NCBI RefSeq assembly: GCF_900155615.1
Contig: NZ_FUHT01000002.1
Span: 620,001-684,000, forward strand
DNA length: 64,000 nt
Direction of reading: 5' to 3'
Source of the DNA: Massiliimalia massiliensis
GTDB lineage: Bacteria > Bacillota > Clostridia > Oscillospirales > Ruminococcaceae
A program made the translations under genes and the position numbers. Positions 1-64,000 of this stretch are shown one piece after another; position 1 is the first letter of the stretch; each line of letters opens with the position of its first letter. The notes under the pieces are model-generated. The model saw only the letters and a list, made by a program, of their open reading frames with translations, made no database searches and was not told the origin of the DNA.

Positions 1-854
1 ATGATCATATTGGGAAGATCCCACAGCGGGCTGTCCGCCGGGAGAGGTTCCTTCTCAAAGGTATCACAACCTGCTCCGGCAATTTTTCCGGTTTTCAGCG
101 CTTCGACCAAGGCTGGTTCATCAACAATAGGGCCTCTCGCCATGTTAATGAACAGTGCGGTGGATTTCATTGCTTCAAATGCTTTTCTATCAAACATATG
201 ATAAGTTTCATCACTCAAGCGGATTGCAACAACGACAATGTCACATTCTTTCAGCATTTCTTTCAGCTCGTCGCCTTCCTCCGCACCATACATTTTGTCA
301 ACACTCTCCGGAACAACAGCTCTGCTCCGGTCATACCCCAGCACGGTCATACCAAAAGCCTTGGCGCGTTTTGCCACCTCTGTTCCAGTATATCCAAGCC
401 CTACTATGCCTATGGTCTTGCCATAGATTCCACGGTCATCTACATACATTGTTCCGCCCCAGATATGCTCTTTCTGTTGTCTGCTGACATCATGCATCTT
501 ATAGATCAATGATAGGATCAGGAAAAAGGTATGTTCCGCCAGCACCGGTCCGGAACGGCCTGCGGAACCTGTCAGTTTAATCCCTCTTTCAAAAATCTGC
601 GGCTTTGCAGAATCGTTGATTCCACCCAAATCACAGTGGATCCATTTTAGATGTTTTCCTTCATCGATGATCTGCTGGTTTAGGTTTCCGCCTAAAATTG
701 CCACATCGGCTTCTTTTAATGCCTCTGAGATACCAACTTTATCATTTGCAGCAACATGTAATATGGTTGCAGGTTTCAACGCTTTTTCTAACTCTTCCCA
801 ATACCATCCATCGTAAGGCACTGTTGCCAATACTGTTTTTATCACGTTTTCCAT
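1..854 (-). CDS. D-2-hydroxyacid dehydrogenase, C-terminus cut by window edge
   Basis: NAD-dependent D-isomer 2-hydroxyacid dehydrogenase; 284 residues are visible and the C-terminus lies outside the window. The Rossmann motif GLGYTGTEVAKRAKAFG is near residue 150. The catalytic-domain signature INMARGPIVDEPALVEALK carries the substrate-binding Arg, and FEKEPLP supplies the Glu of the Arg-Glu-His triad; the His would fall beyond the edge. The ATG at 854 has AAGGAG just upstream, and that site overlaps the stop of the aldo-keto reductase gene, so this is the last visible gene of the leftward sugar operon. Substrate unknown; a sugar-acid or 2-keto acid is plausible from context. Confidence 0.85.
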   Translation of the reverse strand, partial: MENVIKTVLATVPYDGWYWEELEKALKPATILHVAANDKVGISEALKEADVAILGGNLNQQIIDEGKHLKWIHCDLGGINDSAKPQIFERGIKLTGSAGRSGPVLAEHTFFLILSLIYKMHDVSRQQKEHIWGGTMYVDDRGIYGKTIGIVGLGYTGTEVAKRAKAFGMTVLGYDRSRAVVPESVDKMYGAEEGDELKEMLKECDIVVVAIRLSDETYHMFDRKAFEAMKSTALFINMARGPIVDEPALVEALKTGKIAGAGCDTFEKEPLPADSPLWDLPNMI

Positions 855-866
855 TATAATTACTCC

Positions 867-1703
867 TTATTCATAGATCATGTCATCAGGATCTGTTCCA
901 ATTCGTCCATTTCGTTCCAAATTATTGATTGCCTCCATTTCTTGTTCTGTTAATTCAAAATCAAAAATTAAGGAGTTTTCAATAATTCTTTCTTTATGTA
1001 CAGACTTTGGAATAATAACCACACCAGACTGTAAATTCCAGCGGAGAACCACTTGCGCTGGAGTCTTTTGATATTTTTTAGAGAGTTTTACAACAATATT
1101 TTCCTGCAAAACATTCCCTTTCGCAATGGGTGCCCAAGCTTCCGTTTGTATATCATGAGCCGAGTTATAGCTTAACATATTTTGCTGTGTTAAATAGGGA
1201 TGTCGTTCTATCTGATTGACTACAGGCTTAATCTGACAATGGGATAGAAGCGCATCTAAATGATGAGCGTGAAAATTACTGACTCCGATTGCACGTACAT
1301 ATCCCTCTTTATACAATTTTTCCATTGCTTTCCATGTATCTAAAAATTTATCAGTAACCGGAAAATGCTCTAAGTATAAATCAATATACTCCACACCTAA
1401 CCTTTTACGGCTGCGTTCAAAGGCCTGCAATACGTTTTCATAACCCTGTTCGTTATTCCATGCTTTTGTGGTAATAAAAATATCTTGTCTATTTATCCCG
1501 CTTTGACGGATAGCTCTTCCAACGCTTTCCTCGTTTTGATAATAAGAAGCGGTGTCAATACTTCTATACCCGGCTTCTAATGCCCACTTTACAGCCTTTT
1601 CTGTTTCTTCACCATCTTTGGCTCTCCACACCCCTAATCCAAGTTGAGGAATATGAATTCCATTATTTAAAGTAATACAGTCTGACAAAGATTTTACAAT
1701 CAT
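867..1703 (-). CDS. Aldo/keto reductase (AKR5-like)
   Basis: NADPH-dependent aldo-keto reductase of about 278 residues. The catalytic tetrad can be read: D50 and Y55 in IDTASYYQNE, K80 in FITTKAW, H113 in LYLEHFP. Late motifs IPKSVHKERI and NSLIFDFELTEQEMEAI are the cofactor-binding loop and C-terminal helix. A GTG at 1712 abuts the stop of the upstream permease gene, but the ATG at 1703 has AGGTGA five bases upstream, so I prefer 1703. Probably reduces a sugar or keto-sugar imported by the adjacent ABC transporter. Glu replaces the usual Ile/Val before the active-site His, which is unusual but not at a catalytic position. Confidence 0.88.
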   Translation of the reverse strand: MIVKSLSDCITLNNGIHIPQLGLGVWRAKDGEETEKAVKWALEAGYRSIDTASYYQNEESVGRAIRQSGINRQDIFITTKAWNNEQGYENVLQAFERSRKRLGVEYIDLYLEHFPVTDKFLDTWKAMEKLYKEGYVRAIGVSNFHAHHLDALLSHCQIKPVVNQIERHPYLTQQNMLSYNSAHDIQTEAWAPIAKGNVLQENIVVKLSKKYQKTPAQVVLRWNLQSGVVIIPKSVHKERIIENSLIFDFELTEQEMEAINNLERNGRIGTDPDDMIYE

Positions 1704-1712
1704 AATTTTCAC

Positions 1713-2558
1713 CTATCCTTTCAACCCCTGTGTAGCAACCCCTGCTATTAGTTGTTTCTGTGCGAAGATAAACACAATAATAATTGGCAGCAGAGACAGC
1801 GTTGACATTGCAAATAGTTGTCCATAGTTAGAATCACCTGTTGAATCGATAAATGTCCTTAATCCCAATGCAATCGTAAATAGATGCGGGTCTCCAATAT
1901 AAATTAGCTGACTAAAGAAATCATTCCAAGTCCAAATCAAGGTAAATACAGCTACCAAAGTCAGTGGAGATTTACATAATGGCATAATGATTTTTAAATA
2001 AATAGAAAACACACCGCATCCATCAATCATTGCTGCCTCATCTAAATCTCTTGGTATGCCACGCATAAACTGAACTAACATAAAACAGAAAAAGCCTTCT
2101 GTAGCTAAAAACTTTGGTACAATTAAAGGAAGAAAAGTATTTGTCCAACCTAAAGCATTAAACATGATAAATCTAGGAATTAGAACAACATGAAACGGCA
2201 ACATCATTGTAACAATCAATATCGAGAACAAAAGATTGCTTCCTCTAAAGCGGAGACGAGCAAATGCAAATCCTGCTAAAGAACAGGAAACTAGATTGCC
2301 AATAATACAAAAAATAACTAATATGATAGTATTTTTAAAAAACAGTCCAAAACTGGTCCCTGACAATCCATTCCACCCCTTTATATAATTTTCAAAGGTA
2401 ACTTCAGAAGGGAATAGTCCCATATCTTTAAAAATTAGTTCTTCAGGTTTAAAGGAACTGGAAATCATCCAGATTAAAGGATACAACATAATGATTGCAC
2501 CTAATAATAATAAAATAAATGATATAATTATTCTGATTTGGTTTCGTGTTTTCTTCAT
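1713..2558 (-). CDS. Carbohydrate ABC transporter permease (MalG-like)
   Basis: Inner permease of a CUT1-type sugar importer, about 281 residues with six predicted membrane segments. The EAA loop that contacts the ATPase is DEAAMIDGCGVFSIYLKIIM, in the second half. An in-frame TTG at 2576 exists, but the ATG at 2558 follows GGAAGGGAAAAGAG and begins MKKTRNQ, so it is preferred. It lies 36 bases downstream of the companion permease. No ATPase gene is present in the operon, as is usual for CUT1 systems that share a MsmX-type ATPase. Confidence 0.92.
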   Translation of the reverse strand: MKKTRNQIRIIISFILLLLGAIIMLYPLIWMISSSFKPEELIFKDMGLFPSEVTFENYIKGWNGLSGTSFGLFFKNTIILVIFCIIGNLVSCSLAGFAFARLRFRGSNLLFSILIVTMMLPFHVVLIPRFIMFNALGWTNTFLPLIVPKFLATEGFFCFMLVQFMRGIPRDLDEAAMIDGCGVFSIYLKIIMPLCKSPLTLVAVFTLIWTWNDFFSQLIYIGDPHLFTIALGLRTFIDSTGDSNYGQLFAMSTLSLLPIIIVFIFAQKQLIAGVATQGLKG

Positions 2559-2594
2559 AGCTCTTTTCCCTTCCAATAAGCGGTCAATACACCC

Positions 2595-3494
2595 TTAATC
2601 ATCATAATGTACCCAAAACTTTGAAGTTCCAAATAACACTAATGTTAGAAGTCCGACCACAATTAATAAAAACCAAGCCATCGCAGAGGCGTATCCCATT
2701 TCATACTGAGTAAATCCTTTAAAATATAAATACAGCGTATAAAATAAAATGGAGTCCCTGAAACCACCTGTTCCTTTGCCGATAATAAAGGCGGGAGTGA
2801 ATGCTTGAAATGCCGAAATTAACTGCATAATCAAATTAAAAAAGATGATTGGTGTAAGCATTGGAAAAGTAATTTTGAAAAAGCGTTTTACCGGTCCAGC
2901 CCCATCTATTTCTGCTGCTTCATACAGTGTATCCGGAATATTTTTAATTGCAGATACAAAAATCACCATGCAAGATCCAAATTGCCAAACCAGCAAAACA
3001 ATTAAGGTGTTTACCGCACTACCCGGATTATTGATCCATGATATATTTTCAAATTGTGTAAAGCCCAGAGAGGATAAAAGGTTGTTTAACAGCCCGTCTA
3101 TGCCAAAAACTTGTCTCCATAATAACGCAATAGCTACGCTGCCTCCCAACAAAGATGGGACATAGTAAACCGCCCGAAATATTTTAAATCCCGGGATTTT
3201 ATCAGAAATAATAACTGCTAAAAACAATGCAAAAATCAACTGCAAAGGAACACCTAACGCAACATAATGCGCAGTAACCTTTGCTGACTGAATAAATCTA
3301 GCGTCATTAAACATCTCAATATAGTTTCCCATACCAACCCATTGAGGTGCATTAAACATATCATAATCGGTAAAAGAATAATACAGTGAGGCAATCATGG
3401 GAACCAAGGAAAATACGACAACACCTATTAACCAAGGCGCTAAAAAAGCAAAAGCTATCTTTTGGGTGTATTTATATTTAGAATTTGTCTTCAA
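2595..3494 (-). CDS. Carbohydrate ABC transporter permease (MalF/UgpA-like)
   Basis: Partner permease of the sugar importer, 299 residues. Six hydrophobic segments are visible, starting with AFLAPWLIGVVVFSLVPMIA. The EAA loop reads YEAAEIDGAGPVKRFFKITF around residue 200. The start is a TTG at 3494 preceded by GGAGAAGGAAG; no better in-frame start is seen. It is separated from the binding-protein gene by a perfect 18-bp hairpin (3529-3572), which is expected to lower permease expression relative to the binding protein. Confidence 0.92.
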   Translation of the reverse strand: MKTNSKYKYTQKIAFAFLAPWLIGVVVFSLVPMIASLYYSFTDYDMFNAPQWVGMGNYIEMFNDARFIQSAKVTAHYVALGVPLQLIFALFLAVIISDKIPGFKIFRAVYYVPSLLGGSVAIALLWRQVFGIDGLLNNLLSSLGFTQFENISWINNPGSAVNTLIVLLVWQFGSCMVIFVSAIKNIPDTLYEAAEIDGAGPVKRFFKITFPMLTPIIFFNLIMQLISAFQAFTPAFIIGKGTGGFRDSILFYTLYLYFKGFTQYEMGYASAMAWFLLIVVGLLTLVLFGTSKFWVHYDD

Positions 3495-3528
3495 AACAAC
3501 TTCCTTCTCCCTATTATAAAGTTAATTT

Positions 3529-3572
3529 TGTCATAGTGACAGTTTCATAAAACAGAAACTGTCACTATGACA
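3529..3572 (-). repeat. Intercistronic hairpin between binding protein and permease genes
   Basis: Perfect inverted repeat with 18-nt arms (3529-3546 and 3555-3572) around an 8-nt loop. It lies 5 bases past the stop of the binding-protein gene and 35 bases before the permease. On the transcribed strand it is followed by an A-rich stretch, not a T-run, so it looks like an mRNA-stabilising or processing hairpin (as between malE and malF) and not a full terminator. Confidence 0.75.
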
Positions 3573-3576
3573 TCGA

Positions 3577-4890
3577 TTATTGGTTTTTAGATAGAACATC
3601 TTCCGCTTCGGCAAAGAAGTCGTCTACTCCCGCATTGATATCCACAGCACCGGAAGAAATATTCTCATAGGTCCGTTTTAACGCATCCATAATTGTGGCA
3701 CTGCCCTCTGCGCGCGCAACAGTTTCCGGTAATGTACTATCCTTTACTAAAAGATCAATAAAATCATAATTTTTCTTTTCATCTTTTGTGGCTTCTGCAT
3801 TCAATGCTTCAATAGCCTCTGGATCTGCCGGTGCGCCATAATCAGCTTTGAATACTAAATTTGCATCTATATCATTGACTAAATAATTTATCAAATCTAC
3901 ACTTTCATCAACTACTTTACTTTTTGAAGAAATCCCAAATGCTGTTGGCTGCAAAATTTCGCACCCATTTCCACTCACACTTGGAGCCCTTGTGATAAAC
4001 AACTCTGAATCAGACAACGAATTAAAGGTGGGCATTAAATTACAATTTTGAAACAGCATAGCTGTTTTTCCTAAAACAAGATAGGAACTTTCATATGGCA
4101 AAGCTGCAGCCTCAGCGGATTCACCAGCATCAGGCGTGCAACCAGATTTTCTTAAATCTTCCCATAAAGCAAACCATGAAGCTAAATCCTTTTTTTCAAA
4201 GCCCAAGCTTTTTCCATCTTCACTATATACTGTTTTTCCTATGGAACGAATATAAGCCTCAAACGCATGATCAGAAGTAGCAGCCGTTTCGACAACCCAT
4301 ACATCATCCGGAAGTTTGGCTCTTAAATCTTTGCAATATGCTACAAATTCATCCATAGTCCATGTTTCTGGCGGGATCTCACCCCCTACGCTTTCAATAA
4401 GTTGCTGGTTATAAATAACCCCTTGAGCGGACAGTGCATATACAATACCATAAATTTTCCCATCTAAAATCCCAGGAGATTTGGCAGTTTCCGTCCAATC
4501 ACTTAAGTCGATTTTTCCAGACTCTACATATTCGTCTAACGGCAATAAGACACCTTTATTCACATATTCGCGAATAGATTGCATTACAAATGGAGATACA
4601 TCCGGTTGTGTTCCTGTAGCAGCTTGAGTTGTAAACTTTGTCCAATAATCATTCCAGTTAGTATATTCCCGAGTCACTGTAATTCCTGGGTGATCCTTTT
4701 CGTATGTATCTAAAATTTGATTCATTCTTTCGTTTCGAGTGTTAGCACCCCACCATGACATACGGATCGTAGTATCCTTACCCGAATTTACCTCTGACGT
4801 AGAAACGTTTTTGTCATTTGCAGAACCTCCACAGCCAGTAATACTTGCTAGCATCAATGCTCCCAGTAAAGCTGCAAAAAATTTTTTCAT
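3577..4890 (-). CDS. Extracellular sugar-binding lipoprotein (family 1 SBP)
   Basis: Substrate-binding protein of the ABC importer, about 437 residues, exported and lipid-anchored. The N-terminus MKKFFAALLGALMLASITGC ends in the lipobox ITGC. An earlier in-frame ATG exists at 4911, but the ATG at 4890 has GGAGG eight bases upstream and begins a standard signal peptide. SBP family 1 features include IRMSWWGANTRNERMNQIL at the mature N-terminus, NWNDYWTKFTTQAATGTQPD and a Trp-rich hinge. Sugar specificity cannot be read from sequence. First structural gene of the operon downstream of the GntR regulator. Confidence 0.9.
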   Translation of the reverse strand: MKKFFAALLGALMLASITGCGGSANDKNVSTSEVNSGKDTTIRMSWWGANTRNERMNQILDTYEKDHPGITVTREYTNWNDYWTKFTTQAATGTQPDVSPFVMQSIREYVNKGVLLPLDEYVESGKIDLSDWTETAKSPGILDGKIYGIVYALSAQGVIYNQQLIESVGGEIPPETWTMDEFVAYCKDLRAKLPDDVWVVETAATSDHAFEAYIRSIGKTVYSEDGKSLGFEKKDLASWFALWEDLRKSGCTPDAGESAEAAALPYESSYLVLGKTAMLFQNCNLMPTFNSLSDSELFITRAPSVSGNGCEILQPTAFGISSKSKVVDESVDLINYLVNDIDANLVFKADYGAPADPEAIEALNAEATKDEKKNYDFIDLLVKDSTLPETVARAEGSATIMDALKRTYENISSGAVDINAGVDDFFAEAEDVLSKNQ

Positions 4891-5029
4891 TTTCTTTTCC
4901 TCCATTTTCATATATTTAATTTTAAATTAATGATGACAGTTATAAAATTATTCTGTTTATATTGTTTGGATTTAACATTTTGAATGAAAATCTAGGCCTT
5001 TTCTTTCATAAATAAATGATATTTTATGC

Positions 5030-5056
5030 ACCTTAAACAGGTGTTTTTTTTTATGC
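5030..5056 (+). terminator. Short hairpin with T-run, weak candidate terminator
   Basis: CACCT-TAAAC-AGGTG followed by eight T residues on the plus strand, between the binding-protein gene and the regulator gene. No plus-strand gene lies upstream, so it may have no function as a terminator. The rest of 4912-5128 is very AT-rich; the promoter for the leftward transporter operon is expected here but I cannot fix it. Confidence 0.3.
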
Positions 5057-5128
5057 CTTTTTCTCCATTTTATAAAGAACGAAAAATTCTAATATTTCCG
5101 TATATACCTTTTATTTTCCTCTCCTTTC

Positions 5129-5836
5129 TCAAAAATTTTTTCCTTCAAGACGAACTTCCCAACCAGAAAAACTTTTTTGAAGCACTTGATTCATACTCTC
5201 TCTATTTTTGTTTTTTAATGCTTCGTAAATTTGTCTATGATCTTGTGCAATATTATATTTATTAAGCACTTTCCCTATTTTAGGAATTGTTGATTGAAAC
5301 AGTTCTAATAATCCCTCTCCGGTTTTTATTACATAAATATTGTGAGTACAATCCAATACCGCCCGATGAAATCTCAATTCATCTTCCGAAGAAGGTTCAC
5401 GATATTGTATTTCGTTTTCCAAATCAGTAACAATGTTTTCTATTATTTTTAAGTCTTTTTCAGTAGCCTGTTCCATTGCCAACATAGTATATGCAGTTTC
5501 ATACATTCTTCTAAATTCTACTAATTCTTTGACCGATCGCGGCAATAAAATTAATTGAAGTGAAAACGCGTTAATGACACCGCTTCCAAAATCAGAATTA
5601 ACAAAAGTTCCTTCACCCTGTTTCGTTTTCAATACATCAAGAGCTTCTAACATTTTAATTGCCTCTCTAACCGATGATACCCCCACGCCCATGTCAGAGG
5701 CCAACTCAGCCATAGACGGTAAACGGTCACCGGGTTCTAACTGCCCTCTTACTAATGCTTCTTTTAAACTATTTAACACTAAATGAGATACTTTTTCTTT
5801 TTCTTTCACCGTAGTAAAATTCAAATTATCAATCAT
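5129..5836 (-). CDS. FadR-type GntR transcriptional regulator
   Basis: 235 residues. The N-terminal winged helix-turn-helix spans about residues 15-80 (ALVRGQLEPGDRLPSMAELA, then GVGVSSVREAIKMLEALDVL). A helical FCD effector domain follows, with the acidic/His pattern DELRFHRAVLDCTHN near residue 150 that usually binds a metal and a carboxylate ligand. It is the first gene of the leftward sugar operon and presumably represses it. A perfect 16-bp palindrome in its promoter region (5862-5877) is the likely operator. Confidence 0.9.
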   Translation of the reverse strand: MIDNLNFTTVKEKEKVSHLVLNSLKEALVRGQLEPGDRLPSMAELASDMGVGVSSVREAIKMLEALDVLKTKQGEGTFVNSDFGSGVINAFSLQLILLPRSVKELVEFRRMYETAYTMLAMEQATEKDLKIIENIVTDLENEIQYREPSSEDELRFHRAVLDCTHNIYVIKTGEGLLELFQSTIPKIGKVLNKYNIAQDHRQIYEALKNKNRESMNQVLQKSFSGWEVRLEGKNF

Positions 5837-5861
5837 ATTTCATTCTCTTTCTTTTATATGA

Positions 5862-5877
5862 TATAAGACGTCTTATA
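5862..5877. promoter_or_regulatory. Palindromic operator candidate upstream of the GntR gene
   Basis: TATAAGACGTCTTATA is a perfect 16-bp palindrome, 25 bases upstream of the regulator start. Just upstream (5880-5930) is an AT-rich stretch with promoter-like TATGAT and a second weaker dyad, TATATGTTATTCATATA. Position and symmetry fit a GntR dimer site used for autoregulation; no binding evidence. Confidence 0.55.
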
Positions 5878-6105
5878 ACTTATGATATGATTATATGTTA
5901 TTCATATAATTTTGTCAATATATATTTTTAAAATTATATGATTTATACATGGAGTGCTACTGGAATTTGGTACATTTTATTTGTGTCCGCCTCCATTAAC
6001 TTCAAATTTCATCTGAGCAAGATAAATGGTAAGGCAATCAGCCTTTATGGCAGCTGATAATTTTGTTACAATAATCAAAGCCAACAGAAAGGAGATATTT
6101 TAATC

Positions 6106-7254
6106 ATGCCCAAGACCTATTCAGAGGAATTTAAACAAATGCTTTATCAAAAATACAAATCGGGAGAAACTATATCCAGCCATTGTAAAGCCTATGATGT
6201 TTCCCGAATTTCGCTCTACAACTGGTTTTCAGACATGAAACCAATTGTGAAATCTCAGGGGAAAATGTATTCGGCTGGTAATATTCTCGCCTTGCAGAGA
6301 GAATTAGAACGTTTAAAAGCTGAAAACGAGATCTACCGTATCAGCGGCTGCACCCCAAAATCCCCTCTAAAAAACTGAATTGATGCAGATTTAGAATTAA
6401 TGGAACATTACGGTTTTCGAATGATGCTTGTATGTAAAGCACTTGATGTAAATCATACAACACTATATCATCGAATTCGTCATAAAGATATTCCGACCAG
6501 TTATGAATTGCGAGATAATGAGCTTCGTCCACTTATTCAAAAAACATTTGAAAAAAGTAAGCAGAGATTTGGAGCGCCTAAAATTCGCATCAAATTAAAA
6601 GAAATAGGATACACTGTCGCCATTGAAAAGATACGAGAATTAATGAAGGAAATGAATCTTTGCTGTCAAGTACAGAAACTCTCCCGATATGATAATAACA
6701 TTTATCATCGGCAGTTTTGAAAAGATAGATTAAAACGAAACTTTACAACAGAAGCTCCAAATATTGTGTGGGTCAGTGACACAACATATGTGATGGTAAA
6801 TAAGACATTTTATTATATTTGCGTTATGATCGATTTGTTCTCCCGAAAAGTCATATCTTACGAAGTTTCAACCTATAACAATACAACCCAGTCAAAAGAA
6901 GCCTTTAAACAGGCTTTTCAAGAACGAGATCGTCCGCAAAATTTGATTTTTCATTCTGATCAAGGCTCACAATATGTCTCTTATGAGTTCGTCAATATCT
7001 TCAGAAAAACAAAGTAAAACAATCTTTTTCAGTACCTGGTTCTCCGCACGATAATGCAGTAGCAGAGTCTTTCTTTGCCTGTATGAAAAAAAGAATTACA
7101 TCGTCATGCTTATTTCACTGCAGAAGAACTAATACAATCCGTAGAGGAATACATTCACTTTTTTAATTGTGAGCGACCTCATCATCGGTTGAAAGCACGA
7201 ACACCTGAACAAGTAGAAATAGATTATTATGCAGAAAATCCGGCAAATACATAA
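6106..7254 (+). pseudogene. IS3-family transposase (OrfA + OrfB), broken
   Basis: OrfA (6106-6378, 90 codons) has an N-terminal HTH and a Leu-zipper-like end (LQRELERLKAENEIYRI). OrfB carries the DDE integrase core: VWVSDTTYVMVN (first D), IFHSDQGSQYVS (second D), and, in another frame, PGSPHDNAVAESFFACMKK with the catalytic E; the tail reads SVEEYIHFFNCERPHHRL. The coding path is broken by in-frame TGA codons at 6376-6378 and 6718-6720, a frameshift near 7012 and another near 7090, both in A-runs. OrfA and OrfB lie in the same frame across the first TGA, unlike the usual -1 arrangement. Ends and target duplication were not identified. Confidence 0.85.
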
Positions 7255-7264
7255 TTACAATAAT

Positions 7265-7322
7265 AAAAAACGAAGGTATGTTTTGTACATTTCCAAAAAG
7301 AAACTACAAAAACTTACCTTCG
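7265..7322 (-). terminator. Intrinsic terminator behind the duplicated tRNA-Tyr 3' end
   Basis: Leftward hairpin with arms 7271-7293 and 7300-7322 (about 20 of 23 positions paired), a 6-nt loop and a T-run corresponding to 7265-7270. It lies 7 bases beyond the 21-bp tRNA-Tyr 3'-end copy at 7330, mirroring the terminator behind the intact tRNA. Confidence 0.7.
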
Positions 7323-7329
7323 TATCATC

Positions 7330-7350
7330 TGGTGGTGGAGGATGGATTCG
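7330..7350 (-). repeat. 21-bp duplicate of the tRNA-Tyr 3' end (att-like)
   Basis: Identical to 7473-7493, the last 21 bases of tRNA-Tyr including CCA; the identity stops exactly at the CCA end. This is the signature of site-specific integration at a tRNA 3' end. The spacing between copies (143 bp) is too short for a present-day island. The 82-bp segment 7351-7432 between copies holds a small GCTTTTGC/GCAAAAGC hairpin and no recognisable gene. Confidence 0.8.
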
Positions 7351-7432
7351 CTTTTGCTGCGGCAAAAGCCGGTCGCGGCTCTGGATGTCCACCGGAAATC
7401 CGTTCACTGCCGCTCCTATCGAACCCATCTGC

Positions 7433-7472
7433 AAAAAATAAAGACAATCTGTAAAAACAGATTGTCTTTATT
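7433..7472 (-). terminator. Terminator of the tRNA operon
   Basis: Perfect 15-bp stem (arms 7437-7451 and 7458-7472), 6-nt loop and T-rich tail on the minus strand, directly at the 3' end of tRNA-Tyr. Confidence 0.9.
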
Positions 7473-7558
7473 TGGTGGTGGAGGATGGATTCGAACCATC
7501 GAAGCTAAGAAGCAACAGATTTACAGTCTGCCCCCTTTGGCCACTCGGGAACTCCACC
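7473..7558 (-). tRNA. tRNA-Tyr (GTA)
   Basis: 86-nt class II tRNA with long variable arm. Acceptor GGTGGAG pairs with CTCCACC, discriminator A and encoded CCA; the anticodon loop CTGTAAA gives GTA. Third gene of the leftward Pro-Thr-Tyr operon. Its last 21 bases are duplicated at 7330-7350. Confidence 0.97.
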
Positions 7559-7591
7559 ATATTATGAAATTTTCCTTTGTCGAAAAAGGAT

Positions 7592-7667
7592 TGGAGCTGG
7601 TGAACGGACTCGAACCCCTGACCTGCTGATTACAAATCAGCTGCTCTACCAACTGAGCTACACCAGC
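7592..7667 (-). tRNA. tRNA-Thr (TGT)
   Basis: 76-nt cloverleaf. Acceptor GCTGGTG/CACCAGC (one G-T pair allowed), anticodon loop TTTGTAA gives TGT, T-arm GGGTTCGAGTC, encoded CCA. Middle gene of the operon. Confidence 0.97.
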
Positions 7668-7721
7668 ATTTACGACACCTGCATATTATATCAGACAAGC
7701 TGACATTTGTCAACAGCTTTT

Positions 7722-7798
7722 TGGTCGAGGCGACAGGACTCGAACCTGCGGCATCTTGGTCCCAAACCAAGCACTCTACCAAACTGAGCTACGCCTCG
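7722..7798 (-). tRNA. tRNA-Pro (TGG)
   Basis: 77-nt cloverleaf. Acceptor CGAGGCG/CGCCTCG, discriminator A, encoded CCA; the anticodon loop TTTGGGA gives TGG. First gene of the operon, 31 bases after the -10 element. Confidence 0.97.
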
Positions 7799-7828
7799 AT
7801 CAGCATATACGCATGGAACAGCTTTTAT

Positions 7829-7857
7829 ATTATATCCGAAAATCTTTTATTTGTCAA
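7829..7857 (-). promoter_or_regulatory. Promoter of the tRNA operon
   Basis: On the minus strand TTGACA (7857-7852), 17-bp spacer and TATAAT (7834-7829): a consensus sigma-A promoter directly upstream of tRNA-Pro. Confidence 0.9.
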
Positions 7858-7881
7858 CACTTTTTTCTCAAATTCCATTTT

Positions 7882-7910
7882 TTGACATTTTTCGATAATT
7901 ACAGTACAAT
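7882..7910 (+). promoter_or_regulatory. Promoter of the 7946 secreted-protein gene
   Basis: TTGACA (7882-7887), 17-bp spacer, TACAAT (7905-7910), divergent from the tRNA promoter and 35 bases before the start codon. Confidence 0.75.
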
Positions 7911-7945
7911 AATGACATAGGAATCGCGATAAAAGGAGGGCTTTG

Positions 7946-8944
7946 ATGAAGCGCGAACAGATATTTTGTCTAATTTTGGCGGTTATAGTTTCCGGCGCGT
8001 TTCTTGCTGCTGTCGGGTTGACCTTCCACTCTGATGCAACTACAATTATTTTAGGCGGCAACGTCAGCGCCACATTCCATCAGGATTCGCAGGATGACGC
8101 CCAAAGCTATCGTAATGGCGGCCAGAAAAACGGCAGCCGCTCCGGCGCTTCGAATCAATCCAACTCCAGCGCAAACTCGGATTCTGAAATCCCCCTTTCC
8201 GACATTGTCTCAGAGGAATTTTCTGAGCCACAGGAGCCGCCCGTCGAAAGCGGCCTGACTGAAGAATCGGATCCATCTGATTCTGCTCCAGTTTCCGACT
8301 TGCCGGATGATGATTTCTCAGAGGCAGAAGCGGTTCTCCGTTCCATTGAAAAGCGCTATTCCATTTCTGTCACCTTAAACACGCCGCTGCATCCTATTGA
8401 CTCCTCCAAGCTGTTTACCGATTCCGGCAAGGCATTACGGGTTGCGAACTTCCTTTCTGTTTCCTGCGGCTGTCTTGCAAACGAGCTCTCCGGTCTGCGC
8501 GACAACGGATACCAGATTAAGGTGCTCCTTTCTTCGGCTGCGGCTACCAGCATTTCCGTTTCCCTGAGTGGGAATACGATTTTGTATCAGGTTGACGCAA
8601 GCAGCGTTGATTGGACTTTTTCCTTCTGCTACGAGACGGTGAGTCTCATGGAATCCATGCTGATGCAGCAAGCGAATCAGTCTGCGCTTTATCAGGAGTT
8701 CACAAAGTATAACCCCAATAGTTTCTCCTACGGCACGCCGGATTTCTCCCTGATTCAGACCACTCCGGCAAATACCTATTTCTGGGATGTCGCCTGTCAA
8801 AAATCGGTCTCTGAGGATAGACTCCGCGTGTATACCTGCTTCATCAAGGGCTATGTCGGCAACCAGTATAAAACAACTGCCTGTCCAATGTTCTGCAAAT
8901 ACCAGGTGATGAAAACTCAGTTTGAAACCTATATCCTATCCTAA
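7946..8944 (+). CDS. Uncharacterised membrane-anchored or secreted protein
   Basis: 332 residues; no family recognised with confidence. The N-terminal hydrophobic segment (FCLILAVIVSGAFLAAVGLT) is a signal anchor or signal peptide. Residues about 45-125 are a low-complexity linker rich in Ser, Glu, Asp and Pro. A folded domain follows from about residue 130 (RYSISVTLN onward) with a CGC motif and paired Cys near the C-terminus, layout reminiscent of extracytoplasmic domains on a disordered stalk. The ATG at 7946 has AAGGAGGG upstream; an in-frame TTG precedes it directly. Downstream is only a malQ stub. Confidence 0.75.
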   Translation: MKREQIFCLILAVIVSGAFLAAVGLTFHSDATTIILGGNVSATFHQDSQDDAQSYRNGGQKNGSRSGASNQSNSSANSDSEIPLSDIVSEEFSEPQEPPVESGLTEESDPSDSAPVSDLPDDDFSEAEAVLRSIEKRYSISVTLNTPLHPIDSSKLFTDSGKALRVANFLSVSCGCLANELSGLRDNGYQIKVLLSSAAATSISVSLSGNTILYQVDASSVDWTFSFCYETVSLMESMLMQQANQSALYQEFTKYNPNSFSYGTPDFSLIQTTPANTYFWDVACQKSVSEDRLRVYTCFIKGYVGNQYKTTACPMFCKYQVMKTQFETYILS

Positions 8945-8965
8945 TTGAAAAAGGGTGAATTCTAT

Positions 8966-9208
8966 ATGAAAGGGAGCGGTGTTTTAACGCCCGTTTCCAG
9001 CCTCCCCTCCCGTTATGGCATCGGCACCTTTGACGACGGCGGAACCGGCACGTTCCGCGGGCTGTTTTCCTCACTGCTGGAAGGAGCAAGCTGGCGTAAG
9101 CCGTACCAGTACCATCTGCTCTATGATCTACCCGATTGCCTGGAGAAAACGTTCGCGGTAAACCGGGATATTGGGATCGTTTGTCATTCTCCCGGAAATG
9201 CCTGCTGA
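8966..9208 (+). pseudogene. malQ: 4-alpha-glucanotransferase (malQ) N-terminal remnant
   Basis: Begins MKGSGVLTPVSSLPSRYGIG, the family-77 amylomaltase N-terminus, then diverges after YGIGTF into out-of-frame or rearranged sequence and stops after about 80 codons; the intact enzyme is about 500 residues. No downstream glucanotransferase sequence is found before the terminator at 9312, so most of the gene is deleted. It starts 21 bases after the stop of the 7946 gene. Confidence 0.7.
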
Positions 9209-9311
9209 ATATTGCAAACGCGGGCAAGTTTTCTAGTGGCCGCACCATCCGGCCGTACGCCGGAAAAATCCGTAAGCTGTAACATGGAAAAAAGTATGCG
9301 AAGATAAATAA

Positions 9312-9346
9312 AAGCCCCTGCTTCGGAAATTCCGAAGCAGGGGCTT
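9312..9346 (-). terminator. Terminator of rny
   Basis: Perfect 16-bp stem (9312-9327 / 9331-9346) with 3-nt loop, followed on the minus strand by TTTATTTATC, 5 bases past the rny stop. Confidence 0.85.
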
Positions 9347-9351
9347 CTCTT

Positions 9352-10917
9352 TTACTTTGCAAAGTCAATTGTGCGGCTTTCCCGGATCAGGTTCACTTTA
9401 ATCTGCCCCGGATAATTCAGCTCGCTTTCAATCTTTTTCACAATATCGCGGGCAACCAAAACCATCTTGTCGTCCTTCACGACTTCCGGCTTGATCATTA
9501 CGCGGACTTCACGACCCGCCTGGATCGCAAAGGATTTTTCAACGCCATCAAAGGAATTGGCAATTTCTTCGAGTTTTTCCAGACGCTTAATAAAGCTTTC
9601 CAGATTCTCTCTTCTGGCCGCCGGACGCGCCGCTGAAATAGCGTCCGCCGCCTGTACCAGACATGCAATAACCGTTTTCGGTTCCACATCGTTGTGATGC
9701 GCTTCAATTGCATGAAGAACTGCCGGGCTTTCTTTAAATTTGCGGCATACGTCTACGCCGATCTGGACATGGGAGCCTTCAATCTCATGATTGAGCGCTT
9801 TCCCAATATCATGCAGCAGGCCTGCGCGCCGCGCAGTGGTAGCATCCACGCCCAGCTCCGAAGCCATAATGCCGGCAAGGTGCGCCACCTCAATCGAGTG
9901 GTCAAGCACATTCTGGCAGTAGCTGGTTCGGTAGGTGAGCCGTCCGAGGAGCTTGACGATCTCATAGTGAACGCCGTGGACGTTCGTCTCAAGGATCGCG
10001 CGTTCCCCTTCCGTTTTGATTTTATGTTCGATTTCACGGCGGGATTTTTCTACCGTTTCTTCGATCCGGGATGGATGGATCCGTCCATCCGCAATCAATT
10101 TTTCCAGTGTCAGGCGGGCAAGTTCCCGTCTAACCGGGTCAAAACATGATAATGTTATCGCTTCAGGTGTATCATCAATGATCAGGTCAACGCCTGTCAA
10201 TGTCTCGATCGCACGAATGTTGCGGCCTTCCCGCCCGATGATACGGCCTTTCATTTCATCGTTCGGAAGAGCAACAACAGAAACTGTCGCCTCAGAAACC
10301 TGTTCTGCGGCCAGTCTGGAGATTGCAAGGGAAATCAATTCTTTTGCCTTGTCTTCGCATTCATTTTTAATCTGCTGCTCATACGCGGTTATTTTCTGCG
10401 CCTTTTCATATACTAAATCATCTTCCAAAGAAGATAAGAGCTGCGCCTTTGCCTCTTCTGCGGTTAATCCGGAAATTCGTTCCAGATTATCGATTTGGCT
10501 GCGTTTGATAATTTCCGCTTCTTCTAATTTTTGGTCAGCAAGCTTTAGCTTTTCACCGAGTTTTTCTTCTTTTTTCTCTAAGCTGTCCATCTTTTTATCG
10601 AGGGACTCTTCCTTTTGCATCATTCGCCGTTCTTGTCTGGATACTTCGCTTCGCCTGTCCTTGATATCACGGTCAGCCTCAGATCGAAGTTTGTGAATTT
10701 CGTCCTTTGCTTCCAACAGCGCCTCTTTTTTCCTGGTTGCGGCGTCCTTATCCGCATCTGCCAGGATTCGCTGTGCTTCCGCTTCCGCGCTTCCGATTTC
10801 CGCTTCCGCTATTTTTTTGCGGTGGGACACACCCAGCTTGAACGCAATTGCCGCGAACACGACGCCGGAAACAACGAATGACACCAGACATAACAGCACT
10901 ACTGTTACGGTTGTCAT
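9352..10917 (-). CDS. rny: Ribonuclease Y
   Basis: 521 residues, the usual length for RNase Y, the membrane-anchored endoribonuclease that starts mRNA decay in Firmicutes. N-terminal transmembrane helix ([20 protein letters not shown]), a long coiled coil to about residue 200 ([20 protein letters not shown]), a KH domain with [15 protein letters not shown], and an HD domain with [18 protein letters not shown] for metal-dependent cleavage. The end SRTIDFAK is the conserved C-terminus. Single-gene unit transcribed away from the rpmG operon; the 400-bp divergent spacer contains both promoters. Confidence 0.97.
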
Positions 10918-11144
10918 AAAAGCATTTTCCTCCTATTTTCAATTTTCAAGATACCCTTTTTCATCCATCTATACGATTCGTAAATCTAAGCATAAAATAC
11001 ATTATCAATAATATTGTATATTTTTTATCTGTTGATGTCAAGAAAAACTTATACAAAATCTCATATTCCGCTTGCACAGCCGGTCGGTTGGTTGTATAAT
11101 TGTACAAAGCTGAGGAAACAGCCCGTTTTTATCGCAAATTCCGG

Positions 11145-11174
11145 TTGACAAGCCGTCCTCGTTTATGTTATGAT
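11145..11174 (+). promoter_or_regulatory. Promoter of rpmG-secE-nusG operon
   Basis: TTGACA (11145-11150), 18-bp spacer, TATGAT (11169-11174). The leader of about 140 bases to rpmG (11180-11323) contains a poly-T stretch and no structure I recognise. The rest of 10918-11144 is non-coding and must hold the leftward rny promoter, which I cannot fix. Confidence 0.75.
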
Positions 11175-11323
11175 TAGTATTACCTCAAAGAAGGTCTATT
11201 TTTTTGTGCGCATTTTTAAAAAGATACTGCGGTCAGTCGACAGGATGCGTCCAAAGCAGGCCGGAAACCATTAACAGTCCTTGAGGGAGGCAAAAAAAAT
11301 CCGATTTAGCAGGAGGTGCCGAT

Positions 11324-11473
11324 ATGAGGGTTAAAGTTACATTAGCTTGCACAGAATGCAAACAGCGTAATTACAACACAATGAAAAACAAGAAAAACGA
11401 TCCTGACAGGCTCGAAATGAACAAATATTGTCGTTTCTGCAGGAAACACACTGCTCATAGGGAAACCAAGTAG
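11324..11473 (+). CDS. rpmG: 50S ribosomal protein L33
   Basis: 49 residues starting [20 protein letters not shown], with CTEC and CRFC pairs that bind zinc, so the C+ (zinc-ribbon) form. The ATG at 11324 follows AGGAGGTGCCGAT. First gene of the rpmG-secE-nusG operon, the standard order in Firmicutes. Confidence 0.96.
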
Positions 11474-11493
11474 TTTAGGAAGGTGGATGGAAA

Positions 11494-11733
11494 ATGGCAA
11501 AAGACGCAGCTGCTGTCAAAGCAAAGCCGAAGAAGGAAAAAAAATCCTCCGGCAAATTTTCCCGCTTCTTCAAAGACCTTAAGAGCGAAGTGAAAAAAGT
11601 CGTTTGGCCAAACAAAAAGCAGGTGAAGAACAACACCCTGGTTGTGTTAGGCTTTATGGCTGTAGCCGCAGTATTCCTCTGGATTATAGACGGAATCCTG
11701 GGACTGATTGTCCATCTGATTTTTGGTGCATAA
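11494..11733 (+). CDS. secE: Preprotein translocase subunit SecE
   Basis: 79 residues; single-span SecE as in other Gram-positives. The amphipathic motif FFKDLKSEVKKVVWPNKKQV precedes one transmembrane helix (VVLGFMAVAAVFLWIIDGIL). Lys-rich N-terminus. Start supported by AGGAAGGTGG upstream. Lies 20 bases after rpmG and 71 before nusG. Confidence 0.96.
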   Translation: MAKDAAAVKAKPKKEKKSSGKFSRFFKDLKSEVKKVVWPNKKQVKNNTLVVLGFMAVAAVFLWIIDGILGLIVHLIFGA

Positions 11734-11804
11734 TCGAAAGGCCGGACGTACAATCACATTTAATTTTACCCAAACAAATCTTTTCTTAAGAAGGGACGGA
11801 TACA

Positions 11805-12323
11805 ATGTCAGAAACTGCAAAATGGTATGTTGTGCACACTTATTCCGGTTATGAGAACAAGGTGGCGCAGAACATAGAAAAAGTTGTCGAGAACCGCAGT
11901 CTGCAGGATTTGATCTATGAAGTTAAGGTTCCGACCGAAAAGGTTGTGGAAGTAAAAGACAACAAAACGCGTGAAATTGAACGCAAAATTTTCCCGGGCT
12001 ATGTGCTCGTGAAAATGATCCTGACCGACGATTCCTGGTATGTTGTCCGCAACATCCGCGGCGTGACCGGCTTTGTCGGAACGTCAACCAAGCCGGTTCC
12101 TCTGACCGAGACGGAGGTAAAATCCCTCGGCGTTGAGACGGTTCAGGTGGAGGTCGACTACGCGGTGGGCGACAGCGTAAGCGTTGTTGCAGGCCCGTTG
12201 GAAGGCTTCGGCGGCATCATCAATGAAATCGACATTGAAAACAACCGCGTTGCGGTTACTGTTTCGATGTTCGGACGGGAAACCCCTGTCGATCTGGAAT
12301 TAAACCAGGTCAAAAAGGTGTAA
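11805..12323 (+). CDS. nusG: Transcription termination/antitermination protein NusG
   Basis: 172 residues. The NGN domain begins KWYVVHTYSGYENKVAQNIE, with FPGYVLVKM and VRNIRGVTGFVG; the C-terminal KOW domain has VVAGPLEGFGGIINEID. Binds RNA polymerase and couples elongation to translation. AAGAAGGGACGG ribosome site at the start. Confidence 0.97.
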   Translation: MSETAKWYVVHTYSGYENKVAQNIEKVVENRSLQDLIYEVKVPTEKVVEVKDNKTREIERKIFPGYVLVKMILTDDSWYVVRNIRGVTGFVGTSTKPVPLTETEVKSLGVETVQVEVDYAVGDSVSVVAGPLEGFGGIINEIDIENNRVAVTVSMFGRETPVDLELNQVKKV

Positions 12324-12425
12324 GGCGTTTTCATTTTATGGAATGATAGAATAAAACGCTTGTGGGAGGAGCAGAAATTTTAAGACTGTTCCGCCATTTA
12401 CCACGAAATTTTGGAGGTGCAAATT

Positions 12426-12851
12426 ATGGCTCAGAAAGTAGCAGGCTACATCAAGCTTCAGATTCCTGCCGGCAAAGCTACTCCGGCACCACCGGTTGGT
12501 CCTGCATTAGGTCAGCACGGTGTTAACATCATGGCATTTACAAAAGAATTTAATGAGCGCACGAAAAACGATATTGGATTGATCATTCCGGTAGTAATCA
12601 CAGTTTACGCAGACCGCTCCTTTACTTTTGTTACCAAAACCCCGCCGGCAGCCGTTTTGATTAAAAAGGCCTGCGGAATTGAAAGCGGTTCGGGTGTGCC
12701 GAACAAAACAAAAGTTGCAAAGATTACCAGGGAGCAGGTACAAAAAATCGCGGAAACCAAGATGCCTGACTTAAATGCTGCTAACATCGAAACTGCAATG
12801 AGCATGATCGCTGGTACAGCCCGGTCCATGGGTATCGAAGTAGTCGATTAA
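12426..12851 (+). CDS. rplK: 50S ribosomal protein L11
   Basis: 141 residues, exact family length when started at the ATG 12426 (GGAGGTGCAAATT upstream); an in-frame ATG 15 bases earlier lies inside this ribosome site and is rejected. Hallmarks [37 protein letters not shown] and the C-terminal rRNA-binding [12 protein letters not shown]. Cotranscribed with rplA. Confidence 0.97.
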
Positions 12852-12906
12852 TTACCCTGGTGGGAGGAAAAATCCGCTATATACCACTTTTAGGGAGGAA
12901 ATGTGA

Positions 12907-13602
12907 ATGAAACACGGTAAAAAGTATACAGATAGTGCAAAGACGATCGAGCGCGCAAAGCTGTACGATGTAAAAGAAGCATTGGAACTGGCGGTCGGCG
13001 CGGCAAAAGCAAAATTTGACGAAACGATCGAACTGCACATTCGTTTGGGCGTTGACTCTCGTCACGCTGATCAGCAGGTCCGCGGCGCAGTTGTTCTGCC
13101 AAACGGAACTGGTAAAAATGTAAGAGTTCTGGCAATCTGCAAAGGCGACAATGTGGATAAAGCGCTGGAAGCCGGTGCAGACTATGCTGGTTCTGATGAA
13201 TACATTCAGAAAATCCAGGGCGAGGGCTGGATGGATTTCGACGTTGTAATCGCTACCCCGGATATGATGGGTATGGTCGGCCGTCTCGGTAAAGTATTAG
13301 GCCCGCGCGGCTTGATGCCTTCTCCAAAAGCCGGCACCGTTACTCCGGACGTTGCGAAAGCAGTATCCGAAGCAAAGGCCGGTAAAATCGAATACCGTCT
13401 GGATAAAACCAACATCATCCACTGCCCAATCGGAAAAGCTTCCTTCGGCGCTGATAAGCTCGAGGAAAACATGGAAGCGCTCATGGGCGCGGTTGTAAAA
13501 GCAAAACCAGCCGCCGCAAAAGGGCAGTACCTGAAGTCCTGTGTTGTGACCTCTACTATGGGGCCTGGCGTAAAGGTAAATACCGGTAAATACGGTGTTT
13601 AA
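12907..13602 (+). CDS. rplA: 50S ribosomal protein L1
   Basis: 231 residues; forms the L1 stalk and often binds its own mRNA. Begins [20 protein letters not shown]; motifs [39 protein letters not shown] and the C-terminal [34 protein letters not shown] ribosome site. 55 bases after rplK. Confidence 0.97.
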
Positions 13603-13610
13603 TTCGGGGC

Positions 13611-13639
13611 TTGACAGAATAGAGAAAATCCCGTATAAT
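13611..13639 (+). promoter_or_regulatory. Promoter of rplJ-rplL operon
   Basis: TTGACA (13611-13616), 17-bp spacer, TATAAT (13634-13639), a full consensus promoter right after the rplA stop. Confidence 0.9.
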
Positions 13640-13645
13640 ATGTAA

Positions 13646-13820
13646 AGCTGTTATTTTTCTATAGACCACAGGTTCAAAACGCGTTGTTTTGTATAATTGC
13701 CGTTCGGCTGCCTGTCGAGGAGGAATAAAAGGCGGATCATTAAAAAATAAGGCGGCAATGCCTTATGGTTTTGATATCAGTCCTTCCCTTCTCTTATAGA
13801 AGCGGAAGGATTTTTTATTC
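13646..13820 (+). promoter_or_regulatory. L10 leader (r-protein autoregulation) with attenuator hairpin
   Basis: Non-coding 5' leader of rplJ-rplL. It contains paired segments GCCGTTCGGC and GGCGGCAATGCC typical of the L10(L12)4 binding region. It ends in a terminator-like hairpin (13781-13813: TCCTTCCCTTCT paired with AGAAGCGGAAGGA) followed by six T residues. Position between promoter and rplJ fits the Firmicutes L10 leader, in which L10 binding favours termination. Confidence 0.75.
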
Positions 13821-13880
13821 ATAAAAATCGATCGCCCGAAAAACGAAAAATGCAGTAATTTATTGTGGAGGTGAAACGAT

Positions 13881-14381
13881 TTGCCAAGTGAAAAAGTTTT
13901 AAGCCAGAAACAGCAGTATGTTGCCGAGTTGGCTGAACAGCTTAAAAATTCCTGTGCCGGTGTTGTCATCGACTATAAGGGAATCACCGTTGCAGAGGAT
14001 ACTGCGTTCCGTAAGGAGCTCAGGGAAGCAGGCGTTAATTACGCTGTCGTAAAAAACACTATGCTGAAATTTGCTGCAAAGGAAGCTGGATTGGATGGCC
14101 TGTGTGATGTCCTGGAAGGGACTACCGCTCTGGCTACCCATGCAGAGGACCCGATTGCCGCTGCGAAGATTATCGGTAAATATGCTGATAAGCTGAAAGA
14201 CAAAATCACAATTAAAATTGGTTACATGGATGGCGAAGTGATGGACGCAGCCAAGGTTGTCGCTCTCGGAAAGCTCCCGTCCAAGGAACAGTTGGTTGGC
14301 CAGTTGGTCAGCGTGTTGGTTGCTCCGATGCGCGGTTTGGCCGTTGCGCTTAATGCAATCGCAGAAAAAGAAAACGCATAA
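13881..14381 (+). CDS. rplJ: 50S ribosomal protein L10
   Basis: 166 residues from a TTG start at 13881 with GTGGAGGTG upstream (MPSEKVLSQKQQYVAELAEQ). Motifs GVVIDYKGITVAEDTAFRKE and YAVVKNTMLKFAA are conserved; the C-terminal helix holds L7/L12 dimers. Expression controlled by the leader at 13646-13820. Confidence 0.97.
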   Translation: MPSEKVLSQKQQYVAELAEQLKNSCAGVVIDYKGITVAEDTAFRKELREAGVNYAVVKNTMLKFAAKEAGLDGLCDVLEGTTALATHAEDPIAAAKIIGKYADKLKDKITIKIGYMDGEVMDAAKVVALGKLPSKEQLVGQLVSVLVAPMRGLAVALNAIAEKENA

Positions 14382-14430
14382 TGAATTCTGGGTAATAAAA
14401 ACCCAAATATAATTTAGGAGGATTATTATC

Positions 14431-14802
14431 ATGGCTGATATCGCAAAATTTATTGAAGATATTAAAGCATTATCTGTATTAGAGTTAAACGAACTCGTAA
14501 AAGCAATCGAAGAAGAATTTGGTGTTTCCGCTGCTGCTCCGGTAATGATGGCTGGTGCTGTTGATGGCGGCGCTGCTGCTGCTGAAGAAAAAACTGATTT
14601 CGACGTGATCCTGGCTTCCGCCGGCAGCAACAAAATTGCTGTTATCAAGGCTGTCAGAGAGATCACTGGTCTGGGCCTGAAAGAAGCAAAAGAGCTGGTT
14701 GACAACGCTCCGAAACCGGTAAAAGAAGGCGTATCCAAGGACGCTGCTGAAGAAATGAAGACTAAACTGACTGAAGCTGGCGCTGAAGTAGAATTGAAGT
14801 AA
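14431..14802 (+). CDS. rplL: 50S ribosomal protein L7/L12
   Basis: 123 residues. N-terminal dimerisation segment ([20 protein letters not shown]), Ala/Gly-rich hinge around residues 35-52, and C-terminal factor-binding domain with [20 protein letters not shown]. Followed directly by a strong terminator; rpoB does not follow. Confidence 0.97.
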
Positions 14803-14815
14803 GTTTTCATAAAGC

Positions 14816-14846
14816 AAAAAAGGAACTGTTTGACAGTTCCTTTTTT
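14816..14846 (+). terminator. Terminator after rplL
   Basis: Stem AAAAAAGGAACTG / CAGTTCCTTTTTT with a 5-nt loop and a long T-run ending at about 14855. Confidence 0.92.
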
Positions 14847-14945
14847 ATTTTTCCCTTAAATTTTACTTTAGAAAGGCTGTCTTATATTGACATCACGACG
14901 ATAATTCGGTATCATTAAATTAACAAAATAAATGTTGGTGTACAA

Positions 14946-15356
14946 ATGAAAAAGCTTGTCAAAATAATAGGGGTCTTAGCATTGGCAGTCCTCCTGGTTT
15001 TTGTCCTGGATATTGGGTGCATGTTCCGCTCCCTGACCGGGTTTCCCTGCCTGGGCTGCGGGACTACCCGCGCCTGCCTTGCATTTTTGCAGGGACACGT
15101 GGTGGACGCTTTCTATTACCACCCGCTTTTCTGGCTCTCTGTCATTTTGATCATCGTCACGCTGTTCCGGGGCGGAACCGTTTTCCGCTCTGAAAAGGCA
15201 AACCGTTGGTTCTGGATTACTATTTTTTTAATGTATCTGACGGTTTATATTGTCAGGATGGTTTTACTGTTCCCGGATGTCCCGCCGATGGATTACAATT
15301 ATGGGGCGCCGCTTTACCGGGTGTATCAATGGCTGGCCAGTTTGTTCGCTAACTAA
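14946..15356 (+). CDS. DUF2752 membrane protein
   Basis: 136 residues with about four hydrophobic segments. The family hallmark is FPCLGCGTTRACLAFLQGHV at residues 34-53 followed by AFYYHPLFW. Function of DUF2752 is unknown; the CxxCG motif suggests metal binding or disulfide chemistry. Start supported only weakly (no clear AGGAGG). Paired with the DUF4234-like gene 15 bases downstream. Confidence 0.85.
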   Translation: MKKLVKIIGVLALAVLLVFVLDIGCMFRSLTGFPCLGCGTTRACLAFLQGHVVDAFYYHPLFWLSVILIIVTLFRGGTVFRSEKANRWFWITIFLMYLTVYIVRMVLLFPDVPPMDYNYGAPLYRVYQWLASLFAN

Positions 15357-15371
15357 GAGGAGAGATTTTAA

Positions 15372-15791
15372 ATGATTCAGCGCAGAGAATTCTGGATGAT
15401 CCTGTTATTATCAATTGTCACTTGTGGGATCTATACCTACTACTATCTGTATCAAATCACCAAGGATTTGAACACGATGGCAGGAAACGACGGCAAGACA
15501 GTCGACCCGACCATTGTCGTTGTTTTAAGCATTGTCACCTGCGGAATTTATACTGTCTGGTGGTATTATCAGATGGGGAACCGGATTCAGCAAATGGGAA
15601 TGTCAAACAATATCCCGGTAGAAGAAAACGGAACTACATATCTGATGTGGTATTTAATCGGCTATTTAGTCTGTGGTTTAGGCTCCTATGTCGCGATGTA
15701 TTTGTTTATTAAAAACTTTAATAACATCGCCTTCGCCTATAATTCCCATATCTCTAACGGCAATCCTTATCAGCAGAACCCTAGTATGTAA
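15372..15791 (+). CDS. DUF4234-like membrane protein
   Basis: 139 residues. Two internal repeats, each with LSIVTCGIYTYYYLYQ or LSIVTCGIYTVWWYYQ, at residues 13-30 and 56-73, then two more hydrophobic segments. This repeat is typical of DUF4234, function unknown. Preceded by AGAGGAGAGA and read with the DUF2752 gene upstream. Confidence 0.85.
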   Translation: MIQRREFWMILLLSIVTCGIYTYYYLYQITKDLNTMAGNDGKTVDPTIVVVLSIVTCGIYTVWWYYQMGNRIQQMGMSNNIPVEENGTTYLMWYLIGYLVCGLGSYVAMYLFIKNFNNIAFAYNSHISNGNPYQQNPSM

Positions 15792-15809
15792 TCATTTTAA
15801 AAAGCTTAA

Positions 15810-15842
15810 CAAGCGCTGGGCAGATTTTTTGCCCAGCGCTTG
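15810..15842. terminator. Terminator between convergent genes
   Basis: Perfect 13-bp stem CAAGCGCTGGGCA / TGCCCAGCGCTTG with 7-nt loop, then TTTTTGTCTTTT on the plus strand. Serves the DUF4234 gene and possibly the convergent VOC gene. Confidence 0.9.
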
Positions 15843-15865
15843 TTTTTGTCTTTTCCCGCTCATTT

Positions 15866-16333
15866 CTAAAGCCTTTTTGCGCAGCGGCTTACAAACGTGA
15901 CCGGATGCTGGATCATCTCGGCGGTTTCCTCCACCGAATACCCTTCCTTCAGATATCGTTTGGCAATCGCTTCCATCGATTCTCCAATCTCAATCATATG
16001 CCCATCCGGATCGTAAACCCTTACTACCCGTTGCTTCCATTCATATTGTTTCGGGGAATGGACGCGTTCTATCTCCGGATGCTGTCCCAGCTTCTCCATA
16101 AACGCCTCAAAATCCTCCACCTCATAGTAGAGCTCCATGTTGTTGGATTTCTCTGCCACCGATTGCTCGGGTATGCCAACCAACCATGCAAAATCTTCTT
16201 GGAGCGCCAACCCGCCGCTCAGTGTGACATTCTTCCCTAAATCCATAATGACCTTCTGGTCAAAAAGCTCACGATAAAAAGCTGTTGACCGTTTTATATC
16301 CCGCACTGCCAGCACCGGCATCTTTAATTTCAT
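15866..16333 (-). CDS. VOC-family (glyoxalase-like) protein with helical tail
   Basis: 155 residues. The N-terminal VOC fold covers about residues 1-117, with LAVRDIKRSTAFYRELFDQK and the C-terminal motif VRVYDPDGHMIEIGESMEAI, whose His and Glu are candidate metal ligands. Residues about 120-155 add an alpha-helical tail (KRYLKEGYSVEETAEMIQHP) seen in a subset of the family. Substrate unknown. Single gene between two terminators. Confidence 0.85.
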   Translation of the reverse strand: MKLKMPVLAVRDIKRSTAFYRELFDQKVIMDLGKNVTLSGGLALQEDFAWLVGIPEQSVAEKSNNMELYYEVEDFEAFMEKLGQHPEIERVHSPKQYEWKQRVVRVYDPDGHMIEIGESMEAIAKRYLKEGYSVEETAEMIQHPVTFVSRCAKRL

Positions 16334-16387
16334 AACATGATCCTTTCTTTTTGCAAGGGCTGATAGTCTGTTTCAGGTTGCCATATT

Positions 16388-16415
16388 GAAAAAGGTGGGA
16401 TAACCCGCCTTTTTC
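16388..16415 (-). terminator. Terminator after the ThuA-like gene
   Basis: Stem GAAAAAGGTGGG / CCCGCCTTTTTC (one G-T mismatch) with 4-nt loop at the stop of the leftward ThuA gene. Confidence 0.7.
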
Positions 16416-17158
16416 TACTTTTCCTGTTTCCTCTGTTCTTCCAGAGTAACCTCTACATGCGGGGAACCCAAGGTCGTGCGCTGTTTTGGGTTATACAGCC
16501 ACCGCACACCATTCTGGATAATCCGCCGGATTGCCGGATTATGGTAGGAAGAATTGGTTTCATGGCCCGGCTGGAAATAAAATATCTTTCCATAGCCGCG
16601 TGTCCAGGTGCAGCCAGACCGGAACACATTGCCACTGTCAAACCACGCGACAAAAATCAGTTCATCCGTCTCAGCGATATCAAAGGGCTCCGAGTACATC
16701 TCGTCAATTCCAACCTCAATGCAGTCCGGAACGCCCTGGGCAATCGGATGGCCTGGTTTTACGCAAAACAGACGCTCATAGCAGTCATCTCTCCAGGCTA
16801 AGTCGCAGGTTGTCCCCAACAACGCCTTGAGAGGCTTGCAGTAATGGGAGGAATGAAGCGGCAGGAATCCCATCCCCTTTAACACATGCTCTTGGATTTT
16901 CTGCACCAGCTCGTCCGGAACCTGATCATGCTGTTTGTGGGACCACCATACCAATACGTCCGTCTGCTCCAGCACCTCATCGCTCAATCCGCAGTCCGGC
17001 TGATCCAGGGTAGCGGTGCGCACCTCCACCCCGTCCATTTCCTCTATGATTTCTTTCAGTGTATTATGGATTCCGTCTGGGTGGACAGCAAGCACCTCCT
17101 TTACGCCATTACGCTCATCATAGTTCTCATTCCAAATTGTTACCCGAATCATCTTCAT
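16415..17158 (-). CDS. ThuA domain-containing protein
   Basis: 247 residues; ThuA/GATase-like fold linked to trehalose or other sugar use. Motifs VTIWNENYDERNGVKEVLAV, DVLVWWSHKQHDQVPDELVQ, a short GMGFLPLHSSHYCKPLKALL and the C-terminal GKIFYFQPGHETNSSYHNPA. Enzymatic role not settled for the family. It starts 5 bases after the stop of the PfkB kinase gene, so it is the last gene of a pfk-pfkB-thuA unit. Confidence 0.88.
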   Translation of the reverse strand: MKMIRVTIWNENYDERNGVKEVLAVHPDGIHNTLKEIIEEMDGVEVRTATLDQPDCGLSDEVLEQTDVLVWWSHKQHDQVPDELVQKIQEHVLKGMGFLPLHSSHYCKPLKALLGTTCDLAWRDDCYERLFCVKPGHPIAQGVPDCIEVGIDEMYSEPFDIAETDELIFVAWFDSGNVFRSGCTWTRGYGKIFYFQPGHETNSSYHNPAIRRIIQNGVRWLYNPKQRTTLGSPHVEVTLEEQRKQEK

Positions 17159-17163
17159 TGCTC

Positions 17164-18123
17164 CTATCTGCTCTTTACTAATGTAAGTACATCATCTTTT
17201 GCCGGCATAGAACGAATTGCGCCCTTCTTAGTGGTTACCAGGCTGGATGCCGCATTTCCAAAGGTCAGCGCCTCCATCAGATAATCACAGGTCAAATGAT
17301 CCAAATCCTGATCCAGCAGGAAATGGAGCATACAACCGCAGAAGGTATCTCCCGCGCCGGTTGTATCAATGGTTTTCACCTCTTTAAAGGTCTCCTGGAA
17401 GCCCTTTTGTCCCTGATAATAGAACGAGCTTCCGTCTTTGCCGAGGGTGACAAACATCACCTTGATATTTGGATTTTCATTCTGCACCTTTTGGGCCGCC
17501 TGGTCAAGATCAGAAATCCCGGTGATAAACTCCAGCTCATCCTCCGAAATTTTCAGGATATTGCACTGGCTGATGCCATACCAAATCATCTCCTTTGCCG
17601 TCTCCAGATCATCCCAGAGCGGCGGGCGAAGATTCGGGTCAAAGGAGAGGAGACTCCCGCCTGCCTTTGCCATCTCAATGGCCGCTTTTGTAGTCTCACG
17701 GATCTTCTCTGAGGTCATAGAGAGCGTTCCGAAGTGGAAAATCTTTGCCTGCTTAATGATCTCCTCATTCAGGTCCTCTTTCCCCAGCATCATATCTGCT
17801 CCCGGGTTGCGGCAGAAGGAAAAATTCCGGTCACCGTGTTCATCCAGATGAACAAACGCAAGAGTCGTATGGATTTTTGGATCGGTAACAAGCCCAGTGC
17901 TGTCAATCCCAATCTCCGTGATGGTATTGCGGAGCAGCGTACCGAAGCTGTCATACCCTACCTTCCCAACAAAAGCGGTTTTCCTGCCGAGTTTGTTGAG
18001 CATTGCCAATACATTACAAGGCGCACCGCCCGGATTGGCCTCCAATACCTCATTGCCCTGTTCACTTTTACCATAGGGGGTGAAATCAATCAGCAATTCC
18101 CCCAGCGCCACTACATCATACAT
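17164..18123 (-). CDS. PfkB-family sugar kinase (fructokinase-like)
   Basis: 319 residues from the ATG at 18123 (GGGAGGAAAAAGAAT upstream; 17 in-frame codons further upstream overlap the PFK gene and are rejected). Begins MYDVVALGELLIDFTPYG; NPGGAPCNVLAMLNKLGRKT is the sugar-binding PfkB signature 1, and TIDTTGAGDTFCGCML carries the catalytic Asp and anion hole. Closest in pattern to fructokinase (ScrK type). 16 bases after the PFK gene, so it likely feeds fructose 6-phosphate to the neighbouring PFK. Confidence 0.9.
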   Translation of the reverse strand: MYDVVALGELLIDFTPYGKSEQGNEVLEANPGGAPCNVLAMLNKLGRKTAFVGKVGYDSFGTLLRNTITEIGIDSTGLVTDPKIHTTLAFVHLDEHGDRNFSFCRNPGADMMLGKEDLNEEIIKQAKIFHFGTLSMTSEKIRETTKAAIEMAKAGGSLLSFDPNLRPPLWDDLETAKEMIWYGISQCNILKISEDELEFITGISDLDQAAQKVQNENPNIKVMFVTLGKDGSSFYYQGQKGFQETFKEVKTIDTTGAGDTFCGCMLHFLLDQDLDHLTCDYLMEALTFGNAASSLVTTKKGAIRSMPAKDDVLTLVKSR

Positions 18124-18139
18124 ATTCTTTTTCCTCCCA

Positions 18140-19216
18140 TCAGTCTCCGAAAGAAATTCCCATATCCTTGGCAACCTGAATCATCTGGTCATCAGGCGAT
18201 ACGAGCTTTGCCTTTCCGGCAATTTCGGATAATTTATTTTCAGTGACCGTATTGCCCTTCATCGCAACCGTGACACCAAATTTCTTCTCTTGAATCAGCC
18301 TTGCCGCATAGGCTCCAAACCGGGTGGATAACACCCTGTCATATGCAGAAGGGTTTCCGCCGCGCTGCAAATGCCCCGGAACAACAACCCTAGTTTCACA
18401 GCCGGTCTTTTCTTCTACAAAGGAGGCAATCTGATCGGATACCTGTTTATATCCTGCTTCAGCACGAAGCCTGAGCCTTTCCTTGCGCTTTAGCTTCGCC
18501 TCCTCCTTGCTCATCGCGCCCTCGGCAACAGCGAGAATGGAGAACGCCTTACCGCTCTCAGCACGCTTCCTGACTGCCGCAGCCACAACCTCCGGAGAAT
18601 ACGGAATTTCAGGCAGCAGGATAATGTCCGCGCCGCCGGCAATCCCGGCATACAGGGTAAGCCAACCGGTTTTATTTCCCATCAGCTCTACTACCATAAC
18701 CCTCCCGTGGCTCGCCGCAGTGGTATGGATCCGGTCAATGGCCTCGGTCGCAATATTTAAGGCAGAATGAAATCCAAAGGTAACGTCGGTACCGTACAGA
18801 TCATTATCAATCGTTTTCGGCAGCCCGATTACATTCAGTCCTTCCTCAGCCAACAGTGCTGCAGTTTTGTGCGTTCCATTTCCGCCGAGAATCAAAAGAC
18901 AGTCCAGCTTCATTTTCTTATAGTTCGCTTTCATGTTTTTGACCTTGTCGATATTGTCCTCTCCGATCACCCGCATCTGTTTGAACGGCTGGCGCGACGT
19001 GCCCAGAATCGTTCCGCCCAGCGTGAGAATTCCGGAAAAGTCGGATTGCTGCATCACCCGGTACTCCCCATGAATCAGCCCTCTGTAACCGTCCTGTATC
19101 CCGATGATTTCTACATCATCCATTAGCTGATAGGCCGCCTTCGCGACTCCCCTGATGACAGCGTTCAGCCCGGGGCAGTCCCCGCCGCTGGTCAATATCC
19201 CAATCCGCATCGCCAT
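18140..19216 (-). CDS. 6-phosphofructokinase (group III-like)
   Basis: 358 residues. GILTSGGDCPGLNAVIRG binds the phosphoryl donor; LILGGNGTHKTA (G111-G112-N113-G114) and LPKTIDNDLYGTDVTFGFHS with the catalytic D137 are clear, as are MGNKTGWLTL and LQRGGNPSAYDR. Gly at 114 is ATP-PFK-like, while Lys at 134 is typical of PPi-using enzymes; this mixture occurs in group III PFKs, several of which use ATP. ATG preceded by AAGGAGG. 20 bases after the Gx transporter gene. Confidence 0.93.
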   Translation of the reverse strand: MAMRIGILTSGGDCPGLNAVIRGVAKAAYQLMDDVEIIGIQDGYRGLIHGEYRVMQQSDFSGILTLGGTILGTSRQPFKQMRVIGEDNIDKVKNMKANYKKMKLDCLLILGGNGTHKTAALLAEEGLNVIGLPKTIDNDLYGTDVTFGFHSALNIATEAIDRIHTTAASHGRVMVVELMGNKTGWLTLYAGIAGGADIILLPEIPYSPEVVAAAVRKRAESGKAFSILAVAEGAMSKEEAKLKRKERLRLRAEAGYKQVSDQIASFVEEKTGCETRVVVPGHLQRGGNPSAYDRVLSTRFGAYAARLIQEKKFGVTVAMKGNTVTENKLSEIAGKAKLVSPDDQMIQVAKDMGISFGD

Positions 19217-19236
19217 CTATCTCAACCTCCTTGTTT

Positions 19237-19761
19237 TTAACACAATCTATCTGATAAAAATCCCAGCTTTTTCAGCTTTCCCAAAGCCAGGATGCATACC
19301 ATTCCTGTTAAGCATCCGCTCACAAGCCCTACCGCCAGCAAAACAGGCAGATAGGAAAAGACCGCCGCCGTCTGAAAAAAGACCGCCGAGCAAAAAATCT
19401 GCCCGATCTGATGTGCCGCGGCGCCTGCCGCGCTCATTCCGACTGCCGAAAACCATACTCCATATTTCGGCAGCATGCAGATCATGACAAGCATCGCCAG
19501 AAACCCGCCGGAAATACTAAAGCAGAAGGAAGCAACGGAGCCGAACATCGCCGCCTGAAGAACACAGCGCGCAGCCAAAATAGAAACGGCATAGCCCTTT
19601 CCAAGGCTAACCAGCGCAAACAGCGTAACAATATTGGCAAGCCCCAGCCGCACTCCGGGCAGGGGAATCACCGCTTGTAATGGAACAAGCGCCTCCAGAT
19701 AGGCGAGCGCCAAGGCAAGCGCCGTCATCATACCGGCAGCCGCCATTCTTTTTGCCGCCAT
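19237..19761 (-). CDS. Gx transporter family protein (EetB-like)
   Basis: 174 residues, five to six membrane helices with many small residues (MMTALALALAYLEALVPL, VRLGLANIVTLFALVSLGKG). The family was once named heptaprenyl diphosphate synthase component I and resembles ECF S-components. It is the third gene of an ApbE / NusG-II / Gx trio that in other Firmicutes sits in flavin-based extracellular electron transfer loci. Substrate unknown. Confidence 0.85.
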   Translation of the reverse strand: MAAKRMAAAGMMTALALALAYLEALVPLQAVIPLPGVRLGLANIVTLFALVSLGKGYAVSILAARCVLQAAMFGSVASFCFSISGGFLAMLVMICMLPKYGVWFSAVGMSAAGAAAHQIGQIFCSAVFFQTAAVFSYLPVLLAVGLVSGCLTGMVCILALGKLKKLGFLSDRLC

Positions 19762-19781
19762 TGACTCTCTCCCTCTTTTCC

Positions 19782-20165
19782 TTATGTAAGTGCGTCAATT
19801 TCTGTTTCCCGGTCTGACTCAATCCGAACAATTACCCGGTTGGGCAGACAGACCGCCGATTGATAAGGCTCGGAAATCCAGCCCGTATGGACGCAAAACT
19901 GGTTGGGACAGGTGGATGATGCAAACCGAATCCTTGTCCCATCGATCTCGATCCGATTCCGGTACTCTCCGTCCAGAATCAGTTCCCGATGAATCGAGCC
20001 ATCCAGTGGGATTTCTTCTATCACCTGGTTATTCTGCAAAATAACGCACCGTTTCTGTTCTGTCCGATGAAAGAGAAAAAGGATGCCTGTTCCCGCGATC
20101 AAGAGAAGGATTCCTGCGACAACCACAAAATCTCCTGCCCGCAATGGGAGTCTGTCCCGTTTCAT
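19782..20165 (-). CDS. NusG domain II-containing protein (EetA-like)
   Basis: 127 residues: N-terminal membrane anchor (FVVVAGILLLIAGTGILFLF) and an extracytoplasmic NusG-II domain with IEIDGTRIRFASSTCPNQFC and VHTGWI, plus CLPNRVIVRI. Despite the name it is not a transcription factor; it is found next to ApbE and Gx transporter genes. Overlaps apbE by 4 bases, implying coupled translation. Confidence 0.88.
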   Translation of the reverse strand: MKRDRLPLRAGDFVVVAGILLLIAGTGILFLFHRTEQKRCVILQNNQVIEEIPLDGSIHRELILDGEYRNRIEIDGTRIRFASSTCPNQFCVHTGWISEPYQSAVCLPNRVIVRIESDRETEIDALT

Positions 20166-21187
20166 TTCTCACCGTCCTTTATAGTATACCGCGCTTCTTC
20201 TGTTAATGTAAAGCATTCTTTTAGCCCATCAGTCAGGTAAACAAATCCGTCATCAGTTACAAAGACCGCCTCAGCATCCGGCTGCTGCCCGCAGAAGGCA
20301 AGCCCCTTCTCCGCGCCCACCACAAACAGAGCGGTGGAAAGCGCATCGGCAAGAGCCGCGTCCTTGCTCACAACTGTCACCGAGCGCAGCCCGCTTTGGG
20401 CGGGCGAACCGGTCGCACGGTCTAGGATATGATGGTAACGGATACCGTCCCTGACAAAAAACCGCTCATAGTCTCCCGACGTAATCACAGCGCAGTCTGA
20501 AACAGACAGATATCCCAAATAGGCGCTTTCCCCATCAGGATCGCTGATCCCGATCTTCCATTCGCTCTGATCCGGCTTTTCTCCGCTGACATAAATATTG
20601 CCGCCTAGGGAAAGCAGGTATCCGTCCAGCGACAGGCCCGATAACGACTGCCGGATTTCATCCGTCGCCGCACCCTTTGAAATCCCGCCCAGGTCAAGCT
20701 GGGCATTACCGGACAGAGTGAAGCTCCCGTCCTTTTCTGAAAGATGCTCTGCGCCGCTCTCCTTTGAGGCGGAGACCAGCTCGTCTGCTTCTGGAACCTG
20801 CTCCTGCTCCGTCCCGATTCCCCACAGGGAAACAAGCCTGCCCAGCACAGGATCAAAGCTTCCCCCTGTCAGTTCGCTGATTTCCATTGAACGCCGAAGC
20901 AGGGAAACCGTACGCGGATCCAGCGCTTCCTTTTTCAGGCTACCCGACTGGTTGAGGCGGGAGACGTCGCTGGAGGAGATGGTTTTCGACCATAGCTGTT
21001 CCAGATCGGCAATCTCCTGCTGGTAAGCCTCAGCCGCCTGTTTCGCGTCCTTCCCATAAAACCGCCCTGTCATCGCCGTATCCATTGCAGTGAAGGAAAC
21101 CTCTTCTCCTCTGGACGGTGCAGAACAGGACGAAGGCAGAGCCGCTAACAGAAAACCAGCTAACAAAATCGGAAAAATCCGTCTCAA
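20162..21187 (-). CDS. apbE: FAD:protein FMN transferase (ApbE), lipoprotein
   Basis: 341 residues. Signal peptide with lipobox-like LPSSC at residues 17-21. ApbE motifs: SFTAMDTAMTGRFYGKDAK, GGSFDPVLGRLVSLWGIG, LDLGGISKGAATDEIRQSLS, YLLSLGGNIYVSGEKPDQSE, and SKDAALADALSTALFVVGAE near the C-terminus. It covalently attaches FMN to Thr/Ser of extracytoplasmic flavoproteins using Mg2+ and FAD. No FMN-binding target protein is seen nearby. Overlaps the DUF3048 gene by 4 bases. Confidence 0.93.
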   Translation of the reverse strand: MRRIFPILLAGFLLAALPSSCSAPSRGEEVSFTAMDTAMTGRFYGKDAKQAAEAYQQEIADLEQLWSKTISSSDVSRLNQSGSLKKEALDPRTVSLLRRSMEISELTGGSFDPVLGRLVSLWGIGTEQEQVPEADELVSASKESGAEHLSEKDGSFTLSGNAQLDLGGISKGAATDEIRQSLSGLSLDGYLLSLGGNIYVSGEKPDQSEWKIGISDPDGESAYLGYLSVSDCAVITSGDYERFFVRDGIRYHHILDRATGSPAQSGLRSVTVVSKDAALADALSTALFVVGAEKGLAFCGQQPDAEAVFVTDDGFVYLTDGLKECFTLTEEARYTIKDGEK

Positions 21188-22263
21188 GCTGCTGTTTCTC
21201 CCCCGTCAAAGGTTGTGTTGCCCTTCATATTGCTCGGCACAAACAGCACCCAGCTATTGCCAGGGTTCACCGTCAGCGTCTCCCCGGATTCTGTCGTATA
21301 GGCCATTGGTTTTTTTGCATCCCCCTTTGACCATTTGATTGCAGTGCGGGTTCCGTTTGTGATATACCAGCCTTCCCCGCTGCTTAAGGAGAGGTCGACG
21401 TGAAGGCCGTCACTCATCAGCGGAATATTGTCATACAGAATGAATACATTCTTGATATGAACCTGCTCTTTTGTATTTCCATCAATCACATCGTCGTCAA
21501 ATTCCCGCTTTGTATAATCCTTGGCGGAGTCGTCATAGTAGAATGTTGTTTTCACGGCATTGGAAACCTTTACATAAATTTCCTTGGCAGAATCTGTGTA
21601 GGAAACGCTGTCCTCTTCTTCTGCGAACTGGTAGGCCGTTGGGGTCTCTCCGTCCAGCTTATATCCGATTCCCTTCAATGCGTCCTGGAGATTTTCCTGC
21701 GTCATAAACCTAGTGTGTTCGATGTCCTTGCGCAGGGATCGGTCTGTGTAAAAATATTTTTCCCCATAGGCCATCCCGTCGATATCGTTGACCCCATACT
21801 GCCGCAGCGCATTATAGCCAAAGGTACTGCCGCCCCAATGAACAAAGATCGTATTAAACGGAAGAGAAAGTTCTACAAAATCATGCCGTACCGAACGGTT
21901 AGAGCCGAAATCAGGCGTTTTGGTATAATCGGCAAAAATTGCCATCAATCGGGTTAAGCCGCCCTCTACCGGAAGCTCATAGATGATATCCGCCTGGGAA
22001 ATTCCTCTCTGAGGCCAGGAGCGGTGGTGATTGTTAATCATAAAGCTGACTGGTCGCTTGCCGACCATGGCGGCATCCAGGTCCCGGAAACCGGTCAGCG
22101 GGTTTAAATTCCCCTCTGGTTCCGGTTCTGCTTCTGAGGACACAGCAACCGGGAGGCTGCTTGCCTCCTCCTTGACCACGGTTTTCCCGCAGCCGCTTCC
22201 AGCCGACAGCATGATGGCTGAAGCCATCAAGACAGCCAGCACAGATTTCTTTCGATGTTTCAT
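21184..22263 (-). CDS. DUF3048 lipoprotein (YerB-like)
   Basis: 359 residues from the ATG at 22263, which has GGGGATTATT upstream. Signal peptide ends in the lipobox SAGSGC. DUF3048 signatures: NPLTGFRDLDAAMVGKRPVS, MINNHHRSWPQRGISQADII, FGSNRSVRHDFVELSLPF, and the C-terminal domain GEGWYITNGTRTAIKWSKGD. Role unknown; YerB is a surface lipoprotein. Reads into apbE with a 4-base overlap. Confidence 0.9.
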   Translation of the reverse strand: MKHRKKSVLAVLMASAIMLSAGSGCGKTVVKEEASSLPVAVSSEAEPEPEGNLNPLTGFRDLDAAMVGKRPVSFMINNHHRSWPQRGISQADIIYELPVEGGLTRLMAIFADYTKTPDFGSNRSVRHDFVELSLPFNTIFVHWGGSTFGYNALRQYGVNDIDGMAYGEKYFYTDRSLRKDIEHTRFMTQENLQDALKGIGYKLDGETPTAYQFAEEEDSVSYTDSAKEIYVKVSNAVKTTFYYDDSAKDYTKREFDDDVIDGNTKEQVHIKNVFILYDNIPLMSDGLHVDLSLSSGEGWYITNGTRTAIKWSKGDAKKPMAYTTESGETLTVNPGNSWVLFVPSNMKGNTTFDGGETAA

Positions 22264-22298
22264 AATAAATCCCCTTTCGTCCTCGATGCTTCCCGCCA

Positions 22299-23498
22299 TT
22301 AAGAGCAGAGCTGCTGCAGCTTGACAGTCAGGCTGGTATCGGAGACATAATTCTCGACGCTATACAAAAACAACGCCGAATCATATTCATCCGGATCAAT
22401 TAATTGGTATTGATCCGATGTTAACGCATTTAAATTTACAAACGTAACTGTTTGAAAATGGAGCGATAAGAACTGGAGCAAGGGCTTTGAATACTCATCC
22501 CCGAACAGCAGCAGCTTGTGCTCACTTTTCAAGTTTGTCTCTATTTCCGTCACACCCCGATCCGCGCCCAAAAAAACATTGGTCGCCTGGGGCGTGTTCA
22601 GATACTCTTCAAAATAAAGAGAATAAAGCTCCTTCACATTTCCGCCTTCATAGCATTTGACCAACTCGATCACCTGATCCGGCGCATGGGTATACAGGTC
22701 AATCCCATCCCCGTCTCCCCGTTTGATCAGCGTTTTTTCATAAAGGCCGCCATAATAGTCAGTCTGCGCATGTTCAATATTGAATAAATCCTTTGAAATC
22801 GCAGAATCTCCCATGCCGGTCACCAGGCTGCTGTAAGCGTTATACGCTCCCAGAGAAGTCCACATGGAGTCGGTGTGGTAAAAAATCTCCTGCTGTTTAT
22901 TCGCCATCAAAAAGGTGTGCAGGTCAATCGCATAAATGTTTTCCAAAGTGCCGTATTCCGAGGGCTTCTCCTCCTGTTCAGGCGGAGAATTAGAAAGGTT
23001 GTTCTGCTGCCTTCCGTCTCCATAGATTCCGTTGATTACGGCAACCTGATCCATCAGGTTGGGAGCCGCCGGCATTTCATCCTGATAAACTGCCGCAGCC
23101 GTCGGTATCAGGGAAAAATAGACCGGCAAGTCCGGATAGCTTTGGGCAAAAAAATTCACAGCTTCCGTATTCCGCTTTGCCGTAACCGGGTTTACACTGC
23201 TTACGTTCTGGATCAGGCGATCCTCTAAAATAAACACGTCGTTAACCTTTGGCGCGCTTAAAAATACAGTCATCTGGTTGCTCAGCTTTTGGATAACCTC
23301 CCGTCCGACTATATGCTTTGACAGATAATCATTCCACTGCTGTGCAAGATCCTGCCGGAGCAGCGTCTCGACCGAAAGTTTTGGCATCGAGGCGAGCTCC
23401 TCCTTTTGACTTTTCGTTTGCGGAGCAACCACAGAAGCGATGCCAAATGCCAGAAACAGCGCGCAGCCGAGAACGGGGGATATCATTTTTTTATTCAT
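22299..23498 (-). CDS. DHHW-family (AlgX/AlgJ-like) protein, variant motif
   Basis: 399 residues; N-terminal membrane anchor, then an SGNH-hydrolase-like domain. The residues HTDSMWTSLGAYNAYSSL align with the TDHHWT-LGAY motif of the DHHW family, but the His pair is replaced by Ser-Met. Together with the MBOAT protein directly upstream it should act in O-acetylation of a secreted glycan. KVNDVFILEDRLIQN is the conserved early segment of this family. Confidence 0.85.
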   Translation of the reverse strand: MNKKMISPVLGCALFLAFGIASVVAPQTKSQKEELASMPKLSVETLLRQDLAQQWNDYLSKHIVGREVIQKLSNQMTVFLSAPKVNDVFILEDRLIQNVSSVNPVTAKRNTEAVNFFAQSYPDLPVYFSLIPTAAAVYQDEMPAAPNLMDQVAVINGIYGDGRQQNNLSNSPPEQEEKPSEYGTLENIYAIDLHTFLMANKQQEIFYHTDSMWTSLGAYNAYSSLVTGMGDSAISKDLFNIEHAQTDYYGGLYEKTLIKRGDGDGIDLYTHAPDQVIELVKCYEGGNVKELYSLYFEEYLNTPQATNVFLGADRGVTEIETNLKSEHKLLLFGDEYSKPLLQFLSLHFQTVTFVNLNALTSDQYQLIDPDEYDSALFLYSVENYVSDTSLTVKLQQLCS

Positions 23499-23517
23499 CT
23501 GCTATTGCTCCTTTCCA

Positions 23518-24960
23518 TTAAAAATATACAAAGAAGGACGTATCCGCACCGTTTCCGCCCGCCACCGCCACAAGACAGACTAGGGTCAGAAAGATTTCAC
23601 AGGCAATCCGCAGCACCAGAGCGGCGCGCGGAGACTTGTGCTCGCATCGCAGTCCAATATTATGCACCAGCGTCCCTCCGGCGAAAATGCAGAGGATCAG
23701 AACTACCGCATAAGATCCGAGAAGATACAGGCTGGTTCCATCGGCAAATACCGTGCTTCCTGACGAAAAAAACTGCGACCAGGAGGCGGCATTTCCGGTA
23801 AACATCGCTTTATAGTATGCCAGCACCCGAGTAAGATCCTGCAACCCAAATACAAGCCACATGCAGAATACCACCACAATGGTATAAATTCTGCGGATCA
23901 GCCCCGGAAGTTTTTCCAGGATTGGGGATAAAAATAGCTGCTCCACGGCAATCAGGCCGCCAAAAATCAATCCCCACAGCAGAAAATTCCAGCCGCCGCC
24001 ATACCACAGTCCCATTAAGGTCCAGAGAACCAGCAGCTTTAACAGCGTTGCCAATACATTGGTATACCGCTTCCCTAAAGGGGAGATGACATAAGATTTG
24101 CACCAAACCGTCAGAGAAATATTCCATCTTCTCCAAAATCCGGTCAGACTCTTTGCCGTATAGGGAGCATTAAAATTCATCGGGAAATCAAAGCCCAGAA
24201 TTTTGGCAATCCCCCGCGCCATATCAGAATATCCGGAAAAGTAGAAATAGACGGCAAAGGCAAAGCCCGCCACACCAAGCCAGGCTGTTAAAACCGGCAT
24301 AGTCTCATACTCCATAGCTTTGACCGTATTCCACAATTCCAGCATGGTGTCTCCCAGGATCAGCTTTTTGGAGAGTCCCCGGATGAACATATTATAGCCC
24401 TTTGAAATGGTGTTCGCATTCATCTGGCGGTGCTGGATGCTCTCCGCAATGTCACTGTACCGGACAATCGGCCCGCAAATCATCTGCGGAAACATGGAGA
24501 GGTACATCGCAAACGGCACCAGTCTCTTTTGCACCTTGACCTTATGATAATAAAGATCTATCAGGTAGGAAACACCCTGCAGCGTATAAACGGAGATCCC
24601 AATCGGAATCAGGATATCCATAAAAAGATTTTCTGTTTGAATGCTGTGGTCTGCTCCGCCGGGTAAAAAGAACTGATACTTTAAAATAATCAACAGGATT
24701 ATATTGACCGCGATCCCGATAAACAAAGGAATCCTCGCCAGCTCTTTCTTCTTCCGAAAACGGTTGATGGATAAGCCGCAGAGAAAATTCACTGCAATCA
24801 GCGCAAGCAGCACCGGAAGTGAAAGCGGAGCGGCCAAAAGATAGAAAACCAGATTGATTCCCAGCAGCACAGCATTGCGGCAGCGCACCGGAAAAATAAA
24901 ATATAGGATTACTGCAGCCGGCAAAAAGAAAAATAGAAACGGGATGCCGGAAAATACCAT
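23518..24960 (-). CDS. MBOAT acyltransferase (AlgI/DltB-like)
   Basis: 480 residues from the ATG at 24960 (MVFSGIPFLFFFLPAAVILY; 14 in-frame codons upstream have no homology). About ten membrane helices. Family motifs: SYLIDLYYHKVKVQ, MFPQMICGPIVRYSDIA, NFNAPYTAKSLTGFWRRWNI and LTVWCKSYVI, LMGLWYGGGWNFLLWGLI with an expected catalytic-His region altered to Gly-Gly. Exports acyl groups across the membrane for glycan O-acetylation, working with the DHHW-like partner 19 bases downstream. Confidence 0.92.
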   Translation of the reverse strand: MVFSGIPFLFFFLPAAVILYFIFPVRCRNAVLLGINLVFYLLAAPLSLPVLLALIAVNFLCGLSINRFRKKKELARIPLFIGIAVNIILLIILKYQFFLPGGADHSIQTENLFMDILIPIGISVYTLQGVSYLIDLYYHKVKVQKRLVPFAMYLSMFPQMICGPIVRYSDIAESIQHRQMNANTISKGYNMFIRGLSKKLILGDTMLELWNTVKAMEYETMPVLTAWLGVAGFAFAVYFYFSGYSDMARGIAKILGFDFPMNFNAPYTAKSLTGFWRRWNISLTVWCKSYVISPLGKRYTNVLATLLKLLVLWTLMGLWYGGGWNFLLWGLIFGGLIAVEQLFLSPILEKLPGLIRRIYTIVVVFCMWLVFGLQDLTRVLAYYKAMFTGNAASWSQFFSSGSTVFADGTSLYLLGSYAVVLILCIFAGGTLVHNIGLRCEHKSPRAALVLRIACEIFLTLVCLVAVAGGNGADTSFFVYF

Positions 24961-25021
24961 CTTCCCTGCCACTCCTTTCTTAGGATAAACTCTGCGCTCC
25001 ACAGCGCAGGTGCTGCATTCT

Positions 25022-25624
25022 TTATTCGTCCGGAAGCCGTCCTACCAGCTCCCGATATTCCTCATAGCTCATCAAACGGTTTAGAACCTGAATCAGCGCT
25101 TTGGTCGACAGATAGGGCGGCAGGTTGAGTTCTTTTAAAACCCAGGCCCGTTTCCCCGCGCTGTTTTCCCCGCCGCAAAGCCCGTCCTCCATCAAGTCCA
25201 TCCTGGTTACCGGACGGATGGGCTCCTTCCGTCCGCCCAGCACGCCGTGTTTTATAAAAAGCTCCCGCAGAAGCTCTGCGTCCAGGCCCTCTACCCCAAG
25301 CGTCCCCTCTTTGGATGGTGTGCTTTTTCGTTTTTCCTTTCCGGGAATTTGAGGAATATAGAGATTGATGACCGAGGCGTCCCGCGCCACCGAACGGATC
25401 AGGCTGCGGATTTTAAATCCCGCCACATCGGAGTCAGTCAGGACAATCACTCCCTGCTTCTGCGCAAGGGCGCGGATCAGATCGCGTTTTTGTTTATCTT
25501 TAAAAATGCGGAAGCCGTCGGTGGTAAGAATCAGTCCGTCCACCAGGCTTTCCAGCTTAATTTTATCATATTTCCCTTCGACCACGATCACCTGGCCGAC
25601 CTTTATCTTCTCAGGCTGTCTCAG
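25022..25624 (-). CDS. rnmV: Ribonuclease M5 (TOPRIM + DUF4093)
   Basis: 5S rRNA maturation nuclease. TOPRIM acidic residues are in VIVVEGKYDKIKLESL and VIVLTDSDVAGFKIRSLIRS; the C-terminal DUF4093 has GVEGLDAELLRELFIKHGVL. A GTG at 25591 (189 codons) has no ribosome site and would truncate the first strand of the fold. A CTG at 25624, with AGAGGG eight bases upstream, gives MRQPEKIKVGQVIVVEGKYD, which matches the usual N-terminus, so I favour this rare start. It overlaps nothing and lies 22 bases after holA. Confidence 0.85.
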   Translation of the reverse strand: MRQPEKIKVGQVIVVEGKYDKIKLESLVDGLILTTDGFRIFKDKQKRDLIRALAQKQGVIVLTDSDVAGFKIRSLIRSVARDASVINLYIPQIPGKEKRKSTPSKEGTLGVEGLDAELLRELFIKHGVLGGRKEPIRPVTRMDLMEDGLCGGENSAGKRAWVLKELNLPPYLSTKALIQVLNRLMSYEEYRELVGRLPDE

Positions 25625-25646
25625 TGGATTTTCCCTCTTTTCCTTT

Positions 25647-26687
25647 TTATATAGCAGACGCGGATATCATTTCACCCAGCATCTGTTCCAGAATGATCCG
25701 GTTATCCAGCCGGGACGACTTCAAAAGCCGATCTGCTTTTTCCAGGCTCGCGATACAGGAACGAATCTGCGAAATCGAGAACCGCGAAACATCCTGACTC
25801 AGCTTCTGCACCTGGTATTTAGAGCGGTAATGGAAATCGGAGATTACCTGGTCATTCCCCAGGCCGCTCATCTGAGCTGCCTTCACACGGTACAGGCTTA
25901 CAAAAGAGCCAGCCAGCGCCCCCAGGATCATAACCGGCTCTACCCGCAGGTAAAACAGGCGGTCCAAAATCGTAAACGCCCGGCCATATTGGTTTTTGAG
26001 AATCGCATTGGAAAGGTCAAACGCCGTATTCTGCACAGAAGAAATTCCCAGAAGCTCCACGCTTTCCTCCGTCACGATTCCTCCCTCTCCGGCATAGGCG
26101 ATCAGCTTATCTGCCTCGTTGAGAATGACCGCATACTGTGATCCTGATTGGTCGATCAGCCGCTCGCAGAGCTCAGGCGAGATACTGACGCCCGCTTTCT
26201 GGCACCGGGCGGTAATCGCTTTTTTCAGGGAGCCTTTGTCCTTCAGCGCAAACTCGGTTACAATTCCTACCTTTGCCGCCGCCTCACTGAGCTTTTTATA
26301 CTTGGCGTTTTTCTTCGGGTCAACCGTCTGCCGGGTATCATAAAGCACCAACACCGTAGAAGGGTTGACGCGCCCAAGCATATTCATAAGCTGGTCAAAA
26401 TCCTGTTTCCCCAGCTTGTCAATATTCCAGTTTTTCACAGCCACACATTTGTATTCTGACATCATTGGCAGCGCGTCATACACCGTTTGAATTCCATTTA
26501 CTGTTGTATTATCATCCTGAAAGAGATGCAGGTTGAAGCTTTCAAAGGCTGGGGGAACCGCCTTTTTGATAATCAAGCTGACCATCTCTTTCATCAGGTG
26601 GATTTCAGACCCATAGAAAAAGTAAACCGGAGCCAGCTCCCCTGCACGGATCATCTTTGCCAGCTTATCATCCTTTACTACCGCCAT
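25647..26687 (-). CDS. holA: DNA polymerase III subunit delta
   Basis: 346 residues, family-typical length. Begins MAVVKDDKLAKMIRAGELAP, then VYFFYGSEIHLMKEMV (Walker-A-like region, degenerate as in delta), VLVLYDTRQTVDPKKN, and C-terminal SRLDNRIILEQMLGEMIS. Clamp-loader wrench that opens the beta clamp. Follows comEC by 12 bases, the standard Firmicutes pairing. Confidence 0.94.
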   Translation of the reverse strand: MAVVKDDKLAKMIRAGELAPVYFFYGSEIHLMKEMVSLIIKKAVPPAFESFNLHLFQDDNTTVNGIQTVYDALPMMSEYKCVAVKNWNIDKLGKQDFDQLMNMLGRVNPSTVLVLYDTRQTVDPKKNAKYKKLSEAAAKVGIVTEFALKDKGSLKKAITARCQKAGVSISPELCERLIDQSGSQYAVILNEADKLIAYAGEGGIVTEESVELLGISSVQNTAFDLSNAILKNQYGRAFTILDRLFYLRVEPVMILGALAGSFVSLYRVKAAQMSGLGNDQVISDFHYRSKYQVQKLSQDVSRFSISQIRSCIASLEKADRLLKSSRLDNRIILEQMLGEMISASAI

Positions 26688-26699
26688 GAAATCCCTCCT

Positions 26700-28874
26700 T
26701 TATGTAATCCGGCGCAGCACGCCGTCTGTGCCGATCTCAAATTCCAACACACTTTGCTCCGCCGTTAAGTAATCCTGATCTGTTGTCACGCGATCCCACT
26801 GCCGTTCCAGAAGGACAACCATCTCTCCCGGAATCCCAGTCAAATCCGTTGTTTTCCCACTGACCAGGCAGAGGTCGGCCGGAGAATCGAGCAGCTCGTC
26901 CTTTGCATTGCAGAGCACAATCTTCCTATCCTTGTAATTCATCTCCAGGCACATGCCGCTGCTATGATAGCGGAAAACCCCTTCTGCGCCGAGATCAAGC
27001 TTCCACTCTGTCACCCCGCCCAACGGCAGGCTCTCTTCTGCTTTTCCTTCCATAATTTGCCCGCAGGCAACATTATCCGGATGGTAAAGCAGGTTCTGTG
27101 TTGGGAATACACTGACTAAATCCAGCGTATCCTGATATTCCTCCATCGCCGGATAGAGGATAAACATCGTATCAATCTCCTGAATGCCTTTCTTTTTGAG
27201 ATAACGAAAGGTTGCTTCGTCAATATAATCGTCGTCCGCCGGCGAAAGGATGGCTGCACGAAACTGGTCAATTACAATTACATTCGAGGTAGTCCCGTCT
27301 GAAACCACCGCAATGCGCAATACATCCCGAAGGCTGAGCAGATTCAGAGAACTGCACAGCATAAAAAGCGAAACGCAGAAAACCACAGCCGCGCGATAAA
27401 GCCGGACGCGATTGCGAAACAGTACCACCGCGAAAAAAACCAAGACGGAGAGGAGGAACCATAAAAAGAAAACTTCATAATCCAATCCTATGGTTGCGAA
27501 CCGGAGCGAGCCAAACCACTCCGCCGCCCCGTTCTGGATTCCAATCAGCCATTCCTCGATACGGCAGAGGACGAACGCCGCTTTGCCGCAGCCGGGGATC
27601 ATCCAAAGGATGAGAACAGGCATTCCCAGCACGATGATAAACGAAGATGTTGCGGCAGTGATCAGATTTGTCACCGGGCTTACCAGCGACATCGAGCCAA
27701 AGGTGAAGAAATAAACCGGAAGCAAAAACAGGTTCGCGCTCAATGTTACCGAGAGTGTTCCAACGGTTATTTCGGACATCCGGCTGACCAACCCCAGCTT
27801 TCGGCACACCCAATTTTGCAGCGGCGTCGCACAGATAAGAATGCCGAGGGTGGACAGGAAGGACATCAGAAAACCTACATCCATTATAGCATAAATGTCG
27901 CATAAAACAATGAAAAATCCAGCACAGCACAAAGAATTTACAGAATCTACCTTCCGGTAAAACAGTCTTCCGGCAAGCATCAGGATTACCATGCAGCCAG
28001 CCCGGACTGCGGATAACCCGGCCCCGCTGAGCAGGACAAAAAATAACACCGCACCCACCGTAACCATGATCGAAATTCTCCGGCGGACGCGCAGCACCTT
28101 CATCGCTCCAAGAACCGCAAACGCCAGGATGGAAATATGCATCCCGGATATCACCAGAATATGGACAACGCCCGCATCCGAATATTTCTGCTGGACAGCA
28201 AAGGAAATGTCTTCCCGATTTCCCAACAGCATGCTCTGAAAAGCCGGAGATGCCGATTCCGAAAACGCCTCCTCAGCTTTTTGGGACAGGAAACGGTTCA
28301 GCCCGTAAAGCTTTGTCAGAAGCGTTTCCTGGTCAACTGCTTGGACAGAAACAGCACCCTTGCCGTTAAAATAGGACAGGATATTGATATGGTCGGAACG
28401 GTAATACCGTTGGCCGTCAAAATACTCCGTTGAATCAGGAAGATAAAACCGAACCGGCAGGGTAATTAAATCAGCCCCGTCTGCGTCGAGCGGGCGGTTC
28501 GTATAAACCAGCGTCCGAAACGGCCTGCTGATCTCTCCGTCATCCGGTTTTACCTCTACCAGATAGGTGTATTTCCCTCCATCCCGCTGTGTTACCTGCA
28601 AAACCTCTGCTGTAATCGTAAGGTTCTGCTCGTCCAGGCTTGTAACAGCCTGATCCGATATTGTGTTCGGAAGGAAAAGAGCAAAAGCGAGCGCCGCAGA
28701 GAACGTGCCGACACACAGAGCCATCCGCACCTCCCTTTTCAGGTAGAACAGCACAATGAAAAAGGCAAGGACGCAGGCTGTCAAACAGACAGCCTGCGTC
28801 CTGATGTCAAGAAAAGAAGCCAGAAACGACGCGGCTAAAAAGCATCCGCCGATGGTGCAGAATGGACGTTTCAT
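26700..28874 (-). CDS. comEC: ComEC/Rec2 family DNA-uptake channel
   Basis: 724 residues. N-terminal helices and an OB-fold DUF4131 domain (LDEQNLTITAEVLQVTQRDG), the competence domain with GVVHILVISGMHISILAFAV and LSGAGLSAVRAGCMVILMLA, then a C-terminal metallo-beta-lactamase-like domain. In that last domain the usual metal motif (H-x-H-x-D-H) is missing: the aligned stretch is IDTMFILYPAMEEYQ. Role in DNA import across the membrane is established for the family; nuclease activity of this copy is doubtful. Confidence 0.9.
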   Translation of the reverse strand: MKRPFCTIGGCFLAASFLASFLDIRTQAVCLTACVLAFFIVLFYLKREVRMALCVGTFSAALAFALFLPNTISDQAVTSLDEQNLTITAEVLQVTQRDGGKYTYLVEVKPDDGEISRPFRTLVYTNRPLDADGADLITLPVRFYLPDSTEYFDGQRYYRSDHINILSYFNGKGAVSVQAVDQETLLTKLYGLNRFLSQKAEEAFSESASPAFQSMLLGNREDISFAVQQKYSDAGVVHILVISGMHISILAFAVLGAMKVLRVRRRISIMVTVGAVLFFVLLSGAGLSAVRAGCMVILMLAGRLFYRKVDSVNSLCCAGFFIVLCDIYAIMDVGFLMSFLSTLGILICATPLQNWVCRKLGLVSRMSEITVGTLSVTLSANLFLLPVYFFTFGSMSLVSPVTNLITAATSSFIIVLGMPVLILWMIPGCGKAAFVLCRIEEWLIGIQNGAAEWFGSLRFATIGLDYEVFFLWFLLSVLVFFAVVLFRNRVRLYRAAVVFCVSLFMLCSSLNLLSLRDVLRIAVVSDGTTSNVIVIDQFRAAILSPADDDYIDEATFRYLKKKGIQEIDTMFILYPAMEEYQDTLDLVSVFPTQNLLYHPDNVACGQIMEGKAEESLPLGGVTEWKLDLGAEGVFRYHSSGMCLEMNYKDRKIVLCNAKDELLDSPADLCLVSGKTTDLTGIPGEMVVLLERQWDRVTTDQDYLTAEQSVLEFEIGTDGVLRRIT

Positions 28875-28898
28875 GACTTCCCCTCCTTTTCTTCTCTG

Positions 28899-29240
28899 TT
28901 AGCCTGGAGGCCAAGCAAGACAGCGCTTACCCAAAACATGGAAATGCAGGTGGCCAACCGTCTGGCCTCCGTCCTTCCCGCAGTTGTTAACGATCCGGTA
29001 TCCGTTCTCCAGACCTAAGTCTTTCGCAAGCTTCCGGATCACCAGAAAAATATGCGCCACAACCCCGGCGTTTTCCTCCGTCAGCTCGTCCGCACTCCCG
29101 ATATGCGCCTTCGGAACGACCAGGAAATGTGCCGGCGCCTGCGGATCAATGTCATAAAACGCATAGCACTGCTCATCCTCATAGATTTTGTTGGACGAGA
29201 TTTCTCCTGCTATGATTTTGCAGAACAGGCAGTCCTCCAT
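28899..29240 (-). CDS. HIT family hydrolase (HinT-like)
   Basis: 113 residues. CLFCKIIAGEISSNKIYEDE at the N-terminus with CxxC, and the catalytic HLHFHVLG (H-x-H-x-H). HinT-type proteins hydrolyse nucleoside phosphoramidates and aminoacyl-AMP. It lies 37 bases after alaS in the same direction. C-terminal AWPPG is conserved. Confidence 0.94.
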   Translation of the reverse strand: MEDCLFCKIIAGEISSNKIYEDEQCYAFYDIDPQAPAHFLVVPKAHIGSADELTEENAGVVAHIFLVIRKLAKDLGLENGYRIVNNCGKDGGQTVGHLHFHVLGKRCLAWPPG

Positions 29241-29277
29241 GATGTTTTCCTCCTTTCCGTTTTCGTAAACAGCTATT

Positions 29278-31914
29278 CTATATTAATTTTTCAACGATCT
29301 CCGGCACAGCCATCAGCGCTTCATCAATTTTCGTCTTATCGCCGACTCCGGCCATTGCGCTGTCAGGCCGTCCGCCGCCCTTTCCTCCGGTCAGCGCGGA
29401 GACCTCCTTGACTATTTTTCCAGCGTGCGCTCCAAGCTTTACCGCTTCCGGGCCGCAGACGCAAAGCATATTGGCCCGCTCAGTCCCAACGCTCACCAAA
29501 ACGGCAACCGTATTCGACGCGTCGCTTCTCAGCTTATCACCCATAGTCCGCAGGGCTTCTGTACTGACGTCGCTCATCATGGCGGATACAATCCTGCATC
29601 CCTTTATCTCTTTTGCATCCTCTGCAACTGATCCAAACTGCAGGGAAGCAAGCTTCGCGTTAAGCTGTTCGATCTGCTGGTTTTTCTCCTTGAGCTCACT
29701 CATCACCGCGCCGCACTTCGCGACAAGCTCGGCCGGATTGGTAAGCTTCAGCTCCGCAGCCGCCTGATGGACAGCCGCGGTGGTTTCCTGCAAAAGCTCC
29801 AGAATCTGCATTCCGGTTTTTGCTTCGATCCTTCTGACGCCTGCGGCGACAGAGGACTCGCTCACAATCTTGAACAAGCCTATTTTAGAGGTGTTGTCTA
29901 CGTGGGTGCCGCCGCAGAATTCAACGGAATAGCCGCCCGCGTTAACCACGCGCACCACATCGCCGTATTTTTCCCCGAACAGCGCCATTGCGCCGGTAGC
30001 CTTTGCCTCTTCAATCCCCATCTCCTTGGTTTCCACCGGAAGTCCGGCAAAAATCTTGGAATTTACGATAAATTCAACCGTTTTGATCTCTTCCGGCGTC
30101 ATCGCCTCAAAATGAGAGAAGTCAAACCGAAGGGTATGCGCATTGACAAGCTGCCCAGCCTGGTGAACATGGTCTCCCAGCACCTCCCGCAGCGCGGCCT
30201 GCAGCAGATGCGCCGCGGTATGGTTGCGCTTGATGGATTCACGTACCAGATTGAGAACCTCCATGTGTACGGTTTCTCCGACGCTTACCGCACCCTCCTT
30301 TACCTCGCAGACATGGAGGAACAGCCCGGTTCCGGTTTTCTGCACATCCAGAACAGCCGCAGAGCAGCCCTCTGCCGAGACCGCGCCCTTATCGGCCACC
30401 TGTCCGCCGCTCTCCGCATAGAACGGCGTCTTATCGACAACCACCGTTGCCTTCTGCCCGGCTACAGCAGATTCCACCTTTTGCCCGTCTACTAAAATGG
30501 CGATGACTTTTCCATCTGCCTCAAGGGTTTGGTAGCCCACAAATTCAGTCTTCACCCCGGCAAGCCCCAGCGTTTCGTCCGCCCAGGCAACGTCGTCCTG
30601 AGACATTCTGGCTTTTCTCGCGCGTTCTTTTTGTGCGTTCATCAGCTCTGCAAAGGACATTTCATCCAGATCAAAGCCCTTTTCCGCCACAATTTCCTTG
30701 GTAAGATCAATCGGGAAACCGTAGGTATCATAGAGCCGGAACGCGTCTTCACCGGAAAGGACTGTGCCGTTTCCGCCGTTCTGCATTTCCTCCATGATCT
30801 GATTTAAGATTTCAAAGCCTTTTCCAATGGTCTTATTAAAGTTTTCTTCCTCAATTTTAATAATCTTTTCCAGGAAACTCTGTTTTTCTTTCAGTTCCGG
30901 ATAAGCGGCTTCGTTTTCCTTTACCACTGTCGAAACCACCTGGTAAAGGAACGGCTCATGAATCCCCAACAGCCGTCCATGGCGGGCAGCGCGGCGAAGC
31001 AGGCGCTTTAACACATAGCCGCGCCCCTCATTTGCCGGCATAACGCCGTCCGCAAGCATAAATACCGTACTGCGGATATGGTCGGTGATAACCCGCAAAG
31101 AAACGTCCTTCTTCTCGTCGTCATGATATTTCACCCCGGCGATTTCGCTGATATGCTTCATGATATTCTGAACGGTATCCACCTCAAACAGGTTGTCCAC
31201 TCCCTGCATAATGCAGGCAAGGCGTTCCAATCCCATTCCGGTGTCAATATTCGGATGCTCCAGACGGGTGTAATGCCCTTCTCCATCATTGTCAAACTGG
31301 CTGAATACCAGGTTCCAGAACTCGACATACCGGTCACAGTCACAGCCGACCGCGCAGTCCGGTTTTCCGCAGCCCTTTTCCTCACCGCGGTCAAAGTAGA
31401 TCTCCGAGCATGGCCCGCACGGCCCCGCGCCAATCTCCCAGAAGTTGTCCTCCTTGCCCAGACGAACAATATGAGACGGGTCTACCCCCACCTCATTCAC
31501 CCAGATATCCCGCGCCTCATCGTCATCCTCATAGATGGAAACCCAGAGACGGTCAACCGGGAGCTTTAACTCCTCTGTGATAAATTCCCACGCCCATTTG
31601 GTTGCTTCATGCTTAAAATAGTCTCCAAAAGAGAAATTTCCCAGCATTTCAAAAAAGGTTCCATGACGGGCAGTTTTCCCAACATTTTCAATATCCGGCG
31701 TGCGGATGCATTTCTGGCAGGTAGTAACCCGCTTGCTCGGCGGCGTTTCCTGTCCCAGAAACCATTTTTTCATCGGCGCCATTCCGGAGTTGATCAGCAA
31801 AAGGCTCTGATCTCCCTGCGGCAGCAGCGGAAAGCTCGGCAGCCTGGTATGCGCTTTTGATTCAAAGAAACTCAAAAATTTCTCTCTCAGTTCGTTTAAG
31901 CCTGTCCATTCCAT
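29278..31914 (-). CDS. alaS: Alanyl-tRNA synthetase
   Basis: 878 residues. Class II core with FFESKAHTRLPSFPLLPQGD and GMAPMKKWFLGQETP; editing domain with RNHTAAHLLQAALREVLGDH and the zinc motif EFCGGTHVDNTSKIGLFKI; C-terminal oligomerisation/C-Ala domain ending ALTGGKGGGRPDSAMAGVGD. Controlled by a T-box leader directly upstream. Confidence 0.98.
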   Translation of the reverse strand: MEWTGLNELREKFLSFFESKAHTRLPSFPLLPQGDQSLLLINSGMAPMKKWFLGQETPPSKRVTTCQKCIRTPDIENVGKTARHGTFFEMLGNFSFGDYFKHEATKWAWEFITEELKLPVDRLWVSIYEDDDEARDIWVNEVGVDPSHIVRLGKEDNFWEIGAGPCGPCSEIYFDRGEEKGCGKPDCAVGCDCDRYVEFWNLVFSQFDNDGEGHYTRLEHPNIDTGMGLERLACIMQGVDNLFEVDTVQNIMKHISEIAGVKYHDDEKKDVSLRVITDHIRSTVFMLADGVMPANEGRGYVLKRLLRRAARHGRLLGIHEPFLYQVVSTVVKENEAAYPELKEKQSFLEKIIKIEEENFNKTIGKGFEILNQIMEEMQNGGNGTVLSGEDAFRLYDTYGFPIDLTKEIVAEKGFDLDEMSFAELMNAQKERARKARMSQDDVAWADETLGLAGVKTEFVGYQTLEADGKVIAILVDGQKVESAVAGQKATVVVDKTPFYAESGGQVADKGAVSAEGCSAAVLDVQKTGTGLFLHVCEVKEGAVSVGETVHMEVLNLVRESIKRNHTAAHLLQAALREVLGDHVHQAGQLVNAHTLRFDFSHFEAMTPEEIKTVEFIVNSKIFAGLPVETKEMGIEEAKATGAMALFGEKYGDVVRVVNAGGYSVEFCGGTHVDNTSKIGLFKIVSESSVAAGVRRIEAKTGMQILELLQETTAAVHQAAAELKLTNPAELVAKCGAVMSELKEKNQQIEQLNAKLASLQFGSVAEDAKEIKGCRIVSAMMSDVSTEALRTMGDKLRSDASNTVAVLVSVGTERANMLCVCGPEAVKLGAHAGKIVKEVSALTGGKGGGRPDSAMAGVGDKTKIDEALMAVPEIVEKLI

Positions 31915-31964
31915 ATCGTGAAGTTCCCCTCTCTGATTTGCCGCTTCTGAAAGCGGAAAAATAA

Positions 31965-32200
31965 AAAAGAGCCCGCCATATCATTTCAATATGATATGGG
32001 ACGAAGGCTCTTTCAAGTTCCGTGGTACCACCCAAATTGCAGAAAATTTCTGCCGCTTGTTTTCCTCCCTTAACGCGGGAAACGTCCGGCTCCTCACCGG
32101 CTGCTCCAAGATGGCTTTTTGAAACCGCGCCTGCCGAGCCTTCCACCCTATGAGCTCGTTCTCTGCCGCCGCACGTGTTTCAATTGGTCTTTTCAACACA
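31965..32200 (-). promoter_or_regulatory. T-box leader of alaS
   Basis: On the minus strand the T-box core GGGTGGTACCACGG lies at 32033-32020. It is followed by a terminator hairpin (arms within 31965-32013, AAAGAGCC paired with GGCTCTTT) and a T-run. The upstream part (32034 to about 32200) forms the stem I region. Uncharged tRNA-Ala should stabilise the antiterminator; the specifier codon was not assigned. Confidence 0.92.
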
Positions 32201-32224
32201 TTTCGTTCTTTTTAGATCTACTTT

Positions 32225-32254
32225 ATTATACTGTATCCCTTTTCTGTTTGTCAA
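32225..32254 (-). promoter_or_regulatory. Promoter of the alaS T-box transcript
   Basis: Minus strand TTGACA (32254-32249), 18-bp spacer, TATAAT (32230-32225). The -35 box overlaps the end of the upstream PBP gene. Confidence 0.85.
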
Positions 32255-33870
32255 CCCGAATTTCCCACAGAGAAGTCGTCCGCACCGGCATCCGCATTGT
32301 GCAATAGCGCTATTTTCCCGGCAATTTCCGAGAAGATCGGAGAAGCGGTAATATTTCCGCTGTCCGCGTCCTCCACGACTACGGAAACGACATATTCCGG
32401 ATCGGCAGCCGGCGTAAACCCAACAAACCATCCGTTAACAAGCTCATCCCCGTTTTCATAAACGCCGGTCTGTGCCGTTGCAGTCTTTCCTCCCGCCGTT
32501 GTAAGGGAAGACTGCGCGTTCTGTCCCTCTGCCTCCACACAGGAAATCAAAAAGCTTTGCAGGCGGTAAGCCGTCGTCTGCTTCACGGCCTGAATCCCAA
32601 TCGGCGTGTCGTTCGCTGTTTTCCACGCTCCCTGTTCGGTAACCGTGCCTTCCACCAGGGACGGCGTCGGCGTAATTCCGCCGTTGACCATTGCGCTGAC
32701 CATCTGGGCAAGCTGAACCGGCGTTCCCAGAAGGTCGCCCTGTCCGAAGCTTAGGTTGGCAAGCTGCCCGTCTGTCAGGTCGTCCGGCAGGATTCCGGTC
32801 TGCGTTTTCAGACCCGGCGCCAGCTCATAGGATTTCCCAAAGGAAAGATCCTTGGCTATGCGGAGCAGGCTGTCCTTCTCAAGCTGCAGTCCAAGATTAA
32901 TGAAGTAGGGGTTGCAGCTATGAACCATCGCTTCCTCCATAGTCAGGACACCATGTCCTTCCCGATTATGGCAGTGCATCACAGTTTCTCCTAATTGAAA
33001 CGCACCGGTACATTCATATTCCAGCGAGGTTGGTATTCCCTGTTCAATCGCGGCTGCGGCAACGGCAATCTTAAAGGTAGAGCCCACGCTCAGCGGCGTA
33101 AACGCGCGGTTAATCATCGGGGCATCCTCTGAATTCATGGCCTGGGACAGGGAGTAGGTGCTGTAGGCCGGGAAGCTGCAGACCGCGCGCAGCTTCCCAG
33201 TCTTGCAATCCATTACCACAATCGCACCCTTTTCAATCTCCTTTCCCGCTCTCTCGCAGATTTTCTGAATCCTTGAATCAATCGTCAAAACAACCCCTTC
33301 CGTGCTTTCCTGCTCGTAGCGTACCTGGGGCTTTGTTCCTGGGATCGCACGTCCCATAGCATCCAGCGTATAGGTAATCTTTGCCGTCCGTTTTCCCTTT
33401 TCCAGAAGCTCCTGATAGCTTTTTTCCAAGCCGGATACACCTGTTCCGTCAGAAAGATATCCGATCAGATGGGCTGCCGTCTGATCCTCCTCATACCGGT
33501 TATAGACTGAAAAAATAATGATATTGTCATCCTCTGATTCGGCGGTATGGACTTCCTGCAAAAAGGGCTTTCCATCCTGGAGGCGCTCCTGGATTTCCTG
33601 TTTTGTCAGGTCGGTAATCTCAGCAACCTCCTCCGCGTTTTCCTGGGTCACCAAAATGGCCGCAATATGTTTCTGGGTCTGATTCACCAACGGACGCAGC
33701 TCATGGTCATAAATAAACCCCCGGTTAATGGTAAGCTCCAGCGTATAGTCCGACTGCCGCTGTCCCGCCTGGACATAAAAAGAATCGGTCGCTATGGAAC
33801 CGATCCGCAAATATAATATCGTAAAAGCCGCACAGATTACACAAAAAATTCCGACAAGACGTTTCCACAT
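32251..33870 (-). CDS. Class B penicillin-binding protein (transpeptidase)
   Basis: 539 residues. One N-terminal membrane helix, a short pedestal domain, and a transpeptidase domain: S264-T-F-K267 (catalytic Ser), S318-C-N320, and K462-T-A464 in place of the usual K-T-G. Cross-links peptidoglycan; shorter than the PBP2 encoded at 58568, and may serve sporulation or division. The start MWKRLVGIFC has AAAGGAACGG upstream and overlaps the small membrane gene by 34 bases. Confidence 0.9.
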   Translation of the reverse strand: MWKRLVGIFCVICAAFTILYLRIGSIATDSFYVQAGQRQSDYTLELTINRGFIYDHELRPLVNQTQKHIAAILVTQENAEEVAEITDLTKQEIQERLQDGKPFLQEVHTAESEDDNIIIFSVYNRYEEDQTAAHLIGYLSDGTGVSGLEKSYQELLEKGKRTAKITYTLDAMGRAIPGTKPQVRYEQESTEGVVLTIDSRIQKICERAGKEIEKGAIVVMDCKTGKLRAVCSFPAYSTYSLSQAMNSEDAPMINRAFTPLSVGSTFKIAVAAAAIEQGIPTSLEYECTGAFQLGETVMHCHNREGHGVLTMEEAMVHSCNPYFINLGLQLEKDSLLRIAKDLSFGKSYELAPGLKTQTGILPDDLTDGQLANLSFGQGDLLGTPVQLAQMVSAMVNGGITPTPSLVEGTVTEQGAWKTANDTPIGIQAVKQTTAYRLQSFLISCVEAEGQNAQSSLTTAGGKTATAQTGVYENGDELVNGWFVGFTPAADPEYVVSVVVEDADSGNITASPIFSEIAGKIALLHNADAGADDFSVGNSG

Positions 33871-34019
33871 GCTATCCGTTCCTTTCCCTGCCAGGACAAA
33901 CTCATTTCATACCGTTGCCCGGTTGTCTCTTGTCCGGCAGTCATCCTTGCCGGAAAGATAAAAAGCGTTGCTGCAAATAACAGGATAAAACAAAGAATAG
34001 GCGCTATTTTTCTAATCAT
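33837..34019 (-). CDS. Small membrane protein, possible
   Basis: 60 residues from an ATG at 34019 with GGGAGGT nine bases upstream: MIRKIAPILCFILLFAATLF, one hydrophobic segment, then a short polar tail. It overlaps the PBP start by 34 bases in another frame, suggesting translational coupling. No family recognised. The good ribosome site argues it is real; overlap and small size argue caution. Confidence 0.45.
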   Translation of the reverse strand: MIRKIAPILCFILLFAATLFIFPARMTAGQETTGQRYEMSLSWQGKERIACGNVLSEFFV

Positions 34020-34206
34020 TGTCAAATACCTCCCGTCCGGTTTTGGCGTCCTGCTATTATTTTGACCGAAAAACAGATGCTTATACAATCGTTCTTAGAG
34101 CAATCATCTGAACTGGATTTCTTCTGATTTAAAAAGCTTGCAATTATACCTGAAACATGGCAAAATAGAAACAACAAAAGGATAAAAAATGGAGGTTTGT
34201 CAATTT

Positions 34207-35742
34207 ATGAACCATCAGCTTGTTCTGGTCTTGGATTTCGGCGGCCAGTATAATCAATTGATTGCAAGGCGTGTCCGTGAATGCAACGTTTATTGTGAAG
34301 TGAAGTCATATCAGACTCCGATCGATGAAATTAAAAAACTCAGTCCTGCTGGGATTATTTTTACCGGAGGCCCCAACAGCGTTTACCTGGAGGAGTCCCC
34401 TCATATTGATCCGGAAATTTTCCGTCTGGGTATTCCGGTGCTGGGAATTTGCTATGGCTGTCAGCTCATGGCCTATTCTTTGGGCGGAAGCGTTTCGTCT
34501 GCTAATACAACCAGCGAATATGGGAAAACCGTCACCTATTTCGACCGTTCCTGCCGGCTTTTTGACGGATTGCCGGATCAGGGCATTACCTGGATGAGTC
34601 ACACCGACTATATAGATAATCCGCCGGAAGGTTTCACCCTTGCGGCACATACGGATTCCTGCCCATCTGCAGCAATCTGCAATCCGGATAAAAGGCTTTA
34701 TGGATTACAGTTCCATCCCGAAGTGCTCCATACCGAAAACGGGCTTTCTATGCTCCGCAACTTCCTCTATCTGGTTTGCGGCTGCACCGGGGACTGGGAT
34801 ATGGGAAATTATGCCCAGACGGCTATCCAGGAAATCCGGGAAAAGGTTGGTGACGGAAAGATCCTGCTAGCCTTATCCGGCGGAGTAGATTCCTCTGTGC
34901 TTGCCGCCCTTCTCTCTAAAGCGGTCGGCAAGCAGCTCACCTGTATCTTCGTGGATCATGGCTTTATGCGGAAAAACGAAGGAGACGAAGTGGAGGCCGC
35001 CTTTGCAGATTGGGATGTAAACTTTATCCGTGTGAACGCAGCAGACCGTTTTCTATCAAAGCTTGTCGGTGTAGAAGAGCCGGAAACCAAGCGAAAGATC
35101 ATCGGGGAAGAGTTTATTCGCGTCTTTGAAGCAGAAGCCAAAAAGATAGGACAGGTCGATTATTTCGCGCAGGGCACCATCTATCCGGACGTGATTGAGT
35201 CCGGTGCAGGTGATGCGGCTGTAATCAAGAGCCACCACAATGTTGGAGGGCTGCCCGATTATGTAGACTTCAAGGAGATTATTGAGCCGCTGCGGTTATT
35301 ATTCAAAGACGAAACCAGGAAGCTTGGCATGGAACTGGGACTTCCCGACTACCTTGTTTGGCGGCAGCCATTCCCCGGCCCAGGCCTTGCAATCCGCATT
35401 ATCGGTGAGATCACCCGCGAGAAGCTCGCAATTTTGCAGGATGCGGACTTTATTTTCCGGGAGGAGATCGCCAAGGCTGGTCTTGACCGTGATATCCATC
35501 AATATTTTGCTGTTCTTACCTCTATGAAGAGCGTCGGCGTCATGGGCGACGGGAGAACATATGACTATACTCTGGCGTTGCGCGGCGTAACGACCACTGA
35601 CTTCATGACTGCTGATTTTGCACGGATTCCGTATGACCTGCTCGCTAAAATCTCCAGCAGAATTGTAAATGAAGTTAAGAATATCAACCGGATTGTATAT
35701 GATATTACTACAAAGCCGCCTGCTACGATTGAGTGGGAATAA
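34207..35742 (+). CDS. guaA: GMP synthase (glutamine-hydrolysing)
   Basis: 511 residues from the ATG at 34207 (GGAGG upstream; an ATG at 34189 lies within that site). Class I amidotransferase domain: [16 protein letters not shown] with the nucleophilic Cys, and [11 protein letters not shown] with His/Glu. ATP-PPase loop [20 protein letters not shown]-terminal dimerisation domain ends [18 protein letters not shown]. Converts XMP to GMP. Its 3' end (ATTGAGTGGGAATAA) is a known integration hotspot and an accessory element begins right after the stop. Confidence 0.97.
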
Positions 35743-35750
35743 ACTGAGAG

Positions 35751-35821
35751 GTCGTAAAAACCCAGTAGCTATGCGGGTTTGCGACACTTGAAGAAGTCTT
35801 TTGATAACAATTTGATAACAG
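35751..35821. other. Candidate element end (att-like): core hairpin plus tandem arm repeats
   Basis: Nine bases after the guaA stop an imperfect inverted repeat (35751-35785) brackets AGTAGCTATGC with AAACCC / GGGTTT arms. Then two tandem copies of TTTGATAACA (35800-35809 and 35811-35820) with an 11-bp period. This combination, core inverted repeats plus short direct arm repeats, is what a tyrosine integrase of the type encoded at 37307 binds. Related TGATAACA repeats occur at 46417-46447. Confidence 0.5.
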
Positions 35822-35910
35822 TTATATGAGAGCGATTATTCTTATTATCCACTGGTTTTTGGGTAAGAGAATAAAAGAAATTGGCTTTCTGATATAACAA
35901 TCCATATTAA

Positions 35911-35950
35911 AACGCCCTTAGCTGTGGGTAACACGGCTAAGGGCGTTTTT
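35911..35950. terminator. Terminator
   Basis: Perfect 12-bp stem AACGCCCTTAGC / GCTAAGGGCGTT ending in T residues on the plus strand, 5 bases before the stop of the leftward TfoX-like gene. May end guaA read-through and the regulator operon. Confidence 0.85.
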
Positions 35951-35954
35951 GTCG

Positions 35955-36284
35955 TTATTTTTTGGAGGTGGTTTTCTTTTTCTTCGGTACAGGAAGTTCA
36001 TCATACATAGAAAGAAACAGATTGCAGAGAAATTCTCTGTTGTCAACATCATCGATTAAGAGCATTTCTTTTGCTCCCTCATAGGGCAATTCGTAAGTAA
36101 CCGTGGGTATAAGGGAAATTGCGGAAGGAACAGGTTTTACAAGCAAGCGGTCATCATAGATACCGCCTACGATTTTATCACGGAAATAGAGAATATATTC
36201 GCCCATCATTGCACGATAGGTAATTCCCTCTAAACCTGATAACTGTTCCAATACAAAGGTTAAATAATCTTTACTTGAAGCCAT
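35955..36284 (-). CDS. TfoX/Sxy N-terminal domain protein
   Basis: 109 residues from the ATG at 36284 (AGGTG upstream). The TfoX_N fold is recognised by LSGLEGITYRAMMGEYILYF and IVGGIYDDRLLVKPVPSAIS. The Lys-rich tail ends the protein. In Proteobacteria TfoX governs competence; single-domain homologues in Firmicutes mobile DNA have no settled role. Cotranscribed after the XRE regulator (13-base gap). Confidence 0.88.
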   Translation of the reverse strand: MASSKDYLTFVLEQLSGLEGITYRAMMGEYILYFRDKIVGGIYDDRLLVKPVPSAISLIPTVTYELPYEGAKEMLLIDDVDNREFLCNLFLSMYDELPVPKKKKTTSKK

Positions 36285-36297
36285 ACTACACCTGCTT

Positions 36298-36831
36298 TCA
36301 ATCATCTGTTTTTAGTTGGTCTTTGAATTGTTCTACCAAAGCGTCGCTCAATTCCTGTGACGGGACTTTCACCCATCGCTGTGTGGTATCGAATTTCGGA
36401 TAGTGGTAACGCCATTGGTCGTACTGTTCTCTGTCGATTTCATCAGCAGATAACTTGTCCGCCTGCTTTTTCCAAGCATAGAGCATTTTCAGCAATTCGG
36501 CAGCGTCCGTGCCTTTATCTTTGTTGACTTTCAGACAGACTTCGCCGTCTGTTTCGCTGACAGTCAGACCGTAAATATCCTCAAGGGTAAATAAGGTGTG
36601 CATAAGCCCGATGTAGTTGTCAATGTCGGGAATATCAAGAGCCTGCGGTGCAACATCGAGAGCCTGTGCTAATGCGGAAGTAAGCTCTGCCTTTGGTTTC
36701 CGTGTTCCCGTTTCATACTGTGCTAAACGAACATCAGCACTTCTTTCGGGGAAGCCGACAGCAGTACCGAGATACTTCTGTGTCATTCCACGCATAAGTC
36801 TGAAAAAATGTATTCTTTCGCCGATAGCCAT
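36298..36831 (-). CDS. XRE-family transcriptional regulator
   Basis: 177 residues. N-terminal HTH, residues about 5-60: IHFFRLMRGMTQKYLGTAVG, then RLAQYETGTRKPKAELTSAL. The C-terminal part (ELLKMLYAWKKQADKLSADE) is helical and not assigned. Divergent from the excisionase-integrase genes, so a likely controller of element excision. The 287-bp spacer holds several dyads and repeats that could be its operators. Confidence 0.88.
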   Translation of the reverse strand: MAIGERIHFFRLMRGMTQKYLGTAVGFPERSADVRLAQYETGTRKPKAELTSALAQALDVAPQALDIPDIDNYIGLMHTLFTLEDIYGLTVSETDGEVCLKVNKDKGTDAAELLKMLYAWKKQADKLSADEIDREQYDQWRYHYPKFDTTQRWVKVPSQELSDALVEQFKDQLKTDD

Positions 36832-37118
36832 AATGTTTCACTCCTTGTTTATGTATCTGCAAATAGTATAAGAACTTGTCAAGCATCGGGTAGTATTTTC
36901 TTTGAAAATCCCCACCCTTTCCTGCTTGACAAAACCTTGTACTGAATGCAATTTCATTCTGCATTCAGTATAGCAGATATGTTTAGGAAAAGTCAAGAGA
37001 AAATTAAACAAAAAAGTTTAATGTTTTCTTTGCAACCACTTGACACAAACAAAAATGCTTAGTATAATCAGAATACAAAATTAAACTATTATGCTTAGTA
37101 AAAAGAAAGGAGGATTGT
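36832..37118. promoter_or_regulatory. Divergent control region xre / xis
   Basis: Contains a perfect 11-bp inverted repeat TACTGAATGCA / TGCATTCAGTA (36940-36950, 36960-36970) and a perfect ATTAAAC / GTTTAAT repeat (37003-37009, 37016-37022). A 10-bp direct repeat ATGCTTAGTA occurs at 37055-37064 and 37091-37100. The rightward promoter is TTGACA (37040-37045), 17 bp, TATAAT (37063-37068); one direct-repeat copy overlaps its -10 box, so a protein bound there would block transcription of xis-int. Confidence 0.7.
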
Positions 37119-37307
37119 ATGGAAAACAAATTTATCCGTGCAGATGATGTGGCACGGGAGCTTGATGTATCAAAGCCTTATGCTTACAAACTTATTCGAC
37201 AATTAAATGAGGAATTGAAAGCAAAGGGTTTTGTTACTATTGCAGGGCGTGTAAACCGCCAGTATTTTTATGAAAGGCTCTACGGAGCAGGAAAGGAGAG
37301 TAAATAA
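37119..37307 (+). CDS. xis: Excisionase-like HTH protein
   Basis: 62 residues, winged HTH of the excisionase type: FIRADDVARELDVSKPYAYK then LIRQLNEELKAKGFVTIAGR. AAAGGAGG ribosome site. It overlaps the integrase start by one base, the usual xis-int coupling in Tn916-like and related elements, where Xis directs Int to excise. Confidence 0.85.
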   Translation: MENKFIRADDVARELDVSKPYAYKLIRQLNEELKAKGFVTIAGRVNRQYFYERLYGAGKESK

Positions 37308-38386
37308 TGCCAGTATTCAAGAATGAGGACAATGGAACTTGGTATGTAATGGCTCGCTATGTGAATTGGAAAGGCGAACGCAAGCAGAAATGCAAGCGTG
37401 GATTTGCCACAAAGAAAGAAGCACAGGAATGGGAGCGAATGTTTCAGTTGCAGACTTCTTCCGACCTTGATATGAGTTTTGAAGCCTTTACAGAACTGTA
37501 TATCAAGGATGTGAAAAATCGTCTGAAAGAAAACACTTGGCTGACAAAGGAGCATATCATTCGCACGAAGATACTGCCCTTTTTTGGCAAGTTGAAAATC
37601 AGTGAGATTTCCACAAAGGAGATTATCACTTGGCAAAATGAGATGCTTGCCTATCGTGATGATAAGAAAAAGCCGTATTCACAGACCTATCTGAAAACGT
37701 TGCATAATCAATTATCAGCTATCTTCAATCACGCTGTACGCTATTATGAACTGCGTTCCAATCCTGCAGCAAAGGTGGGGAATATGGGGAGTGAGGAACA
37801 CAAGGAAATGAAATTCTGGACAAAAGAAGAATACAAAAAGTTTGCTTTCGAGATGATGGATAAACCAGTATCTTTTTATGCTTTTGAAATGCTCTACTGG
37901 TGCGGCATTCGTGAGGGTGAGTTATTGGCTCTGACCGCCGCCGATTTCAATTTTGATAAGGAAATGGTCACGATTAATAAATCTTATCAACGTTTGCACG
38001 GCGAAGATGTAATTACCACGCCGAAAACAAAAAAGAGTAATCGTACCATTAAAATGCCGAAATTTCTCTGTGAGGAAATGCAGGAATATCTCGGTATGCT
38101 TTACGGCTTGAAAAAGAAAGACCGTATCTTTACAGTAACGAAAAGCTATCTTCATCACGAGATGGACAGAGGGGCAAAAGCCGCAGGAGTGAAGCGTATT
38201 CGTATTCACGATTTAAGGCATAGTCACATTAGTTTGCTGATTGATATGGGATTTTCTGCGGTAGCGATTGCAGACCGTGTAGGACACGAAAGTATTGAAA
38301 TCACTTATCAGTACGCTCACCTGTTTCCGTCGAAGCAGACGGAAATGGCAAATAAATTAGATGACTTGGGGAAAGGAGATTGTTAA
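37307..38386 (+). CDS. int: Tyrosine recombinase (integrase), Tn916/phage type
   Basis: 359 residues. The N-terminal arm-binding domain (NGTWYVMARYVNWKGERKQK) is of the AP2-like type, then a SAM-like core-binding domain (residues about 55-155) and the catalytic domain. Catalytic residues: R202 in CGIREGELLAL, K near 240 in TPKTKKSNRT, H301-x-x-R304 in IHDLRHSHISLL, H327 in GHESI and nucleophile Y336 in TYQYAHLF. Starts at the last base of xis. Intact, so the element may still be mobile. Confidence 0.95.
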   Translation: MPVFKNEDNGTWYVMARYVNWKGERKQKCKRGFATKKEAQEWERMFQLQTSSDLDMSFEAFTELYIKDVKNRLKENTWLTKEHIIRTKILPFFGKLKISEISTKEIITWQNEMLAYRDDKKKPYSQTYLKTLHNQLSAIFNHAVRYYELRSNPAAKVGNMGSEEHKEMKFWTKEEYKKFAFEMMDKPVSFYAFEMLYWCGIREGELLALTAADFNFDKEMVTINKSYQRLHGEDVITTPKTKKSNRTIKMPKFLCEEMQEYLGMLYGLKKKDRIFTVTKSYLHHEMDRGAKAAGVKRIRIHDLRHSHISLLIDMGFSAVAIADRVGHESIEITYQYAHLFPSKQTEMANKLDDLGKGDC

Positions 38387-38387
38387 A

Positions 38388-38723
38388 ATGTCAGCGAAAA
38401 ACAGAGATGGTAAAAACAGATGGAGAAATATCACAGTAGGGTTTCGGGTATCGCCCGAAGAAAATGAACTCATTAATAAAGCAGTAGCATTATCAGGACT
38501 GCCGAAGCAGGAATACTGTTACCGCCGCTGTTTAAATCAAGATGTGGTAGTACAGGGGAATCCGAGAGTATATAAGGCTCTTAAAACAGAACTTGTGGCT
38601 GTTCTTACAGAGTTACAGAGGATTGAAGCAGGAAATGGTGTAGATGAGGAATTGCTTAATGTGATTGAACTGATTGCCGTTATCCTCGGAGGAATGAAAG
38701 GAGATGGGGAGAATGGAGAATAA
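38388..38723 (+). CDS. MobC-like relaxosome accessory protein
   Basis: 111 residues from the ATG at 38388 (AAAGGAG eight bases upstream; an earlier ATG inside int is rejected). Ribbon-helix-helix start ITVGFRVSPEENELINKAVA followed by LSGLPKQEYCYRRCL, then a helical MobC-like region. Helps the relaxase find or open oriT. Overlaps the next small gene. Confidence 0.85.
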   Translation: MSAKNRDGKNRWRNITVGFRVSPEENELINKAVALSGLPKQEYCYRRCLNQDVVVQGNPRVYKALKTELVAVLTELQRIEAGNGVDEELLNVIELIAVILGGMKGDGENGE

Positions 38724-38862
38724 AAAAGAAATGACCACTCCGAATGTATCTGCGGCAACAGATACGGAGCAGTCACTTTCTAAATGTACTGACAATAGTA
38801 TAACCCAAAAAACCGTGAACTTCAATACTTTCAGCGAAAAAGGCGGTGGTTATAATGGCTAA
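38713..38862 (+). CDS. Small hypothetical protein of the mobilization module
   Basis: 49 residues, MENKKEMTTPNVSAATDTEQ onward, ending EKGGGYNG. Polar with no domain. It overlaps the end of the MobC gene by 11 bases and the start of the ATPase gene by 8, and has GGAG upstream of its ATG, so it looks translationally coupled between the two. It may be a coupling leader for the ATPase gene and not a functional protein. Confidence 0.55.
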   Translation: MENKKEMTTPNVSAATDTEQSLSKCTDNSITQKTVNFNTFSEKGGGYNG

Positions 38863-39829
38863 ACTTAAAATTTTGAATATGGACGAAATACCTGCTACCG
38901 AAGTCGAATGGCTTTGGTATCCGTATATCCCTTATGGAAAGATAACCATTGTTCACGGCGATCCCGGCGACGGAAAAACAATGATGATTTTACAGTTAGC
39001 TTCTATCCTATCAAGGGGCGACAAATTGCCCTGTGATGATACGGAGCGTGAGCCGATAAAGATTATTTACCAAACAGCAGAGGACGGACTTAGCGACACA
39101 ATTAAACCTCGTCTGCTTACGGGCAATGCTGATTGTACGCAAATAAAAGTAATCGATGAATCGGAAGCGGCACTTTCAATGCTTGATGAAAGAGTGGAGC
39201 GGGCAATTATTGAAACAGGCGCAAAGATAATCATTTTAGACCCTGTGCAAGCATATATCGGCGCAAAAATTGATATGAACAGAGCAAACGAAGTTCGCAA
39301 TGTTCTTTCACAGTTAGGTCGAGTAGCAGAAAAGCACGAGTGTGCCGTTATCCTTGTCGGACACTTAAATAAAGTACAAGGCGGCAAAGCAAATTACAGA
39401 GGTCTTGGCTCAATCGACTTTCAGGCAACGGCACGAAGTGTACTCATTGTCGGCAGGCTCAAGGAAAACAAGGAAGTGCGAGTAGTTGCACACGAAAAAT
39501 CTTCTCTTGCACCTGAAGGCAAGCCTATCGCTTTTGAACTGAATAAAGAAACAGGATTTGTGTGGAAAGGTCATTATGATATTTCTATCGACGATTTATT
39601 GAACGGCGTTAGTCGTGAAAAGAAATCCGAACAAGCAGAGAATTTAATAATGGATTGTCTGTCAAACGGAAAATGTCTTCAGCAGAGTGTATTGAAAAAA
39701 GCACAGAATTTTGGTATCTCAAAAAGAGTGCTTGATGAAGCGAAAAAATCTCTCGGTGTTAAGTCGACAAAGGAAGGCAGCGGATGGTATTGGGAACTTC
39801 CCGAAGAAAAAGAAACAAGCAACTTTTAA
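38855..39829 (+). CDS. RepA-like AAA ATPase (RecA/DnaB fold)
   Basis: 324 residues from the ATG at 38855. Walker A VHGDPGDGKTMMILQLASIL; Walker B IIILDPVQAYIGAKIDMNR; then VILVGHLNKVQGGKANYRG typical of the RepA/hexameric helicase group found on plasmids and integrative elements. The C-terminal winged helix (SEQAENLIMDCLSNGKCLQQ) is present. Probably a replicative helicase of the element during mobilization. Confidence 0.88.
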   Translation: MAKLKILNMDEIPATEVEWLWYPYIPYGKITIVHGDPGDGKTMMILQLASILSRGDKLPCDDTEREPIKIIYQTAEDGLSDTIKPRLLTGNADCTQIKVIDESEAALSMLDERVERAIIETGAKIIILDPVQAYIGAKIDMNRANEVRNVLSQLGRVAEKHECAVILVGHLNKVQGGKANYRGLGSIDFQATARSVLIVGRLKENKEVRVVAHEKSSLAPEGKPIAFELNKETGFVWKGHYDISIDDLLNGVSREKKSEQAENLIMDCLSNGKCLQQSVLKKAQNFGISKRVLDEAKKSLGVKSTKEGSGWYWELPEEKETSNF

Positions 39830-39836
39830 GGTTGCA

Positions 39837-40065
39837 ACATTGCAAAGGTGCGGAACAAGTGCAATCTTGCAATGTTCTTTTTCGGTGGGTAGTGAGCGAT
39901 ATGAAAGTTTAGCGGAGTGTGCAGAGAGTGCCTTTTCAAAGGCGGCTCTTTGCCCTTCGGAGAACGCAAAACCTGCGAAGAATGGCTTGCCATTCTTAAC
40001 AGGTCTGCATTTTTGATAGGCTTGCCTGTCAAAAGTGCTTTTGCGTTACTTTCGCAGAAAGTAAC
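39837..40065. other. Candidate oriT region with four hairpins
   Basis: Between the ATPase and relaxase genes. It holds a terminator-like stem ACATTGCAA / TTGCAATGT (39837-39875) followed by TCTTTTT. Next come AAGAATGG-CTTG-CCATTCTT (39978-39997), TTTTGATAGG / CCTGTCAAAA (40011-40034, one mismatch) and GTTACTTTC-GCA-GAAAGTAAC (40045-40065). Clustered dyads just before a MOBV relaxase are typical of an origin of transfer; the nick site is not identified. Confidence 0.5.
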
Positions 40066-40113
40066 AAAGGCTCGCCGCAAGCGGCGGAATGGAAAGGAAG
40101 TGATTTTATCCAA

Positions 40114-41277
40114 CGGACGATTAGTGCAATGGTCGGGAAAGGCTCGGTCAATCACAACAGCCGTAAATTCAAAGCGGAGAATGTGAACGCTGACCGTTCC
40201 CACCTCAATATAGATTATTGCAACGAGAGTATTAAGAACGTTTATCACGAATTATTTGATGAAGCACTTGAAAGGTACAACGGCAAGCAAACAAGAGCAG
40301 ACCGAAAGATAGCAGATTATTATGAAAAAATCAGAAGCTCCAAACAGGAAAAGCCATTTCACGAATTGATTTTGCAGATTGGAGATAAGGAAAATATGAG
40401 TGCGGAAAGCGAAAACGGACAGCTTGCGAGGCAGATTTTAGATGAGTATTATCGTGGCTTTAAAGAGAAAAATCCGCACCTTAGAGTGTTTTCTGCTCAT
40501 CTGCATTTGGACGAAGCAACACCACATCTGCACATTGATTTTATACCGTTTACAACAGGCAGTAAGCGTGGTCTTGATACAAGAGTATCGCTGAAACAGG
40601 CTCTCGCTGCACAGGGATTTAAGGGCGGCAGCCGTGGCGATACGGAGTGGTCACAATGGGTACAATCCGAAAAAGAGCAGCTTGCTTGTGTTATGGAACG
40701 GTACGGTATTGAGTGGGAGCAGAAAGGCACACACGAAAAACACTTATCTGTTTTGGATTATAAAAAGCAGGAACGAGCAGCGGAAATTCAGCAATTAGAA
40801 AGTAAAATTGAGAAAAAACAGACGGAGTTTGATGTACTATCAAAGCGTATCGAAAACTTTGATAAAGGGGCAGATTCACTCTTGCAAATGCAAGAAGCAT
40901 TGGATGATGCTCCTGAGTACCAACTGCCAGAGCCACAAGGTTTTATGACGGCAAAAAATTACAAGAGTAAAATAGTCGAGCCGTTATTTAAGAAGTTGAA
41001 ATCTCTTGTCAAAACATTTATGGTAAGGTGCTTTCAGGCGGTTGATGATTACCAAAGGCTTAATCAGGCAAACGCAAGTCTGTATAGAAGTAATGAACGG
41101 CTAAAAGAACAAAATAAGCAGTTGACAGCCGATAATAATCGTTTGCGGGAGGAAATTAAGGATTATAAGCTGTTACGGAAAGCTTTTGGAAATTGGCAGA
41201 TTGACAGGCTGTTAGAACAGGCAAGGCAGTCTAAACAGCGTGGTACACGCTTTAGAAATAAAGAAAATGAAAGGTAG
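40114..41277 (+). CDS. MOBV-family relaxase (plasmid recombination/mobilization protein)
   Basis: About 387 residues. Motif I region GKGSVNHNSRKFKAENV, and the metal-binding motif VFSAHLHLDEATPHLHIDFI (H-x-H-x-D-E...H-x-H) define MOBV. The C-terminal half is coiled coil (NERLKEQNKQLTADNNRLRE). The first ATG is at 40129, but homologous sequence begins about 5 codons earlier (QRTISAMVGKGSV), after AAAGGAAGTGA, with no ATG/GTG/TTG; the true start may be an ATC near 40114 and is uncertain. Nicks oriT and pilots the strand in trans-mobilization. Confidence 0.88.
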   Translation, partial: RTISAMVGKGSVNHNSRKFKAENVNADRSHLNIDYCNESIKNVYHELFDEALERYNGKQTRADRKIADYYEKIRSSKQEKPFHELILQIGDKENMSAESENGQLARQILDEYYRGFKEKNPHLRVFSAHLHLDEATPHLHIDFIPFTTGSKRGLDTRVSLKQALAAQGFKGGSRGDTEWSQWVQSEKEQLACVMERYGIEWEQKGTHEKHLSVLDYKKQERAAEIQQLESKIEKKQTEFDVLSKRIENFDKGADSLLQMQEALDDAPEYQLPEPQGFMTAKNYKSKIVEPLFKKLKSLVKTFMVRCFQAVDDYQRLNQANASLYRSNERLKEQNKQLTADNNRLREEIKDYKLLRKAFGNWQIDRLLEQARQSKQRGTRFRNKENER

Positions 41278-41286
41278 GAAAACAAA

Positions 41287-41661
41287 ATGACAAAGACAAT
41301 TTTTGAAGAAATGGGCGGCACTTATGTACGGCGAGGGGATTATCTTATCCCCTGCCTTACCTTACCCGCCGAAAAAGAAACAGTTATCGGTGTTTGGGGG
41401 CAGAGGCACAAACGTTATCTGCGAGAGCATAAAAAGGCAACCTATACTACTCTGCTGACAAGCGGTAATTTAAACAGCTATCTTGTCAATATTGATGAGC
41501 AGGCACAAGAAATGTTTTCACGGTTGGTGGAGCAGATGGCAGAGTGTGAGGGTGTAACGGAACAACTTAAAGCAACCGACCAAATGGCGTGGATTGGAGC
41601 AATGAATAATATTCGGGGTAGAGCAGAAGAAGTCATTTATACCAATCTCATTTACAGTTAA
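41287..41661 (+). CDS. TnpV-like transposon protein
   Basis: 124 residues, recognised by MGGTYVRRGDYLIPCLTLPA and the KRYLREHKKATYTTLLTSGN stretch shared with TnpV of Tn4451-type elements. Function unknown. 9 bases after the relaxase gene, AAAGGTAGG-like ribosome site. Followed by a terminator. Confidence 0.85.
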   Translation: MTKTIFEEMGGTYVRRGDYLIPCLTLPAEKETVIGVWGQRHKRYLREHKKATYTTLLTSGNLNSYLVNIDEQAQEMFSRLVEQMAECEGVTEQLKATDQMAWIGAMNNIRGRAEEVIYTNLIYS

Positions 41662-41701
41662 AAAACGGCGGGTATCCAATAACGGATACTCGCCATTTTT
41701 T
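41661..41701. terminator. Terminator between convergent tnpV and hxlR
   Basis: Stem GGCGGGTATCC / GGATACTCGCC (41667-41677 / 41684-41694) flanked by A-run and T-run; works in both directions. Confidence 0.88.
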
Positions 41702-42035
41702 AACCTAATGAAGCCTTATATTCCTCGCCCCAATTCCACATTGAATCAAGAATTGGTTTCAGACTTTCTCCAAGTTCTGTCAAGGTATATTCCACTCTCG
41801 GAGGCACCTCGGCATATACCGTCCGGGTTAACAGACCGCTTTCTTCCATTGCCCGAAGCTGTGCAGTCAGTACCTTTTGAGATACATTGCCGACTGATTT
41901 TTTTAATTCTCCAAATCTTTTTGTTCCTGTAAGCAGGTCACGCAAAATTAAAACTTTCCATTTATCGCCGATTAAAGTTAAAGTCGTTTCCACAGGACAA
42001 GCGGGTAATTCTTTTGCTGTTTTTTGTGTACTCAT
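41700..42035 (-). CDS. HxlR-family transcriptional regulator
   Basis: 111 residues; winged HTH with CPVETTLTLIGDKWKVLILR, RFGELKKSVGNVSQKVLTAQ and LRAMEESGLLTRTVYAEVPP. The Cys at the family N-terminal position is a redox or electrophile sensor in several HxlR proteins. Divergent from the redox/ADP-ribosylation cassette and presumably its regulator. GGAGGTGAGCAA ribosome site. Confidence 0.93.
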   Translation of the reverse strand: MSTQKTAKELPACPVETTLTLIGDKWKVLILRDLLTGTKRFGELKKSVGNVSQKVLTAQLRAMEESGLLTRTVYAEVPPRVEYTLTELGESLKPILDSMWNWGEEYKASLG

Positions 42036-42051
42036 TTGCTCACCTCCGATT

Positions 42052-42236
42052 AGTTTCTATTTGAAACTTTACATATAATTATACCATACAGCCTTAAAGC
42101 AATCAATATTTCAGTTTGAAATCAAGGGAAATAAAAAATTTTTCAAAAATTTTTTTGCTATATAAAATCGCCCTAAAGACTGAAACTACGCATTTGTTTC
42201 CTTTGGGTAACTATCCAATTGTTACCTTGCGGTAAC
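42052..42236. promoter_or_regulatory. Divergent hxlR / cassette control region
   Basis: Dyad AGTTTC-TATTT-GAAACT (42052-42068) sits between the hxlR -10-like TATAAT (minus strand) and its ribosome site, and TTTCAGTTTGAAA lies at about 42110-42122. Toward the cassette there are three GGTAAC/GTTACC half-sites, including the perfect dyad GTTACC-TTGC-GGTAAC (42221-42236). These fit dimeric repressor sites for autoregulation and cassette control. The rest of 42036-42352 shows no gene. Confidence 0.55.
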
Positions 42237-42352
42237 AACGCCACAATATTGTGCGTACTTTACGGCTGAAACGGACGCTCATATAATATAGTCAAGAGCT
42301 ACGGAGGACGGCCGCTCCAAGGCTCGAGCAAATCCAAAAGGAGAAATCCATT

Positions 42353-43045
42353 ATGAACATTTTAAAAAGAATTTTTGGCAATAGCCAAACAAATTTTAAG
42401 GAGGAAAACAAAATGAAAATCACAATTGTATGCGCAGCAGGTAAGCAGGGTTCTAAGTTGGTGCAGGAGGCTCTTTCCAGAGGTCACGAGGTCACCGCTG
42501 TTGTACGCCCAACCGACAAGGCTCCCGCAGGAGCAAAGGTCATCACCAAGGATCTATTTGATTTGACCTTAAACGATCTGAAAGACAGCGATGTTGTTAT
42601 TGATGCGTTCGGTGCGTGGACGGAAGACACTCTTCCTCAGCACAGCACTTCCCTCAAGCACCTGTGCGACATTCTCTCCGGCACAAATATCCGCTTATTG
42701 GTTGTCGGTGGTGCAGGCAGTTTGTATATCAATCCTGAGCACACCGCCTGTGTATCTGACGGCCCGGATTTCCCGGATATCTTCAAGCCTCTCGCAGCTG
42801 CAATGGCTAAAGCGTTGAGTGAGCTACGCCAGCGCAATGATATCAAGTGGACATATTTAAGCCCTGCCGGAGATTTTCAGGCCGAGGGTGTTCGCACCGG
42901 AAAGTACATTCTGGGCGGCGAAGAACTGACGCTCAATTCCAAAGGTGAAAGTGTTATCAGTTATGCGGACTATGCTATCGCTATGATTGACGAAGCAGAA
43001 AACGGCAACCATATTCAGCAGCGCTTCAGCGTTGTCAGTGAATAA
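42353..43045 (+). CDS. NAD(P)-binding oxidoreductase (NmrA/YwnB-like)
   Basis: Rossmann protein. There are two in-frame ATGs with good ribosome sites: 42353 (AAAAGGAGAAATCC) and 42413 (AAGGAGGAAAACAAA). The family normally begins at the second (MKITIVCAAGKQGSKLVQEA, 210 residues), so the first 20 codons may be a leader or extension. Glycine motif AAGKQGS, then LLVVGGAGSLYINPEH and YLSPAGDFQAEGVRTGKYIL. Members are quinone- or flavin-type reductases or NADP sensors. First gene of the cassette. Confidence 0.88.
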   Translation: MNILKRIFGNSQTNFKEENKMKITIVCAAGKQGSKLVQEALSRGHEVTAVVRPTDKAPAGAKVITKDLFDLTLNDLKDSDVVIDAFGAWTEDTLPQHSTSLKHLCDILSGTNIRLLVVGGAGSLYINPEHTACVSDGPDFPDIFKPLAAAMAKALSELRQRNDIKWTYLSPAGDFQAEGVRTGKYILGGEELTLNSKGESVISYADYAIAMIDEAENGNHIQQRFSVVSE

Positions 43046-43068
43046 AATGTATGAAGGAGATGACCGTT

Positions 43069-43860
43069 GTGAATAAAAACACTTTTACAACCGTAAAACT
43101 CGCAAAAGGCGAAATGAATATTTACGATTTCGGCAGCATTAAGCTGCACGCATACAAGACCAACGATTTCATTGATGATGAAGTTTTTATTGTTGAAAAA
43201 GACGGTAGAGCCGTTATCATTGAATCCCCTTGCTTTTTTGACAACAACAGAGAGCTTGCAGAATATCTGAAAGATGTTGAGGTTGAGGGTATGCTCATTG
43301 CTTACCACGGTGCAGGCGCTACCTTCCTGCCGGAAGTTCCGAAATATGCAACGCAAAATGCTGCGGACTACTCGACAAACGGAGGCGGTAAAGCACTGGT
43401 AGCGAATTTTACAAACGCCTTCGGGGAGACTTTCGATAACTCTATTCATAAGATTACCCAAGTCATTGGAGAGGGTCAGGTGACAATCGGCGGCATTGAT
43501 TTTGTAATCAAGCAGACCGCAGAAGCGTTTGACATTGCAATTCCCGAAATTAACGCCGTTTACACCCATATGCTCGGACATGACTGTCACTCCATTGTTG
43601 CAGGTGCAAACCACGCTGACGGAATCATTGCAGAACTGAGCAGCTATATTGAAAAGGGTTACGATCTGATTCTGACCTCGCACTATACGCCGGAGGATTT
43701 GAAAGACGCACAAACCAAAATCGACTATCTTGAAAACTTGAAAAAGATTGCGGCGAATTGTGCGGATTCCGACAGCTTCAAGGCAGAAGTACAGAAACAG
43801 TACCCTGCATACAGCGGTCAGAACTATCTCGATATGACGGCAGGATTTTTCTTCGCTTAA
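43069..43860 (+). CDS. MBL-fold-like protein, metal motif degenerate
   Basis: 263 residues from a GTG at 43069 with GAAGGAG nine bases upstream. Beta-lactamase-fold layout: VFIVEKDGRAVIIESPCFFD, then a loop with a single His (IAYHGAGATFLPE) where H-x-H-x-D-H is expected, then VYTHMLGHDCHSIV and LTSHYTPEDLKD. It may bind one metal or flavin, or be inactive. Lies 23 bases after the NmrA-like gene in the HxlR-controlled cassette. Confidence 0.75.
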   Translation: MNKNTFTTVKLAKGEMNIYDFGSIKLHAYKTNDFIDDEVFIVEKDGRAVIIESPCFFDNNRELAEYLKDVEVEGMLIAYHGAGATFLPEVPKYATQNAADYSTNGGGKALVANFTNAFGETFDNSIHKITQVIGEGQVTIGGIDFVIKQTAEAFDIAIPEINAVYTHMLGHDCHSIVAGANHADGIIAELSSYIEKGYDLILTSHYTPEDLKDAQTKIDYLENLKKIAANCADSDSFKAEVQKQYPAYSGQNYLDMTAGFFFA

Positions 43861-43920
43861 TATGGTGGCGGGGCTGTCAATATGGCAGCCCCGTTCTACT
43901 TGAAAAAGAGGTACACGAAA

Positions 43921-44544
43921 GTGAATACAAACGAAATCTTATATTTTTTAGAACAACAAATACATTCGGTTATTATGGCGACCGTTGATGACAGCGGGCT
44001 ACCCGTTACCTGTGCGATTGACATAATGGATAGTGACGAAAAAGGGTTATATTTTCTAACGGCAAAGGGAAAAGGATTTTATAACCGCTTAAAGAAAAAC
44101 GGATATGCTTCATTAACAGGTATAAAAGGCAACGATACGCTGTCCTGTGTAGCGATTTCTGTTTGTGGCAAAGTGCAGGAAATGGGAAATGCACCTCTGC
44201 AAAGGCTTTTTATAAAAAATCCATATGTGAAAGAAATCTATCCAACCAAAGAGTCCAGGCAGGCACTTACTGTCTTTCGGCTTTATGAGGGAAGCGGCGA
44301 ATGGTTTGACCTTTCAAAGAAACCGATTGAACGGGTTTCGTTTACGATTGGAAATCAAGAAAAGGAAATGCAGGGATATGAAATCACGGACAAATGCACG
44401 GGCTGTAAATCCTGTAAGGTAGCCTGTCCACAAAACTGCATTGATTTTACCGTTACCCCTGCTGCTATAAAACAGGAAAATTGTTTGCATTGCGGCAACT
44501 GTTTAAGAGTTTGTCCTCAAAAAGCAGTTGTTCGGAGAGGATAG
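43921..44544 (+). CDS. PNPOx-like flavoprotein fused to 2x[4Fe-4S] ferredoxin
   Basis: 207 residues from the GTG at 43921 (AAAGAGG upstream); an upstream in-frame ATG at 43882 is possible. The N-terminal split-barrel flavin domain (IHSVIMATVDDSGLPVTCAI) covers about residues 8-135. The C-terminal ferredoxin domain has CTGCKSCKVACPQNCID and CLHCGNCLRVCPQKAV, two full cluster motifs. Likely an electron carrier/oxidoreductase using FMN and Fe-S clusters; substrate unknown. Confidence 0.88.
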   Translation: MNTNEILYFLEQQIHSVIMATVDDSGLPVTCAIDIMDSDEKGLYFLTAKGKGFYNRLKKNGYASLTGIKGNDTLSCVAISVCGKVQEMGNAPLQRLFIKNPYVKEIYPTKESRQALTVFRLYEGSGEWFDLSKKPIERVSFTIGNQEKEMQGYEITDKCTGCKSCKVACPQNCIDFTVTPAAIKQENCLHCGNCLRVCPQKAVVRRG

Positions 44545-44548
44545 AAAA

Positions 44549-45328
44549 ATGTCACAAACCGAAAAAAGAAAATATTTAATAGCGGCGCTCCTAAAAGAAC
44601 AGCCGCAGTATTCTAAAATAGAAATTCCGTCGAGTGAACAGGAACAAAAAATTCTGCTTCGTTCGCTTTTTAATATCCGTATGCCCTTGCCTGTAACCGA
44701 TGAATTTTTGACGATACAGGATACCTACTTACAGGAAGAAGTACGGCAAAAAGGAATTACAAGTGTTGCCGATTTGCAACCGCTTCAGCCGGGAGTGTAT
44801 CTGTGGCAAGGTGACATTACCACGCTGAAATGCGATGCTATTGTAAATGCCGCCAACAGTAGGCTGCTTGGCTGCTTCTGTCCCAATCACGGGTGTATTG
44901 ATAATGCGATTCATACCTTTGCAGGGGTGCAGCTTCGGTTGGCTTGTGCAGAACTTATGAAGAAACAAGGTCACGAAGAAGAAACCGGTAAAGCGAAAAT
45001 CACGCTCGCCTACAATCTGCCTTGTCGGTATATTCTGCATACAGTCGGCCCGATTATTCGAGGTCGCTTAACACAGCGGGATTGTGATTTGCTTGCTTCC
45101 TGCTATCGTTCTTGTTTGGAATTAGCCGAGCAAAACAGATTAAACAGTATTGCGTTCTGCTGTATCTCTACAGGTGAGTTCCATTTTTCAAATGATAAAG
45201 CAGCAAAAATTGCGAATCAAGCAGTAAAGGAGTATAAAGAACGAACTCACAGCAAAATTGAGGTGATATTCAATGTTTTTAAGGAACTGGATTACAACAT
45301 CTATCGGAAGCTACTCCGAGCAGATTGA
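44549..45328 (+). CDS. Zinc macrodomain protein-ADP-ribose hydrolase (SirTM-linked)
   Basis: 259 residues. An N-terminal helical region of about 75 residues, then the macrodomain: QGDITTLKCDAIVNAANSRL and the zinc triad C109, H114, C116 in LLGCFCPNHGCIDNAIHTFA. The later ISTGEFHFSNDKAAKI phosphate loop is clear. Zn-macrodomains of this type remove ADP-ribose placed by SirTM sirtuins. It precedes and overlaps the sirtuin gene by 56 bases, indicating coupled synthesis. Confidence 0.93.
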   Translation: MSQTEKRKYLIAALLKEQPQYSKIEIPSSEQEQKILLRSLFNIRMPLPVTDEFLTIQDTYLQEEVRQKGITSVADLQPLQPGVYLWQGDITTLKCDAIVNAANSRLLGCFCPNHGCIDNAIHTFAGVQLRLACAELMKKQGHEEETGKAKITLAYNLPCRYILHTVGPIIRGRLTQRDCDLLASCYRSCLELAEQNRLNSIAFCCISTGEFHFSNDKAAKIANQAVKEYKERTHSKIEVIFNVFKELDYNIYRKLLRAD

Positions 45329-46142
45329 CAGGCTGAAAAATGAAATAGATAACGCCGACGCTATTGTGATCGGCGCAGGTGCGGGAATGTCAACCTCGGC
45401 GGGATTTGCTTATGACGGGGAGCGCTTTGAAAGAAACTTTGCTGATTTTCGTAAAAAATATGGCATTACCGATATGTATTCGGGCGGTTTTTATCCGTAC
45501 AACTCTCTGGAAGAATATTGGGCATGGTGGTCAAAACACATCTATATCAACCGTTATGATATAGATGTAGGTCGGCCCTACACAGAGTTGTTAGAACTCG
45601 TCAAAGACAAGGACTATTTTGTGTTAACCACAAATGTAGACCATCAATTTCAGCTTGCAGGCTTTGATAAGAAACGGCTTTTTTATACACAGGGCGATTA
45701 TGGTTTATGGCAATGCTCCAAAGCCTGCCACGACAAGACCTATGATAACGAGGAAACAGTACGACAAATGGTGGCAGAGCAAAAGGATTTGAAAATTCCG
45801 TCAGAATTGATTCCGAAATGCCCTGTTTGCGGCGCACCTATGACAATGAATTTGCGGTGCGATAACTCCTTTGTACAGGATAAAGGTTGGTATATGGCGG
45901 CAAATCGCTATGAGGACTTTATCAGACAGCATAACGGTATGCACATTTTATTTTTGGAACTCGGCGTGGGAGCAAATACGCCTGTCATCATAAAATATCC
46001 ATTTTGGCAAATGACTGCACAGAATAGACACGCAACTTATGCCTGCATTAACTACGGCGAGGCGGCAGCACCGAGAGAAATTGCAAAGCAAGCAATTTGC
46101 ATTAACTCGGATATTTCTGCGGTATTAAAAGATTTGGGATAA
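45273..46142 (+). CDS. SirTM-type sirtuin (protein ADP-ribosyltransferase)
   Basis: 289 residues; GAGGTGA ribosome site seven bases before the ATG. NAD loop IVIGAGAGMSTSAG (residues 32-45); FYPYNSLEEYWAWWSKHIYI; VLTTNVDHQFQLAG with the conserved N121; and YTQGDYGLWQCSKACH in which Gln140 replaces the deacetylase His, as in SirTM enzymes that mono-ADP-ribosylate proteins. Zinc Cys: C148, C152, C183, C186. No GcvH-L or LplA2 target gene lies nearby, unlike known SirTM operons. Confidence 0.93.
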   Translation: MFLRNWITTSIGSYSEQIDRLKNEIDNADAIVIGAGAGMSTSAGFAYDGERFERNFADFRKKYGITDMYSGGFYPYNSLEEYWAWWSKHIYINRYDIDVGRPYTELLELVKDKDYFVLTTNVDHQFQLAGFDKKRLFYTQGDYGLWQCSKACHDKTYDNEETVRQMVAEQKDLKIPSELIPKCPVCGAPMTMNLRCDNSFVQDKGWYMAANRYEDFIRQHNGMHILFLELGVGANTPVIIKYPFWQMTAQNRHATYACINYGEAAAPREIAKQAICINSDISAVLKDLG

Positions 46143-46153
46143 GAGGATATACT

Positions 46154-46330
46154 ATGAACATTAAAACAGAATGGATACTTTGCCCTGTTTGCGGCAGAAA
46201 AACACACGATAAAATCAGAGAAGACACCGAAATGAAAAACTTCCCTCTTTACTGCCCAAAGTGCAAGCAGGAAACGCTTATTGATGTAAAGAGCTTTATT
46301 GTTAATTTCTGCAAAGACGAAAGCAAATAA
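46154..46330 (+). CDS. Cysteine-rich KTR protein (zinc ribbon)
   Basis: 58 residues, MNIKTEWILCPVCGRKTHDK onward, with CPVC and CPKC pairs forming a zinc ribbon and the GRKTHDKIREDT segment of the KTR family. Common near the ends of conjugative and mobilizable elements in gut Firmicutes; function unknown. 11 bases after the sirtuin gene. Confidence 0.85.
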   Translation: MNIKTEWILCPVCGRKTHDKIREDTEMKNFPLYCPKCKQETLIDVKSFIVNFCKDESK

Positions 46331-46702
46331 TTACACCATACGGCTTGATTTTCTAAGCAAAATCGCTTATAATTTGAACCGAAACATATTGCTATTATCT
46401 ACAGTGATATGACTGATGTTATCAATGCCGATAACAAAATGATAACATTAGCCCATATAGGCAGGATAATATGGATATATCAAATAATCAAAAGAACTAC
46501 ATACACGACAGAGAATAATCACTAAACAAAATTGATTAGGCTTTGTCGAGTTTGAATAGAAGGCATATTTGACTTCGCATTTTAAAATAAAAAGAAATCC
46601 TCCGTATTGCAAAGTGCGGATGGTTTTGTTATACTTTCAGTGTATATATGAGATTACGCGAAGATACAGACAGCCGTATGTAAGAAGTCAATGGGAGAAT
46701 CT
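46331..46702. other. Non-coding spacer with TGATAACA repeats, possible right end of the element
   Basis: No credible gene. TGTTATCA (inverted, 46417-46424), GATAACAA (46430-46437) and TGATAACA (46440-46447) resemble the TTTGATAACA pair at 35800-35820. A 15-codon ORF (MDISNNQKNYIHDRE) at about 46471 may be a fragment. A promoter-like TTGTTATAC lies near 46628. Confidence 0.4.
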
Positions 46703-47182
46703 ATGGCAGAAATAACAACAGATATTGTTCGCAGACTAATCGAGACACAGTTTCCCGCATGGAGCGGATTGGAAATTCGTCCTGTGGCAAAGAGCGGACA
46801 CGATAATCGAACGTTTCATTTAGGGAGTACGATGACGGTACGCCTGCCGAGCGGTAAGGATTATGTGCCGCAGGTTGAAAAGGGGGTTCAGTGGCTTCCG
46901 TATTTAGCAAAGCATCTATCCCTGCCGATTTCAAAATCGCTTGCAATGGGACATCCGAATGATGCTTATCCCTTTGTTTGGTCGGTCAACAGCTACATAG
47001 AGGGCGAAACAACGAATGAGTAAAATGTTGCAGACAAAGCGAGCTTTGCGTCAGAACTAGCACTATTTTTGAAGGATCTTCAAAGCACAGATACAAATAA
47101 AACGGTTTCTGAAAACGCAAAGCACACTTTAAAGGAAATCATTGCTGAATATGATAAAGATATTGAAAGGCAGATAGAATGA
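46703..47182 (+). pseudogene. Aminoglycoside phosphotransferase-family remnant
   Basis: The N-terminal lobe is recognisable (IRPVAKSGHDNRTFHLGSTM, then MTVRLPSGKDYVPQVEKG and VWSVNSYIEGETTNE). A TAA at 47021-47023 interrupts it. The same frame then continues FASELALFLKDLQSTDTN and jumps to a C-terminal-like NAKHTLKEIIAEYDKDIERQ, so the catalytic HGD..N loop is deleted. Intact relatives are near 290 residues. It cannot phosphorylate drugs in this state. Its stop overlaps the start of the GNAT gene. Confidence 0.8.
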
Positions 47183-47763
47183 ACACACCGACACTTGAAA
47201 CAGAACGTTTAATTTTGAGACGATTTACAGAAGATGATTTGGAAGCTCTTTTTCTAATTCTTAAAGATGAGGAAGTTAATAAATTCCTGCCTTGGTATCC
47301 TATGAAGAACCTTGAGGAAACCAAAAAATTTTATGAGGAAAGATATGCCGTAAAGTATGCGCAGCCGCAAGCGTATGTCTATGCTATTTGTCTTAAAAGC
47401 GATCATTATCCTATTGGCTATATTAAGGTTGAAATGGAAGACCACCACGATTTTGGCTATGGACTCCGCAAGGAATTTTGGCATCAGGGAATTGTTACTG
47501 AGGCAGGCAAGGCTGTTGTCGAACAGGTGAAAAAAGACGGATTGCCATATATCACCGCGACGCACGACAGAAACAATCCGCGAAGCGGAAACGTTATGCA
47601 GAAAGTCGGTATGAAATACTGCTATTCCTATGAGGAACAATGGCAGCCAAAAGACTTTCCCGTTGTTTTTAGAATGTATCAACTGAATTTTGACGGAAAT
47701 GATGATTTTGTATATAAAAAGTATTTGAACATGTACGACAATCATTTTGTTGAGGAATTGTAA
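47179..47763 (+). CDS. GNAT acetyltransferase (RimJ/RimL-like)
   Basis: 194 residues. Begins with the RimL-type ETERLILRRFTEDDLEALF; DFGYGLRKEFWHQGIVTEAG is motif A for acetyl-CoA binding; NPRSGNVMQKVGMKYCYSYE follows. The C-terminal extension after residue 165 is unusual. Overlaps the APH remnant (ATGA), so the pair may derive from an older operon. Substrate unknown; could modify an antibiotic or a protein N-terminus. Confidence 0.88.
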   Translation: MNTPTLETERLILRRFTEDDLEALFLILKDEEVNKFLPWYPMKNLEETKKFYEERYAVKYAQPQAYVYAICLKSDHYPIGYIKVEMEDHHDFGYGLRKEFWHQGIVTEAGKAVVEQVKKDGLPYITATHDRNNPRSGNVMQKVGMKYCYSYEEQWQPKDFPVVFRMYQLNFDGNDDFVYKKYLNMYDNHFVEEL

Positions 47764-47780
47764 TTTTATAAGGAGAAAAC

Positions 47781-48620
47781 ATGGTTTTCAAGGTAGCGAT
47801 TTTGCAAATAAACGCAGTTAAAAAAAATCTGGTTAAAAATACGCAAACCGTTATTTGTATGATGCAGGAAGCAGCAAAGTTAAATGCTGATATTCTTCTG
47901 CTTCCCGAGTGCTTTATTACAAGCTATACACTGCCAATTACGAATAAAGAGGCATTGGCTGACAATGATCCAAGCATTGCTGCGATCTGTAACGCAGCTA
48001 AAAGCTTTCGCATTGGCGTCGTTGCGACTGCATTTACAAAAGGCGATGGTAAGCCACAAAACTCCGCCTTTGTTATAGACAAAAATGGTGAGATTTTGAT
48101 GAAATATTCAAAAGTTCACACCTGTGACTTTTCTGCTGAACGGTGCCTTCAAAGCGGTACAGAATTTAAGACCTGCAGTTTTGACGGCATCAAGCTAGGT
48201 GTTATGATTTGCTATGATAGGGAATATCCGGAAAGCGCAAGAATTCTTATGCTCAAGGGTGCGGAGCTCATTCTTGTACCTAACGATTGCGATACCATGA
48301 AGCCGCGCCTTCAGGCTCTTTCCACCAGAGCATATGAAAATATGGTGGGAATTGCTATGGCAAATCCTAACCGCGAAAATGCTGGTTGTTCCTGTGCTTT
48401 CAGTCCCATCTGTTGGGATGCTCATGGCAAAAGTATCGATAATACACTTTTCATGGCGGACGAACTATCAGAGGGATTGTTTTTTGCTGATTTTAATATG
48501 GATGAAATTCGCAGATATCGTAAAGAAGAAATGATGGGAAATACATTCAGAAAAGTGAACGCCTATCAAAAATTAATTGATAACGAAATTCGTTTTCCAT
48601 TTATTCGAGATGGACAATAA
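47781..48620 (+). CDS. Carbon-nitrogen hydrolase (nitrilase superfamily)
   Basis: 279 residues with the intact Glu-Lys-Cys triad: ILLLPECFITSY, MKYSKVHTCDF and LGVMICYDREYPESARI. The branch (amidase, omega-amidase, carbamoylputrescine hydrolase) cannot be fixed. AAGGAGAAAAC ribosome site, 17 bases after the GNAT gene; followed by a strong terminator that closes the accessory region. Confidence 0.9.
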   Translation: MVFKVAILQINAVKKNLVKNTQTVICMMQEAAKLNADILLLPECFITSYTLPITNKEALADNDPSIAAICNAAKSFRIGVVATAFTKGDGKPQNSAFVIDKNGEILMKYSKVHTCDFSAERCLQSGTEFKTCSFDGIKLGVMICYDREYPESARILMLKGAELILVPNDCDTMKPRLQALSTRAYENMVGIAMANPNRENAGCSCAFSPICWDAHGKSIDNTLFMADELSEGLFFADFNMDEIRRYRKEEMMGNTFRKVNAYQKLIDNEIRFPFIRDGQ

Positions 48621-48626
48621 ATTATA

Positions 48627-48677
48627 CAGAAATAAAACAGGCGGTCGTCCAATGGACGACCGCCTGTTTTATTTCTG
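48627..48677. terminator. Long bidirectional terminator
   Basis: Perfect 24-bp stem (48627-48650 / 48654-48677) with a 3-nt loop and T/A-rich flanks. It ends the nitrilase gene and the convergent PAS-protein gene, whose stop codon lies inside the right arm. It is close to the likely right boundary of the accessory region. Confidence 0.92.
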
Positions 48678-49016
48678 TAAGTTGAGTTCAAACCGTTCGA
48701 AAAAGCCAATCCATTCCCCCGCCTGGTTTTTTACTCCCTGCATGTAAATACGTAGATTTTTGATATTTACTCCTACAAAAATCGGTTTTCCATTGCGGCA
48801 AATGCTTTCAAAGCCCTTTTTGATTTTTTCTTTTGCCATTTCACTGTCATGGCATTCAAAAATACTTTTCCCGATCAGATCTTTATATCCTCGTTCCTGA
48901 TAATAATGGTATTGCGCGCACTGGTTCATGTAACGGATCACAAAATCCTTGTCCACAAACACAATCGGATAAGGATAGCTGTTAAGAATCCCCTCCATAA
49001 TTTCTAATTGCTCCAT
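48669..49016 (-). CDS. PAS domain protein
   Basis: 115 residues from the ATG at 49016 (AGGAGGAATTCGT upstream). Single PAS fold: LNSYPYPIVFVDKDFVIRYM, a short DLIGKSIFECHDSE, and a C-terminal strand AGEWIGFFERFELN. The FECH segment resembles PAS domains that bind heme or other cofactors, but this is uncertain. No output domain, so it may be a sensor acting in trans. Confidence 0.85.
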   Translation of the reverse strand: MEQLEIMEGILNSYPYPIVFVDKDFVIRYMNQCAQYHYYQERGYKDLIGKSIFECHDSEMAKEKIKKGFESICRNGKPIFVGVNIKNLRIYMQGVKNQAGEWIGFFERFELNLQK

Positions 49017-49075
49017 ACGAATTCCTCCTTCGATATAATTGTTTTTTGTTTCAAGCAGCAGATCCAGTCTGTCCC

Positions 49076-49999
49076 TCACGCCTTGATGACAGCCCCGGCC
49101 GCGTACACAATGACCAATGAGATGATAAAACTAGCAAGATAGGCCAAGGAATAGAGACAAAATCTCTTTCGCATGCCCTGTGTTGCTTTTACCCTAAGGC
49201 TCCCTCCGGACAGAATCGTAACCTCCGGAAGCTCGCCCTTTTGGCTAAAAATAAATCTTCGCTTTTCCAAATACCATAAAACTAACAGATCAAACGGCGC
49301 CTGCACCACAAACAGGAGACTGATTAAAAAGGCCATATGGTTTGCATCATTGCCTGAAGCCCAATTTAGGGTAAGCGAAAGCAGAATACTTCTGGCTAAT
49401 ATCCTGACCAGCCAACCATAGTATCCAGCTTCTTTCAATCTCCAAAACCCATATGTAACGAAAAATACCAGTAAATAGCTGAACATCGTACCTACTGCTC
49501 CAGCCACACAGTAAACGAGCATGGCCGTGCTTTCCGCCTCCAGGATTTTCTGGTAATACATCCTGCCATCAGCAAAAATATAGTAAAGCGCCGCAACAGA
49601 AAGCAGCAGGAAGGCCCATTTTAATACAGACAGAAAGCCAACAGGAAACCCGCTTTTTTTCAGGCTGTCGCGTTTTTGTACATATTGCTTTGGAAACCGC
49701 CTGGTGATCAGCCATTCCGGCAGCTCTGGTTTTTCCTCCGAAAGGATCGAGTCCTCCTCGTCCTCTTCATACAGGGTGCTCTGCGGCGGCAATTCCTCTT
49801 GATAATACTCTATTTCTGCCTGTGGAAAAGCCGGCTCGTTTAAGAATTGCTCCAACGTTTCCTCAGCTATTGCAAATTTTCCCTTTGTTTCCTGCCCGGT
49901 CAGCCTGGCACCGCACTCCGGGCAGACGGATAAAGACGTTTTCCTGCCACATTTTGGACAACTATTTTCCATTACCGTACCAGCCTTCTTACGTCGCAT
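49076..49999 (-). CDS. Zinc-ribbon membrane protein, unassigned
   Basis: 307 residues, probably starting at the internal Met of GTVMENSCPKCG. N-terminal zinc ribbon (CPKCGRKTSLSVCPECG), an acidic linker to about residue 110, then five hydrophobic segments (FLLLSVAALYYIFADGRMYY, and AVGTMFSYLLVFFVTYGFW). Such zinc_ribbon plus membrane proteins are common in Clostridia and have no known function. The PAS gene lies 59 bases downstream in the same direction. Confidence 0.8.
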   Translation of the reverse strand: MRRKKAGTVMENSCPKCGRKTSLSVCPECGARLTGQETKGKFAIAEETLEQFLNEPAFPQAEIEYYQEELPPQSTLYEEDEEDSILSEEKPELPEWLITRRFPKQYVQKRDSLKKSGFPVGFLSVLKWAFLLLSVAALYYIFADGRMYYQKILEAESTAMLVYCVAGAVGTMFSYLLVFFVTYGFWRLKEAGYYGWLVRILARSILLSLTLNWASGNDANHMAFLISLLFVVQAPFDLLVLWYLEKRRFIFSQKGELPEVTILSGGSLRVKATQGMRKRFCLYSLAYLASFIISLVIVYAAGAVIKA

Positions 50000-50263
50000 A
50001 ATAAAGCTTCTTATCTCCTGCCCCGCGCCCTTTACTAAAACGGCTTATGAAAGTTCTGCGCAAAGGCTTCTCTTTAATGAGATTATAACATAAATACATC
50101 TCTTTGCAAAGTCATTGTTTCTATCTTGCAGGCTTCCTGATATTTTCAAAAAACTTTCACAAAAGCATTCAAAAATGAAGATTTCTTATCACAAAATCCA
50201 CACAACTGCTTTTTATAATATTTTACGTAACCTTAACATGCCTATTACAGAGGAGGTGAAGAA

Positions 50264-50938
50264 ATGAAGTTCAGACATGAAGAAAAATTTATCATCAACT
50301 ACTGCGATTACTTAACGCTTCGTTCCCGCCTGCGCCGGGTTCTTCCTTTTGACGAACATACAGATGCAGGCGGCCAATACCGGATTCGCAGCATTTATTT
50401 TGACACGCCCGGCGATCTGGCGCTGCGCCAGAAACTCGATGGAGTCAACCGGCGGGAAAAATTCAGAATCCGGTTTTACAATCTTGACCTCTCATTCATC
50501 CGTCTGGAAAAGAAAAGTAAGCTTAACAGCCTTTGCTGCAAAGAAGAAGCTGCTCTTTCCTGCCGGGAAGCCAAAAACCTCCTTTCCGGAAGCGGCTTCT
50601 GGATGACAGCTAACAGCAGCCCGCTGATTCAGGATTTCTATCAAAAATGGCAGCATCAGTGCCTGCGGCCCAAGATAATCGTCGATTACATCCGAGAGCC
50701 CTTTCTATACCATCCCGGAAATGTCAGGATCACTCTGGATCATCATATTCGAACCAGTAAAGACCTGAAGGCCGCATTGACAGACAGCGCAGTTACCCTC
50801 CCCTGCGGATGTGAGGAGTATCTGCTGGAGGTCAAATACGACGAATTTCTGCCAAATCTGATCCGCGATCTTGTCCAGCTCGACAGCCGCCGGATGCTCG
50901 CTTTTTCCAAATATGCGGAATGCAGAAGATATGGTTAA
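50264..50938 (+). CDS. VTC-domain protein (polyphosphate polymerase-like)
   Basis: 224 residues. VTC tunnel-fold signatures: MKFRHEEKFIINYCDYLTLR, YRIRSIYFDTPGDLALRQKL, REKFRIRFYNLDLSFIRLEK and KIIVDYIREPF, with basic and acidic residues of a triphosphate tunnel. The C-terminal YLLEVKYDEFLPNLIRDLV is also conserved. Together with DUF4956 and CotH genes it forms a conserved trio, possibly linked to surface phosphorylation. GGAGGTGAAGAA ribosome site. Confidence 0.9.
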   Translation: MKFRHEEKFIINYCDYLTLRSRLRRVLPFDEHTDAGGQYRIRSIYFDTPGDLALRQKLDGVNRREKFRIRFYNLDLSFIRLEKKSKLNSLCCKEEAALSCREAKNLLSGSGFWMTANSSPLIQDFYQKWQHQCLRPKIIVDYIREPFLYHPGNVRITLDHHIRTSKDLKAALTDSAVTLPCGCEEYLLEVKYDEFLPNLIRDLVQLDSRRMLAFSKYAECRRYG

Positions 50939-50973
50939 TTGATTTTATATTGTAAGCGTAAGGAGAAACAGAT

Positions 50974-51645
50974 ATGACTTTTCAGGATATATTTAAATCA
51001 AGCTTTTTAGAAAACATCACCAGCGTTTCTATTTTAGATATGGTGATTGCGATTGTATTAGCCTTTGGAATCGGAATTTTTATTTTTCTGATCTATAAAA
51101 AAACTTACCGCGGCGTAATGTATTCAGCCAGCTTCGGCACCTCTCTTATTGCTATGACAATGGTTACCACCATTGTCATCTTAGCCGTAACCAGCAATAT
51201 TGTCCTTTCCCTTGGGATGGTCGGTGCATTGTCTATTGTCCGTTTCCGTACAGCCATCAAAGACCCTCTGGATATCGTCTTTTTGTTCTGGTCTATTGCG
51301 GTCGGGATTGTTTTGGCCGCAGGACTGATTCCGCTTGCAGTATTCGGCAGCGTGGCAGTTGGATTAATCCTGCTTTTCTTTGTGAACAAAAAATCCCATG
51401 ACCACCCCTATATTGCAGTGATTCACTGCGACTCAAAGGCTTCTGAGGATGCTGCTTACGCACTGCTCTCCCAGAGGGCAGACCGATGCGTGGTTAAATC
51501 CAAAACAGCTGCCGCCGGATCGGTGGAGATCAACTACGAAATACGTCTTAAGGACAGCAATACCGACTTTGTCAATGAGCTTTCTCAGTTGAACGGGGTA
51601 AGCAGTGCGGTTCTGGTCAGCTATAACGGCGACTATATGAATTAA
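50974..51645 (+). CDS. DUF4956 membrane protein
   Basis: 223 residues. Four to five membrane helices, with conserved GMVGALSIVRFRTAIKDPLD in the middle and FLFWSIAVGIVLAAGL; a soluble C-terminal domain of about 85 residues. Function unknown; consistently neighbours VTC and CotH genes, as here (35 bases after VTC, 11 before cotH). Confidence 0.9.
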   Translation: MTFQDIFKSSFLENITSVSILDMVIAIVLAFGIGIFIFLIYKKTYRGVMYSASFGTSLIAMTMVTTIVILAVTSNIVLSLGMVGALSIVRFRTAIKDPLDIVFLFWSIAVGIVLAAGLIPLAVFGSVAVGLILLFFVNKKSHDHPYIAVIHCDSKASEDAAYALLSQRADRCVVKSKTAAAGSVEINYEIRLKDSNTDFVNELSQLNGVSSAVLVSYNGDYMN

Positions 51646-51656
51646 GGAGCGCCGCC

Positions 51657-53588
51657 ATGTCTAAAAGTAAATACACCAACATCGTCTGTATTGTAATCAG
51701 TATTTTGACTGTAGTGGCTGCGATACTTGTGCTCAATGCCAAACAGCTTGGCGTCGTGTCGACTGCCGCCGCAGTTGGATATGAAGAAAAGCTGTTCAAT
51801 ACCAAGACTGTCCACACCATTGATATCGCGGCGGAGGAATCAGACTGGCAGGAAATGCTTGACAACGCAACCTCGGAGGAATATATTACCTGCGACATTG
51901 TAATCGACGGAGAATCCCTCCAGAACGTGGCTATCCGTACCAAAGGAAACTCCTCGCTGACTCAGGTCGCCTCCACCGATTCAGACCGGTTTAGCTTTAA
52001 GGTAGAATTCGACCATTATGATGACAGCATCACCTATTACGGTCTGGATAAGCTTTGCCTGAATAATATTGTCCAGGATAACACCTATATGAAGGACTTT
52101 CTCTGCTATAGCATGATGCAGCAGGCAGGTGCGGAAACACCCCTGTGCAGCTTCGTCTGGATCACCGTCAACGGCGAGGACTGGGGGCTTTACACTGCGG
52201 CAGAGGGCATTGAGGACGGTTTTGCCCAGCGAACCTATGGCTCAGATTACGGGAATATCTACAAGCCGGACAGCATGGACATGAATGCCGGCGGCAATAA
52301 GGGCGGCGGTATGGGAAGCACAGACGTCCAGCTTCTCTATACTGACGATTCCTATGACAGCTATGACAATATCTTTTCCAATGCTGTCTTCGATGTCACC
52401 GATTCGGATAAAGACCGTCTGATCTCTTCCATCAAACAACTCAACGAGCAGGAAAATTTGGAGGGGATTCTGGATACAGAAGAAATTATCTCTTATTTTG
52501 TCGCCCATAACTTTGTCCTGAACGGGGACAGCTATACCGGGAATATGATCCACAACTATTATCTTCGAGAAAATGACGGCGCCCTTTCCATGATCGCCTG
52601 GGATTACAATCTTGCCTTTGGCGGCATGTCAATGGGCGGCAGCGCCCAAGGTACAGACCAGGCCACCAGCCTGGTAAATTCCCCGATTGATTCCCCCGTT
52701 ACCAGCGGAGATATTGAGGACCGTCCAATGGTATCCTGGATTTTTTCACAGGAGAACTATACGGAAGCCTATCACAAAGCCTTCGCGGATTTCATTTCCT
52801 CTTACTTTGAAAGCGGCTATTTTGAAGAACTCTTTGATGAAACAATTGAAATGATCTCACCCTATGTGGAAAAGGATCCGACCGCTTTCTGTACCTACGA
52901 GGAATTCCAGTCGGCCGCAGAGACTCTGAAGGAATTCTGCCTGCTGCGGGCGGAAAGCGTAAAGGCGCAGCTTGACGGAACAATCCCCTCCACCTCCTCG
53001 GGACAGGCAGAGGATTCATCCAACCTGATTGACGCCAGCAGTCTTGACATCTCGGTAATGGGAAGCAATAGCTTTGGTGGCGCGCGCGGAAAAACACAAA
53101 CGGAAATCCAGGATAGCCCGGAAAGTGAGGATGGCTTTGCAGGGTTCCAGAGCAGACAGGGTGCTGCCGAAGATTCTTTATTTACAGCTGCAGCCGATAT
53201 GCAGTCGCCCCCGGAGCTACCGGATGGAGCCGAACCTCCTACACAAAACGGACAGATGATGCCGCCCGGACAAGAACAGAATGGTACAGAATCCACACCA
53301 GGAGAATCGGAAAGCGGCGATGAAAGCCAGGCGGATGAGAGCATCTCTGGCAGCACAGAGGACAGTACTGAAACACCCGCCCAGGATGAAAACACACAGC
53401 AAGCACCTGACTTTGGAGATCTGAAAGAGTTCCCGGACGGCGACGCAGGGCAGGAGCGGACTTTTCCCGGCGGCGATATACAAGCCTCCTCTGCCCAGGG
53501 ACAGGATTTCCTGTCCTGGCTGCTGTTCGGCGGTTCCGTTCTCCTTTTGGGAATCGGGCTCGTCATTGCAAAGCTCTATAAACGTTAA
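51657..53588 (+). CDS. CotH kinase family protein, cell-surface anchored
   Basis: 643 residues. N-terminal membrane anchor; CotH domain about residues 50-440 with VAIRTKGNSSLTQVAS, RFSFKVEFDHYDDSITYYGL, WITVNGEDWGLYTAAEGIED and MIAWDYNLAFGGMSMGGSAQ. A Ser/Glu/Pro/Gln-rich tail (about 445-615) leads to a C-terminal helix LSWLLFGGSVLLLGIGLVIA. CotH proteins phosphorylate spore-coat or surface proteins; the two membrane anchors suggest a cell-surface kinase. Third gene of the VTC-DUF4956-CotH unit. Confidence 0.9.
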   Translation: MSKSKYTNIVCIVISILTVVAAILVLNAKQLGVVSTAAAVGYEEKLFNTKTVHTIDIAAEESDWQEMLDNATSEEYITCDIVIDGESLQNVAIRTKGNSSLTQVASTDSDRFSFKVEFDHYDDSITYYGLDKLCLNNIVQDNTYMKDFLCYSMMQQAGAETPLCSFVWITVNGEDWGLYTAAEGIEDGFAQRTYGSDYGNIYKPDSMDMNAGGNKGGGMGSTDVQLLYTDDSYDSYDNIFSNAVFDVTDSDKDRLISSIKQLNEQENLEGILDTEEIISYFVAHNFVLNGDSYTGNMIHNYYLRENDGALSMIAWDYNLAFGGMSMGGSAQGTDQATSLVNSPIDSPVTSGDIEDRPMVSWIFSQENYTEAYHKAFADFISSYFESGYFEELFDETIEMISPYVEKDPTAFCTYEEFQSAAETLKEFCLLRAESVKAQLDGTIPSTSSGQAEDSSNLIDASSLDISVMGSNSFGGARGKTQTEIQDSPESEDGFAGFQSRQGAAEDSLFTAAADMQSPPELPDGAEPPTQNGQMMPPGQEQNGTESTPGESESGDESQADESISGSTEDSTETPAQDENTQQAPDFGDLKEFPDGDAGQERTFPGGDIQASSAQGQDFLSWLLFGGSVLLLGIGLVIAKLYKR

Positions 53589-53640
53589 GGAAAACCGGCT
53601 TCTCCTAACAATTCAAAACGAGTGGCAAACCAGAGATATA

Positions 53641-53680
53641 AAGAAAGCAGAACGCTGATTTTCCAGCGTTCTGCTTTCTT
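53641..53680. terminator. Bidirectional terminator between cotH and aspS
   Basis: Perfect 17-bp stem AAGAAAGCAGAACGCTG / CAGCGTTCTGCTTTCTT with a 6-nt loop, just before the aspS stop. Confidence 0.9.
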
Positions 53681-53683
53681 TGA

Positions 53684-55471
53684 CTATTCTGCCTGCTTCG
53701 TCTCCAGAAGCTGAATCCCCAGCTCTTTAAGCTGTGTACTGTCCACAGGAGATGGGCATTCGCTCATCAGCTCACTCGCATTCTGTACCTTTGGAAACGC
53801 TACTACGTCCCTCAGGCTGTCCGCTCCGGTCATAATCATAGCCAGACGGTCAAGCCCAATTCCCATTCCGCCGTGCGGCGGCGCACCATATTTATAGGCT
53901 TCTACCAGGAACCCGAATTTCGCTTCGATCTCTTCTTCAGAAAGCCCGAGTGCTTCAAACATCTTCTGCTGCAGCTCATAATCTGTAATACGGATTGACC
54001 CGCTGGAGAGCTCTGTTCCGTTCAGGACAAGGTCATAGGCCTTTGCCCGCACCTTGCCGGGATCGCTGTCCAGATATTCCAGGCATTCGTCCATCGGCAT
54101 GGTAAACGGATGGTGCATTGCGACCCAGGCTCCGCTATCCTCATCCCATTCGAAGAACGGAAATTCCGTAATCCAAAGAAAATTGTAGCCCTCCGGGATG
54201 ATGTCAAGCTGCTTTGCGACAGTTAAGCGCAGCGCGCCCAGCACCGGCAGCGTCACCTTGTTTTTATCCGCGACGAACAGCGCCACATCTCCCTGCCCGC
54301 AGCCAAGGCGTTCCAAAATCTGCTCCAGCTCGCCTTCCCTCATAAACTTGGAGAAGGAACAGGCTGGCGCCTGATCCGCCCAGCGGACAAAAGCAAGCCC
54401 TTTTGCGCCGATCCCACGGACATATTCTACCAGCTTATCAATATTTTTCCGGGTTAATGCCGCCGCCGCGTTTTTCGCGACAATCGCCCTGACGCTTCCG
54501 CCGTCCTTTACCGCACCGCTGAACACGCCAAATTCACTGTCCTTCACCAGATCGGACACATCTACAATTTCCATCCCGAAACGGGTATCCGGCTTATCGC
54601 TCCCATATCGCTCCATCGCTTCTCTGTAGGTCATTCTCGGAAGCGGGGTCTCGATCTCAACATTCAGGACGTCATGAAATACTTTTTTGACAAAGCCTTC
54701 TCCGATTTCCAGAATATCCTCAATATCCACAAAGCTCATTTCCATATCAATCTGGGTAAATTCCGGCTGACGGTCAGCCCTAAGATCCTCGTCCCGGAAG
54801 CACCGGGCAAGCTGGATATACCGGTCATAACCGGAGATCATCAAAAGCTGCTTATAAATCTGCGGCGACTGCGGCAGAGCATAAAATTTCCCGTTATGCA
54901 CCCTGGATGGGACAAGGTAGTCCCTCGCGCCCTCCGGCGTGGATTTAATCATCATCGGAGTTTCAATTTCTAAAAATCCGTTTTCATAGAAATATTCCCG
55001 CGTGGATTTGGCAAGCTCATGCCTCATCCGAATATTATCCTGCAGTCCCTTCCGGCGCAAATCCAAATACCGGTATTTCAGCCGGATTTCATCGTTTACC
55101 TTGTTGTCTCCACTGATATGAAACGGCGGTGTCTGCGCCGCGGACAGAACCCGTAGCTCTGTTACAAAAATTTCGATTTCACCGGTTTCCAGCTCCGGGT
55201 TCGGCGCTTCCCGCTTCAAAACCGTTCCCTTTGCCATCACGACGTATTCGCTGTGCAGTCCTGCCGCCTTTTCATGAACGGCGCGGTCAGTGCGGTCGTC
55301 AAAGGTAAGCTGGACAATCCCAGTCCGGTCGCGCAGATCAACGAAAATCAACGTCCCTTTGTCCCTCTGCTTCTGCACCCAGCCGCCGACTACAACCTCC
55401 TGGCCAATTTGTTCCGCCCGAAGCTCTCCGCAATAATGGGTTCGCTTCAAGCCCTTCATACTCTCTGCCAT
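53684..55471 (-). CDS. aspS: Aspartyl-tRNA synthetase
   Basis: 595 residues, bacterial type with OB anticodon domain (EQIGQEVVVGGWVQKQRDKG), class II core and the inserted GAD domain (residues about 285-420). Motif 2 ARCFRDEDLRADRQPEFTQI and motif 3 GIGLDRLAMIMTGADSLRDV are clear. Cotranscribed 16 bases after hisS under the T-box at 56898. Confidence 0.98.
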   Translation of the reverse strand: MAESMKGLKRTHYCGELRAEQIGQEVVVGGWVQKQRDKGTLIFVDLRDRTGIVQLTFDDRTDRAVHEKAAGLHSEYVVMAKGTVLKREAPNPELETGEIEIFVTELRVLSAAQTPPFHISGDNKVNDEIRLKYRYLDLRRKGLQDNIRMRHELAKSTREYFYENGFLEIETPMMIKSTPEGARDYLVPSRVHNGKFYALPQSPQIYKQLLMISGYDRYIQLARCFRDEDLRADRQPEFTQIDMEMSFVDIEDILEIGEGFVKKVFHDVLNVEIETPLPRMTYREAMERYGSDKPDTRFGMEIVDVSDLVKDSEFGVFSGAVKDGGSVRAIVAKNAAAALTRKNIDKLVEYVRGIGAKGLAFVRWADQAPACSFSKFMREGELEQILERLGCGQGDVALFVADKNKVTLPVLGALRLTVAKQLDIIPEGYNFLWITEFPFFEWDEDSGAWVAMHHPFTMPMDECLEYLDSDPGKVRAKAYDLVLNGTELSSGSIRITDYELQQKMFEALGLSEEEIEAKFGFLVEAYKYGAPPHGGMGIGLDRLAMIMTGADSLRDVVAFPKVQNASELMSECPSPVDSTQLKELGIQLLETKQAE

Positions 55472-55487
55472 CTTCTCCGCTCTCCTC

Positions 55488-56834
55488 TTATTTCATTTCC
55501 ATCATAGATGCCAGCGCTTCACCACCGAAATCATCGGCAAGATTCTCTGTCGCGCGCTGGATTGTAATATCATAAAGCGTCTGAGCGAGTTCCTGCTGAA
55601 AATTGATTTCCCTTTCTTCCCCGCTCTCCATGTCCTTCAGCTTTGCGGTCCCGCTTTCCAGCTCGCTGTCACCCAGCACCATGGTATATTTCGCACCGAT
55701 CTTATTCGCGTATTTCATCTGCGCTTTTACACTGCGGCCCATCAGGTCACATTCCGCGTAAAAGCCTTCTGAACGCAGCTCATTCACCAGCTTGCAGGCG
55801 CGGATATTTGCCGCTTCCCCCATGCTGGCAATAAACAATTCACAGGATTCCGGCTTCGGAATTTCAATTCCCTGCGCCTGCATAATCAGAAGCAGCCGCT
55901 CCAGTCCAACTGCAAAACCAAGGCCGGGCGCCGGGTCTCCGCCCATCTGCTCGACCAGGCCGTCGTACCGTCCGCCTCCGCAAACGGTAGACTGTGCGCC
56001 CAGATTATTGGAGATAAATTCAAAAACGGTTTTTGTATAATAATCCAGCCCTCGGACAATCGTCGGGTCAACCTGATAAGGGATTCCGATTGCTTCCAGC
56101 CGGGTTTTCACCCCTTCAAAATGGGTTTTGCAGTCATCGCAGAGATAGTCCAGCACGACCGGCGCGTTCTTTGCAAGCTCAGAACAGACCGGACTCTTAC
56201 AGTCCAGAATCCGCATCGGATTTTTATCCAGGCGCTCCAGGCAGGTGCCGCAGAGCTGATCACTGTACTGCCGGAAATATTCGGTCAGCGCCTTATGGTA
56301 TTCTGCACGGCAGGTTGGACAGCCAATGGAATTGATATTCAGCGTGATGTCTTTTAGTCCCAGCATCTGGAACAGCTCTCTGGCGACACAGATCACCTCC
56401 ACATCCGCGCTTGGCGACTGCGCGCCAAACATCTCTACCCCAAACTGGTGAAACTCACGCAGTCTTCCCGCCTGCGGCCTTTCATGCCGGAAGCAGGGTG
56501 TAATATAGCATACCTTCAGCGGCAAGGCGCCCTTTAACAGGTTATGCTCAATCGCGCTGCGAACCGCGCCCGCCGTTCCCTCCGGCTTTAACCCGTAAAG
56601 GTCTTTCCCTTTCTCCGCGCGCACCTCATACATTTCCTTCTGCACTACATCGGTAGTATCGCCTACAGACCGTTTAAACAAATCCATCTGCTCGAACACC
56701 GGCGTGCGCATTTCAGAAAAGCCAAATAGTCCTGCGGTTTCCAGAGCCATTCTTTCCACAAACTGCCACTGGTAGCTTTCTGTTTCCAGAATATCCTGCG
56801 TTCCCCTTGGCGCTTTGATTAATTTTCCTGCCAT
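55488..56834 (-). CDS. hisS: Histidyl-tRNA synthetase
   Basis: 448 residues. IKAPRGTQDILETESYQWQF is the usual N-terminus; class II motif 2 CYITPCFRHERPQAGRLREF, the HisA loop IVRGLDYYTKTVFEF, CGGGRYDGLVEQMGG, and a C-terminal anticodon domain. First gene of hisS-aspS with a T-box leader. Confidence 0.98.
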   Translation of the reverse strand: MAGKLIKAPRGTQDILETESYQWQFVERMALETAGLFGFSEMRTPVFEQMDLFKRSVGDTTDVVQKEMYEVRAEKGKDLYGLKPEGTAGAVRSAIEHNLLKGALPLKVCYITPCFRHERPQAGRLREFHQFGVEMFGAQSPSADVEVICVARELFQMLGLKDITLNINSIGCPTCRAEYHKALTEYFRQYSDQLCGTCLERLDKNPMRILDCKSPVCSELAKNAPVVLDYLCDDCKTHFEGVKTRLEAIGIPYQVDPTIVRGLDYYTKTVFEFISNNLGAQSTVCGGGRYDGLVEQMGGDPAPGLGFAVGLERLLLIMQAQGIEIPKPESCELFIASMGEAANIRACKLVNELRSEGFYAECDLMGRSVKAQMKYANKIGAKYTMVLGDSELESGTAKLKDMESGEEREINFQQELAQTLYDITIQRATENLADDFGGEALASMMEMK

Positions 56835-56897
56835 TTTTCTTCCTCCATCAATACTATTTGTATAAAATTTTATCAGTCTACAGATTGTTTATAAATA

Positions 56898-57115
56898 TAA
56901 AAGCTCCTCATCCCGATTTCATCAAATCAAGGGACGAAGAGCTTTTCTCCGTGGTGCCACCCAAGTTCAGGCAAACAATGCCTCTCTTTCCTGTCCTGTT
57001 TGCCGGACAGCCGCACAGACTCCGAAGCTATCTTCCAAAAAGCCGACATAAACGGTTCTCACCATTCCGTTCTCTCTGTGGATACAGCGCATTTTGTACT
57101 CCGTCTTCTTCTCTG
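56898..57115 (-). promoter_or_regulatory. T-box leader of hisS-aspS
   Basis: Minus strand GGGTGGCACCACGG (56963-56950) is the T-box core. It is followed by a terminator hairpin within 56898-56946 (AAAAGCTCTTCGTCCC paired with GGGATGAGGAGCTTTT). Stem I should occupy the upstream part to about 57115. Whether the specifier reads a His or an Asp codon was not determined. Confidence 0.92.
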
Positions 57116-57137
57116 CCTGATTCAAAAGAAATCCCAA

Positions 57138-57539
57138 TTATTTTGGGTTAACGATATTTCTCCAATCCAAATCGCCGCGCTCCAGTCCATGGATCAATAC
57201 TTCGGCTGTCGCAATATTGGTGGCGATTGGAATATTATGGACATCACATAAACGAAGCAAATTATTTTCATTTACCTCGACTTCTTTCCCGGATAAGGAA
57301 TCGCGGAAAAACAAAACCATATCAATTTCGTTGCAGGCTACACGGGATGCAATCTGCTGGGCACCGCCCTGCCCACCGCTCAAAAAGCGCTGAATCTCCA
57401 AACCGGTTGCCTCCGAAACAAATTTTCCGGTCGTCCCGGTAGAGCACAATGTATGGCGGCTTAAAATTCCGCAATACGCAATACAAAACTGAACCATCAA
57501 TTCTTTTTTGGCGTCATCTGCAATGAGTGCGATATTCAT
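57138..57539 (-). CDS. MgsA-fold protein lacking methylglyoxal synthase active-site residues
   Basis: 133 residues; clear MgsA family by ATGLEIQRFLSGGQGG, VLFFRDSL and LLRLCDVHNIPIATNIATAE. But aligned with E. coli MgsA the catalytic residues are changed: His19 to Asp8, Asp71 (GGDQQ) to Ala60 (GGAQQ), His98 to Val87 and Asp101 to Asn90. It should not make methylglyoxal from DHAP. The fold could still bind a phosphate ligand as a sensor. Sits after minD in the shape cluster, where an active mgsA is usual. Confidence 0.85.
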   Translation of the reverse strand: MNIALIADDAKKELMVQFCIAYCGILSRHTLCSTGTTGKFVSEATGLEIQRFLSGGQGGAQQIASRVACNEIDMVLFFRDSLSGKEVEVNENNLLRLCDVHNIPIATNIATAEVLIHGLERGDLDWRNIVNPK

Positions 57540-57665
57540 CTTAAACCCCTTTTCTCAGACAATAATTCCTGTCACGCTGTTATCTGTTGCCTGTCAAACC
57601 ACAACGTCCTTCTATATCTGTCGAATGCGAAACAATGCTGTTTATTGTACCCGGCAAATACCGGA

Positions 57666-58406
57666 CTACAGTCTTGTAATGATCAGGGGAGCATACTCCC
57701 CGTCCAGCCGTCTGGAAACAGCCGCAAACACCATGCTGGAACGTTCGCTCTCCGGCAAAAACCTTCCCTTTGACTGCGCATTCTGCAGGTCGATATCCTC
57801 GGTCAGTACTCCGATCAGCGGAGCGCCTACGCCGTCGATCACATCATCCAGGTCGTGAATACTGGATTTTTTGATTGCCGTCCGGCTGACACGGTTGATA
57901 AAAACGCGGTATTGCCGGAAGCCCTCCTCCTCCATCATGCTGGCTACTTTTGCGCCGTCCCGGATGCAGACCGGATCGGGCGTTGCCACAATCAGTGCCA
58001 GATCAGCCGCCCTTTGGGACACTGCCATGCTGAGACCCAGGCCCGCCGGCATATCCAGTACGATAATATCATACTGCCGCTTTAGCAGGCCAATGCAGTG
58101 GAGAAGCTTTTCAAAATCAAGCTGGGCCACCGGCCGGGAGGGAGCTGCCAGATAGGAAAGTGCAGGCAACTGTTCCGATATTGCAACAGCATCCTGCGGC
58201 TTGCATCTGTCCGCCAGCACATCGCCCAGGTCATAAACAATCTGGTTTTCCATCCCCAGCATCAGGTCAAGCCCACGCAGCCCTAAATCCATTTCAATGA
58301 TCAAAGCCTTTTTTCCGCGCCGGGCATAGGCTGCGGCTAAACCAACTGCAACGGTCGATTTTCCCACGCCGCCTTTTCCGGAGGTGATGGAAATTATTTT
58401 TGCCAT
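57666..58406 (-). CDS. minD: MinD-like septum-site ATPase
   Basis: 246 residues. Deviant Walker A ISITSGKGGVGKSTVAVGLA, then MDLGLRGLDLMLG, YDIIVLDMPAGLGLSMAV and INRVSRTAIKK. The C-terminus ends in AVSRRLDGEYAPLIITRL and does not show the Lys/Phe/Leu-rich amphipathic membrane helix of canonical MinD. Neither minC nor minE is adjacent. Cell division-site placement is the family role; in this copy membrane attachment is in question. Confidence 0.88.
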   Translation of the reverse strand: MAKIISITSGKGGVGKSTVAVGLAAAYARRGKKALIIEMDLGLRGLDLMLGMENQIVYDLGDVLADRCKPQDAVAISEQLPALSYLAAPSRPVAQLDFEKLLHCIGLLKRQYDIIVLDMPAGLGLSMAVSQRAADLALIVATPDPVCIRDGAKVASMMEEEGFRQYRVFINRVSRTAIKKSSIHDLDDVIDGVGAPLIGVLTEDIDLQNAQSKGRFLPESERSSMVFAAVSRRLDGEYAPLIITRL

Positions 58407-58567
58407 ACCCTTTTAACTTGCCTTTCTATCATGGAAGAGCAAAATCCTGCTACTTACCCCATACTATCATTTGATATATACATATTGTACCAATTCGTGA
58501 TATCTTTGTCAAAGAAAAAATTAGTTCCGACTATTTTCTTGTAGGAATATAGTATAAATTCCTCTTT

Positions 58568-60523
58568 TTATTGTGAATTTTGCAAAATATCTCCCTCCTG
58601 TTTGCATTTTTGATAGATTTCAATGATTTGCTCCAGTAAAGCGGCCGTTCCTCCGCTGCAATCTTCTACAATACAGCTTACCGCAATTTCCGGGTCGTCA
58701 ATCGGAAGATAAGCGATAAAATCGTTGTTTACCCGATCAACCGATGTAGTTTGTGCGGTTCCGGTCTTTTGGGCAACGCTGCTGTCAAGCCCATATTTTC
58801 CGGCCGCCAGGCTCATCCCTTTTGACACAGCGTCATAGGTGGACTGGCTCATCTCAAATTCAGCCGCCACCTTTGGTTCTGTAAACGTCACTGTTCCGTT
58901 AATGTCTGTCACTGAGCGAACAAGATGAGTTTCGTACCTTGTCCCTTGATTTGCAATTGTCATCGCTTCACAGGCCATCTGCAAAGGAGATACTGCAGTT
59001 TCATTCTGTCCAATTGCCGCTTGCAAAAGGTCTCCCGGATACCAGGTTCCCCCCAGCCGCTCCGTTGTTTCAGGTGAAGCAAAGCGCCCGGCCGCCTCGC
59101 CGATTTCCAATCCGGTTTTCTGCCCTAAGCCCATATAGGCGGCATATTTATTCAGCTCCTCGATCCCTAGGCGTAATCCAAGCCGGTAAAAAAAGGTGTT
59201 GCAGGACCAGTGGAGCGCTTCCGTCAGAGGAATGTAGCCGTTGTGATGATCCTGAAGGCAGGTGTATTCATGCCCCCGGTATTCAAACGGGCTGATGCAG
59301 AGCAGGCTTTCATTTGCGCCAAGCTTTCCCTCCTCCATCGCCGCTATAGCGACCATCGGCTTGAGGGAAGAGCCGGGCCGGTAAACGCCCTGCAGCGCCC
59401 GGTTAAAAAGGGGATTCGTATCCTGTTGTAACAAGTCCTGATAGTTCTCTTTATACTCTTCTGCAGTATAATTCGCTGAGTTGACCGCAGCCAGCACTTC
59501 GCCGGTTTTAACATCCAAGACTACGATTGCGCCGCCTTTTGACTGATAGTTCTCACTGTGTGCCGTGCTGACAAAATCTGTCAAAAGCTGCTGCAGCTCA
59601 TCCTGGAGAAGTGAATCAATGGTAAGCTGGACATCACTGCCCGCACGGGTCTCCCGTTCGGTCACCGTATCAATTATCTCTCCATTTTTATTCTGTATCA
59701 CCCGGACTTTTCCGTTTTGTCCGCGCAGCACCTCCTCCATTGCGCTTTCAATCCCGGATTTTCCCACCGTATCATTCATGGCGTATCCCTTCTTGCGGAG
59801 CTCCTCATATTCCTCCGCATAAATTGGGCCGATTGTTCCAATCAGGTGAGACGCAATATCCCCGTTTAAGTAAACCCGTACCGGCACCTCCTCGATTTCT
59901 ACTCCGTCCAGCTCTGTGGACTCCTCCTCCACTCTGGCCACTGCTTCCAAAGAAAGATTTTCCGCAAAGGGATACCGGTTCCCGACTGAGGGCGTCAGCT
60001 TCTGCATGCTGTACCGCGCACAGGCAATTTCAAACACCTTTTTTCCCTGATTCTCCAGCTCGTATTTTTTCAGTAAGCTCTGAAGGCAGTCCTCTGCATC
60101 AGCCGAAGCTTCCAGGTCAAGAAATTCCTTCAATGCCTCTGTATCTCCTGACTCATCAAACACAACATTGCTTCCATCCCGGATGAGCGGACATCGGTTT
60201 TCCCATGCAAAGCCTTCCTCCCCAGATAGAGAAATGAGCTTTAAAATAGTATCGTTAATCTGTTCCGGCTTCATTCCAGTCCGGTCAAAGGTGAGCCGGA
60301 AGCTCGTTTTGTTCCCGGCCAGTACCCGCCCGTATCGGTCGGTAATGTTACCTCTTGCCGCCTGGACGGTTTTTAAGGTGGTGATCTCATTGTTCGCCTT
60401 TTTCAGCAGGGTTTCCCCCTGGGCTACCTGAAAATGTGCCAGCCGGGAAAAAATTCCTGCCAGAAGCAGGACAGAAACGCAGGTCAGAAGAAACAACCGG
60501 GTTGTCGTCTGCCGTTTTTTCAT
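58568..60523 (-). CDS. mrdA: Penicillin-binding protein 2 (elongation transpeptidase)
   Basis: 651 residues from the ATG at 60523 (GGGAGG upstream); longer in-frame sequence overlaps mreD in another frame and is rejected. Membrane anchor FLLTCVSVLLLAGIFSRLAH, pedestal domain, then transpeptidase: S385-S-L-K388, S440-C-N442 and QKTGTAQTT near residue 573. Works with RodA/MreBCD in side-wall synthesis. Starts at the mreD stop (ATGA overlap). Confidence 0.94.
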   Translation of the reverse strand: MKKRQTTTRLFLLTCVSVLLLAGIFSRLAHFQVAQGETLLKKANNEITTLKTVQAARGNITDRYGRVLAGNKTSFRLTFDRTGMKPEQINDTILKLISLSGEEGFAWENRCPLIRDGSNVVFDESGDTEALKEFLDLEASADAEDCLQSLLKKYELENQGKKVFEIACARYSMQKLTPSVGNRYPFAENLSLEAVARVEEESTELDGVEIEEVPVRVYLNGDIASHLIGTIGPIYAEEYEELRKKGYAMNDTVGKSGIESAMEEVLRGQNGKVRVIQNKNGEIIDTVTERETRAGSDVQLTIDSLLQDELQQLLTDFVSTAHSENYQSKGGAIVVLDVKTGEVLAAVNSANYTAEEYKENYQDLLQQDTNPLFNRALQGVYRPGSSLKPMVAIAAMEEGKLGANESLLCISPFEYRGHEYTCLQDHHNGYIPLTEALHWSCNTFFYRLGLRLGIEELNKYAAYMGLGQKTGLEIGEAAGRFASPETTERLGGTWYPGDLLQAAIGQNETAVSPLQMACEAMTIANQGTRYETHLVRSVTDINGTVTFTEPKVAAEFEMSQSTYDAVSKGMSLAAGKYGLDSSVAQKTGTAQTTSVDRVNNDFIAYLPIDDPEIAVSCIVEDCSGGTAALLEQIIEIYQKCKQEGDILQNSQ

Positions 60524-61050
60524 TGTGTATCCAAACCTCCCGAACGATGAAAGAAAACAGAAATCCTCCGGATCAGAGACCCGATTGGAAAACACCAAAA
60601 CACCGTATAGCCGGCTGCTGGGAGAAGCTGAGACATCCAGAAGCTCCAGGTGCCCGGTTCCTGCCAGATCAGCGCGGAAAAGGCTGTTTTGATGACGCCG
60701 TCCAGCAGCAGTGCTCCAAAGCAGAGCAAAAATCGGTTGAACCAGTGCCTGCTTAAATAAAAGGTGACCGACAGTGAGACTGCCGCGCAGAACAGCAGCC
60801 ACAGCAATGCGTGGTAGCCAAACACCGTCCCGGCGGTAAAATCCCAAAGCAGCCCGGCGGCCATCCCAAAAACAGACGCGGGAAGTACCGGCTCCTCCAT
60901 CGCAATGCAGACCGCCGCCGGCACGACAAGGATTGGCTTAACGCCCCAAAGCTCCAGTACGCCGGGCGTTACCTGAAGCAGAAAGCAGAGCAGGAGCAGA
61001 ATCGCATAGGCAAAATACCGCACTTTCGGTTTCTTCCGCTCAAATATCAT
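60520..61050 (-). CDS. mreD: Rod shape-determining protein MreD
   Basis: 176 residues, five to six membrane helices (YAILLLLCFLLQVTPGVLEL, and VPAAVCIAMEEPVLPASVFG). Low-similarity family assigned largely by size, topology and position between mreC and pbp2. Overlaps pbp2 by 4 bases; 96 bases after mreC. Confidence 0.88.
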   Translation of the reverse strand: MIFERKKPKVRYFAYAILLLLCFLLQVTPGVLELWGVKPILVVPAAVCIAMEEPVLPASVFGMAAGLLWDFTAGTVFGYHALLWLLFCAAVSLSVTFYLSRHWFNRFLLCFGALLLDGVIKTAFSALIWQEPGTWSFWMSQLLPAAGYTVFWCFPIGSLIRRISVFFHRSGGLDTQ

Positions 61051-61146
61051 GCGTTAACCCATGCCTTCGCCGCCAGGGCGAAAGCTTTCCTTTCTTATGA
61101 AATCAACGCCGGACTTCCCGCTAAGCATCTGACCGAAGACCTCCTT

Positions 61147-61986
61147 TTAATTCTCATCCTTCTGTCCGATTTCCCCAGTGATAACAAAAACATTGGTCAA
61201 TCCGGCAATCTCATTTGCCGGCTTCAGTTCTGCAGAATAGGTCGTTCCGCTCTTTTGTTTGTCTGCTGATTGAACCGTTCCAATCACCATTCCGCGCGGG
61301 CAGTCCCCTCCCGATCCGGAGGTTGCCACAAGATCGCCAAGTACAGGCTCCTCCTCCAGATATTCCAGCCGGCACTGTCCTTCTTTAGACAAGGCGGAGT
61401 CACCGCTTACAACACCGAGACGGTTTGATTCGCTCAGATAGGCGCCGATTTTAAACTGCGGGTGGAGCAGGGTCATCACAACAGCATAGTTCGTCCCCGT
61501 CTCCTCCACTCGGCCTACCAGTCCGCCTGGCGTCGTAACGATATCCCGCTTTTCAATCCCATTGCGCTTTCCCTTATCAATCATGATCTTTGCATATCCA
61601 TAATCGGGATCAGTACCGATTATAGAGGCCTCTACATATTGATAGTCCGGTTCGCTGTCCTCCATCTGCAAAAGCTCCTTTAATGCTATGTTTGACCGTT
61701 TTAAGTCTTGATATTCGAGCAGCCGCCTTCTTAACTCGTCGCATTCTTCTTTCAGCGCCTCATTTTCTTCTGCAAGCGATCCGCCGAAAAGGTTTCCTGT
61801 CACGTCTTGCAGGCTTCTCGCCAGCGAGGTGCTTCCCTTCTGCAACGGAACTGCAACAGAGCTGATCAAATCCTTCACCCAAAACGCTTCTCCATCCGAA
61901 GCAGCGGAACAAATCATGAAGGAAAACAGGACTGCTGCCAGCACACAAATCCACCGGCACTGTCTGCTCCTCCAAAATTCCTTCAT
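61147..61986 (-). CDS. mreC: Rod shape-determining protein MreC
   Basis: 279 residues from the ATG at 61986 (AGGAGGGGAAACAA upstream); a longer frame start crosses the hairpin after mreB and is rejected. N-terminal membrane helix, coiled coil (ENEALKEECDELRRRLLEYQ) and two beta domains with IGTDPDYGYAKIMIDKGKRN, TTPGGLVGRVEETGTNYAVV and a C-terminal LVATSGSGGDCPRGMVIGTV. Confidence 0.94.
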   Translation of the reverse strand: MKEFWRSRQCRWICVLAAVLFSFMICSAASDGEAFWVKDLISSVAVPLQKGSTSLARSLQDVTGNLFGGSLAEENEALKEECDELRRRLLEYQDLKRSNIALKELLQMEDSEPDYQYVEASIIGTDPDYGYAKIMIDKGKRNGIEKRDIVTTPGGLVGRVEETGTNYAVVMTLLHPQFKIGAYLSESNRLGVVSGDSALSKEGQCRLEYLEEEPVLGDLVATSGSGGDCPRGMVIGTVQSADKQKSGTTYSAELKPANEIAGLTNVFVITGEIGQKDEN

Positions 61987-62013
61987 TTGTTTCCCCTCCT
62001 TCCAGAATAACCC

Positions 62014-62050
62014 AAAACAGGATACGATCAAATTGATCGTATCCTGTTTT
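62014..62050 (-). terminator. Palindromic hairpin between mreB and mreC
   Basis: Perfect 18-bp arms (62014-62031 / 62033-62050) with a single-base centre, ending TTTTGGG on the minus strand. Two bases past the mreB stop. Likely partial terminator or processing site that sets mreB above mreC levels. Confidence 0.65.
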
Positions 62051-62051
62051 T

Positions 62052-63083
62052 TCAAAAGTCCCGTTCATAGGTCCTGCCCAAACCTCGGTCCAGAACATCC
62101 CCCAGCTTATCAAAATGGTCCAGTACCAGCCCGGCCCCTTTGGCCACACAATCAAGCGGATCCTCCGCAATGATAACAGGCATCCCTGTTTCCTCTGAAA
62201 TCAGCCGGTCTAGCCCTTTTAGTAGCGCACCGCCGCCAGTCAGGACAACGCCGCTGCTGATCACATCGGCCGCCAACTCCGGCGGCGTCCGTTCAAATGT
62301 GGAACGGACTGCATTGAGAATCTGAGAAACCGGCTCTGCGAGCGCTTCCCGAATTTCAATCGAGTTAACAGTCTGATTCTGCGGTAATCCGTTGAGCAGA
62401 TTCCGGCCCCGGATTTCCATAGCCCTTTCTTCTTCCAGCGGGTAGGCAGAGCCAAGCTCAATCTTTACTGTTTCCGCAGTGCGTTCCCCGATCAGCAGAT
62501 TGTATTTGCGCTTAATGTACTGTATAATCGAGCTGTCGAATTCATCACCGCCGACCCGCACAGAACGGGATGTTACAATTCCTCCCAGCGAGATTACTGC
62601 CACCTCTGTTGTTCCGCCGCCGATATCGACCACCATACTCCCTGTCGGCTCTGCGACTGGAAGCCCCGCGCCGATTGCCGCCGCCATGGGTTCCTCGATG
62701 ATAGACACTTTTTTTGCTCCGGCCTTTTCCGCCGATTCTTTTACCGCGCGGCGCTCGACGTCGGTCACCCCGGACGGGATACAGATTACGATCCTCGGTT
62801 TTACCAGCCGGGAATGGTTGGTTGCGCGTTTAATAAAGGTTTGCAGCATGCTGGTAGTAATATCAAAATCCGCGATTACACCATCCTTGAGCGGGCGCAC
62901 TGCGACAATCGATCCCGGCGTTCTGCCAATGACCTCCTTGGCCTCATGCCCTACGCTTTTCACAATACTATTCCTGATATCTACCGCCGCGACAGAGGGC
63001 TCGCGGATAATAATTCCCTTCCCCTTCATATATACAAGGGTGTTTGCCGTTCCCAGATCAATTCCAATTTCCTTTGAAAACAT
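62052..63083 (-). CDS. mreB: Rod shape-determining protein MreB
   Basis: 343 residues, actin fold. Phosphate 1 loop [20 protein letters not shown], phosphate 2 [20 protein letters not shown], connect and adenosine motifs [20 protein letters not shown]. Polymerises under the membrane to direct side-wall synthesis. Upstream of mreC-mreD-pbp2, the classical order. Confidence 0.97.
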
Positions 63084-63193
63084 TTTTGGTGTTTTCTCCT
63101 TTCAGAAAGCCGTATACTTCTATCCTGTCCTGTAATTGGCAGGATATGTCCGGATTTCCCTCAAATTCAGAAAACACCAAAAATTTCTTGTTT

Positions 63194-63748
63194 TTATTCA
63201 AATATTTTCAAAGCCTTGCGGAGCGCTGTGATGGGCAGTCCTACTACGTTGTAATAATCGCCGTTGATCCGCTCGATCAGGCCGCCCGCATAGCCCTGAA
63301 TCCCATAGGCGCCGGCCTTGTCAAAGGGTTCTCCCGTTGCCAGGTAATCTGCGATCTCTTGATTTGTCAATTTACAAAAGGTGACCTTGGTTGTCTTGTG
63401 AAAGACAGCCCGCTTTTCTCCCTTTTTCACGCAAACTCCGGTAATGACCCGATGAGTTCGTCCAGAAAGCGCCCGAAGCATCTTCTCCGCTTCCTCCTCT
63501 GACTTCGGAATACCGAACACAGCGTTATCCGGTGAGACGACAATGGTGTCGCATCCGATAACAACATCCTCCGGACAGCGTTTTGCGATTTCCTCCGCCT
63601 TTCCCTGTGCAAGCTGTCTTGCCAGCCGCTCCGGAATCCGTTCTATGACACTCTTTTCATTAAACCCCGAAGGCTCAACCCGAAAATCCGGTACAATCCG
63701 TTTTAAAAGCTCCTGTCTCCTGGGAGACTGTGATGCCAAAATAACCAT
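63194..63748 (-). CDS. maf: Maf nucleotide pyrophosphatase
   Basis: 184 residues: MVILASQSPRRQELLKRIVP (the phosphate-binding SxSPRR), VVIGCDTIVVSPDNAVFGIP and FDKAGAYGIQGYAGGLIERI. Hydrolyses non-canonical or methylated NTPs. Precedes mreB in many Gram-positives. 110 bases before mreB. Confidence 0.95.
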   Translation of the reverse strand: MVILASQSPRRQELLKRIVPDFRVEPSGFNEKSVIERIPERLARQLAQGKAEEIAKRCPEDVVIGCDTIVVSPDNAVFGIPKSEEEAEKMLRALSGRTHRVITGVCVKKGEKRAVFHKTTKVTFCKLTNQEIADYLATGEPFDKAGAYGIQGYAGGLIERINGDYYNVVGLPITALRKALKIFE

Positions 63749-63761
63749 ATCCTATCCTTCC

Positions 63762-63791
63762 AAAAACGGCACGGTATACATTGCCGTGCCG
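63762..63791 (-). terminator. Terminator between DUF4321 gene and maf
   Basis: Stem CGGCACGG / CCGTGCCG (63767-63774 / 63784-63791) with a 9-nt loop and T-run on the minus strand. Confidence 0.8.
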
Positions 63792-63798
63792 CCTATCC

Positions 63799-63999
63799 TT
63801 ATATATTTTTGCCGACTTTGCTGTAAAAAATTAAAGAACCGATAATACAAATCAGCAGCGCCAGGTTCATCTGCAGGCTAAAACCAATCGAAAAGGTCAA
63901 AACCGATAAATCAATCGTAATCGGGTTTGGTACGCCGATTCCGATGCTCTTTCCCCAGGTGAGAAAGTGCAGGAAGGAAACCTTCTGTGCAATCTCCGT
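63799..63999 (-). CDS. DUF4321 protein, N-terminus cut by window edge
   Basis: 66 residues visible, reading FLHFLTWGKSIGIGVPNPIT, then IDLSVLTFSIGFSLQMNLAL with a hydrophobic C-terminus. The pattern of Phe-Leu-x-Trp-Gly, a PNPITIDL loop and a terminal membrane segment fits DUF4321, a small Clostridia membrane family of unknown function often next to maf. TAA stop at 63799. Confidence 0.75.
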   Translation of the reverse strand, partial: TEIAQKVSFLHFLTWGKSIGIGVPNPITIDLSVLTFSIGFSLQMNLALLICIIGSLIFYSKVGKNI

Positions 64000-64000
64000 C

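Follow-up and report, generated by a model that had tools for sequence, protein, structure and literature searches.

Within the window, the whole 64,000-nucleotide stretch of Massiliimalia massiliensis DNA that was analysed, an earlier sequence-only reading had placed six genes, for an HxlR regulator, an NmrA-like oxidoreductase, an MBL-like protein, a PNPOx-ferredoxin fusion, a macrodomain and a SirTM-type sirtuin. All six are present at or beside the positions it gave, with the divergent HxlR gene (41700..42035, reverse strand) just outside its start. The other five lie on the forward strand and are as tightly packed as had been described, with 5 bp between the NmrA and MBL genes, 21 bp between MBL and PNPOx, 4 bp between PNPOx and macrodomain and a 56-bp overlap of the macrodomain and SirTM genes.

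The NmrA-like NAD(P)H oxidoreductase (42353..43045, alternative start 42413) matches NAD_binding_10 with 59.1 bits. Its best solved match is 4r01 (228.6 bits, E 7e-67), described as the pneumococcal quinone reductase YwnB (PMC9218516), and we predict from this closeness that the cassette protein is a YwnB-type quinone reductase. The following gene (43051..43860) encodes a protein with neither a Pfam nor an NCBIfam match, which was assigned by a predicted model and an alignment. In this model, with a mean pLDDT of 72.5, the protein takes an MBL fold: VIA gives 8d2z as best match (Z 12.1, rmsd 4.2, 213 aligned), and the Foldseek TM-scores of the first rows listed are low, at 0.2-0.5. Its metal motif is degenerate, as had been noticed: HGAGAT stands at the place of HxHxDH, and HGAG replaces the motif in all 14 sequences aligned.

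The PNPOx domain fused to a 2x[4Fe-4S] ferredoxin domain (43882..44544) is recognised by PNPOx_N (35.5 bits) and 4Fe-4S families, and its eight cluster cysteines are invariant in 20 aligned sequences, taken from the 57 listed plus the window. The zinc macrodomain (44549..45328) scores 374.9 bits against the 'protein-ADP-ribose hydrolase' model NF003163 (cutoff 272) and matches the solved structures 5kiv, 8rsl and 8rsi with E 1.7e-79 or better. Counted from the ATG at 44549, the proposed zinc ligands C109, H114 and C116 are correct, and this stretch of the catalytic loop aligns with 5kiv and 8rsi. The last gene (45273..46142), tied to the macrodomain gene by the overlap, encodes a SirTM-type class M sirtuin that matches the solved SirTM 5a3a (260.5 bits, E 1.7e-76), with no match in Pfam and weak matches to the Sir2 models of NCBIfam. 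Gln140 does stand in place of the catalytic His, as part of a Gln140-Gly141 (QG) motif, and Gln140, Asn121 and Cys148, Cys152, Cys183 and Cys186 are invariant in 10 aligned sequences. By these likenesses the sirtuin is a predicted ADP-ribosyltransferase and the macrodomain a predicted ADP-ribosyl hydrolase.

Mobilizable element at the guaA 3' end

The cassette forms the cargo of a mobilizable element that occupies the 3' end of guaA (about 35.73-46.56 kb), as the integrase, relaxase and att repeats found there bear out. The left junction, attL (35727..35742, forward strand), consists of the last guaA codons, GATTGAGTGGGAATAA. In a congener (G161) a sibling element has a perfect 12-bp direct repeat, TCGAGTGGGAAT, at the guaA end and at its right end; the attR-like right junction of the window (46545..46559, forward strand), GTCGAGTTTGAATAG, is an imperfect copy of attL. 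The sibling element matches the window at 78% DNA identity over 37102-39963 and, at its right end, at 88% identity over 46417-46557.

All genes of the backbone lie on the forward strand: a tyrosine integrase (37307..38386; XerA/XerC-type models, every match below cutoff), a NikA-like mobilization accessory protein (38361..38723; PF21983, 46.8 bits), a RepA/KaiC-like AAA ATPase (38846..39829; PF13481, 92.9 bits), a MobV-type relaxase (40129..41277; NF041497, 54.4 bits, below the cutoff of 100) and TnpV (41287..41661; PF14198, 158 bits), the final backbone gene ahead of the cargo slot. Relaxase homologues were found in 378 plasmid records, at less than 60% identity throughout, of which 337 are typed mobilizable; a plasmid megablast with 36300-47800 gave no match. 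In the sibling element the cargo slot is taken by a restriction system, with an EcoRV-like nuclease and a D12 methylase. A Cys-rich KTR small protein (46154..46330, forward strand; PF14205, 91.7 bits) follows SirTM in the window. KTR-like stretches occur elsewhere in the source genome (77%) and in the congener (74%); it is probably a mobile-element passenger and was left out of the cassette.

Regulator and predicted operator

The regulator belongs to the HxlR family (PF01638, 118.9 bits) and has an N-terminal cysteine, C13 of ACPVE. After omission of one of 62 rows for a stop, this cysteine is kept in 60 of the 61 aligned rows, window included, and the remaining row has a gap. HxlR relatives sense various electrophiles and oxidants. 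We rejected formaldehyde as the signal: the formaldehyde sensor of this family is described with Cys11 and Lys13 in a C-x-K motif (PMC7835342), and the Lys is absent here, the window having C-P-V and the rows mostly CPVE (34 of 62) or CPVA (14 of 62).

A predicted operator, GTTACCTTGCGGTAAC, of the form GTTAC-N6-GTAAC lies at 42221..42236. With at most one mismatch and within 300 bp of the HxlR gene, the pattern was found in 40 of 61 HxlR loci and is absent from the other 21; its density is 2.95/kb near HxlR versus 0.0137/kb elsewhere. The signal was strong for a spacer of 6, weak for 5 (4 loci), and spacers of 4, 7 and 8 gave none near HxlR. In the source genome two perfect sites were found, as many as for the reversed-pattern control, and no further regulon member. 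The earlier claim of HxlR control thus holds as far as the conserved cysteine and the operator-like site ahead of the cassette go, while the regulation itself, and with it the class of signal, is a prediction.

Recurrence of the setting among SirTM loci

We compared 134 non-redundant SirTM loci, left after removal of 9 duplicates from 143, using 99 loci with 4.5 kb upstream and 93 with 5.4 kb downstream. The following counts refer to loci chosen as nearest relatives by SirTM score rather than as a random sample, with profiles made from the same loci: HxlR was found in 46 loci upstream versus 3 downstream of SirTM, Rrf2 in 17 versus 0, PNPOx-ferredoxin in 54 versus 2, NmrA in 19 versus 0, MBL in 11 versus 0, radical SAM in 15 versus 0, nitroreductase in 11 versus 1 and the macrodomain in 91 versus 2. 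Flavodoxin (0 versus 4) and FMN reductase (3 versus 5) run in the opposite direction. As most of the neighbour families keep recurring upstream of SirTM but are rare downstream of it, the association goes beyond chance. A CUPIN profile, apparently contaminated by an antisense frame of HxlR, was left out of all counts. A scan of 81 of the 104 upstream genes that the profiles left unnamed gave 88 Pfam families; the 25 of these listed include five ECF transporters, four PNPOx, three cupins, two aldo/keto reductases and two flavodoxins.

HxlR or Rrf2 stands upstream in 62 of the 99 loci and neither in 37. The Rrf2 partners have CPVG in 12 of 12 rows, with two further cysteines each kept in 11 of 12. 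The sequence-only reading had proposed the five genes under one regulator as a unit; among the 134 loci the exact set occurs only in the window and in one congener (L040, same contig as L100), where the contig end truncates HxlR. The recurrent pattern is HxlR or Rrf2 with variable redox enzymes, macrodomain and SirTM. Along the SirTM tree NmrA shows 16 changes for 20 rows, radical SAM 13 for 15 and MBL 10 for 12, and this frequent turnover indicates that no single partner is needed. Plasmids of Roseburia, Enterococcus casseliflavus and Treponema saccharophilum carry similar partner families. Some plasmid copies of the pair are followed by PNPOx, NUDIX or DUF1848 genes, so that it does not always come last. 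The reverse order SirTM-macrodomain exists in Treponema, and in 3 of the 134 loci SirTM is immediately followed by a macrodomain match. We did not find such a setting, with HxlR, Rrf2 or ACGX around the pair, in open-licence PMC papers.

Missing GcvH-L and lipoate ligase

Pairs of SirTM and macrodomain had been taken to sit normally with GcvH-L and LplA2, the lipoylated target and its ligase. Pairs lacking GcvH-L are already described (Rack 2015, Ariza 2024; PMC4518038, PMC11490716), so this is too general. The absence of GcvH-L and LplA2 from the cassette was correctly noted: profile searches found neither of these parts of the extended SirTM operon. A search for such a pair elsewhere in the source genome, which is 99.75% complete, was also negative, and GcvH was not found in it. 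Both PF03099 matches are biotin ligases (164 and 172.6 bits versus the TIGR00121 cutoff of 83.1). Three biotinyl/lipoyl matches remain, one above the BCCP cutoff, one above the efflux-adaptor cutoff and one that is best, below cutoff, to biotin carrier and decarboxylase gamma models.

A target like that of the extended operon, namely a lipoylated GcvH-L with its gene at another place in the genome, would fit PMC11490716, where GcvH-L is given as the only SirTM substrate known. However, the absence of GcvH and the biotin-type or efflux-adaptor nature of the ligases and carriers found make this most improbable, and the macrodomain MorMacro of a lone pair is described there as not demodifying GcvH-L. 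For the source genome this target is refuted, unless the protein enters from outside or its gene falls in a gap. With no GcvH in the genome, a target of the pair would be other than GcvH-L; to this extent the earlier proposal of reversible ADP-ribosylation of another target is strengthened, the activity and the target being predictions.

The same holds widely in the family. Taking matches above 70 bits as true GcvH (Pfam's own cutoff is 22.2 bits), it is present in 42 of 396 family genomes among the matches listed; at the Pfam cutoff the number is at least 105 of 396, and at E 0.001 at least 160 of 396. A SirTM relative is present in 107 of the 396 genomes, 6 of which have GcvH above 70 bits among the matches listed. 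We opened 13 weak GcvH matches from SirTM-bearing genomes, and all 13 have a biotin-type E-A/S-M-K-M/L site and were read as biotin carriers.

Proposed function and alternative explanations

We think it probable that the cassette is a quinone/electrophile-stress operon, carried by the guaA-integrated element, with lipoate-independent reversible ADP-ribosylation of a target. In favour of a link to quinones, the regulon of SifR, the Rrf2 quinone sensor of S. pneumoniae, includes the quinone reductase YwnB (PMC9218516), that is 4r01, the solved protein that the cassette NmrA protein matches best. The HxlR repressor would hold the divergent promoter off via the GTTAC-N6-GTAAC operator and would be released when its N-terminal cysteine is alkylated or oxidised by quinones, related electrophiles or oxidants. 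The YwnB-type enzyme would then reduce quinones, and the PNPOx-ferredoxin protein may transfer electrons in the same chemistry. SirTM would put mono-ADP-ribose on a target protein and the macrodomain would remove it, so that the target is switched on or off reversibly under stress, much as staphylococci and streptococci switch GcvH-L, but with no lipoate involved. A candidate target is a carrier-like redox protein from the cassette, in versions that have one, with PNPOx-ferredoxin first in line; the alternative is a core host protein.

In a more specific form of this explanation, which we regard as doubtful, the pair acts on a cassette carrier that replaces lipoyl-GcvH-L and whose redox role is gated by ADP-ribosylation: PNPOx-ferredoxin where present, and the ACGX Cys-repeat peptide in versions with radical SAM. 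The known substrate, GcvH-L, is likewise a small redox carrier, encoded in one operon with its SirTM (PMC4518038). PNPOx-ferredoxin is the commonest enzyme partner (54 of 99 loci, 58 of 102 tree rows), often directly before the macrodomain, and each of the 17 SirTM loci that match radical SAM strongly has an ACGX-type peptide upstream, truncated at the contig end in L075. TIGR04340 matches one representative radical-SAM enzyme with 596 bits, and TIGR04341 matches one of the peptides. Many loci, however, have neither carrier, ACGX cassettes also occur with no SirTM in reach, and the source genome has no TIGR04340 over cutoff (best 25.5 bits, from two stretches of a 470-aa frame, versus 400). 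SirTM distances correlate no more clearly with those of PNPOx-ferredoxin (r 0.46) than with those of HxlR (0.43) or macrodomain (0.57), and the range of 0.37-0.62 over macrodomain, PNPOx-ferredoxin, HxlR, NmrA, MBL, radical SAM and nitroreductase does not discriminate a co-evolving target. It is also possible, at well under even chances, that this is an ordinary SirTM/macrodomain pair whose neighbours are co-regulated stress genes on a shared promoter that have no biochemical connection to the pair. The literature has pairs that lack GcvH-L (PMC4518038, PMC11490716), partners are freely exchanged and, by the profiles used, 13 of the 99 loci have macrodomain and SirTM alone. Taken alone, this leaves unexplained why similar redox families recur by the pair in Clostridia, Bacilli and Spirochaetes, and co-regulation is itself functional information.

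The cassette had also been called defence-like. An anti-phage or toxin-antitoxin-like module on a mobile element, with SirTM as toxin and the macrodomain as antidote, has a precedent in DarTG, where macrodomains serve as antitoxins, and the cargo slot of the sibling element does hold a restriction system. Beyond that slot there is no positive evidence for defence, and we consider it unlikely. PADLOC gave no match for five of the six proteins, SirTM and macrodomain among them, and for the PNPOx protein a 17-bit ferredoxin-region match to BrxP. Homologues of the element's mobility genes lie near SirTM in only 11 of 134 loci, window included, within the locus DNA, and phage or viral relatives are few (2 viral contigs, plus 3 phage records of which one covers at least 80% of the query). 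The regulator and enzymes are, moreover, of redox-regulon type.

SirTM relatives are common in a family where the known substrate type is mostly absent among the matches listed. The setting narrows the target search to a few candidates, offers a probable inducer class and an operator, and gives the ACGX peptide system a genomic context. More tentatively, gut Clostridia may generally use reversible ADP-ribosylation as an output of thiol-based quinone/electrophile sensing. The pair would then be a swappable module of HxlR/Rrf2 regulons that switches a lipoate-free redox carrier (PNPOx-ferredoxin or a radical-SAM-modified ACGX Cys peptide) or a host enzyme, and would represent a second branch of SirTM signalling that does not depend on lipoate.

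Comparison with known systems

The ACGX system (TIGR04340/TIGR04341; acgM/acgA in Roseburia) often has the same kind of HxlR, an operator-like site, a nitroreductase and PNPOx-ferredoxin, and 16 of its 29 over-cutoff TIGR04340 copies in the 396 genomes lie within 8 kb of SirTM, whereas the source genome does not have the enzyme over cutoff. With the SifR regulon the window shares the YwnB-type gene, and the Rrf2 versions of the cassette carry a CPVG cysteine that may correspond to SifR C102. The window regulator is HxlR instead of Rrf2, the Rrf2 cassette partners have two more conserved cysteines than the single one described for SifR, and SirTM and macrodomain are missing from the regulon as PMC9218516 summarises it.

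The extended SirTM operon of S. aureus and S. pyogenes (GcvH-L, LplA2, OYE, LLM; PMC4518038, PMC11490716) is described with the same adjacent macrodomain and SirTM, key motifs included, and with adjoining oxidoreductase genes; oxidative stress is proposed there and redox stress here. The window differs in lacking GcvH-L and lipoate ligase in operon and genome, and in having other oxidoreductases, an HxlR gene with an operator-like site and a mobilizable element. Lone SirTM/macrodomain pairs, the minimal operon as presented in PMC11490716, likewise have no GcvH-L and no named substrate, but the pair in the window closes a multi-gene redox set with its own regulator.

Cassette genes

The cassette comprises genes for an NmrA-like oxidoreductase (42353-43045), an MBL-like protein (43051-43860), a PNPOx-ferredoxin fusion (PNPOx-Fd, 43882-44544), a zinc macrodomain (from an ATG, 44549-45328) and SirTM (45273-46142), with a divergent HxlR regulator gene in front on the reverse strand (41700-42035). 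The zinc residues C109/H114/C116 of the macrodomain and Gln140 of the sirtuin, both named in the sequence-only reading, were confirmed in the sequence. The macrodomain matches NF003163 with 374.9 bits (cutoff 272) and the solved Zn-Macros 5kiv, 8rsl and 8rsi; the sirtuin has a solved match in SirTM 5a3a. No match was found in Pfam or NCBIfam for the MBL-like protein; MBL-superfamily structures align with its predicted model (mean pLDDT 72.5) with a best Z of 12.1, and HGAG stands where HxHxDH is expected in 14 of 14 aligned sequences. A 20-codon in-frame leader with its own ribosome-site-like sequence, MNILKRIFGNSQTNFKEENK (42353-42412), precedes an inner NmrA start. Akin leaders are found ahead of other genes in two further SirTM loci (L102 and L056), and leaders of this type show a faint likeness to the start of some ACGX peptides.

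Absence of the lipoyl substrate

The sequence-only reading had noted that GcvH-L and LplA2, the lipoylated SirTM target and its ligase, are absent beside the pair of macrodomain and SirTM, and this absence held for the genome: no GcvH was found in the source genome (2.84 Mb, 99.75% complete), and both of its PF03099 matches exceed the TIGR00121 cutoff and are biotin ligases. There are three Biotin_lipoyl matches: BCCP and an efflux adaptor (both over cutoff) and a decarboxylase-type biotin carrier (below). SirTM relatives are present in 107 of 396 family genomes (E 1e-20), a count which takes in distant tandem copies and fragments, and in 20 of 398 genomes of a phylum sample, the source genome and one other family member included. 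Among the matches listed, GcvH exceeds 70 bits in 42 of the 396 genomes, 6 of the 107 with SirTM versus 36 of the 289 without by cross-tabulation; at Pfam's 22.2 bits 105 genomes would count. The attachment site identifies all 13 weak matches opened from SirTM genomes as biotin carriers. Of the six genomes with both genes, five are draft assemblies with GcvH and SirTM on separate contigs, and in the sixth the two are 640 kb apart.

Recurrence of the setting

We examined 134 non-redundant SirTM loci, which remain of 143 after removal of 9 duplicates: the window, 60 family-genome loci, 80 named genome contigs (the best 80 of at least 585) and two viral contigs. Neighbours were counted upstream in the 99 loci with at least 4.5 kb and downstream in the 93 with at least 5.4 kb. 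The macrodomain is found upstream in 91 loci versus 2 downstream, HxlR in 46 versus 3, Rrf2 in 17 versus 0, PNPOx-Fd in 54 versus 2, NmrA in 19 versus 0, radical SAM in 15 versus 0, MBL in 11 versus 0, nitroreductase in 11 versus 1, DUF1848 in 5 versus 2, and quinone-reductase-like ADH and SnoaL-like proteins each in 4 versus 0. FMN reductase (3 versus 5) and flavodoxin (0 versus 4) run contrary to this trend. HxlR or Rrf2 lies upstream in 62 of the 99 loci, and by the profiles used 13 of them have macrodomain and SirTM alone.

The setting thus recurs, and the exact gene set does not. The five genes had been proposed as a possible module of their own; among the 134 loci their full order is repeated solely in a congener (G228), where the end of the contig truncates HxlR. 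The order around the pair is usual, not strict: a macrodomain match directly follows SirTM in 3 of 134 loci, and on plasmids further genes follow the pair or the pair is reversed. The order is Rrf2, SDR, macrodomain, SirTM, PNPOx, NUDIX on an Enterococcus casseliflavus plasmid and NAD(P)H-binding protein, PNPOx, Rrf2, SirTM-position gene, macrodomain on a Treponema saccharophilum plasmid; the kinds of neighbours on both are like those of other SirTM loci.

In a SirTM tree with 102 rows, 55 of 99 inner branches have poor support. NmrA shows 16 changes for its 20 rows, radical SAM 13 for 15 and MBL 10 for 12 (the last from the group table), and the starred branches force 6 to 9 changes. Taken jointly, partner labels cluster more strongly than in any of 200 shuffles; single labels are weakly clustered, with equally low values in 27 (NmrA), 42 (MBL) and 82 (radical SAM) of 500 shuffles. 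Because partners change frequently, the SirTM/macrodomain pair is a module joined to different redox enzymes.

Another arrangement is a tandem run of three SirTM-like genes with identities of about 30-39% to the window SirTM. At L094 (about 8700-11367) the aligned copy retains the Gln motif, an Rrf2 gene lies upstream on the opposite strand and no macrodomain was detected, so this arrangement differs from the setting of the pair. Further hits for such runs are in seven family genomes (G127, G317, G137, G207, G236, G305 and G261). On a Levilactobacillus brevis plasmid (L218), a distant SirTM-like gene is followed by an annotated cupin, with transposase genes upstream and no macrodomain annotated nearby.

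ACGX system as a partner

One representative radical SAM partner of SirTM loci is TIGR04340 (acgM, 596 bits), the enzyme of the ACGX radical-SAM/peptide system, and one representative small Cys-repeat protein ahead of it is TIGR04341 (acgA). Each of the 17 SirTM loci whose radical-SAM match is strong has an ACGX-type peptide upstream, the one at L075 being cut by the contig end. In the 396 genomes 29 TIGR04340 copies are over cutoff, 16 of them with SirTM within 8 kb. The remaining 13 regions have HxlR in 11 and the ACGX peptide in 12; in one of them, L203, a macrodomain and a fragment of SirTM lie where the contig ends. An annotated Roseburia plasmid carries, in this order, genes for a helix-turn-helix protein, acgA, acgM, nitroreductase, a 4Fe-4S protein, macrodomain, SirTM and DUF1848. 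At another locus, L113, a radical-SAM gene start lies about 884 bp ahead of the start of SirTM and is fused in frame to a PNPOx-Fd ferredoxin end, an apparent deletion remnant with the ACGX peptide retained upstream.

Operator-like site

A perfect GTTAC-N6-GTAAC lies between the HxlR gene and the cassette (42221-42236). With at most one mismatch and no more than 300 bp from the start of HxlR, the motif is found in 40 of 61 HxlR loci, at a density of 2.95 per kb near HxlR versus 0.0137 per kb elsewhere. A spacer of 5 gives a weak excess near HxlR (4 loci), and spacers of 4, 7 and 8 give none. The first genes behind the site are PNPOx (10), MBL (8), NmrA (8), radical SAM (7), macrodomain (4), SnoaL-like (2) and FMN reductase (1); it is missing in both DUF1848-first loci and the single SirTM-first locus. 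We predict that it is an operator shared by many of the HxlR loci. The source genome has two perfect sites, the same number as for a reversed control pattern, so the site count does not reveal further regulon members.

Mobilizable element

A mobilizable element carries the cassette as cargo, behind genes for an integrase, a NikA-like protein, an AAA ATPase, a MobV-type relaxase and TnpV. The left border is the guaA 3' end (gene end 35742), and an imperfect right repeat lies at 46545-46559. Beside guaA in another congener (G161) there is a sibling element, alignable over the integrase region and right end and bounded by a 12-bp direct repeat. There an EcoRV-family nuclease and a D12 methyltransferase occupy the cargo slot, and the cassette is therefore exchangeable cargo. 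SirTM is not generally tied to this particular element: of the 134 SirTM loci, 11 (with the window counted) have homologues of the element's mobility genes within the flanking DNA examined. SirTM relatives are found in 34 plasmid records, 33 below 60% identity, with the match spanning at least 80% of the query in 25; 12 plasmid records with a match are from Lactiplantibacillus or Levilactobacillus.

A Cys-rich KTR gene (46154-46330) lies 11 bp past SirTM; it is probably element baggage, since similar stretches occur elsewhere in the genome and in G161. Just right of the element, a short open frame (46691-47023) matches only the first third of the APH (phosphotransferase) family and looks like a truncated gene.

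Likely signal, candidate targets and comparison with known systems

Of 61 aligned HxlR rows, 60 have the conserved cysteine and one has a gap, and the CPVG cysteine of the Rrf2 regulators used at some SirTM loci is kept in 12 of 12. The best solved match of the cassette NmrA is 4r01, pneumococcal YwnB, an NAD(P)H quinone reductase controlled by the Rrf2 quinone sensor SifR (PMC9218516). Two unrelated regulator families that conserve a cysteine, one of them with a quinone sensor, together with a quinone-reductase homologue, suggest quinone or electrophile stress as the likely signal. A thiol trigger would derepress the cassette, a cassette enzyme would reduce quinone, and SirTM may mark a target protein from which the macrodomain would clear the mark.

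That partners are exchanged freely speaks against a single fixed substrate within the cassette. Candidate targets are PNPOx-Fd as the commonest partner, the ACGX peptide at loci that have it, and a core protein of the host. On the evidence of a PADLOC search, in which the one match of the six proteins was a 17-bit hit in the ferredoxin region of PNPOx-Fd, we consider the defence-like role suggested from the sequence unlikely.

Our search of the open-licence literature found no report of SirTM or a macrodomain with HxlR, of ACGX in the radical-SAM/peptide sense, or of the combined setting; class M sirtuins, Zn-Macros and pairs without GcvH-L are already in print (PMC4518038, PMC11490716). A formaldehyde-sensing HxlR has a C-x-K pair (PMC7835342), which is absent from the HxlR here, where the sequence reads CPV. 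SifR is described with a single conserved cysteine (PMC9218516), whereas the Rrf2 partners of SirTM loci have, besides the CPVG cysteine, two additional cysteines kept in 11 of 12 rows.
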